Source: a virus | Strand: one strand, 5' to 3' | DNA length: 24,019 nucleotides | IMG/VR virus record: IMGVR_UViG_3300015371_000175 | Coordinates: 1-24,019 of that record | Shown here: piece by piece, positions 1 to 24,019 of the stretch | Layout: every line of letters starts with the position of its first letter | Numbering within the stretch: position 1 is the first letter of the stretch | The notes under the pieces: model-generated | Seen by the model: the letters and a program-made list of their open reading frames with translations, nothing else | Database searches by the model: none | What the model was told of the DNA's origin: nothing | Translations under genes and position numbers: made by a program

Positions 1-863
1 CCGGAGCGCGTCTGGTAGCCAAGCCGCATCGCCTCAGTGAGCGTCGTGGACGAGTTGTACACCCTCGCGCGGACCCTGTACCGGCCGACCCACTCGCCAA
101 TCGCCGTCACCACAGCCACAGCTGAGGTTGACAGCGCCGCGCTCCGGTAGATGTTGGTGCTCAACGAGCCGGTTCGGGTGGTACTCGTCGCGCCGCCTGC
201 GGCTGTGAGGTCCGGCTGAGTCAGCAGCAGGTCAGTCGGGTTGTCCGGGTCAAAGTATCGCGACTCCATGCCGCACTCGGCCCAAGCCCGGTTAGACGCC
301 GTGTTGTTGTAGACGCGGACCAGGCCCAGCGCCTCCGCCGATCCCTGAAGCTCCGGGATGACCGCCTCGATGTGCCACGGCGCGGTCAAGCCGCTCTGCG
401 AGAAGATGTTGCGCTGCGCCAGCCGACCGTAGGGGTGGGCGGTGAACTCAAACGCGCACTCGCCGATCCGCGCGCCAACGCGAGTCGGGTCCTGCGGCCA
501 CTCGGTGATGCGAATGGTCTCCAGGTCATAGATGATCCGGTCGCCGCCGTCCGGAATGAAGTGCAGCTGGCCGCCATATCGGCCGACCTCATCGAGACGC
601 CTCGACCACGCTTGGACGTTGTTGTTGAAGTCGATGGAGTTGTCACCGGTGATGATGACCTTGCCGCCGCCGGTCGGATTGCCCTCGTGGCGGTTGACGC
701 GCTTCGCCCCTTGCGTGTCAATTGACTCCGCGAAGCTCTCATCGAACACCGGGGTGGGAAGCTCCAGCCCCGTGTCCTTGTCCGCGAAGATTGACGTGGT
801 GTCGGTGATGTCCAGGTAGTCGGCCTGGTCCAAGTTGCTCACCAGTAGTGCCTGTACAGCCAT
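1..863 (-). CDS. Minor tail protein, N-terminal part (runs off the left edge)
   Basis: The frame opens with an ATG at 863 that overlaps the tape measure stop (ATGA) and stays open for 287 codons to the window edge, so the C-terminus is missing. An AAGGGG ribosome site lies 7 nt upstream. The protein starts MAVQALLVSNL and is mostly beta-strand-like, with no signal peptide or membrane segment. The first gene after the tape measure in siphoviruses usually encodes the distal tail (Dit) or another baseplate or minor tail protein, and position is the main evidence here. The segment at residues 55-165 (for example GDNSIDFNNNVQAW and a later FEFTAHPYGR) looks like a Dit-style tail ring domain followed by a possible jelly-roll-like region. 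I do not recognise a named family. The role as tail protein is fairly safe; the exact baseplate part is not. Confidence 0.7.
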   Translation of the reverse strand, partial: MAVQALLVSNLDQADYLDITDTTSIFADKDTGLELPTPVFDESFAESIDTQGAKRVNRHEGNPTGGGKVIITGDNSIDFNNNVQAWSRRLDEVGRYGGQLHFIPDGGDRIIYDLETIRITEWPQDPTRVGARIGECAFEFTAHPYGRLAQRNIFSQSGLTAPWHIEAVIPELQGSAEALGLVRVYNNTASNRAWAECGMESRYFDPDNPTDLLLTQPDLTAAGGATSTTRTGSLSTNIYRSAALSTSAVAVVTAIGEWVGRYRVRARVYNSSTTLTEAMRLGYQTRS

Positions 864-3800
864 CAGCTACCCCTTAGTGCGAAGCTCCGGCGTCCGTGCG
901 ACCGCGTCCTCATCAGCTGGCCGTTCACCTTCACTTGGATCGCTTTGTCAAGGTCATACTCCGTGTAGATGTTGCCGTTGAGGTGAAGCTCCACAGCCCC
1001 GCCGCCGCCCATCGGGTAGACGTTCGCCGGTCCCTCGATGACCTCTGGCCCGGCCTCGCCCGCGATGCCGAACATCCCGGCGGGGATCGCGCCACCCTTG
1101 GCGAACAGACCGGCGTAGCTCGCCAACACCGGCTGCTCCGCCCGCGACACGATCAGTTGGCGTTGTAGGATCGCGATCTGCTCGCGCAGGAGGTCGGCCA
1201 GTCCGCCGTCATCACCGCCGTCCGCCGCGCCGCCATCGAATGTCTGCGACGTATCAAACGGCTGATCCGGTAGCCAGGTCGCCCAGCTGGTGTAGGCGTC
1301 TAGCAGCGAGCCGCCGTAGGTGCCGAGCGGTGGCAGCTTCTTCCAGACGCCGGGTGGAGCGCCAAAGCCTCTGATCTCGTTGACCGCATCCAGGAACGAC
1401 TCGCCGCCGAAGTCAAGCCCGATGCCGGTCGGGATGGTCGCGCCGCCGATGGCCTCCTTCTTGTCGCGGAGCATGCCCATGATGGAGCGCGAGGTCGCGT
1501 CCGCGAACGTCGAGAAGTCGTCCCATGGCTCCGGCCGCCCGACGCGGAATGACTTGTCGCCGGTCATGTAGGCCAGATAGCGCCGGAATTGCGCCTCGTG
1601 CTCGCGAAGCTTGATGACATCGTTCTTCTTGTGATGCTTGTACTCGTCGCTCGTCGGCTTGGCCTTGAAGAGCTTGTTGAGGAGGTCCTGGTGCTCCTTG
1701 TCGATCTCGCTGTCCGCGAGTTCCTTGAGCCGCCTCCACCAGTCGCCTTCGTTCGGCGACTTCGCCGCGTCCTTGTACTTGTTGAACACCTTGTTGATGA
1801 AGGTGTGCGTGTACGGCTCGCGGATCTTGTGCCACTTCATGTCCTTCTCGTCGCCCGGTGTGATCTCGTTGCCAGACACCTTGAAGCCCAGGTCCTTGAA
1901 CCGCTTGTAGACGTCATCCGGCGTGACGTGATTCATCAGCGTCAGCGGATGGTCGCCGAGCCAGTCGGTGTCGCGCTTGATGTGATGCTTGTCGTGGTCG
2001 AGCGCGCGATCAATCTGGTGGTGCATATGCTCCTTCTTCCGGAGCGTGTCGCGGACCTCCTTCACGAAGTCGCTGACCTTGTGATCGCCGAGCGTCTCCC
2101 AAGCCTTCAGCTTCGCCATGACGTCCTTCTGCGATCCGCCGAGCGTCACCGCCGAGTTGGACAGGTCAACGAGGTCCATGATCTCCTGCCATATCCAACC
2201 CTTCTCATTCTTGCCGCCGATCATCGACGGGATGAGATAGCCGTGCGGGTCGAGCATGTCGAGCGCGCGCCTTGCGTCATTGGGCAGCAAGTTGTAGAGC
2301 GTGCCCTTGAGCATGTCCAGCTGCTCCTGCCCGGTCTTCGCCAGCCCCAGCTGCGCCGCGATGTCAGTCGCCTCCATCGCCGCGTCGAGCGCCGGAGCCA
2401 ACTGGTCATACTGGAAGCTCAAGATCTCATCGAGCGACTCCAGCCGCGACTCGTTCTCGCGGTCGGTTGCCACTGAGATGGCGCGCTCGTGCATCTTGTC
2501 CAGCAGACCCTTCGGCAAGTCCAAGTCCTTGATGGTCTTCTGGAACGCCTTGGTGATGTCGTCTTGCTTGTTGAACTGGCCGGTCTTCGTCCCGAGCAAC
2601 TTCTGGATGTACTCGTGCATCGTCCGGATCTTGCCGTGGAATCCGCCGCCGCTTCCTCCGCCTCCGCCGCCCGGATAGCCCGGCGGGATGTCGGTGCCGC
2701 CAAAGCCGCCCGCGCTGCCTCCGACATCGCCGCCTCCAGCGAGCAGCTGGCGGACCAAGCCGCCTTCCCGGTACCAGTTGTTGGCCTGATGGAAGCTCCA
2801 AGCCGCCGCAGGCGAGCCATACCGCTGCTTGATGTACTGCATCATCCACTGTAGCTGGAGCTTCGCCGACTCCAACCCGTGGTATGGCCACGCGCCGGGC
2901 GGGTACTTGCTCGGAGGCAACGCCTGCGCCAGCCCGGCCGCTCCGCTCGATGAGTTCTGCGCGGTCGGGTCCCAGCCCGCCTCCGACATCTCCAGCGCGT
3001 TGAACTGCGGCCACTGATTGGCCCAGCCCATCTGGTCCAACATCTGCTTCGCCATCTGCTGGATAGGTCCAGTCGGAACGTCCAACCCGAGTCCACCGCT
3101 GTGCTTCGCCAAGAAGTCATTGACCTCGTTGACCGCCTTGTCGAGCACGCCCTGGCCGATGTCGTGCAGTCCGCCGTCCGGACCCTTGAACACCATGTCG
3201 GGGATCGACTGGACGCCCATGCTCGCCTTCGCGCCGATGCCCTGATTGGTTGCGACGTGAAGATGGTCGATGTGATCGGCCCAAGTCGCGCTGCCCCAGA
3301 ACGAAGGCGACACCCGGTTGCCGGAGTCCCAGCTGACCATGTTGCCCCAACCGGCCGGGTTGTGGATGCCCTCGAGAATGCTCGGCCCGATCTTGTTGGC
3401 GTAGTCTGTACCGGCGTTCGCGTTACCAGGAACCCAGTCAAACGCCTCGCCAAGTGAGTGGAACGATCCAGTGTCGCCCGCTCGCAAGCCGCTGGAGATG
3501 CCTCCGCCGAAGGTCTTGACGAAGTAGGTGGCTAGCGCCGCCGCCGCAGGCTTCATACCGGCGGTGCCGCCGGTTGCGAAGCGCGGGAACTGATTGTTCA
3601 CAGCCCGCAGGGTACGCAAGCCGATCTGCGACACCGCGTCCGGGTCAAACAGACGCTCGCCCGGCTCCAAGCTCACCGGCGTGAGCGGATGACGCCTGCC
3701 GGTCTTCTTATCCAGCGGACCTCCGCCCGCGAGCATCGGCCAGATCGCCGACGCCTTCTTGTTGAGGATGAACGAGCCAACCGGCACCGCCGTATGGAAC

Positions 3801-6568
3801 ACATCGCCGACGCCGTGGCCCGGAACGATCTCGCCGCCCGCCGCCTTGTGTTGGCCCTTCATCGTCACCGCGTGGAACTTGATCGGCGAGACGCCGCCGC
3901 CCAACCCCTTCGCGATCTGATTGAAGTTCTTGGACACGGTGCCCATACCGTCGCCGACCGCGCCGGAGAACGAGCCAATGTTCTGGCTCGACACCCGCTG
4001 GAACTTGTCGATGGAAGTCTGGAGGTTGTGGGCGTCGCGTCCGGTGTCACGCATGTCGTCGCCGGACTTCTTGCTCATGCCGTGAGTCGTGTGAGTGAAG
4101 TCGGTGATGGAGTGGGACGCTCGCGGAATCGTCCGGTGGCTCATCGTGTCAAACGGATTGATGAGGTTCTTCTTGAAGACGTTGCCGAGCGGGTCAGTGT
4201 TCCGCTTCTGCTCCTTGAGGCTCTGATTCCAGCGGTTGGTCTCCTGGATGACCGGGCCAACCTTCTGGTAGTAGACCTGGAAGTCCTTGGTGAGGTTGTG
4301 CTGGCTGACGCCGAGGTTCTGGACGGCCGTCTTGCCGTCCTTCAGCGACTTCGCGAACTTCGGCCCGACTTCCTGCGCCGCCTTCAGCAACAGCCCGCTC
4401 TGCTTCGCCGCCGCCTTGCTCTGGGCTTGCTGCGCTTCCTTGAGCTTGTTGTTGATGTCACTGAGCTTCTTATCCGACGCGCCGCTCTGCTCCGCCGCGA
4501 TGAAGTGCTTCTTGAGGTGCCTGACCTGATCCTTCAAACCTTCGTTGACCTGCTTGATGTGCTGGTACTCAAACGCGATCTGATGGGTGGCGAACTTCCG
4601 CTGCTGACCGGCGAGCTTCTCCGCGTTCTCCTCGCGCTTCAGCGCCTTGCGGTGCGCCTCGACCGCGTCATGCAGCTGCTTCTCCGCGCGGATCGCGGGC
4701 ATCGACTCGCGCCGATGGCGCTCCAACACGTTCTGGTAATGCTGCTCGGCTCGCTTGACGTTGTCCGCCGTCCGCTTGACCTGCTCATGAGACTTGGACA
4801 CCGCGTTCGCCGACTTGTGATATGAGTCAACGGCATCCTTCGCACTCCGGAATCCCTTGGTGATGTCGCGCGACGCCTTGTGAACCTTTTGGAGCGCGCC
4901 GATGTGCTTGGCCGCTTGCGAGTCGAACAGACCGCCGAGCCAACCGCCGAGGAACGAGCCAATGCCCGAGCCGACGAGCGCGCCCGGTAGCCCTCCGACA
5001 AGTCCGCCGACGAGTCCCCCAGCGAGCGCGCCGCCGGTCTTGAACAACGTCTGCTTGGTGTCACCCTTGATGCCGCTCGACACGATGTTCGCGATTCCGG
5101 CGACCGCGATTGCGGCGGGCAGAGCCTTCGCCAACGCTCCGCTGAGGCTGAATGCCCAAGCGCGACCGGCAGCCGCCAGCCCCACCGTTCCCGACTCCGC
5201 GACGATGGCGACGCCGAGCGTCTTGGCGATGGTCGCCGCGAGCGTCCGTCCGATGGCCGCGCCGAGAACGCCCCACTGACCAGCGATGGTAATGCCAGCC
5301 GCGATGATCGCGAGCTTGCCCGCGAGGTCCGCGTGGATGAAGCCGGTGATGATGCCCTTGACGATGGCAAAGCCGCCCGCCACTGCCGCCGCTGCGAGCT
5401 TCGGCCCCATGGAGGACACCACGTGCGCCGCCATATCGGCGAGCGTGCTCAGCTTGTCGGAGAAGCTACCAGGTCCGGTGAGAACGTCCGTCACGTCCTT
5501 GACCGCCGACGCAAACGCCGGGGTGATGACGTCGCCGAGCTTGATGAGCACCACCTGTAGCTCGTTGGCGGCCTCTTGGAGCTTGACGCCCGGCTTGTCC
5601 TGGACCTGCTTCCACTTCTTGCCGAAGTCCTCAGTGGCCTGACCGATGCCGTTGAACTTCTTGTGGAGGTCATCGACGTTCTGGATCAGGGTCAGGATCG
5701 CCGCTGAGCTTCGCCCTCCGCCGAACGCCTCCGAGATCAGCGGCCCAGCCTTCGCTCCGGATAGCCCGGCTTGGTCGAGCTTGTCCGACAACAGCTGGAT
5801 GGCAGCGGGCAGTCCCTTCGTCCGCATGACCTCGCCGAGCTTGTCTGCAGACAGACCTATCTGGCCCAACGCCTTCGCCGCCTCGTCGGATGGCGCGGCC
5901 ATGAGGCTGAAGGTCATGCGCAAACGAGTCGCCGACTGCTGCGCAGACATACCCTTTGAAGTCATGACGTCGAGCGCCGAGCCGACATCCTGCAGCGACA
6001 GGCCAAACGCCTTCGCCGCCGGGAGCACGCCGGTGGATAGCGCGCCGGTCATCTCGTCCATCCGCATGTTACCTTGACCGACGATGGCGTTGAGCATGCC
6101 GATGGTCTCGCCCATCTTCTCGGTGCCCTTGATGCCGGACTGCATCGCGCCAACTACCGCGTTGGTCGTGTCCTCCAAGTCAGCCTGGCCGACCTCCGCA
6201 AGCTTCGATGACGCGGACAAGACCTTCATCGCCTTCGCGCCGCGATAGCCAACCGACTCGATATGGAACAGCGCGTCAGCCAGTTCCTTCGGAGCGAAGG
6301 TCCGGTGCGTGGATAGCTCCAGCACCTGATCGCGTAGATCCTTGATCTCACCAGCCGACGCTCCGGCCGAAGTCGAGATCAGCCGCATCGACTTGTTGAA
6401 GTCCATGCTGGCATTCACAGCCGCCACGCCGATACCGGCGACGGCGAGCGCACCAACCTTGCCCACCGTCGCCAGTCTCGACTTCAGCGTTGACGACTTC
6501 GCCTGCTTCATCAGCGGAGCGAAGTTGCCGATGATGTCTACATAGCCTGTTCCGACTTTGGTGGCCAC
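863..6568 (-). CDS. Tape measure protein with M15 peptidase-like and lytic transglycosylase domains
   Basis: This 1901-aa protein sets tail length and occupies the tail lumen; at about 0.15 nm per residue it would give a tail near 285 nm. Residues 55-300 match the TP901-type tape measure core (STSAGASAGEIKDL, FGGGRSSAAILTLI). Residues 380-545 are hydrophobic and glycine-rich, and 565-800 are charged coiled coil. Residues 1035-1044 fit the SxHxxGxAxD zinc motif of VanY/M15 peptidases, completed by DHLHV at 1101-1105. Residues 1168-1270 resemble a soluble transglycosylase, with probable catalytic Glu1196 in SEAGWDP and the AAGLAQALP motif. A Gly linker (1299-1309) leads to a Lys/Asp/His-rich region, and the end carries the common GIAGEAGPEVI tail motif. 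The start is GTG, two bases after the chaperone stop. The two domains probably help cell-wall penetration during DNA entry. Confidence 0.96.
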   Translation of the reverse strand: MATKVGTGYVDIIGNFAPLMKQAKSSTLKSRLATVGKVGALAVAGIGVAAVNASMDFNKSMRLISTSAGASAGEIKDLRDQVLELSTHRTFAPKELADALFHIESVGYRGAKAMKVLSASSKLAEVGQADLEDTTNAVVGAMQSGIKGTEKMGETIGMLNAIVGQGNMRMDEMTGALSTGVLPAAKAFGLSLQDVGSALDVMTSKGMSAQQSATRLRMTFSLMAAPSDEAAKALGQIGLSADKLGEVMRTKGLPAAIQLLSDKLDQAGLSGAKAGPLISEAFGGGRSSAAILTLIQNVDDLHKKFNGIGQATEDFGKKWKQVQDKPGVKLQEAANELQVVLIKLGDVITPAFASAVKDVTDVLTGPGSFSDKLSTLADMAAHVVSSMGPKLAAAAVAGGFAIVKGIITGFIHADLAGKLAIIAAGITIAGQWGVLGAAIGRTLAATIAKTLGVAIVAESGTVGLAAAGRAWAFSLSGALAKALPAAIAVAGIANIVSSGIKGDTKQTLFKTGGALAGGLVGGLVGGLPGALVGSGIGSFLGGWLGGLFDSQAAKHIGALQKVHKASRDITKGFRSAKDAVDSYHKSANAVSKSHEQVKRTADNVKRAEQHYQNVLERHRRESMPAIRAEKQLHDAVEAHRKALKREENAEKLAGQQRKFATHQIAFEYQHIKQVNEGLKDQVRHLKKHFIAAEQSGASDKKLSDINNKLKEAQQAQSKAAAKQSGLLLKAAQEVGPKFAKSLKDGKTAVQNLGVSQHNLTKDFQVYYQKVGPVIQETNRWNQSLKEQKRNTDPLGNVFKKNLINPFDTMSHRTIPRASHSITDFTHTTHGMSKKSGDDMRDTGRDAHNLQTSIDKFQRVSSQNIGSFSGAVGDGMGTVSKNFNQIAKGLGGGVSPIKFHAVTMKGQHKAAGGEIVPGHGVGDVFHTAVPVGSFILNKKASAIWPMLAGGGPLDKKTGRRHPLTPVSLEPGERLFDPDAVSQIGLRTLRAVNNQFPRFATGGTAGMKPAAAALATYFVKTFGGGISSGLRAGDTGSFHSLGEAFDWVPGNANAGTDYANKIGPSILEGIHNPAGWGNMVSWDSGNRVSPSFWGSATWADHIDHLHVATNQGIGAKASMGVQSIPDMVFKGPDGGLHDIGQGVLDKAVNEVNDFLAKHSGGLGLDVPTGPIQQMAKQMLDQMGWANQWPQFNALEMSEAGWDPTAQNSSSGAAGLAQALPPSKYPPGAWPYHGLESAKLQLQWMMQYIKQRYGSPAAAWSFHQANNWYREGGLVRQLLAGGGDVGGSAGGFGGTDIPPGYPGGGGGGSGGGFHGKIRTMHEYIQKLLGTKTGQFNKQDDITKAFQKTIKDLDLPKGLLDKMHERAISVATDRENESRLESLDEILSFQYDQLAPALDAAMEATDIAAQLGLAKTGQEQLDMLKGTLYNLLPNDARRALDMLDPHGYLIPSMIGGKNEKGWIWQEIMDLVDLSNSAVTLGGSQKDVMAKLKAWETLGDHKVSDFVKEVRDTLRKKEHMHHQIDRALDHDKHHIKRDTDWLGDHPLTLMNHVTPDDVYKRFKDLGFKVSGNEITPGDEKDMKWHKIREPYTHTFINKVFNKYKDAAKSPNEGDWWRRLKELADSEIDKEHQDLLNKLFKAKPTSDEYKHHKKNDVIKLREHEAQFRRYLAYMTGDKSFRVGRPEPWDDFSTFADATSRSIMGMLRDKKEAIGGATIPTGIGLDFGGESFLDAVNEIRGFGAPPGVWKKLPPLGTYGGSLLDAYTSWATWLPDQPFDTSQTFDGGAADGGDDGGLADLLREQIAILQRQLIVSRAEQPVLASYAGLFAKGGAIPAGMFGIAGEAGPEVIEGPANVYPMGGGGAVELHLNGNIYTEYDLDKAIQVKVNGQLMRTRSHGRRSFALRGS

Positions 6569-6570
6569 GT

Positions 6571-7011
6571 CTACATCGCCTTCCCAGTGCGGCCGAAGAA
6601 CTGCGCGATCTCACGCATGTTCTCGAGCGACGTCACGCGCTTGGACTGCTTCGCCTGCGCTGCCGCCTCCGCCTGCGCCTTCTGGATGTGATCCGGACGC
6701 TCATAGCTGATCTCGCCCGGCACCTTGATGCGCTTCTCGCCGCGCAACTGCGCGAAGATCGCGCTGAGCCACCCGCCCAGGATCTCATTCTGCTGGGCCA
6801 GTAGCTCGTCTTGGCGCGTCCATGACTCGGCCTCGATGCGCTCATCGCGCCAAAGCGGAGCGTCCTGGGGAAGCCCATTCACGAGCGCCCAAAGTCGGCG
6901 GACGCCGAGCGTCCCCCACTCCGCAGTTAGGTCGATGCCGTAGACCATCTGGAAGGATGCCTCAAGCAAGTTCCAGCGTTCCGCTATGAACCCGTTGAGG
7001 CTTCGGATTCC
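6571..7011 (-). CDS. Tail assembly chaperone, frameshifted C-terminal part (gpT-like)
   Basis: This frame is the -1 extension of the chaperone gene immediately upstream. Read from the slip at 7011 it gives GIRSLNGFIAERWNLLEASF and continues to a TAG at 6571-6573, ending just before the tape measure. The sequence RWNLLEASFQMVYGIDL followed by WRRL-like and LPQDAPLWR segments is the usual content of the gpT part of siphovirus chaperone fusions. Independent initiation is possible only at a weak TTG (6969), which would cut off the conserved RWN segment, so I favour production solely as a fusion of about 264 residues. The fusion is expected to bind the tape measure and recruit tail tube subunits during assembly, and is not normally in the virion. 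The C-terminal 50 residues are Ala/Gln/Lys-rich and helical. Confidence 0.85.
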   Translation of the reverse strand, partial: GIRSLNGFIAERWNLLEASFQMVYGIDLTAEWGTLGVRRLWALVNGLPQDAPLWRDERIEAESWTRQDELLAQQNEILGGWLSAIFAQLRGEKRIKVPGEISYERPDHIQKAQAEAAAQAKQSKRVTSLENMREIAQFFGRTGKAM

Positions 7012-7364
7012 CCCTCAGACAACCCGTATGCCGCAAGCGCGTCATTCATCAGGTCGATGAGCGGGGACGTCCCCGATTCCACGTCCAGGTAGACGTCATC
7101 CTCATCGAGCTTGTCCAGCACGCGAGCGAATTGCTCCGCGCCGATGACCGACTCGATGAGGCGAGCGTTGCCCTGGAAGTCGCCCTCCCGAAGGATGCCG
7201 AACCTCCAGACAACCGACTCCTTGAGCTTGGGAGGGAGGTCCAACTCCATCCCCCTGAACTCGATGACCACCCGGTCCTCGTCCGACTCCGCTATGGCGG
7301 CTGTGGCCGCCGCGCCATCTTCTGACGCGGCAGCCTTCCCAGCCTTTGCTTTGGCCGTTGCCAT
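6984..7364 (-). CDS. Tail assembly chaperone, upstream frame (gpG-like)
   Basis: This 126-aa protein lies between the major tail protein and the tape measure, where siphoviruses encode the gpG/gpGT chaperones. Its ATG at 7364 shares one base with the TGA of the major tail gene (TGATG), so translation is probably coupled. Residues 1-30 are Ala/Lys/Glu-rich and probably disordered. Residues 31-110 (VVIEFRGMELDLPPKLKESV, then EQFARVLDKLDEDDVYLDV) resemble the compact helical domain of actinophage chaperones. A GGGGGAA run near the end (7014-7008) allows a -1 shift into the next frame. The unshifted product ends ASTGS at a TAG. The assignment rests on position, the frameshift arrangement and similarity in style; primary sequence in this family is poorly conserved. 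Confidence 0.88.
   Translation of the reverse strand: MATAKAKAGKAAASEDGAAATAAIAESDEDRVVIEFRGMELDLPPKLKESVVWRFGILREGDFQGNARLIESVIGAEQFARVLDKLDEDDVYLDVESGTSPLIDLMNDALAAYGLSEGESEASTGS
7008..7014 (-). promoter_or_regulatory. Probable programmed -1 frameshift site (GGGGGAA)
   Basis: On the minus strand the zero frame reads GAG GGG GAA near the end of the upstream chaperone gene. Slipping back one base at G-GGG-GAA re-pairs glycine tRNA perfectly on GGG. It joins the two chaperone frames, whose coordinates differ by exactly the offset a -1 shift requires. The downstream frame is open from the slip to 6571 and its first residues look like genuine chaperone sequence. The A-site pairing after slippage (GAA to GGA) is imperfect, so the exact slip mechanism is inferred. 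Confidence 0.72.
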
Positions 7365-7948
7365 CAGCTGAAGTTGCCGAAGGCCAGGTCATCGTCGCCG
7401 ACGAAGTACCAGCTGCGGTCCTTGTCGTCGGGTGACAGCCCGTTGAACGTCACGGGTAGCACGGCGATGCCTGTACGGACAAGCTGCGTCTCGACGGCCT
7501 CCGTGACGTTGCCCCGATAGATGACGACACGGCAGTTCCGGTCGCCGTCAGCGAAGTCAACGATGAGGCTGTAGTCGGGCAGTGCGTCCTGATCGGCAGG
7601 CGGGTCATACCTGAACACGCCAGCCGCAGGCTCAGACCACTCTCCGCCGCCGAAGGCGAGCGCAAAGTTGTCTTGATTCCACTGCTCCAGTGAGAACGCG
7701 GCCATGATGGCGCGGGCGGTGACGAGTCTCCGGACAGGAGTCGCCTTCTGCCACGCGTTGATGTCCTCCACGGTGGGCGTCGCCGTGAATGTCACGCCGT
7801 CCTCCGTGGTGTAGCCGAGGTCCGTGTAGTCCGGCGTGGAGGCTGTTGGGCCATCCGCGTCTGCCGGCAATGACGGCGCATCGGCTAGGTTGGCGAGCCG
7901 AACATTGCCCGAGATGGCAACGACAAGCTCCTCGGATTGGAACGCCAT
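7364..7948 (-). CDS. Major tail (tail tube) protein
   Basis: This 194-aa protein stands directly upstream of the tail chaperones and the tape measure, the standard place for the tail tube subunit. Its N-terminus (MAFQSEELVVAISGNVRLAN) and the segment LGYTTEDGVTFTATPTVEDI match the pattern of actinophage tail tube proteins, in which an early 'GYTTEDG' stretch introduces the beta-barrel tube fold. The C-terminal half is rich in beta strands (YSLIVDFADGDRNCRVVIY) and ends at a TGA overlapping the next ATG. An AAAGGA ribosome site lies 9 nt upstream of the ATG. The gene is preceded by a 71-nt gap with two small hairpins, which fits separate control of a highly expressed structural gene. No C-terminal immunoglobulin-like domain is present. 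Confidence 0.9.
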   Translation of the reverse strand: MAFQSEELVVAISGNVRLANLADAPSLPADADGPTASTPDYTDLGYTTEDGVTFTATPTVEDINAWQKATPVRRLVTARAIMAAFSLEQWNQDNFALAFGGGEWSEPAAGVFRYDPPADQDALPDYSLIVDFADGDRNCRVVIYRGNVTEAVETQLVRTGIAVLPVTFNGLSPDDKDRSWYFVGDDDLAFGNFS

Positions 7949-7963
7949 ATCCCAGTCCTTTCT

Positions 7964-8006
7964 CCCCCGCAGGGGATCTGTTCACTTATCGTTGGCCCCG
8001 CAGGGC
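7964..8006 (-). other. Two small GC hairpins in the gap before the major tail gene
   Basis: The non-coding gap 7949-8019 contains the block CCCTGCGGGG twice on the transcript strand, within 7995-8006 and within 7965-7975, about 31 nt apart. Each copy can fold: GCCC-TGCG-GGGC in the first and CCCC-TGC-GGGG in the second. The second lies just upstream of the AAAGGA ribosome site. No U-run follows either stem, so they are weak as intrinsic terminators. RNA stabilisation, processing or translational control are alternatives. Confidence 0.4.
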
Positions 8007-8019
8007 ACTCAGATGTGTG

Positions 8020-8319
8020 TTACGGTTTTGGTGCCACGTCGAGCCTTAGCCCAGACGCGGTCACTGCCCGCCGCAGCGGGCTGTAAGCCTCGTTGTTGAC
8101 GCTGCCGAACTCGACGATGTGCCAGGCGTGGCGTGGGTTGTCAAAGATGACCTCGTTGTCCTCCGCCTCGATGTAGCTGCCCTCGTTCCCGGGAGCAAGC
8201 TCCTTCGCGTTGTCGGCGACAACTTGCGCGACGCCTCCGAAGAATTGCTGCGCGGCCTCAGTTTCTGACAGCCCTTTTGCGAGGGCTGAAGTCTTGAGGA
8301 GGTTCATCGTGAATGCCAT
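8020..8319 (-). CDS. HK97 gp10-like head-tail/tail completion protein
   Basis: This 99-aa protein ends with HIVEFGSVNNEAYSPLRRAV (residues 67-86), the signature of the HK97 gp10 / minor capsid family that sits at the neck of siphovirus particles (typically xxVExGt.....p.PflrpA). The upstream half is helical and includes AKELAPGNEGSYI, matching the 'apv.tG.Lr.si' region of that family in a shortened form. It starts at ATG 8319, sharing one base with the TAA of the tail terminator gene (TAATG). A second ATG four codons in (8307) cannot be excluded. Its place between the terminator and the major tail protein agrees with a neck role, although in many phages gp10-like genes precede the terminator. 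Confidence 0.8.
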   Translation of the reverse strand: MAFTMNLLKTSALAKGLSETEAAQQFFGGVAQVVADNAKELAPGNEGSYIEAEDNEVIFDNPRHAWHIVEFGSVNNEAYSPLRRAVTASGLRLDVAPKP

Positions 8320-8771
8320 TAGCGTCTGACCGTGTGTGCGTAGACTATCGTGTCCAGAACGAAGCGATCCCTGGCTGGCTCAAATGCTGTGTCGTCCGGC
8401 GCGGAGGACGGCCCGGAGGCGATGCGCGCGCACGAGACAGCTACCGGGTCATCCTCCGGCGTAGGAGCCGCGTAGACGCCGGAGAACGCTTGGGTGACTA
8501 GGGCTGCACAGCGCCGCGCGAGTCTCTCCGCCTCCGGCTTGCCACCCTTCTCCCCGGCGTAGCAACTCAGCTGCATGTAGAACGACACGAGCCGGTCCAC
8601 CGGATCGTTCTCGTTGTGCTCCGCCGGTAGCTGGATGACCTGGACCCACGGCGTGTCACGCCGGTCCTCGTCGGGCGGATCGCTGACGACGCGGATGCCG
8701 CCAAGCTCGCCGCGTAGGAAGTCGCTCAAGACTTTCTGCATGTACGGCATCAAGGTGACGTCACTCGGCAT
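8319..8771 (-). CDS. Tail terminator-like protein
   Basis: This 150-aa protein is expected to cap the tail tube and join it to the head (lambda gpU / SPP1 gp17 group). The N-terminus reads YMQKVLSDFLRGELGGIRVV followed by a loop and PWVQVIQLPAE. This is the common pattern 'helix, then xRVxxxxPxx...PxVxV' of terminators. Residues 62-100 hold a strand (LVSFYMQLSCYAG) and a long helix rich in Arg/Ala. A strong GGAGGAGG ribosome site lies 6 nt before the ATG, although the start lies inside the preceding small gene, overlapping it by 11 nt. Its position three genes before the tail chaperone gene supports the call; the fold has not been verified. Confidence 0.78.
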   Translation of the reverse strand: MPSDVTLMPYMQKVLSDFLRGELGGIRVVSDPPDEDRRDTPWVQVIQLPAEHNENDPVDRLVSFYMQLSCYAGEKGGKPEAERLARRCAALVTQAFSGVYAAPTPEDDPVAVSCARIASGPSSAPDDTAFEPARDRFVLDTIVYAHTVRR

Positions 8772-8934
8772 TGATGTCCTCCTCCGCGTATGCGACCTCC
8801 ATCAGATGCGCCGACGAGTTGGCCCGGTACTCGTCGCCGAAGTGCTCCACCAGAAGGTTCTGGCGCTTGACGATCCCGGCCTGTTGCCATTCGTCTGACG
8901 CCTTCAATTCATCCACCGTTGCGTACTGGCTCAT
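8761..8934 (-). CDS. Small acidic protein of unknown function (57 aa)
   Basis: I do not recognise this protein. It runs MSQYATVDELKASDEWQQAG to ...AEEDINAE and has no cysteine pairs, membrane segment or obvious DNA-binding motif. The ATG at 8934 overlaps the TGA of the stopper gene (ATGA), and a GGGAGG ribosome site lies 10 nt upstream, so it is very probably translated. An earlier in-frame start at 8952 would extend it by six residues but lacks a matching ribosome site. The gene lies between two connector proteins. It may be a small neck component or chaperone, but that is only positional inference. Confidence 0.7.
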   Translation of the reverse strand: MSQYATVDELKASDEWQQAGIVKRQNLLVEHFGDEYRANSSAHLMEVAYAEEDINAE

Positions 8935-9287
8935 GATCCGTTGCCCTCCCATAGCTCAACGCGGAGCGCCACGCACTCGACGTGCCATACGTCCGGCGAG
9001 CCTTGCCTGGCGTCCCAGCCGTTGCCGACTAGCTCAAACTTGCCGATGCCCTCGATGACCATCTCATCGCCCGTCCGAATGTCGGTGCCGGTCGGCAGGT
9101 AGATCTTCCAGGTGTCCAGCGCCGCCTCGCCCGCCTGCTCCGGCTCGTCGGATTGGACCTGCTGCGCCTCGCATGGCGACTGAAACTCGTGAGGTGTCCG
9201 GACCTCGTTGCCAAGCTCGTCCACTTCATCCGACTGGATCATCTGCTTGATCATTGCGGTCTTATTGAAGAGCGCGGTCAACGACAT
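8931..9287 (-). CDS. Head-tail connector (stopper-like) protein
   Basis: This 118-aa protein has the order expected of SPP1 gp16 / HK97-type stoppers: an N-terminal strand region (NKTAMIKQMIQSDEVDELG), a long hydrophilic loop, then WKIYLPTGTDIRTGDEMVIE and KFELVGNGWDARQGSPDVWH. The 'lP.gtdi..gD.v.i.G..f.V.G.p....p..HveV' pattern is typical of the beta-barrel connector that closes the portal channel after packaging. The ATG at 9287 overlaps the preceding glycosyltransferase by 10 nt, and a GGAGG site lies 13 nt upstream. The gene is separated from the adaptor (14482-14943) by eight non-structural genes, whereas in most siphoviruses the two are adjacent. Confidence 0.83.
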   Translation of the reverse strand: MSLTALFNKTAMIKQMIQSDEVDELGNEVRTPHEFQSPCEAQQVQSDEPEQAGEAALDTWKIYLPTGTDIRTGDEMVIEGIGKFELVGNGWDARQGSPDVWHVECVALRVELWEGNGS

Positions 9288-9955
9288 GCGGCTAGAAGTT
9301 CCTCCATGCGGTCAGGGTAGCCATTCGCCTTAGAGTACCGCTTGTACAGGGCCCAACTCTCGTGGCTTCCCATGCGCCGGTCGTGTCGCTCCGGCGACGG
9401 ATGCCACATGTGGTAAAGGTCAGCTGTGCCGCGCCACGGCTCGCCTTCCATCGTCGCGAGCGCCAGTCCCCATGACTGGTCCTCCTGGCCCCAGCCGGTG
9501 AACCGTTCATCGAGCGGCACCGCCATCAGCGTCTCACGTTGCGCGATGACAAAGCCTCCGCCCTTGACGCCGTCATACGGCCGACTGGACGGCGGCACTG
9601 GCATCGGCTTGTTGTTGTACAACGCCCAAGTCGCCTTCTTCGTCAACCTGAATACCTCCAGGTGCGGGATCGCCCATGACGCCACTCCGCACGTCACAGC
9701 CCTCACGGCGGCCGGTAGCCCATCCGTCCAGACATCGGCGTCCGCGACGATGACGGGGTCATCCGACGCGCGCATCTTCTCGACTCCACGGTTGACTAGT
9801 TCCCCTTTACAGAACGGCCGGAACGGATCGCCGCGCTCGATCACCACGTGGTAGTCTGGCAGCTTGATCCGGTACTGCTTCTTGACCCAAGCCAACGCTT
9901 CGATGCGGGCATGCTCATCATCGGCCGCCGCGAACGGGATGACTACGCCGGGCAT
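9278..9955 (-). CDS. GT-A glycosyltransferase with polypeptide-GalNAc-transferase-like C-terminal region
   Basis: The 225-aa protein has a DAD metal and nucleotide-sugar binding triad at residues 72-74 (VADADVW) and GGGFVIAQRETLMAVPLDER at 132-151. It continues into FTGWGQEDQSWGLAL and finally HMWHPSPER at 182-190. The 'GG..a..re.f..vggfDE.f.GwG.ED...g.Rl' arrangement with a trailing H-x-x-H-P is characteristic of the C-terminal region of GT27-type and related GT2 enzymes (glyco_transf_7C), which use UDP-sugars. It lacks a membrane anchor, so it is probably cytosolic. It overlaps the upstream GT by 13 nt and the stopper gene by 10 nt. Substrate and acceptor are unknown; a virion protein or a host surface glycan are both possible. 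Confidence 0.85.
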   Translation of the reverse strand: MPGVVIPFAAADDEHARIEALAWVKKQYRIKLPDYHVVIERGDPFRPFCKGELVNRGVEKMRASDDPVIVADADVWTDGLPAAVRAVTCGVASWAIPHLEVFRLTKKATWALYNNKPMPVPPSSRPYDGVKGGGFVIAQRETLMAVPLDERFTGWGQEDQSWGLALATMEGEPWRGTADLYHMWHPSPERHDRRMGSHESWALYKRYSKANGYPDRMEELLAACR

Positions 9956-10707
9956 GGGTCCGCGATCAGTTCGGGGTCATCCGGCTCGCGCCAGATGTTG
10001 GACCAGAAGTATTCAGCCAGCGCCTCCTCGCCTCCGCTCTCAAGCATCCGACCAAAGCCCCGGAGATGCGGGCTGACTTCCTCCGGAAGGTCGGCCGCCG
10101 CCTTGCGCCCGTTGTAGCCGTTCCGGACCTTGCTGATGAACTGATTCGGCGAGCGGTATGGGAAGTGACGGACCTCAAGCTTGAATGGTCGCGTCGCCGC
10201 GTACTGGCCGTGATAGGTGACGCTGTGGTAGCCCTCGCTGAACTGCATGAACGGCATCACTCGGCACGCGACCTTGAGGAGCGGGTTGACGGTGCGTCGG
10301 CGATAGCGCATCCGGTCAAACGGATGGTCGCCGTGCATGCCCTCTGTTGGTACATGCTCGAGAAGCTCCGCCGTGAACACCCAAGTCTTCCGCGCGTTGC
10401 GCCTGATGACCGTCGCAATCGGTTCACGACTCGTGCTGTACCAGATCTCATCGGCGTCAAACGGCACGACATACTTGCCGCCGGTATCTATCGCCAGGGC
10501 TGTGACCTTCCGGGCCTGGTAGTGACGCGGGTCAGGATCGTCGCGTACCTCAATGGGCAACGACGCGAGTATCTCACGCGTGCCATCCGTCGAGCCGTTA
10601 TCCACAGCCACCACGCGGTCCACCTGTCCGAGCATATGGGTGATCGTCCGCTCGATGACATCAGCCTCGTCCTTGACGAGGCACACGCCGACTACTTCAC
10701 AGGACAC
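9943..10707 (-). CDS. Family 2 glycosyltransferase
   Basis: The 254-aa protein begins SCEVVGVCLVKDEADVIERT, the typical 'vvGv.lvkNEad.ie.ti.....'start of GT2 enzymes, then RVVAVDNGSTDGTREIL at residues 31-47. It carries the FDADEIW metal-binding motif, with Asp84 and Asp86. The C-terminal half contains HFPYRSPNQFISKVRNGYNG, a stretch often found in the same subgroup of bacterial and phage GT2 proteins. The start is a GTG at 10707, overlapping the methyltransferase stop by 16 nt. I preferred it because the GT2 fold begins right there and upstream in-frame sequence is low-complexity shadow. The protein has no membrane segment. It should transfer a sugar from a nucleotide donor; the acceptor is not evident. 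Confidence 0.88.
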   Translation of the reverse strand: MSCEVVGVCLVKDEADVIERTITHMLGQVDRVVAVDNGSTDGTREILASLPIEVRDDPDPRHYQARKVTALAIDTGGKYVVPFDADEIWYSTSREPIATVIRRNARKTWVFTAELLEHVPTEGMHGDHPFDRMRYRRRTVNPLLKVACRVMPFMQFSEGYHSVTYHGQYAATRPFKLEVRHFPYRSPNQFISKVRNGYNGRKAAADLPEEVSPHLRGFGRMLESGGEEALAEYFWSNIWREPDDPELIADPCPA

Positions 10708-11252
10708 AGCACCATCCCGTTCTTCCGGTCGTCCTCGTTGGGGTTGTTGCGCCGGTTGAAGTCGGTGAGTTTGCGGTCCACCTTCCAACCGGCGGCACGG
10801 AACAGCCCTTGCCAATAGCCTCGCGGCCGGAGGTTGATGTGCTGGTGTCCGACTTGCCCAGGAGGAGCGGCCGTGAAGTAGATGGCCCGCTCCGCCGACC
10901 GGGTGATGTTCCTGACGAGCCGACCGGCCCAACACGACTCGATGTGCTCCGCGACCTCGCGACACCAGACCAGATCGGCCTTCAGCGTCACAATGTCGGT
11001 GAGATCGCGGACCATGTACCGCTCGCTCTCGAACAGCACGTGATCGCGTAGCTCCTCCTTGCCATCGACGCCGTACACATCCAGCCCGGCTTGGAGCATC
11101 CCCCAAACGTCTACGCCCAGCCCGCAGCCGAAGTCAAACGCCGTCCGCAGGTGGTACTTGTTGATCATCAAGTCGAGCGTGTCGCGCCAGTAGTCCTCCG
11201 GCAGCATTGTCCGCTCGTACAGCGTTGGGTCGGTGTACGCCGTGTCACTCAC
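10692..11252 (-). CDS. Class I SAM-dependent methyltransferase
   Basis: This 186-aa protein shows the Rossmann-fold motifs in order. Motif I is FDFGCGLGVDVW (residues 39-50), the acidic end of strand 2 is YGVDGKEE (60-67), and CREVAEHIE (97-105) follows strand 4. The closing region FTAAPPGQVGHQHIN and a W-rich tail resemble small phage and bacterial methyltransferases found next to glycosyltransferases, often annotated Methyltransf_23/11. A catalytic NPPY/DPPY motif is absent, so DNA base methylation is unlikely; sugar or other small-molecule methylation is more plausible. The start is a GTG at 11252, overlapping the zinc-ribbon stop by 8 nt (GTGAGTGA), with no strong ribosome site, which suggests coupling. 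Confidence 0.86.
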   Translation of the reverse strand: MSDTAYTDPTLYERTMLPEDYWRDTLDLMINKYHLRTAFDFGCGLGVDVWGMLQAGLDVYGVDGKEELRDHVLFESERYMVRDLTDIVTLKADLVWCREVAEHIESCWAGRLVRNITRSAERAIYFTAAPPGQVGHQHINLRPRGYWQGLFRAAGWKVDRKLTDFNRRNNPNEDDRKNGMVLCPVK

Positions 11253-11367
11253 TCGGCGGCAACCCTTCGCAGCATCCGTCGATGACCTGCTTGCACTCGT
11301 CGCATTGAAGGTGCGAGCCGACCCACACGACCGCGTTGGCCCCGCACCACGGACAGACGGCCTCCAT
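11245..11367 (-). CDS. Small zinc-ribbon protein (40 aa)
   Basis: This short gene reads MEAVCPWCGANAVVWVGSHL, then QCDECKQV and DGCCEG, ending PPSE. The CPWC and CDEC pairs, 14 residues apart, form a classic four-cysteine zinc ribbon, and two further cysteines follow. The ATG at 11367 comes immediately after the TAG of the metallophosphoesterase gene, and a perfect AGGAGG ribosome site lies 8 nt upstream, so expression is likely. The stop overlaps the methyltransferase GTG. Zinc ribbons of this size often mediate nucleic-acid or protein contacts. Its partner could be the adjacent phosphoesterase or methyltransferase, but the sequence does not say. Confidence 0.8.
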   Translation of the reverse strand: MEAVCPWCGANAVVWVGSHLQCDECKQVIDGCCEGLPPSE

Positions 11368-12618
11368 CTACCAGCCCTCCTGATCGCGGTGACGGATGAA
11401 CAGCGGCAACTGCGCGGTGATGCCGTGCTCCGGCGTGACGACGAAGAGCAACTGCTGCGGTGGCTCCGGCTCAAAGCCCTTCGCCCTCGCGTACTCGTCA
11501 TAGCCCTTGCCTGCGCCATTGACAATGACGCCCTTCGCCGGTAGCGACATCAGCTGATGCCAATGACCCATGAGCAGCACATCAAACGGATGGCCCTCCG
11601 CCTCCGCTTGCTTCCGGATGCGGTGAGCGCGGAGCGCGACCGGGAGCATGGCTCCCTGAATGCCGCTGCCGCCTCGCGCCTCGTCGCCGTGCTCCGCCCT
11701 GAACTTGACATCGTACACCTGGAAGTCGGCGCTGATGCCGTCGCTGATGGAGAAGGTGACACGCTTGTCGCCCTTGAGTTCCTGAGCGACGAGTCGCGAC
11801 ACCATCGTGTCGGCGTTGTGACGCGACCGGCCCTTGTAGCGCGGCTTCTTGGAGTCGCGCGGATGATTGCCCGGCACGCCCACGTAGTGGACCTTGCCGA
11901 AGTTCTGAGCCAGTAGCTTGACGCCAGCCGCCGTCCACGCCGCCGCCGGAGGAACCGCCTCATAGTTGGACCACTCGTTGGTCTCCCGTAGCTCCTCGTG
12001 GATGTCGCCGCTGATGGTGTCGCCTAGATTGACGAGCACAATGCCTTCATACTCGACTCCGCGAAGGTAGTTGCGGGCCACGAGGATCGACCGCTCAAAG
12101 AACCGGCCGATGCGCTGCTCCGCGATCTTCGGGTTGTAGGCGTTGTAGTCCGCCATCTCCTCAGGCTGGACAACCTCGCCGACGTGCCAATCCGAGTACA
12201 GCCCAACGACTATCGCCTTGCGCTGCTCGCCCTTCGGCTTTCTCACAGCCCAGCGCGGCGGAGGCACATTCTTGATCTTGCCAGACAACTCGATCTGCTT
12301 CTCCAGTCGGCTGACCTCCTGTTGCGACTCCGACAGCTGGCGCCGAGCTTCGCGCGCCTCCGCCGCCGATGCATTGGCGCGGTTCTTCGCCTCGTTGAGA
12401 CGCTTGACTAGTTGCCGCGCTTCTTTCGTCGGCTCAGCAGCAGCAGTCTCAGCAAAGCCCTTCGGCAATTCGCCTCCGGGATGATCCGCTTCCCAACGCA
12501 TCAGCAGCGTGTTGCGCTTCACCTTGTGCGCCCGTGCCGCCTCCGCCCAACTGCCGTGTTCGCCCTTCTCAAGCGCCTCGATGGCAGCCGTGACTTTGGG
12601 GTCTCTCTTAGCGGGCAT
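11368..12618 (-). CDS. Calcineurin-like metallophosphoesterase with N-terminal HTH and coiled coil
   Basis: The 416-aa protein has three parts. Residues 1-45 (AAIEALEKGEHGSWAEAARA, then KVKRNTLLMRW) look like a Psq/Hin-type helix-turn-helix. Residues 62-112 are an Ala/Glu/Arg coiled coil. Residues 134-400 form a metallophosphoesterase: SDWHVG (Asp143, His145), NLGDTISGD (Asp200), GNHPR (Asn251, His252), RAEHGD (His310) and GHWHQ (His352, His354). All expected dinuclear-metal ligands are therefore present. The family contains nucleases such as SbcD/Mre11 and phosphatases; LGDTISGDIHEEL is a form common in phage homologues. The ATG at 12618 overlaps the deacetylase stop by 11 nt. The HTH suggests nucleic-acid targeting, so a nuclease or nucleotide-end processing role is possible, but activity cannot be read from sequence alone. 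Confidence 0.88.
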   Translation of the reverse strand: MPAKRDPKVTAAIEALEKGEHGSWAEAARAHKVKRNTLLMRWEADHPGGELPKGFAETAAAEPTKEARQLVKRLNEAKNRANASAAEAREARRQLSESQQEVSRLEKQIELSGKIKNVPPPRWAVRKPKGEQRKAIVVGLYSDWHVGEVVQPEEMADYNAYNPKIAEQRIGRFFERSILVARNYLRGVEYEGIVLVNLGDTISGDIHEELRETNEWSNYEAVPPAAAWTAAGVKLLAQNFGKVHYVGVPGNHPRDSKKPRYKGRSRHNADTMVSRLVAQELKGDKRVTFSISDGISADFQVYDVKFRAEHGDEARGGSGIQGAMLPVALRAHRIRKQAEAEGHPFDVLLMGHWHQLMSLPAKGVIVNGAGKGYDEYARAKGFEPEPPQQLLFVVTPEHGITAQLPLFIRHRDQEGW

Positions 12619-13228
12619 TCTGATCCATCCGGTAGTAGACCTCAGTCATCAAGATCTCCTTCATGTGAGTAGTTGGCCGCACCTGCGACTGATAGCACTC
12701 GACGGCCTCGCGCTTTTGCGACTCCGGCATCCGCCGTCCAACTGGTCGCGGTTCCACGCCCTCAAGCCGTCGATGAAGTTCCTTCGGGTACATCCGCGCA
12801 TACGGCGCATCGGCGTACAGCCATGCCTCAAGGTTACATTGATGGGCTACTCGTCGGAAGGCGTCGCTGACTGCGATGTGATCCGGATGGCTGATGCCCA
12901 GCGGGCCAGCAACCGGCTCGTCGTCATCGACACCTTGTAGCGCCCACTCAACTGCCTCGATGATCTCTGAGTCCTCGCGACCGTATGCGAGGTCCTTCAC
13001 ATCCATATGCACAGCAGTGAATCCTAATGCCTCCGCAGCGCAAATGTCCTCGTGGCGGCGAGCTTCCATGGCATCGGCTGCGAAGTCAAAGCCGGAGTCG
13101 ATGTCAAACATCGACGGCGCGAGGTCGCCCGGAGGCACACCGGCGCAGATCGTGATCACGGTCGCGCCTTCGCACAGCCCTGCTGCGGACCAGACCGCGT
13201 CATCCAGGTGCGGTGACAAGATGATCAT
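12608..13228 (-). CDS. PIG-L/LmbE family N-deacetylase
   Basis: The 206-aa protein starts MIILSPHLDDAVWS, the first zinc motif of the PIG-L/LmbE family (usually PHPDDE; here His7, Asp9, Asp10). GPLGISHPDHIAV at residues 109-121 follows, supplying the third zinc ligand (His117). The segment RRHEDICAAEALGF (58-71) is the usual 'R..E...A...LG' helix. Family members remove acetyl groups from N-acetylglucosamine-type sugars in GPI, mycothiol, teicoplanin or lincomycin pathways. Here, beside four glycosyltransferases, it probably deacetylates a sugar on a glycan or sugar precursor. Glu is replaced by Ala in the first motif (PHLDDAV), which also occurs in other functional members. The ATG overlaps the upstream TGA (ATGA). 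Confidence 0.9.
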   Translation of the reverse strand: MIILSPHLDDAVWSAAGLCEGATVITICAGVPPGDLAPSMFDIDSGFDFAADAMEARRHEDICAAEALGFTAVHMDVKDLAYGREDSEIIEAVEWALQGVDDDEPVAGPLGISHPDHIAVSDAFRRVAHQCNLEAWLYADAPYARMYPKELHRRLEGVEPRPVGRRMPESQKREAVECYQSQVRPTTHMKEILMTEVYYRMDQNAR

Positions 13229-13842
13229 CCGAACACCGCCGCCTCGATCTCGCGATGGACGCGCATGATGGTGTCGTGCGACTTCCGGTTGCGTGAGTTC
13301 GGCCGGAGCCACGCCTTGTAGACGGCTTTGTGGATCGGCTCGATGGTCCCGCCCGCTTGCCAGGCTCGCGCCCAGAGCGCCCAGTCCTCAGACCAATCCC
13401 ATTCCTCCCAACCGCCGACGCTTTGAGCCAAGCCCGTCCGGATCGCGGTGCCGATGACGGCCCAGTTGCCGAAGCGGAGGCAATCGGCGGAGCACTCGTG
13501 CTTGTGGCCCCAGACGCGCGGCATGAACGGCCGCCCTCTCGAGATCGCGCCGGTTCCGCGCACCTGCATGATCCGGGGCACCCGCATGTCGGCTGTGCCC
13601 TCAGCCATCGCCTCGACGTAGCCCGGCGTCAACTGGTCATCAGCGTCCAAGTGGATCACCCACGGTGTCTCGACTTGCGCCAAACCGGCGTTCCTCGCCT
13701 CCGCCAACGTCGTGCGATGCTCGTGGATGACAGGGACGCCTTGAGCACGCGCGGAAGGTAGCGCCCTCTTGGTGGCCAGGCGTCGCCAGAGTTCCTTCCC
13801 ATACGTGCCGATGACTACCGTTGCGTCAAGCTTTTCGCCCAT
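13225..13842 (-). CDS. Family 2 glycosyltransferase (DADD type)
   Basis: This 205-aa GT-A protein has an N-terminal nucleotide-binding strand (DATVVIGTYG, residues 6-15), TLAEARNAGLAQ at 45-56 and the metal-binding WVIHLDADDQLTPGY at 61-75. The acceptor side holds GGWEEWDWSEDWALWARAWQ (143-162), where the acidic ED is the usual catalytic-base position of GT2 enzymes. The ATG at 13842 overlaps the previous glycosyltransferase by 28 nt. I chose it because homology-like sequence begins here, while the in-frame extension upstream is Arg/Ala-rich shadow. It has no membrane helices. It belongs to a run of four glycosyltransferases with a deacetylase, so a multi-sugar glycan is the likely product; donor and acceptor are unknown. 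Confidence 0.88.
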   Translation of the reverse strand: MGEKLDATVVIGTYGKELWRRLATKRALPSARAQGVPVIHEHRTTLAEARNAGLAQVETPWVIHLDADDQLTPGYVEAMAEGTADMRVPRIMQVRGTGAISRGRPFMPRVWGHKHECSADCLRFGNWAVIGTAIRTGLAQSVGGWEEWDWSEDWALWARAWQAGGTIEPIHKAVYKAWLRPNSRNRKSHDTIMRVHREIEAAVFG

Positions 13843-14504
13843 AGCCTGTGCCGTTGTCGGAACAGCCGCTTGTCTCGCAGCCCGTTGCTCTGTCCGAGTC
13901 TGTAAACCTCGTCCCATTCGCGAGTGCCCCAAACCGGGTGCGGATGTTCAATGACGATGTCGTCCGCGAAGTGCCACTCTCCACGCTTCCATGCGAGGTT
14001 GCAAAGCTCGTTGTCGGCGTACTGGTGATGGTAGCCCTCGTGGAACACATGCCCCGGCTCGCGCCATGCAGCGCCGGGGTGCTCGATGTAGTCGCGCCGG
14101 ACCAGCTGCGCCGTCGCGTGATCGCGGTTCCGCGTCCGAGGAGTCTTGTCGTTGGTACCGATGACAGCCTTGTCGAGCTTCGTCGCCTCGACTGTCGCCT
14201 CATACCAGCCCGGCTTGAACTTGACATCGTCGCCGCAGCACAGCACCCAGTCGCCCTCCGTGACGGCGACAGCAGTGTTGATCTTCTTTGGGAAGGTGCC
14301 GCTCCGGACGATGCGGTTGACATCTAGCCCGGCGACAAGCGTCTGGATGACCTCGTTGGTCTTCGCGTCGTCCTCGTCGGTGACGAAGGTGATGCGGTAG
14401 CTCCGGCGCGGCGTGTAACGCCGGATGTCATCGGTGACGACTAGAACATTGCCCGGCCGCTTGAGGGTCGGGATGATGATGTCAACAGTCGGACTCGGTG
14501 CCAT
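13815..14504 (-). CDS. GT-A fold glycosyltransferase (GDD type)
   Basis: The 229-aa protein opens with MAPSPTVDIIIPTLKRPGNV, a standard GT2 N-terminus, and has ITFVTDEDDAKTNE at residues 38-51. The metal-binding WVLCCGDDVKFKPGW at 86-100 includes Asp92 and Asp93. The second half has a striking aromatic and His-rich stretch (GHVFHEGYHHQYADNELCNL, 151-170) and EHPHPVWG, the acceptor-binding area in this type of phage and bacterial enzyme. The ATG at 14504 lies 23 nt inside the adaptor gene, so the first accessory gene is physically interlocked with the head module. That suggests long-term residence rather than a recent insertion. No membrane segment is present; the acceptor is unknown. Confidence 0.86.
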   Translation of the reverse strand: MAPSPTVDIIIPTLKRPGNVLVVTDDIRRYTPRRSYRITFVTDEDDAKTNEVIQTLVAGLDVNRIVRSGTFPKKINTAVAVTEGDWVLCCGDDVKFKPGWYEATVEATKLDKAVIGTNDKTPRTRNRDHATAQLVRRDYIEHPGAAWREPGHVFHEGYHHQYADNELCNLAWKRGEWHFADDIVIEHPHPVWGTREWDEVYRLGQSNGLRDKRLFRQRHRLWAKSLTQR

Positions 14505-14943
14505 CCGGATTGATGTACAGGTACTGATCCGGCAAAGTGACCTCTGGAATGTCATCCAGTATGGTCCGCACCGGCTGCCATGCCGCGCCATGCGCGACGA
14601 TGCGCCTGATCAGCCGTTGCTCGGTGTCGGACAGTAGCAGGTTGGTCCCGGCGTCCTCGCCGGGGTCAGGGAACCGCTTCGTGCGGCTGTAGTCGCCCAG
14701 CTGCTCTTGATCGCTGAGCAAGCCGTCCGGATTCTGCGCTGCGCGCACAACTGCTGTCACAGCCACAGAGCGGATCGCGGCGGGGACAGGGTCAAGCTCG
14801 TCGGCCCAAGCATCATCACGGCCCACCGACTCGGCGATCATGCTGCTGACCTCGTCCAGCAGGGCTGTGTACTGCGTTTCCTCCTCCGCCGTCAACTCTC
14901 GGCCGAGTCGGACACTGACGTCTCCAGTTTCTGCTAGCGCCAC
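14482..14943 (-). CDS. Head-tail adaptor protein
   Basis: This 153-aa protein directly follows the major capsid gene, the normal position of the SPP1 gp15 / HK97 gp6-like adaptor that binds the portal. It is helical: LTAEEETQYTALLDEVSSMI, then VPAAIRSVAVTAVVRAAQNP and a C-terminal LSDTEQRLIRRI helix. The central 'p..ir.v....a.R...NP.G...e..G.ys' pattern is characteristic of actinophage adaptors. I chose the GTG at 14943, with a GGAGG ribosome site 5 nt upstream, over a TTG four codons earlier that would overlap that site. The last 23 nt overlap the first glycosyltransferase gene. The gene is preceded by a strong stem-loop. Confidence 0.85.
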   Translation of the reverse strand: MALAETGDVSVRLGRELTAEEETQYTALLDEVSSMIAESVGRDDAWADELDPVPAAIRSVAVTAVVRAAQNPDGLLSDQEQLGDYSRTKRFPDPGEDAGTNLLLSDTEQRLIRRIVAHGAAWQPVRTILDDIPEVTLPDQYLYINPDGTESDC

Positions 14944-14961
14944 ATCAACCTCCAAAGATCA

Positions 14962-15003
14962 GGGTCCGCTCCGGCGACGATGGCGTTGTACCGGAGCGGA
15001 CCC
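14962..15003 (-). terminator. Perfect 13-bp stem-loop downstream of the major capsid gene
   Basis: GGGTCCGCTCCGG and its exact complement CCGGAGCGGACCC are separated by a 16-nt loop (14975-14990), in the 82-nt gap between the capsid stop and the adaptor start. On the transcript strand only TGATCTTT follows, so the U-run is poor and full intrinsic termination is uncertain. A partial terminator or a 3'-end stabiliser that raises capsid mRNA over downstream genes is the likeliest role. Confidence 0.65.
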
Positions 15004-15025
15004 ATGGGGCGGGATCGGGGTGAGC

Positions 15026-15928
15026 TTAGGAGCCCTGGCCCAGATCGATCTCGACGGCCGCTTCCTCGCGGGTCGTCTCGATGCCGTACAGGACGTCGAT
15101 GCTGACCTCGTCCTGCTTGTAGGTGTTGTTGTAGGCGTAGACCACTCGGAGACTCAGTCCCCGGTAGTTCTGCACCGCCACCTGACTCGACGCGAGACCC
15201 TTGGGTGCGTCGAGCGGCCGGATGGCTAGCGTGATCGCGCTCCGATGGAACGCAACGCCGTCAGCCTGGCCCTTTGAACCGGCACCGTCGCCGAGGACCT
15301 GCGTCTCGTATGTGTCGAATCCGAGCAGACGGCCGACATTCGCCTCGCGGAGAGCGTCAGTCGTCCCGGCACGGTTCGCCGAGATGAGCAGGTCATCGCC
15401 GAGGACCGCGCTGATGCCCTCCGGCGACAGGACCGCGTAGCGGTCAAGCGTCGGGAGCTTGTTGCGGCTGAGAATCGCTCGCGCCGCCCGGAAGGCGTCG
15501 TTGGCGTTCTCCTCGTCTGCACTCGCGACCTGACCGGCGGCATTCGCCGCGTCCACGAGTTCCTCCGCCACGTCGCCGTCGATCTTCTGAGCGATGGCTT
15601 CCATGGCGGGGTTGAGCAGCTGGACCTGGAAGTCCTCGATCTCCAGAGTCATCTGCTCGTCCGTGACCGGGAAGGACACGTTGGCGATGGTGTCTAGCTT
15701 GATGTCGATGGAATCCTCGACAACGTCCTGCAGGGTGATGCCCTGCTGACGGTCAAAGACCTCCGCATCGAACACCGCTGGCTTGCGCACGGTGACCGTG
15801 TCGCCGACCTTGCCGCGAAACTCCACGTCAAAGTCGCGCCAGACCAGACCACTCATGACCATCGTGTTGTACAGCGTGGCGAGTCCCGTGCTCGCGATCA
15901 CGCTGGGCTTGATGAACGTGTTGGCCAT
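15026..15928 (-). CDS. Major capsid protein (P22 gp5-like, HK97 fold)
   Basis: This 300-aa protein starts MANTFIKPSVIASTGLATLY, the diagnostic opening of P22-coat-type major capsid proteins in actinophages. It continues VWRDFDVEFRGKVGDTVTVR (residues 30-49), the family's N-arm and E-loop region. The middle contains a helix-rich P-domain (EIEDFQVQLLNPAMEAIAQK), and the sequence ends with VSIDVLYGIET and an acidic tail. The ATG has an AAAGG ribosome site 9 nt upstream. It follows the scaffold gene directly and is flanked by stem-loops on both sides. No delta-domain or protease cleavage site is apparent; P22-type shells mature by scaffold release rather than head proteolysis. It should be the most abundant virion protein. 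Confidence 0.95.
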   Translation of the reverse strand: MANTFIKPSVIASTGLATLYNTMVMSGLVWRDFDVEFRGKVGDTVTVRKPAVFDAEVFDRQQGITLQDVVEDSIDIKLDTIANVSFPVTDEQMTLEIEDFQVQLLNPAMEAIAQKIDGDVAEELVDAANAAGQVASADEENANDAFRAARAILSRNKLPTLDRYAVLSPEGISAVLGDDLLISANRAGTTDALREANVGRLLGFDTYETQVLGDGAGSKGQADGVAFHRSAITLAIRPLDAPKGLASSQVAVQNYRGLSLRVVYAYNNTYKQDEVSIDVLYGIETTREEAAVEIDLGQGS

Positions 15929-15963
15929 TGTTGTTGCCTTTCGTCGGCTTGTTTACAGAACAG

Positions 15964-15985
15964 TGGCCACCGTGCGGTGCTGCCA
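15964..15985 (-). other. Stem-loop between scaffold and major capsid genes
   Basis: Right after the scaffold TAA the transcript strand reads TGGCAG-CACC-GCAC-GGTG-GCCA. TGGC and CACC pair with GGTG and GCCA around a four-base loop with a two-base bulge. CTGTTCTGT follows, which is only moderately U-rich. It lies in the 58-nt gap 15929-15986 and may be an mRNA processing or stabilising element, or a weak terminator. No convincing promoter could be seen in the gap. Confidence 0.4.
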
Positions 15986-15986
15986 G

Positions 15987-16847
15987 TTACTTCGTCCGTC
16001 CCCCGGTCGCGCTGATGTCGCGGATCTTGGGATCGTCCGGGTTGCGGCGGATGCGGCGGAAGTGATCGTCAGGGGACATGTCCTCCAACGCCTTTCCATC
16101 CTCCGAGTCGCCGCTGCCTTCGCCGCCGTTCGCGCTGCCCTGCGGCTGCGGCGGCTTGGGCTTCTCGCCCTCGTCGCCAGCGCGGAGATACGGCTTGGCC
16201 TTCAACAGATCGGCTAGCGCCTCTGCTACAGCGTCGTTGTTGACGCGCCCCTGATCGTTGAAGATGTCATCGCCATCGACCTCGTCTCGGCTGATGGCAC
16301 GCTCCAGGTGGAGCATTGCATCCTCCGGATCTTGGAACCGGATTGTCTGCTCTTCGTCGCCATCCTTGATCGTCACACCCTTGGCGGCTGTTCGGATCAC
16401 GGCATTCTCGAGCCGGTCGGCGCGACGCTCGCGCTCAGCCGTTTCTCTGGCCTTGCGCTCGCCCTCCGCCCGAGCTTCCTCGATGGCGCGCTCGTGATCG
16501 GACTGTTGCTGCTTCCGATGCTCCTCCTGTTCACGCTTGAATCGCTCGTTCTCACGAGCAAGTTTCTTGGCGCGGTTCTCGTGCTTGCGCGCTTCGCGCT
16601 TCCAGTCGGGCTCAGCTGGCGCATCGGCCTCGCGGTCAAACGGCTTGTCGTCCTCGCCGTCGCCCTCGCCCTTGTCACCCGAACCTGCGTCCGAGTCTGC
16701 GGGCTTGCCGTCGCCTTCGCCCTCTCCTCCGCTGTCGCCTTCGGCGCCAGCTTCGCCGCCTTCGCCATCACCGCCACCGGCGATTGGCTTCAGCGGGGAC
16801 AGCCACAGCGCAGCGGCCCAGCGGAGTCGGTCAATCAGTTCACCCAT
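15987..16847 (-). CDS. Capsid scaffolding protein
   Basis: The 286-aa protein has the composition of siphovirus scaffolds. Residues 24-80 are an acidic Gly/Glu/Asp low-complexity segment. Residues 81-148 are a strongly charged coiled coil (ENRAKKLARENERFKREQEE). Residues 150-220 include IRFQDPEDAMLHLERAI and VAEALADLLKAKPYL, followed by a proline/glycine linker and a basic C-terminal helix DHFRRIRRNPDDPKIRD that could bind the coat protein. I chose the ATG at 16847 because a perfect AAGGAGG lies 9 nt upstream; an earlier in-frame ATG at 16940 overlaps the previous gene but lacks a ribosome site. It sits immediately before the major capsid gene. It has no protease domain. Confidence 0.9.
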   Translation of the reverse strand: MGELIDRLRWAAALWLSPLKPIAGGGDGEGGEAGAEGDSGGEGEGDGKPADSDAGSGDKGEGDGEDDKPFDREADAPAEPDWKREARKHENRAKKLARENERFKREQEEHRKQQQSDHERAIEEARAEGERKARETAERERRADRLENAVIRTAAKGVTIKDGDEEQTIRFQDPEDAMLHLERAISRDEVDGDDIFNDQGRVNNDAVAEALADLLKAKPYLRAGDEGEKPKPPQPQGSANGGEGSGDSEDGKALEDMSPDDHFRRIRRNPDDPKIRDISATGGRTK

Positions 16848-16856
16848 GCGGGTCAG

Positions 16857-16863
16857 CCTCCTT
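16857..16863 (-). promoter_or_regulatory. Strong ribosome binding site that fixes the scaffold start
   Basis: The minus strand reads AAGGAGG, nine bases before the ATG at 16847. It lies within an 85-nt interval (16848-16932) between the upstream 53-aa gene and the scaffold. If translation instead began at 16940, this motif would fall inside the coding region. Confidence 0.7.
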
Positions 16864-16932
16864 CGTGCCTTGCGGCTCGACTTGTGGGTTGTCATACCAG
16901 GAAGGCTATCGGCTCGCGAAAGTTGCCTTGTT

Positions 16933-17094
16933 TCAGACATCGACGTTCTCAGGCGCCACCAATGCGGCAACGCCCATCGCCGCCGCGTGGTAGCTCATCC
17001 CCGAGTCCTCCGCGACCTGACGGATGACCTTGTCAATCCGGTCATCGTTCTCGCCCGCCTCCGCCATCGCCTTCTTGATCTGCTCGTCGGTCAT
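16933..17094 (-). CDS. Small hypothetical protein (53 aa) between MuF and scaffold genes
   Basis: This frame reads MTDEQIKKAMAEAGENDDRI, then VIRQVAEDSGMSYHAAAMGV and ends APENVDV. It is predicted to be helical and soluble, with no cysteines or membrane segment. The ATG at 17094 overlaps the TGA of the MuF gene (ATGA), which supports coupled translation. I do not recognise a family. The segment RQVAEDSGMSYHAAAMGV resembles a small helix-turn-helix-like hairpin, but it is too short to call. Its site between portal/MuF and scaffold genes suggests an accessory head role. Confidence 0.65.
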   Translation of the reverse strand: MTDEQIKKAMAEAGENDDRIDKVIRQVAEDSGMSYHAAAMGVAALVAPENVDV

Positions 17095-18773
17095 GCCACT
17101 CCTATCTGTGGGTTGCCCTTGATGTCATAGCCGTACTTCTTCAGCATGTTGCGCATCTTGGTGTCCGTCCAGTTCACGCCGAGCGCGCGGCGGATGTCAT
17201 TCCACTTCACCTTCTGCCGTCTGAACTGCGCGATGGTCTTCGTCATCGCCTCCATCGACTCGTTGACAGCACCGCCCTTCAACGTCGCCTCGCGCGACTC
17301 CTTGAGCAAGCCGAGCCTCCGGAACATCTGATCAAACGCCTCCAGAATCGGCTGGAAGTCGGCGCGGTGCCACTGGATGCCGGAGAAGGCGTCGCTCTCC
17401 AGGAAGTCAATCATGCCCTCGTCCTCACGCTTGTAGACGACATACTGATTGTATGCCCGAGCGAATAGCTCGCGGCCGCTGTTGTAATACTTGTTGTTGT
17501 TCTTGATGCCAGCGACCGTCCGCCGCGCCGCGCTGTCGTTGATCGCCTTCATGACGTTCCCCAACTCCTCGCGGATGGTCCTCATCTCAGCGCTCATCCG
17601 GACGTCTTCCCATCCGGTCGAGCGCGCTAGCTCGCTGAGGTATGTCCCCTTCTCGCGGAATATCAAGTCTTCGGCCCGTGACAGTGCACCAGTCTTGTAG
17701 CGCAAGTCCGACATCTCCTTCACAAGCATCCTCATCAAGCCGTTGTCAAAGGCGTGGCCCAACTCGTGAATGACCATCGACTGCGCGCCGTCCGCTCCGC
17801 CGTAGCGCAACCCGAGCTTCGTCAGCTGCGCGAGCCTCCACTGCGGCACGAAGTAGGCACCGGCGCCAGGGCTGTATGACTTCGCTCCGGTCTCAACGTC
17901 TACCTTGACCGACTCCATGGCACTCGGCCAGCGATGCGTCTCGTTGATGTCGATGATGGCGCTCTTGACAGCGCCCGCTCCCTGCTTGCTCGCGCTCACG
18001 TCATCGATGAGCCTCGTCGCGTCTTTGCCGATCAACTCGGCGTCGGCGAGAATGTCGCCGTACTCGCCGTGCTCCGCGACCCTCGAGACGGTCAGCGTAT
18101 CACGCTGCATGTTCCGCGCGATAGCCGCTAGCTGACGTCCCTTCGCCTCGCTGATGCCTCGCGGCAATATCTGCTTCGCCAACTGATGCCCCATCGGCTC
18201 AAATGCGCACTCGCAACCCGGATGGACCGGCATCAATCCGGTCGCCGGAGTCGCCATCGCCAGCGCGTCCTCGCAAAGGTCGCAGGTGCCGGTAGTTACA
18301 CGCCAGAGTGCGCCGATCTCCGGGTCGCGAGTCGCCACAGCCCTGGCTGAGTGCGTCGCCGCCAGCAGCATGTCCATCTTCACCCGCGCCTCGATGTCGA
18401 TGAGAACTCGCGGGTTGACCGTCTCATAGGTTCCGGTGCCGCGCTTGAACGCCGTCCAGAGTGTCACAAAGCCGCGCCTGTAGACCTCCTCCGGCTTGAC
18501 GCTGCCACGGACGCCACCGATGAGCGCGTCCTCATCCAAGCCATACGCCGGTCGCCCCATCTCCTGCGCGAAGTAGCCGTCAACCGTCCGGATGGTCGTG
18601 CGCTGGCCCGCCTCGATGAGCGGCAGGGCTGTGCGCATGAACAGGTTCAGCCCGTTATTTGAGTGGTCAGGCAGAGCGTTCCAGATCGCGAGGACGGACC
18701 TCGCAACCTCGTCGCGGAGCGTCGCTTGTACGGCCGCGTGAGTGTTAGCCAGCTGGCTGGGCAACCGGGGCAC
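17091..18773 (-). CDS. MuF-like head protein fused to an HExxH metallopeptidase-like domain
   Basis: The 560-aa protein follows the portal gene, the usual place of MuF/SPP1 gp7 minor head proteins that enter the capsid. Residues 90-195 carry the MuF-type zinc site: CDLC (Cys164, Cys167) and HPGCEC (His184, Cys187, Cys189). A second domain at about 260-495 contains MVIHELGHAFDNG (His336, Glu337, His340) and RELFARAYNQYV with Glu435, which fits a gluzincin-type HExxH...E zinc protease. The C-terminal 60 residues are a basic helical tail with KVKWNDIRRALGVNWTD. MuF proteins with C-terminal enzyme or toxin domains are known from temperate phages. The start is a GTG overlapping the portal by 29 nt with a poor ribosome site, so it could be several codons shorter. 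Confidence 0.88.
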   Translation of the reverse strand: MPRLPSQLANTHAAVQATLRDEVARSVLAIWNALPDHSNNGLNLFMRTALPLIEAGQRTTIRTVDGYFAQEMGRPAYGLDEDALIGGVRGSVKPEEVYRRGFVTLWTAFKRGTGTYETVNPRVLIDIEARVKMDMLLAATHSARAVATRDPEIGALWRVTTGTCDLCEDALAMATPATGLMPVHPGCECAFEPMGHQLAKQILPRGISEAKGRQLAAIARNMQRDTLTVSRVAEHGEYGDILADAELIGKDATRLIDDVSASKQGAGAVKSAIIDINETHRWPSAMESVKVDVETGAKSYSPGAGAYFVPQWRLAQLTKLGLRYGGADGAQSMVIHELGHAFDNGLMRMLVKEMSDLRYKTGALSRAEDLIFREKGTYLSELARSTGWEDVRMSAEMRTIREELGNVMKAINDSAARRTVAGIKNNNKYYNSGRELFARAYNQYVVYKREDEGMIDFLESDAFSGIQWHRADFQPILEAFDQMFRRLGLLKESREATLKGGAVNESMEAMTKTIAQFRRQKVKWNDIRRALGVNWTDTKMRNMLKKYGYDIKGNPQIGVA

Positions 18774-20220
18774 CCGTCGAGCCGTTGCCGTTCACCGGCT
18801 GCTCGCGGATCGCCTGCGCCAACTGCACGATGGGGTGATTCTGATCCACCGCCGACGCGACGCTTGACGCCGCGTTCTCCGCCTGCCACTCGTGCCACTG
18901 GTCGCGGGTGAAGCCCATGACCTCCGTGGCGATGGCGACGTTGGGGAGAACGTCCTTGAGCTTGCTCGCCGCGTCTGCGCGCTCCGCGAGCGACCGGCTC
19001 TCGTGATCCTTCCATTCGACGCGAGCGCGTGGGCCCAACGACTCGCCGCCGTCCCAGAGCGCCATCAGCCGGTTGACATCCACCCAGCCCTCGCCGAGTT
19101 GCGGCTTGTAGTTGGACACCTTCGCGTGGAGCGACCCTTCGGATGCGCGGATGGCATCGGCCGCGAGGTTCGCCATCCCGCCCTCCATCGGGAAGTAGTG
19201 GCGCGGAGTCTTGGTGATCATCGCCAGCTGGGCAAGCTCCGGGAAGATCGACAGGTTGCCCCGGTCGGCTGCGTCAAACTGGGTGACCTTCGCCTCTGGG
19301 TTCTCCAGCTGGAAGATGCCGGAGGCTTGCGCATCGAATGGCGGGATGGCCTTGCCATCATCGTCCACCAGGATGCGCTCACCGATGGTGCCACGAAGCG
19401 GGAAGCCCATGTAGAACGCAACGACGAGTCCCAGGAACGTCAGCAAGTTGATCCGATCGATGAGTCCGGTGCAGTGAGCATACTCGCCGCGAGCGTATGG
19501 GAATGTGCCCGGCTTGAGCCGCCGATTGATCCCAAGCTCGACTACCGGCAGCACCGGCCCGTTGTCGTCCTTCAGCGTGTTGAGCAGCGGCCACTCCTCG
19601 ACGCCGCTCGCGTCAGGCAGCAACTCGGTGCGAGCCTCCCATTGAACGCCGCTGATGCCGCCGCTGTACTCCGGCCCGATGAGCTTCCAGATGTACTGCG
19701 GAGAGTAGATGTTGGCGCGAGGTCGGTTGTCCTCGCCAATCCAGTGGCGCATCGCCGCGATCCGCTTGCGCCGCGAGCCGGGTGCGTACTGCACAGCCAT
19801 GGTAGCCATGCTGTCCAGGTACACCTGCGGCGACTCCTCGCCGGGGTCACGCCAGACGAGCGCCGACGCGCGGCCATCCGTCAGGATGGAGTCGTGGGCC
19901 AGCTTGGACTCGTTGTCCATGGCGTTGTCCTGCCATAGCTCCCAGACGCGATCTGCCACCTTCTGATTGTCCGGGTCCATGACGCCGTCAATCTCGAGCC
20001 GGTCCATCGTGGAGCCAACGACGAGGTCAGCCCATGGCGCCTCCGCCATCGGCATCAGCGTCCGGTACGCCTTGGTGACCCTCGCGCGGGTCACGGCAGC
20101 GGGGATCGGCGAGCCACCCTCTCGATAGCGCGCTAGCTGTTGGTGCTTGGCGCGCCGCTTCTCGAGAACGGCGCCAAGCGACCGTGCCTTGTTCAGTACT
20201 GACTTGGGGACATCCGGCAT
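18745..20220 (-). CDS. Portal protein (SPP1 gp6-like)
   Basis: This 491-aa protein should form the dodecameric vertex ring through which DNA enters and leaves the head. The N-terminal AYRTLMPMAEAPWADLVVGS (residues 51-70) and STMDRLEIDGV are the hallmark of the SPP1 gp6-type portal family in actinophages. Residues 240-280 hold the clip and stem helices (GLIDRINLLTFLGLVVAFYM). Residues 340-370 have HYFPMEGGMANLAADAIRAS, the region preceding the crown. The C-terminus is Pro/Ala-rich. The ATG at 20220 has an AGGAGG site 4 nt upstream; the in-frame extension before it is an arginine-rich shadow of the terminase gene. It sits between TerL and the MuF gene, the standard order. Confidence 0.95.
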   Translation of the reverse strand: MPDVPKSVLNKARSLGAVLEKRRAKHQQLARYREGGSPIPAAVTRARVTKAYRTLMPMAEAPWADLVVGSTMDRLEIDGVMDPDNQKVADRVWELWQDNAMDNESKLAHDSILTDGRASALVWRDPGEESPQVYLDSMATMAVQYAPGSRRKRIAAMRHWIGEDNRPRANIYSPQYIWKLIGPEYSGGISGVQWEARTELLPDASGVEEWPLLNTLKDDNGPVLPVVELGINRRLKPGTFPYARGEYAHCTGLIDRINLLTFLGLVVAFYMGFPLRGTIGERILVDDDGKAIPPFDAQASGIFQLENPEAKVTQFDAADRGNLSIFPELAQLAMITKTPRHYFPMEGGMANLAADAIRASEGSLHAKVSNYKPQLGEGWVDVNRLMALWDGGESLGPRARVEWKDHESRSLAERADAASKLKDVLPNVAIATEVMGFTRDQWHEWQAENAASSVASAVDQNHPIVQLAQAIREQPVNGNGSTGAPVAQPAG

Positions 20221-20224
20221 GCGA

Positions 20225-20230
20225 CCTCCT
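20225..20230 (-). promoter_or_regulatory. Ribosome binding site of the portal gene
   Basis: AGGAGG lies just after the terL stop (TAA at 20236-20234) and 4 nt before the ATG at 20220. It defines the portal start in a frame that otherwise stays open for another 70 codons upstream. Confidence 0.7.
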
Positions 20231-20233
20231 AGG

Positions 20234-21862
20234 TTACTGCCACGCAGCGCGGCGATAGACGGGCGTCTCAAACTCCTCCAGCGCGTCGGCCCGCGCTCGA
20301 TACGCGAGCACCGCCGCCGGTACAGAGTCGATCTTGAGCGGCGAGCCGCGCCGCTCCTTGCGAACGATGTATGCCTCCTCAGACTTGTCCTCCAACCGCA
20401 CCCGGACCTTCTGGACACGAGCGTTCTCAAAGTGCCACAGCGCGAGCGGTCGGCCCGAGCGCGTCTGCGGGTCGGTCATCAACGGCATCGGGTCGATCTC
20501 GACGTCATGCTTGCGGATGGCCGTCCGGAGCGCGCCGGTGGCAATGGCCATCCGCGACTCCTTGTTGGTCCACCACTCGACTACCGGCGGCGACCCATGA
20601 TCAGCCGCCCAGTCGCCAACTTCCTTCTGCCACCACGCCGGGTCGCAGTTGAACCGGACCACCTCATACTCGTCAAACATCCACTCGACGGCGCGCGACA
20701 CGTCCTCGACCGGCACCTCCCAGCCGCTCTCGTGGCCCTCCTGTGGAGCCCAGATGCCGACCGGCACTAGGAGTCCCTCCTTTGTGCATAGCCAGAGCGC
20801 CGAGTGGTCCTCAGATAGCGACCCATCAAAGCCCGCCGCGACCTTAGAGCCACGCGGAACAATTGCCTCGTGGACAACGATCTCGTTGATCTCATCCGGC
20901 GACAGCCAGTGGCTCGCCGGAGCGCGCGGACGGTTCAGGAAATACCTGTACGCCTCCGACAGCGGGTCCTCCGAGTCTCGGATCACATTCACGATCCGGT
21001 CAAAGTCAATCCACGACGCCGCCGGACCATAGCCGGTCTTCATCGCCTTCTTCAAGCTCGCGTTGGAGCCGAACATCTTCGGCTCGTCGCCCTGGCGATG
21101 ATCATACAGCACGCCAAACTTCTGCACCGCCTCGTCGGTTGGCAGATGGCTGTAGCGGTCGGCCGCTTGCTCGGCGATGGAGTTCTCGCCCGGCTCCCAG
21201 GCTGTCGTCGTGTCGAGCATCCACGGTTCCGCCGCCTTCCGCTTGCCGGTGTTGCGCGCCACCGTCCGGTACATCTGCCGATGCTCACGCTTGATGTACA
21301 GGTGGGTCTCGTCGGCGACCGCGAACGACTCCTTCCCGCCGTCCTTCGCCGCGCTGGAGGCTGTGCTGGGTCTGATCTCGCCTCCGCCCGACTCCTTGAT
21401 GAAGGTCCGAGTCAGACCAGCATCGATCTTGTACTCATTCACCACCGCGCCTTCGGTCAGCATGTAGTAGACGTTGTCATACGTGTTGCCGCTCTGATCC
21501 TCCTCGGTGGCCAAACAGCGGATGAACGGGTATGTGACCGGAACGCCGACCGGATCGCCGTTGGCGTCAAAGCCATCGAAGCGGACTGGCCCCAGAGCCT
21601 CAGCGCAGACAAACTGCGCCGCGAACTCAGACTTGGCCCGGCCCTTCGGCCGCGACAGCACAGCCCGGTGGATCGGCCTCCGCCCGGCTAGCTCGTGATC
21701 GCGCGGCCAGATGCGGTAGACCCAACAGAGGAACGTCGCAAACTCGTCGTCAACCTCCGTCTTGTCACCCTGTACGTCGCCGGGTCCGTGCGGCAGGAAC
21801 TCCTCAATCCAGTCGATGACTTGCCAGCCGAGTGTCGGGAAGGTGATGGGCGGAAGGCTCAT
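20234..21862 (-). CDS. terL: Terminase large subunit
   Basis: This 542-aa protein is the ATP-driven packaging motor and nuclease. Residues 68-78 (VLSRPKGRAKS) form a variant Walker A, and SFAVADETHLY (179-189) is the Walker B with catalytic Glu185. The RNase-H-like nuclease domain supplies GFDGSLSEDHS (Asp346), RFNCDPAWWQ (Asp407) and LKIDSVPAAVLA (Asp512), a likely set of metal-binding acidic residues. The length is normal for the Terminase_1 family. The ATG at 21862 overlaps the TGA of the glycoside hydrolase gene (ATGA). I chose it over an upstream in-frame start because the longer form would overlap the hydrolase by 100 bases and adds no family-like residues. Confidence 0.96.
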   Translation of the reverse strand: MSLPPITFPTLGWQVIDWIEEFLPHGPGDVQGDKTEVDDEFATFLCWVYRIWPRDHELAGRRPIHRAVLSRPKGRAKSEFAAQFVCAEALGPVRFDGFDANGDPVGVPVTYPFIRCLATEEDQSGNTYDNVYYMLTEGAVVNEYKIDAGLTRTFIKESGGGEIRPSTASSAAKDGGKESFAVADETHLYIKREHRQMYRTVARNTGKRKAAEPWMLDTTTAWEPGENSIAEQAADRYSHLPTDEAVQKFGVLYDHRQGDEPKMFGSNASLKKAMKTGYGPAASWIDFDRIVNVIRDSEDPLSEAYRYFLNRPRAPASHWLSPDEINEIVVHEAIVPRGSKVAAGFDGSLSEDHSALWLCTKEGLLVPVGIWAPQEGHESGWEVPVEDVSRAVEWMFDEYEVVRFNCDPAWWQKEVGDWAADHGSPPVVEWWTNKESRMAIATGALRTAIRKHDVEIDPMPLMTDPQTRSGRPLALWHFENARVQKVRVRLEDKSEEAYIVRKERRGSPLKIDSVPAAVLAYRARADALEEFETPVYRRAAWQ

Positions 21863-22788
21863 ACACCAACGAGTCGCCCGGACGTGTACAGCTTTGGCGT
21901 GTAGTCCGCGTACAACTGGAAGTTGGTCCACGCCGGTCGCGGAGTCACGAGGTCGGGCTGCCATAGCCCGCCGTCATAGTCGAGCGTCCCCGGAGTCGCG
22001 CCGGACGTGTCGTGATACCCGTACCACATCACGCGCGAGATCAGCCAGGTGTTCTTCCGGTAGAGCATCTGTTGAAAGAAGTCCGCCAACATCCCAGCCT
22101 TGGTGGCTTCGCCGCCGACATCGCTCGCCCGATAGCCGCACTCATCAATGATGATGTAGCGGTCGGACAACCCCTTGTTGATGAGCATCTGACGCATCTC
22201 CAAGACTCCGGCGGCGGTGGCATCAGCTGATGTGGAGCGATATGCGTGGTATCCGACGCCGAAGAACTTGCCCATGCCGAGCCTAGCCTTGATCGCGTTG
22301 ATCGCTGTCGCGTGGTACGCAATCGCCGACGAGCTAGCCTGCGAACCTCCGATGTAGATGCGCGCGTCCGGCTGGATGGACTTGATGACCTTCGCCGCCG
22401 CGTTGACAGCTATGCCAAAGTCCGTCGCGGTCCCCGGGAACTCGTGCCCGCTCCAAGTCGGCTCGTTGCCGAGGATGTAGTCCACTGGCTTCGTCGGGAT
22501 CGTCGGATTGGCTGGCCAGAAGGAGCCGGTCGGCTTGTACCGATTGACGAGCGCTGCGATGTTCACAGCCATGCCCGCGTCGGTGAGTGTCCCGTTGCCG
22601 ATGGAGATGAGCGGCCGCATGCCGTACTTGCAGATCAGCCGTAGCCGCCGGTCGATGACGTCAAAGTTGGTAGTGGTCCAACCGGCGGTGATCCGAACTT
22701 GGCCGCACCCGGTAGCGCCGAGCGTCGCGACCTGCGGCTCAGTCATCTCTGGTAGATGTGGAGTGCAGCCAAACAGCGAGTTGCCCAC
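21859..22788 (-). CDS. TIM-barrel (clan GH-A) glycoside hydrolase; possible endolysin
   Basis: The 309-aa protein has the layout of clan GH-A enzymes such as GH5 and GH39. ILGNEPTW (residues 105-112) gives the acid/base Glu109 after strand 4, and IIIDECGYR (212-220) gives the nucleophile Glu216 after strand 7. VRITAGW, FFGVGYHAYRS and VMWYGYHDT fit other barrel strands. There is no signal peptide or cell-wall-binding domain. The GTG start at 22788 has a perfect AAGGAGG 8 nt upstream, inside the overlapping 53-aa membrane protein gene. It follows a run of small membrane proteins. Possible substrates are wall polysaccharide, capsule or glycan-bearing virion parts; peptidoglycan is not implied by the family. 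Confidence 0.85.
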   Translation of the reverse strand: MGNSLFGCTPHLPEMTEPQVATLGATGCGQVRITAGWTTTNFDVIDRRLRLICKYGMRPLISIGNGTLTDAGMAVNIAALVNRYKPTGSFWPANPTIPTKPVDYILGNEPTWSGHEFPGTATDFGIAVNAAAKVIKSIQPDARIYIGGSQASSSAIAYHATAINAIKARLGMGKFFGVGYHAYRSTSADATAAGVLEMRQMLINKGLSDRYIIIDECGYRASDVGGEATKAGMLADFFQQMLYRKNTWLISRVMWYGYHDTSGATPGTLDYDGGLWQPDLVTPRPAWTNFQLYADYTPKLYTSGRLVGV

Positions 22789-22904
22789 GGCCTCTGCCTC
22801 CTTCCGGTTAGCCAGTTGTTGACGCCTTCGGCGAGCTTGTACAACCCGATGACGGTGAACACCGCCGTCCACATCGCCAAGTGCAGTTGCGGCGACCCAC
22901 CCAT
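22743..22904 (-). CDS. Small membrane protein (53 aa, one TM)
   Basis: The protein runs MGGSPQLHLAMWTAVFTVIG and continues LYKLAEGVNNWLTGRRQRPW to the end YQR. Residues 7-24 are a single transmembrane helix followed by a basic tail (TGRRQR) that is likely cytoplasmic. The ATG at 22904 overlaps the TGA of the preceding 101-aa gene (ATGA). The last 46 bases overlap the glycoside hydrolase start. I see no family. Its size, one helix and position next to a hydrolase make a holin, antiholin or holin partner possible but unproven. The longer in-frame extension upstream (to 23234) is not supported because it is arginine/histidine-rich and lies over another convincing gene. Confidence 0.7.
   Translation of the reverse strand: MGGSPQLHLAMWTAVFTVIGLYKLAEGVNNWLTGRRQRPWATRCLAALHIYQR
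22797..22803 (-). promoter_or_regulatory. Ribosome binding site fixing the GTG start of the glycoside hydrolase
   Basis: AAGGAGG on the minus strand lies 8 nt before the GTG at 22788, inside the coding region of the preceding 53-aa membrane protein. It decides the start against longer in-frame readings up to 22872, whose extra residues are arginine-rich and not family-like. Confidence 0.7.
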
Positions 22905-23209
22905 CAGCAATCTACGCTGCTGAAGCTCCGATACGTCCGCTGCTGATTCTCCAACTGAAGCTTGATCTGCGCCGCGCTGAAGCCGAAGGCACCCTCCGGA
23001 TGCTTCCGGAGGAACTGCTGCCCTTGGTCGATGCGCGCCGCGAGGTCCACTTTGAACGCGCAGAGCGCCGCGTGATTCGTGTCGGCTTGGTCCTTGGCGT
23101 TGAGGCTCGTGACCAACGTCAGAGCGAACATGGCGGTGACGAGGATCAGAACGTATGGGAACGCGAAGGTCGTCACCCGGCTGAACTTGTTGTGCGCTGA
23201 AGCCATCAT
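22904..23209 (-). CDS. Single-pass membrane protein (101 aa)
   Basis: The protein has a short basic N-terminus (MMASAHNKFSRVTT), a strong transmembrane helix at residues 16-36 (AFPYVLILVTAMFALTLVTS), then a soluble segment that continues to the end. By the positive-inside rule the segment lies outside. That part is helical (CAFKVDLAARIDQGQQFLRK) and ends with FSSVDC, so there are two cysteines, at positions 50 and 101. Such N-anchored proteins with an extracellular coiled region occur in many actinophage lysis regions and are usually annotated only as membrane proteins; a spanin-like role would be unusual outside Gram-negative hosts. The ATG overlaps the TGA of the previous gene (ATGA). Confidence 0.8.
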   Translation of the reverse strand: MMASAHNKFSRVTTFAFPYVLILVTAMFALTLVTSLNAKDQADTNHAALCAFKVDLAARIDQGQQFLRKHPEGAFGFSAAQIKLQLENQQRTYRSFSSVDC

Positions 23210-23340
23210 GCTCCGACCACCCCCGCTGTGTCAAGTATCTGCAGGATCAGCAAAGCCGTCAACGCCGCGCAGATGTAGATGGTGCTGAACTTGTGGTGCT
23301 CCATCCAGTCGCGCATCGGCGTGCGACTTCGCTCCGTCAT
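23206..23340 (-). CDS. Small membrane protein (44 aa, one TM)
   Basis: This short frame reads MTERSRTPMRDWMEHHKFST followed by the hydrophobic helix IYICAALTALLILQIL and a short C-terminal DTAGVVGA. The N-terminal 18 residues are polar and basic, so it is probably N-in. The ATG at 23340 overlaps the previous gene's TGA (ATGA), and a GGAGG ribosome site lies 6 nt upstream. Its TGA overlaps the next ATG in the same manner. It is too short for family assignment. In this run of membrane proteins it could be one part of a two-component holin. Confidence 0.72.
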   Translation of the reverse strand: MTERSRTPMRDWMEHHKFSTIYICAALTALLILQILDTAGVVGA

Positions 23341-23513
23341 TTGGGCCCTCCATTCCTTCGCTCGTCGGCCCGGATAAAGAAGGGTAGTCCCATCATCGCT
23401 CCGAACAGCGCGAGCAGCACCGGCCGGTCGGTTGAGGTAGCGACCGTCTCATAGATGACTCCGGCCAACCCTCCGAAGAACATGATGACGTCGCGGAGCC
23501 ACTTCCACTCCAT
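23337..23513 (-). CDS. Small holin-like membrane protein (58 aa, two TM)
   Basis: The frame starts at the ATG immediately after the TAG of the small terminase gene and reads MEWKWLRDVIMFFGGLAGVI. A polar turn (YETVATSTDR) and a second hydrophobic segment PVLLALFGAMMGLPFFI follow, ending RADERRNGGPK. Two hairpin-forming transmembrane helices and a short charged C-terminus are the layout of class II holins, and the RPVLLALF...GLPFFIRADE stretch resembles small proteins near actinophage lysis genes. The C-terminus overlaps the next gene (ATGA). A holin role is reasonable but rests on topology and neighbours only. Confidence 0.75.
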   Translation of the reverse strand: MEWKWLRDVIMFFGGLAGVIYETVATSTDRPVLLALFGAMMGLPFFIRADERRNGGPK

Positions 23514-23978
23514 CTACTGCTCTCCGCCCTCGATCACGCTTAGACGCGCCCTTCTGGCTGCAGATGACCTGCTCTGTCGCTTCTTGTCCTCGGCCTTTTC
23601 CTGCGCCTCCGCGAAGATCGGCAACCTGTAGCGGAGGTCGCGCTTGCCTTTGGGCGTGTAGCCGAGCTTGTCCAGCCGGGCTGTGAGGTGCTTCTCATAC
23701 TTGTACGGCTCGTCGCACCAGTAAGCGTGGATGCGGGCGGTCTCCAGCACGTAGTCGATGTCGGCGACGGACAGCTGGCTCGATGACGGGTCGGCGCGCC
23801 ACGCCTTGTACGCCCGTTTCGTCGGAGCGGGCCATGCCTGGCCATCCGGCATCTTCGCCGGTAGCGGCGGCAGCGGCGACGTGAAGGTGCCCTCCGCCGG
23901 GAGGTCGATCCACTCGCCCTTCCGGGGTGCGTTCTTCCGCCTCCGCTCGTCTGCTGGCTTTGGTGCTGGTCCGGCCAT
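23514..23978 (-). CDS. Terminase small subunit
   Basis: This 154-aa protein opens MAGPAPKPADERRRKNAPRK, the characteristic start of many actinophage small terminases. A proline-rich linker (PLPPLPAKMPDGQAWPAPTK) leads to a helical core: RAYKAWRADPSSSQLSVADI, then DYVLETARIHAYW. The C-terminal half is basic and Lys/Arg-rich, ending ARLSVIEGGEQ. The small subunit recognises viral DNA and hands it to TerL. I chose the ATG at 23978, with a GGAG 12 nt upstream, over a TTG six codons earlier. The gene is separated from terL by five other genes. About 40 bases upstream (23979-24019) hold no other gene. Confidence 0.85.
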   Translation of the reverse strand: MAGPAPKPADERRRKNAPRKGEWIDLPAEGTFTSPLPPLPAKMPDGQAWPAPTKRAYKAWRADPSSSQLSVADIDYVLETARIHAYWCDEPYKYEKHLTARLDKLGYTPKGKRDLRYRLPIFAEAQEKAEDKKRQSRSSAARRARLSVIEGGEQ

Positions 23979-24019
23979 CAACGCATCAAGCTCCAATCCC
24001 GTACACGCAGTTTGCAGCC

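What the first reader, a model, noticed from the sequence alone, without database searches (positions are those of the whole stretch)
9278..14504. Glycan-modification cassette lodged inside the head-tail connector genes
Eight overlapping genes (four GT-A glycosyltransferases, PIG-L deacetylase, metallophosphoesterase, zinc ribbon, methyltransferase) separate the adaptor (14482-14943) from the stopper (8931-9287), which are normally adjacent. They are co-transcribed with late structural genes and interlocked with them by overlaps of 10-23 nt. Late timing and location suggest the product is made during assembly, for instance sugars on capsid or tail proteins (virion glycosylation is known in some mycobacteriophages), or a change to the host envelope. 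A deacetylase together with four transferases implies a specific branched or deacetylated glycan rather than a single sugar.
Basis: partly seen in the sequence, partly recalled or inferred. Interest (0 to 1): 0.78.

Follow-up and report, generated by a model that had tools for sequence, protein, structure and literature searches.

The report
Phage virion C-terminal glycosylation cassette
This uncultivated phage carries a block of sugar-transfer genes between two of its head-tail joining genes, and comparison with over a hundred relatives suggests the sugars are put on the last amino acid (a serine) of its capsid and tail-tube proteins, so sugar-coated phage particles may be predictable from genome sequence alone.

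Summary
Six glycan genes (four GT-A glycosyltransferases, a PIG-L deacetylase, a methyltransferase) plus a metallophosphoesterase and a zinc ribbon lie between the adaptor (Ad1) and stopper (Hc1). In cassette-free relatives these two are adjacent.

The block is a recurrent, co-inherited cassette (GTa-GTb-variable slot-GTc-GTd). All detected GTs lie between Ad1 and Hc1 in 28 of 39 de-duplicated GT-bearing contigs. GTa has no match in 50,697 phage records; GTb and GTd have 5 and 9.

New evidence points to the acceptor. In GT-bearing phages the major capsid protein (MCP) and tail tube (TT) end in Ser, mostly Gly-Ser: MCP 37/37, TT 40/40. GT-free homologues: MCP 5/64 (three on truncated contigs), TT 0/6. 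Non-acceptor proteins such as TerL show 1/38. The MCP link survives a tree-based paired test. Isolates agree: Che8 and a Corndog relative, from the group with demonstrated virion glycosylation, end in Ser and encode a GTd relative.

Best reading: virion C-terminal O-glycosylation, here with de-N-acetylation and possible methylation. It is a new variant of a known kind, widespread in uncultivated phages. The initiating enzyme differs: no counterpart of Che8 gp110 was found. Metallophosphoesterase and zinc ribbon are probably passengers. No glycan has been measured here.

The parts
13815..14504 (-). GTa, GT2-type glycosyltransferase (GT-A)
   Evidence: PF00535 E 1.4e-9, phrog_14945 E 4e-11; conserved DD motif in A3
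13225..13842 (-). GTb, GT2-type glycosyltransferase; N-terminal part of Che8 gp108 is a distant relative
   Evidence: PF00535 E 3.5e-8; LDADD invariant; Che8 gp108 E 3e-16
12608..13228 (-). PIG-L/LmbE-type zinc de-N-acetylase
   Evidence: PF02585 E 4.8e-8; SPHLDDAV and HPDH motifs; best solved relatives are the teicoplanin pseudoaglycone deacetylase Orf2 and Dbv21, E ~1e-8
11368..12618 (-). metallophosphoesterase with predicted N-terminal HTH and coiled coil; probable passenger
   Evidence: phrog_284 exonuclease E 4e-50; relatives' cassettes lack it; named-phage relatives are exonucleases/DNA polymerase II small-subunit-like
11245..11367 (-). 40-aa zinc ribbon (CPWCG...CDEC); probable passenger
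   Evidence: sequence; not detected in relatives
10692..11252 (-). class I SAM methyltransferase
   Evidence: PF13489 E 3.5e-6; conserved in L002 (64% identity) and in many relatives' cassettes
9943..10707 (-). GTc, GT2-type glycosyltransferase
   Evidence: PF00535 E 3e-11
9278..9955 (-). GTd, GT-A fold transferase; homologous to Che8 gp109 and Firecracker gp35; the common denominator of glycosylating phages
   Evidence: AlphaFold pLDDT 95; PDB best folds chondroitin synthase, B4GalT1/7, K4CP, GalNAc-T3; Che8 and Firecracker hits
15026..15928 (-). major capsid protein; predicted acceptor = C-terminal Ser300 (codon 15029-15031, ...LGQGS)
   Evidence: HK97-type fold, closest to the MCPs of Douge and Che8
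7364..7948 (-). tail tube protein; predicted acceptor = C-terminal Ser194 (codon 7367-7369, ...FGNFS)
   Evidence: phrog_117 E 9e-26; C-terminal Ser invariant in A7
14482..14943 (-). head-tail adaptor Ad1, upstream border of the cassette
   Evidence: phrog_137
8931..9287 (-). head closure/stopper Hc1, downstream border; itself ends ...GNGS (possible further acceptor)
   Evidence: phrog_501; Hc1 ends in Ser in 22 of 44 GT-bearing loci

Best explanation
The block is a virion-glycosylation cassette. It is made from the structural-gene transcript, so its enzymes are present while heads and tails are assembled (inferred from the gene order and overlaps). Several GT-A transferases build a short O-linked glycan on the hydroxyl of the C-terminal Ser of the major capsid protein (Ser300) and the tail-tube protein (Ser194). 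This acceptor is inferred from a near-perfect comparative association. GTd is the enzyme shared with mycobacteriophages whose capsid and tail tube are known to carry C-terminal glycans; other members extend or replace steps. The PIG-L protein probably removes the acetyl group from a HexNAc already attached to the peptide, leaving a free amine, and the methyltransferase may cap a hydroxyl (both inferred from homology). The result would be particles with every capsid and tail-tube subunit tagged at its C-terminus by a modified oligosaccharide, most likely a surface coat. The benefit (shielding, stability, adsorption) is unknown. The metallophosphoesterase and zinc ribbon are probably later insertions with another job.
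For: (1) Co-inheritance at the site: all GTs between Ad1 and Hc1 in 28 of 39 de-duplicated GT-bearing contigs, 26 of 32 with two or more GT families; the rest lie before Ad1 or after Hc1, still among structural genes. The cassette persists where TerL has diverged to 32% identity or is undetectable. (2) MCP C-terminus: 37/37 GT-bearing homologues end in Ser against 5/64 without GT, three of the five on contigs truncated just past the MCP. On a tree built without the C-terminus, 8 independent pairs: same direction 7.4 on average, opposite 0, median p 0.016. (3) TT C-terminus: 40/40 with GT, 0/6 without; the terminal Ser is one of only five invariant columns among 19 divergent TTs despite varying tail length; further GT-less TTs end FA, TG, LL, AA, AA, AA. 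(4) Specificity: in GT-bearing loci TerL 1/38, portal 5/49, scaffold 1/27. Terminal Ser uses both TCN and AGC codons, which points to selection on the protein. (5) Isolates with other MCP types: MCP and TT both end in Ser in Che8, Firecracker, prophiGD91-2, phiGD23-1, prophiGD102-1 and Ardmore (all GT-positive); neither does in AGM4, phiSASD1, Jace, RHph_TM27A (GTd and GT2 profiles negative) or Keanu, Aleemily, PSonyx (GTd profile negative). (6) Literature: glycans at the C-termini of capsid and tail tube of mycobacteriophages (PMC12619734); Che8, Corndog, Myrna glycosylated (PMC12363180). GTd is homologous to Che8 gp109 and Firecracker gp35.
Against: No glycan has been measured on this or any relative in the set. 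L044 (GTa, GTb, GTd; MCP ends GVSA) and L084 (MCP ends AGR) break the rule. The GT essential in Che8/Corndog (gp110/gp38 family) is absent from the window and from 12 relatives' records, so the initiating enzyme must be a different one. GT-less status rests on stretches of at most 10 kb each side. Two GT-less MCPs (L281, L292) end in Ser, though L281 has an unassigned Stealth-like gene next to the MCP. For Hc1/Ad1 the Ser enrichment could partly reflect overlapping start codons.
Confidence: 0.8

Rival explanations
1. The cassette remodels a host-surface polysaccharide or glycolipid (superinfection exclusion or serotype conversion) and only happens to sit among the late genes.
For: GT2 enzymes, PIG-L and methyltransferases are common in envelope polysaccharide clusters; the protein sequences themselves do not exclude it.
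Against: It predicts no link with the C-termini of two virion proteins, yet the link is near perfect and survives the tree test. Retention within the connector genes across diverged lineages is unexplained. Homologues of GTd occur in phages with demonstrated virion glycosylation.
Confidence: 0.07
2. The GTs glycosylate phage DNA bases.
For: Phage GTs are often DNA-modifying (noted in PMC12619734).
Against: No thymidylate synthase/dCMP hydroxymethylase family member in nine relatives' virus records of 28-62 kb; location in the late connector block; the C-terminal Ser association.
Confidence: 0.02
3. The cassette glycosylates virion proteins, but mainly others (decoration proteins, connector, minor tail proteins), and the terminal Ser of MCP/TT serves another purpose.
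For: Hc1 (22/44), Ad1 (14/48) and Tc (10/34) also often end in Ser; some relatives carry Ser/Gly/Thr-rich repeat proteins between MCP and Ad1.
Against: Those decoration proteins are absent from the window and from L004 and do not end in Ser; only MCP and TT show the near-universal association; capsid and tail tube C-termini are the known sites in mycobacteriophages.
Confidence: 0.08
4. Coincidence of ancestry: a lineage happened to have both the cassette and a Ser-ended MCP/TT.
For: Related phages share both traits; shuffles show both traits are clustered on the tree.
Against: At least 8 supported independent pairs in the MCP tree, none in the opposite direction; the same link in unrelated TT proteins and in Che8-type and Corndog-type capsids.
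Confidence: 0.03

Closest known systems
Virion C-terminal glycosylation of mycobacteriophages Che8, Corndog (cluster O) and Myrna (Freeman et al. 2023; full text not held, read through PMC12619734, PMC12363180 and PMC11600133)
   Same: Phage-encoded GT sets with or beside a methyltransferase; capsid and tail tube as targets; GTd is homologous to Che8 gp109 and Firecracker (Corndog-type) gp35; Che8 and Firecracker MCP and TT end in Gly-Ser or Ser.
   Different: Different gene set and place (between Ad1 and Hc1; Corndog has it between portal and protease, Che8 at the right end). No counterpart of the essential gp110/gp38 transferase; adds GTa, GTc and a PIG-L deacetylase; found in uncultivated phages and prophages such as in Parafrankia.
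Glycopeptide pseudoaglycone deacetylases (teicoplanin Orf2, Dbv21)
   Same: Closest solved relatives of the window's PIG-L (E ~1e-8), with SPHLDDAV and HPDH motifs; from established knowledge these act on an N-acyl-glucosamine already attached to a peptide.
   Different: Shorter phage protein, only locally similar; the substrate here is inferred.
GT7/GT27-type GT-A transferases (B4GalT1/7, chondroitin synthases, GalNAc-T3)
   Same: Predicted fold and WGQED motif of GTd.
   Different: About 15% identity; donor and acceptor unknown.

Membership tests
Actinophage virion C-terminal glycosylation systems (Che8/Corndog type) | Glycan attached to the C-termini of capsid and tail-tube subunits | not testable with these tools
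   Needs mass spectrometry of virions; only comparative support here.
Actinophage virion C-terminal glycosylation systems (Che8/Corndog type) | Phage-encoded glycosyltransferases homologous to those of Che8/Corndog | tested here: met
   GTd profile hits Che8 gp109 (4e-26), Firecracker gp35 (1e-30); GTb hits Che8 gp108 (3e-16).
Actinophage virion C-terminal glycosylation systems (Che8/Corndog type) | The transferase shown essential there (Che8 gp110/Corndog gp38 family) | tested here: not met
   Absent from the 24-kb window (best E 0.7) and from 12 relatives' records of 28-62 kb. The window is a fragment, so its own genome is not fully tested. Filed as a variant, not as the same system.
Actinophage virion C-terminal glycosylation systems (Che8/Corndog type) | Acceptor proteins with a hydroxyl residue at the C-terminus (proposed here) | tested here: met
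   Window MCP ...GQGS, TT ...GNFS; Che8 ...KTGS and ...SDGS; Firecracker ...LVGS and ...KGDS.
PIG-L/LmbE deacetylases | Family profile and metal-binding motifs (P)H-x-D-D and H-x-D-H | tested here: met
   PF02585 above its cut-off, E 4.8e-8; SPHLDDAV and SHPDH aligned to teicoplanin pseudoaglycone deacetylase.
GT-A glycosyltransferases | GT-A fold with an acidic (DxD-like) motif | tested here: met
   GTa-c: PF00535 above cut-off; GTd: AlphaFold model and Foldseek, invariant D72/D74 and near-invariant WGQED.
DNA-hypermodification systems | Base-modifying synthase (dCMP/dUMP hydroxymethylase, PF00303) | tested here: not met
   No hit in nine relatives' virus records; the window itself is only part of a genome.

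The most novel reading that the evidence does not exclude
A C-terminal Ser (typically Gly-Ser-COOH) on both MCP and tail tube is a general, genome-readable acceptor tag for phage virion glycosylation. Lineages assemble the glycan with interchangeable cassettes around a conserved GTd, and this lineage starts the chain with an enzyme unrelated to Che8 gp110 and displays a de-N-acetylated (free amine), possibly methylated sugar.
Probability: 0.55. Interest if true: 0.78.

Novelty: new variant of a known kind. Interest (0 to 1): 0.64.

Why it matters
Virion glycosylation of phages is known from a few mycobacteriophages. This work indicates it is common in uncultivated, probably mostly actinobacterial phages and gives a simple test from sequence: a C-terminal Ser on two unrelated virion proteins plus a GTd-type transferase. 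That makes the question 'which phages have sugar-coated particles, and with what sugar?' answerable from genomes. It names exact residues to check by mass spectrometry and offers a compact Ser-tag O-glycosylation toolkit (initiator, extenders, deacetylase, methylase).

Tried and rejected
DNA-level search of the region in named phages: no match. PIG-L and GTa in named phages by tblastn: none, so function had to come from uncultivated relatives. A PIG-L scan of IMG/VR gave one weak locus only. A pan-tail-tube alignment was too divergent to scan with; a narrower one worked. Idea that decoration proteins between MCP and Ad1 are the acceptors: rejected, since they are absent in the window and L004 and do not end in Ser. 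Idea that GTd alone marks the minimal cassette: in the 'GTd only' loci other sugar genes are present (GT-B, nucleotidyltransferase-like, FkbM). Idea that Che8 gp110 corresponds to a window GT: no significant match. DNA modification: no support. Promoter/terminator scan: at chance level, uninformative. Corndog's own record was not found under the accessions tried; Firecracker was used instead. Freeman et al. 2023 is not held, so whether it already names the terminal Ser as the site could not be checked.
Full report
WHAT IS THERE. The window is a whole IMG/VR virus record of 24,019 bases, classed linear and probably a fragment. All phage genes lie on the minus strand in the usual late order: terminases, portal, MuF-like, scaffold, MCP, adaptor, [cassette], head closure, tail terminator, tail tube, chaperones, tape measure. 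Pfam and PHROGs confirm GT2 transferases GTa, GTb and GTc, a PIG-L deacetylase and a class I methyltransferase. GTd is only a weak GT7C match in Pfam, but its AlphaFold model (pLDDT 95) is a clear GT-A fold nearest to chondroitin synthases, beta-1,4-galactosyltransferases and a GalNAc-transferase. The metallophosphoesterase belongs to a phage exonuclease family (phrog_284). Gene overlaps of 23 nt (Ad1/GTa) and 10 nt (GTd/Hc1) tie the block into the structural genes.

THE CASSETTE IS REAL AND RECURRENT. Scans of IMG/VR with the MCP, GTb and GTd and an iterative profile search of the fetched loci show the order Ad1-GTa-GTb-[slot]-GTc-GTd-Hc1 in many contigs. After removing duplicates, 39 GT-bearing contigs have both borders. 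All GTs lie between Ad1 and Hc1 in 28, before Ad1 in 8 and after Hc1 in 3. The slot is variable: usually a fifth GT (here called GTe; 29 of 50 slot proteins), methyltransferases, FkbM proteins or an epimerase. In the window it holds PIG-L, the exonuclease-like protein, the zinc ribbon and the methyltransferase. L002 (MCP 77% identical) has the same PIG-L-methyltransferase-GTc-GTd run but not the exonuclease or zinc ribbon. In cassette-free relatives Ad1 and Hc1 are adjacent. GTb is phage-specific: in 84,980 bacterial and archaeal genomes close relatives occur only in a Parafrankia soli contig that also carries the phage structural genes (58%) and in a short contig binned as Acidobacteria that carries Ad1, GTa and GTb (51%); the next best is 27%. 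In 50,697 named phage records GTa and PIG-L have no match, GTb five and GTd nine.

THE ACCEPTOR. Looking at the structural proteins of GT-bearing loci, nearly all MCPs and tail tubes end in Ser, mostly Gly-Ser. Test on the MCP family: 37 of 37 full-length MCPs from loci with any of the four GTs end in Ser; 5 of 64 without do. Three of those five lie on contigs cut just past the MCP, and one of the three is part of a contig that carries the cassette elsewhere. On a tree built without the C-terminus, GT presence changes about 10 times and terminal Ser 12 times. Of 8 well-supported independent pairs, Ser follows the GTs in 7.4 on average and never goes the other way (median p 0.016). Tail tube: 40 of 40 with GT, 0 of 6 without. 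In a 19-sequence alignment the terminal Ser is one of five invariant columns although the tail length varies. Further GT-less tail tubes end in FA, TG, LL, AA, AA and AA; one (L326, ES) has only 2 kb of upstream sequence. Other late proteins of the same loci do not show this: TerL 1/38, portal 5/49, scaffold 1/27. Hc1, Ad1 and Tc are intermediate and may be occasional acceptors or affected by overlapping start codons. Both TCN and AGC codons are used for the terminal Ser, so the constraint is on the protein.

ISOLATES. Named phages with other MCP types form a small test outside the discovery set. Che8 and its relatives phiGD23-1, prophiGD102-1 and Ardmore, the Corndog-type Firecracker, and prophiGD91-2 all encode GTs, and in all six both MCP and tail tube end in Ser. 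GTd homologues are Che8 gp109 and Firecracker gp35; Ardmore has a GT2 match and only a weak GTd match. AGM4, phiSASD1, Jace and RHph_TM27A lack hits to the GTd and GT2 profiles, and Keanu, Aleemily and PSonyx lack hits to the GTd profile; in these seven neither protein ends in Ser. Literature read here states that glycans sit at the C-termini of capsid and tail tube of mycobacteriophages (PMC12619734) and that Che8, Corndog and Myrna are glycosylated, with Che8 gp110 and Corndog gp38 essential (PMC12363180). The Corndog GT block with its methyltransferase inside the structural genes was noted earlier as a possible capsid-modifying set (PMC4351075). The primary paper (Freeman et al. 2023) is not held, so it could not be checked whether it already names the terminal Ser.

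HOW IT PROBABLY WORKS. Shown here: gene content, recurrence, site, folds, and the association with terminal Ser. Inferred: the enzymes act on the C-terminal Ser hydroxyl of MCP and tail tube during assembly; GTd is a central step because it is the enzyme shared by all complete GT-bearing MCP loci in the set and by Che8 and Firecracker; PIG-L acts on a peptide-bound HexNAc, since its nearest solved relatives are the teicoplanin pseudoaglycone deacetylases; the methyltransferase may cap the sugar. Unknown: which enzyme adds the first sugar. The gp110/gp38 family, essential in Che8/Corndog, is absent from the window and from 12 relatives' records, so this lineage must start differently. Unknown also: the sugar identities and the benefit.

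WEAK POINTS. L044 and L084 break the rule. Absence of GTs is judged from up to 10 kb each side. The MCP sample partly comes from GT scans, which inflates the simple contingency test; the tree-based paired test and the isolates depend on that less. The isolate test is small. No biochemistry was possible.

VERDICT. It is a new variant of a known kind, more widespread than the literature read here suggests, and directly testable.

Noticed in passing
window 17091-18773 (-): MuF-like protein with a C-terminal extension holding a zincin motif (MVIHELGHAFDNG) and a weak LPD1 match, like MuF-linked polymorphic effector domains.
   Followed up: partly
window 21859-22872 (-): Protein between small and large terminase that looks by eye like a TIM-barrel glycoside hydrolase (LGNEPTW, IIDECGYR); no PHROG match and no credible Pfam match. 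In L002 the same slot holds an unrelated 395-aa protein.
   Followed up: no
L007 11704-12708 (= L124): GTd and head-closure protein Hc1 lie in one uninterrupted 334-aa frame: a possible natural GT-Hc1 fusion, or an assembly error. A GTG at the junction could restart Hc1.
   Followed up: partly
L113, L111, L100, L093, L139: Alternative cassette between MCP and Ad1 in Streptomyces-type prophages: GT-B-like (PF13524), nucleotidyltransferase-like, FkbM methyltransferase, then GTd; their MCPs end in Gly-Ser.
   Followed up: partly
L281 10655-11665, L275, L008 5199-6215: Stealth-like (sugar-phosphotransferase-like by eye) gene directly after the MCP; L281 and L275 MCPs end in AAGS, L008 ends in VDA. 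No Pfam match for L281.
   Followed up: partly
L006 6022-7098, L007 7612-8736, L002 10993-13369: Putative decoration or fibre proteins with Ser/Gly/Thr-rich or WDLR-type repeats between MCP and Ad1 in some cassette-bearing phages.
   Followed up: no
window 863-6568 (-): Tape measure with an embedded transglycosylase-like region (phrog_12661, residues 1173-1266) and a possible peptidase motif; it also ends in ...RGS.
   Followed up: no
window 11368-12618 (-): Exonuclease-type metallophosphoesterase lodged inside a glycan cassette, unlike all relatives examined.
   Followed up: partly

What the first reader, a model, noticed from the sequence alone, without database searches (positions are those of the whole stretch)
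21859..23513. Putative lysis cassette between the two terminase subunits, with a GH-A hydrolase
Directly after the small terminase come four tiny membrane proteins (58, 44, 101 and 53 aa; two with clear holin-like shape), all joined by ATGA overlaps. A TIM-barrel glycosidase follows, overlapping terL. No other classical endolysin (amidase, lysozyme, peptidase) is visible in the window. A clan GH-A enzyme without a wall-binding domain would be an unusual endolysin and could instead attack arabinogalactan, capsule or another surface polymer.
Basis: partly seen in the sequence, partly recalled or inferred. Interest (0 to 1): 0.7.

Follow-up and report, generated by a model that had tools for sequence, protein, structure and literature searches.

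The report
PslG-like sugar-cutting enzyme between terminase genes
A soil phage, probably of a little-studied actinobacterial class (Thermoleophilia), carries between its two DNA-packaging genes a few tiny membrane-protein genes and an enzyme that very probably cuts the host's own surface or slime sugars rather than its cell wall, a less usual place and enzyme family for a phage but an understandable one.

Summary
The genes are real, but the lysis-cassette reading holds only in part. The hydrolase is a complete clan GH-A TIM barrel (model pLDDT 88.7, pTM 0.88) with acid/base E109 on strand 4 and nucleophile E216 on strand 7. Its nearest solved relatives are GH39 enzymes, above all the exopolysaccharide endoglycosidase PslG (profile E 5.6e-37). 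It probably starts at GTG 22788, not at an ATGA overlap. Relatives occur in 55 of 299 Thermoleophilia genomes but 1 of 296 of the streptomycete class; those inspected lie in polysaccharide gene clusters. Another viral relative is joined to a tail-type FN3 domain and has its own endolysin and holin. So this is most likely a surface-glycan depolymerase, not the endolysin. "No endolysin in the window" means little: the window is a 24-kb fragment ending in tail genes, and the syntenic 62-kb sister carries wall-enzyme genes beyond that point. Three of the four small ORFs have a clear membrane span; the 58-aa one has relatives near M15 endolysins; the 53-aa one is doubtful. The terS-terL junction is closed in 88 of 90 relatives; the sister has a different insert there, related to its own tail protein. 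Function is inferred, not assayed.

The parts
23514..23996 (-). terminase small subunit (flank)
   Evidence: PF25673 Terminase_7 8.7e-11; phrog_226 3.5e-20; 154-aa homologue in the sister phage L008
23337..23513 (-). m58: 58-aa small membrane protein, conserved core GGLAGV..ET....RPxLLxLFGAMMGLPxF
   Evidence: coding-like codon score, hydropathy max 1.74; relatives L020-L023 at 52-60% identity, two of them a few small genes before M15 endolysins
23206..23340 (-). m44: 44-aa protein, one membrane span
   Evidence: ATGA overlap with m58; hydropathy max 2.14; coding-like codon score; no database match
22904..23209 (-). m101: 101-aa protein, N-terminal membrane span, C-terminal part with Cys50 and a terminal Cys
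   Evidence: ATGA overlap with m44; hydropathy max 2.30; strong coding score; no homologue found; resemblance to TM+Cys proteins of L020/L021 is in layout only (hhalign 0.7%)
22743..22904 (-). m53: doubtful 53-aa ORF
   Evidence: TGATG junction with m101, but weak codon score and no clear membrane span
21859..22788 (-). PslG/GH39-like clan GH-A glycoside hydrolase, 309 aa, no signal peptide visible, no membrane span, no binding domain; catalytic E109 (NEP) and E216 (DECG)
   Evidence: start GTG 22788 from Shine-Dalgarno GGAGG and homology/structure
20234..21862 (-). terminase large subunit (flank), ATGA overlap with the hydrolase gene
   Evidence: phrog_9 9e-58; 76% identical to TerL of contig IMGVR_UViG_3300045243_000060

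Best explanation
The hydrolase is a retaining clan GH-A glycosidase of the GH39/PslG type that cuts the exopolysaccharide or surface glycan of the phage's Thermoleophilia host. It is an accessory (moron-like) gene related to a host family and inserted at the normally closed terS-terL junction, in the late operon so that it is made with the virion proteins. It has no visible export signal, so it either rides on the particle or is set free at lysis to clear slime around the cell. The three small membrane proteins before it are most likely holin-like or other envelope proteins; the peptidoglycan endolysin is expected elsewhere, in the missing part after the tail genes. Shown by computation: fold, catalytic residues, nearest family, insertion at the junction, lysis-type genes in the sister. 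Inferred: substrate, host, route of export, late expression, role of the membrane proteins.
For: Profile of the enzyme and 35 relatives against PDB: PslG 5.6e-37, GH39 xylosidases about 1e-20 to 1e-12; E139/E250 of the PslG chain, spaced 111 like the published E165/E276 (PMC11912335), fall on the profile's two catalytic glutamates. AF2 model pLDDT 88.7, all eight strands; best structural matches GH39, Z 27.7. Relatives in 55/299 Thermoleophilia genomes against 1/296 of the streptomycete class; inspected ones lie among glycosyltransferase-, polymerase- and sugar-transferase-like genes. Viral relative L160: GH39-like + tail-type FN3 (phrog_1696, 4.1e-17) in tail genes, with separate endolysin (phrog_317, 7.4e-68) and holin (phrog_526, 8.2e-14). 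Sister phage: at the same junction an ORF that shares 328 aa (30%, 5e-33) with its own minor tail protein, and after its tail genes L,D-transpeptidase, small membrane protein and transglycosylase. Junction closed in 88 of 90 relatives.
Against: No assay. The enzyme shares no recognised domain with the virion proteins present in this fragment, so virion attachment is not shown. It sits beside membrane genes, as lysis enzymes do. The nearest host relatives are only about 20-32% identical, so substrate cannot be read off. The sister's 204- and 158-aa lysis-region ORFs have no Pfam match above cut-off, and its endolysin is assigned only from domain content.
Confidence: 0.68

Rival explanations
1. 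True lysis cassette: the small membrane proteins are holins and the GH-A enzyme is the endolysin, acting on a glycan of the wall.
For: Tight overlaps of the small ORFs, three clear membrane spans, a hydrolase right after them; up to four TM genes per lysis cassette are known in Gordonia phages (PMC9671378); m58 relatives lie near endolysins.
Against: Closest families are EPS- and xylan-type GH39 enzymes, not muramidases; no wall-binding domain; the viral relative L160 carries a separate endolysin and holin besides its GH39-like protein; the sister phage has wall-enzyme genes after the tail.
Confidence: 0.12
2. Split system: the membrane proteins (holins, with or without spanin-like m101) are the lysis membrane module moved to this junction, working with an endolysin elsewhere, and the GH39-like enzyme leaves through them to loosen the outer glycan at release. 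(A sharper form of the best explanation, not exclusive of it.)
For: As for the best explanation, plus the sister's XhlA-like (phrog_1193, 1.5e-4) and weakly Rz-like (phrog_214, 0.011) pair lying far from its lysis region, and distal TM gene groups in Gordonia phages (PMC9671378).
Against: m101 has no homologue and only layout resemblance to the Cys-containing TM proteins; no transcript or lysis data; m53 doubtful.
Confidence: 0.3
3. Superinfection or lysogenic-conversion gene set: membrane proteins and glycosidase change the surface of the infected cell to block other phages.
For: Accessory genes at an otherwise closed junction; a glycosyltransferase/PIG-L cluster elsewhere in the same genome suggests interest in host glycans.
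Against: Position inside the packaging operon and no export signal on the enzyme; whether the phage is temperate is unknown because the genome is incomplete.
Confidence: 0.1

Closest known systems
PslG of Pseudomonas aeruginosa (GH39, PDB 5bx9/9g17; retaining endo-beta-glucosidase of the Psl locus, PMC11912335)
   Same: Fold over the whole length (Z 24.6, 279 residues, rmsd 3.0), two catalytic glutamates, top profile match (5.6e-37)
   Different: 16% identity; phage-borne, no export signal visible; substrate unknown; shorter at the C-terminus
GH39 glycosidases 5jvk (Bacteroides), CmGH1 5z3k, beta-xylosidases 2bs9/1px8
   Same: Best structural scores, Z 26-28 over 276-286 residues
   Different: 14-17% identity; these are longer cellular enzymes
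GH39-like tail-region protein of viral contig IMGVR_UViG_2690315802_000002 (L160, 650 aa)
   Same: GH39-like barrel with both glutamates, hhalign 99.7%, no signal peptide seen
   Different: Carries an FN3 domain and lies among tail genes upstream of endolysin and holin; does not group with the window enzyme in the tree (weak support)
Phage GH5-type glycosidases (e.g. Pseudomonas phage POR1, Erwinia phage phiEaP8; BFVD)
   Same: GH-A-like barrel in a phage (Foldseek E down to 6e-12)
   Different: Annotated GH5, many are larger proteins; no sequence match to the window enzyme
Multi-TM lysis cassettes of Gordonia phages (PMC9671378)
   Same: Several tiny TM genes together, some away from lysA
   Different: Here between the terminase genes, with a GH39-like enzyme and no LysA in reach

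Membership tests
Clan GH-A glycoside hydrolases | (beta/alpha)8 barrel | tested here: met
   AF2 with 36-row alignment, pLDDT 88.7, pTM 0.88, eight strands alternating with helices; GH-A enzymes lead the structural matches
Clan GH-A glycoside hydrolases | acid/base Glu after Asn at end of strand 4, nucleophile Glu at end of strand 7 | tested here: met
   N108-E109 just after strand 103-106 and E216 at the end of strand 211-217; E216 invariant, N108/E109 in over 90% of A2
GH39 (PslG type) | nearest solved relatives by sequence profile and fold are GH39 | tested here: met
   PslG 5.6e-37; GH39 at the top of the Foldseek and VIA lists; GH51 within about 2.5 Z units
GH39 (PslG type) | match of the window protein itself to Pfam PF01229 over its cut-off | tested here: not met
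   No GH family in Pfam for the window protein; some relatives do pass PF01229 or PF11790. Hence described as GH39-like, not filed as a GH39 member
Phage endolysin | catalytic domain of a known peptidoglycan-hydrolase family | tested here: not met
   No such match in Pfam or PHROGs; fold is GH39-like
Phage endolysin | wall-binding domain (common, not universal) | tested here: not met
   Single 300-residue barrel domain
Phage endolysin | degrades peptidoglycan | not testable with these tools
   needs an assay
Phage virion depolymerase | part of, or fused to, a tail fibre/spike protein | tested here: inconclusive
   Single domain here; the viral relative L160 has a tail-type FN3; the sister's insert shares a domain with its tail protein
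Holin / lysis membrane protein | small protein with one or more membrane spans | tested here: met
   m58, m44, m101 by hydropathy; m53 not
Holin / lysis membrane protein | match to a known holin family | tested here: not met
   No holin match in Pfam or PHROGs; so called holin-like in shape only
Holin / lysis membrane protein | gene next to an endolysin gene | tested here: inconclusive
   Not in the window; m58 relatives in L020/L021 lie 2-3 kb before M15 endolysins, with small ORFs between, most of them membrane proteins

The most novel reading that the evidence does not exclude
A phage of Thermoleophilia uses a host-type exopolysaccharide glycosidase, made in the cytoplasm from the packaging operon and let out through its neighbouring small membrane proteins at lysis, as a dedicated slime-release step beside the normal endolysin, with the terS-terL junction as an exchangeable slot for glycan-active cargo.
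Probability: 0.27. Interest if true: 0.65.

Novelty: new variant of a known kind. Interest (0 to 1): 0.42.

Why it matters
Phage enzymes that strip bacterial slime are a known kind, but a PslG/GH39-type one between the terminase genes is unusual: no sequence relative was found among 50,697 annotated phage records. It points from an uncultivated phage to a bacterial class (Thermoleophilia) for which I know of no isolated phage, and gives a testable enzyme for host surface glycans of unknown structure. It also warns that 'enzyme after holin-like genes' is not enough to call an endolysin.

Tried and rejected
Direct searches of the enzyme as a single sequence in Pfam, PHROGs, PDB, phages, plasmids, viral and genome contigs gave nothing usable; the weak DUF2148 and pyroglutamyl-peptidase hits were discarded as chance. 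AF2 without an alignment gave pLDDT 43.6; its Foldseek list was not relied on. The 552-aa GH-A-looking ORF of L121 did not align to the profile (hhalign 2.6%). m101 against the Rz-like protein of the sister and against the Cys-containing TM proteins of L020/L021: no homology. A tree of the enzyme family put the two viral members apart, with weak support, so no origin is claimed from it. The endolysin reading was rejected as main explanation for the reasons given. No host can be named from the window alone; Thermoleophilia is inferred from the enzyme's relatives and from TerL (58-70% identical pieces in a Solirubrobacteraceae MAG).

Full report
What is there. The window is the whole of a 24,019-base linear IMG/VR record, hence a fragment; all genes considered run on the minus strand. 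Between terS (23514-23996) and terL (20234-21862) lie ORFs of 58, 44, 101 and 53 aa and a hydrolase. The 58-, 44- and 101-aa ORFs have coding-like codon scores and a membrane span each; the 53-aa ORF has neither in full. The hydrolase most likely begins at GTG 22788 after a GGAGG, because relatives align from residue 6 and barrel strand 1 is residues 6-9.

What the hydrolase is. Alone it matches nothing useful. A six-frame search of 299 Thermoleophilia genomes found relatives in 55 (best 3.9e-18, 32% identity); the same search in 296 genomes of the class of a streptomycete found one, at 9e-4. Thirty-five relatives were aligned with it (A2): E216 is invariant and N108/E109 nearly so. The profile's best solved match is PslG, 5.6e-37 over nearly the whole length, followed by GH39 xylosidases. 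In the printed alignment the two glutamates of PslG, 111 residues apart, fall on the conserved ones. AF2 with A2 gave pLDDT 88.7 and pTM 0.88 with eight strands; GH39 structures lead both Foldseek and VIA-align (Z 27.7; PslG 24.6). GH51 enzymes score within about 2.5 Z units, so the family assignment is 'GH39-like', while clan GH-A is firm. No direct Pfam match exists for the window protein itself.

What its relatives do. In four inspected host regions the relatives lie in tandem, near genes whose products look like glycosyltransferases, a multi-span polymerase or ligase, a sugar-transferase and a phosphomannomutase (read by eye from the translations, not scored). PslG, the best-known relative, belongs to an exopolysaccharide locus (PMC11912335). 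A second viral relative (L160) joins the barrel to an FN3 domain of phage-tail type, lies among tail genes, and has its own endolysin and holin.

The place. Of 90 related loci in which both terminase genes were found, 88 have at most 144 bases between them, almost all under 45; only the sister L008 (1,197) and L035 (539, an HNH-like ORF by eye) have an insert. Many of the 90 are close relatives of each other, so they are not independent. The sister (61,888 bases; TerL 76%, tape measure 51% over its first 530 residues) has there a 395-aa ORF of which 328 residues match its own minor tail protein (30%, 5e-33). After its tail genes come an L,D-transpeptidase (1.6e-15), a 59-aa membrane protein and a transglycosylase with a signal-like N-terminus (7.3e-9). 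The window stops before that stretch.

The membrane proteins. The 58-aa protein has relatives in L020-L023; in L020 and L021 it is followed by a run of small membrane proteins and then by M15 and LysM lysis genes. That makes a lysis or envelope role likely for it. For the 101-aa protein no relative was found in phages or viral contigs; the 44- and 53-aa ORFs have no family match and no relative among the fetched loci. Up to four TM genes, also far from lysA, occur in lysis cassettes of Gordonia phages (PMC9671378).

Verdict. Observation partly confirmed; interpretation partly supported. Most likely a GH39-like surface-glycan hydrolase carried as an accessory gene at an insertion slot, with holin-like membrane genes beside it and the endolysin elsewhere. 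Substrate, host and export route are inferred.

Noticed in passing
window 9278-14591: Cluster of family-2 glycosyltransferase (PF00535 3.5e-8), PIG-L deacetylase (PF02585 4.8e-8) and methyltransferase-like genes between head and tail genes; syntenic in the sister (contig 37227-41746).
   Followed up: partly
L017 18518-19179 (sister contig 38518-39179): Pair of small genes, XhlA-like (phrog_1193, 1.5e-4) and weakly Rz-like (phrog_214, 0.011), within the sister's glycosyltransferase cluster, far from its lysis region.
   Followed up: partly
window 863-6568: Tape-measure protein with a transglycosylase domain (aa 1173-1266, phrog_12661 3.8e-17) and, by eye, an M15-like motif HSLGEAFDW..HIDHLH before it.
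   Followed up: partly
L121 6071-8332: TerL of a Solirubrobacteraceae MAG phage seems to carry an intein-like insert (ALDTLLPTPHGWTTMGEVQAGDFLLGADG).
   Followed up: no
L121 12803-15302: Fibre-like ORF followed by a 552-aa ORF with GH-A-like motifs (WNEPPWTN, STECGSG) downstream of the capsid gene; profile comparison negative.
   Followed up: partly
L035 2150-2410: HNH-like 86-aa ORF (by eye) in the terS-terL gap of another relative: a second kind of insert at the same junction.
   Followed up: no
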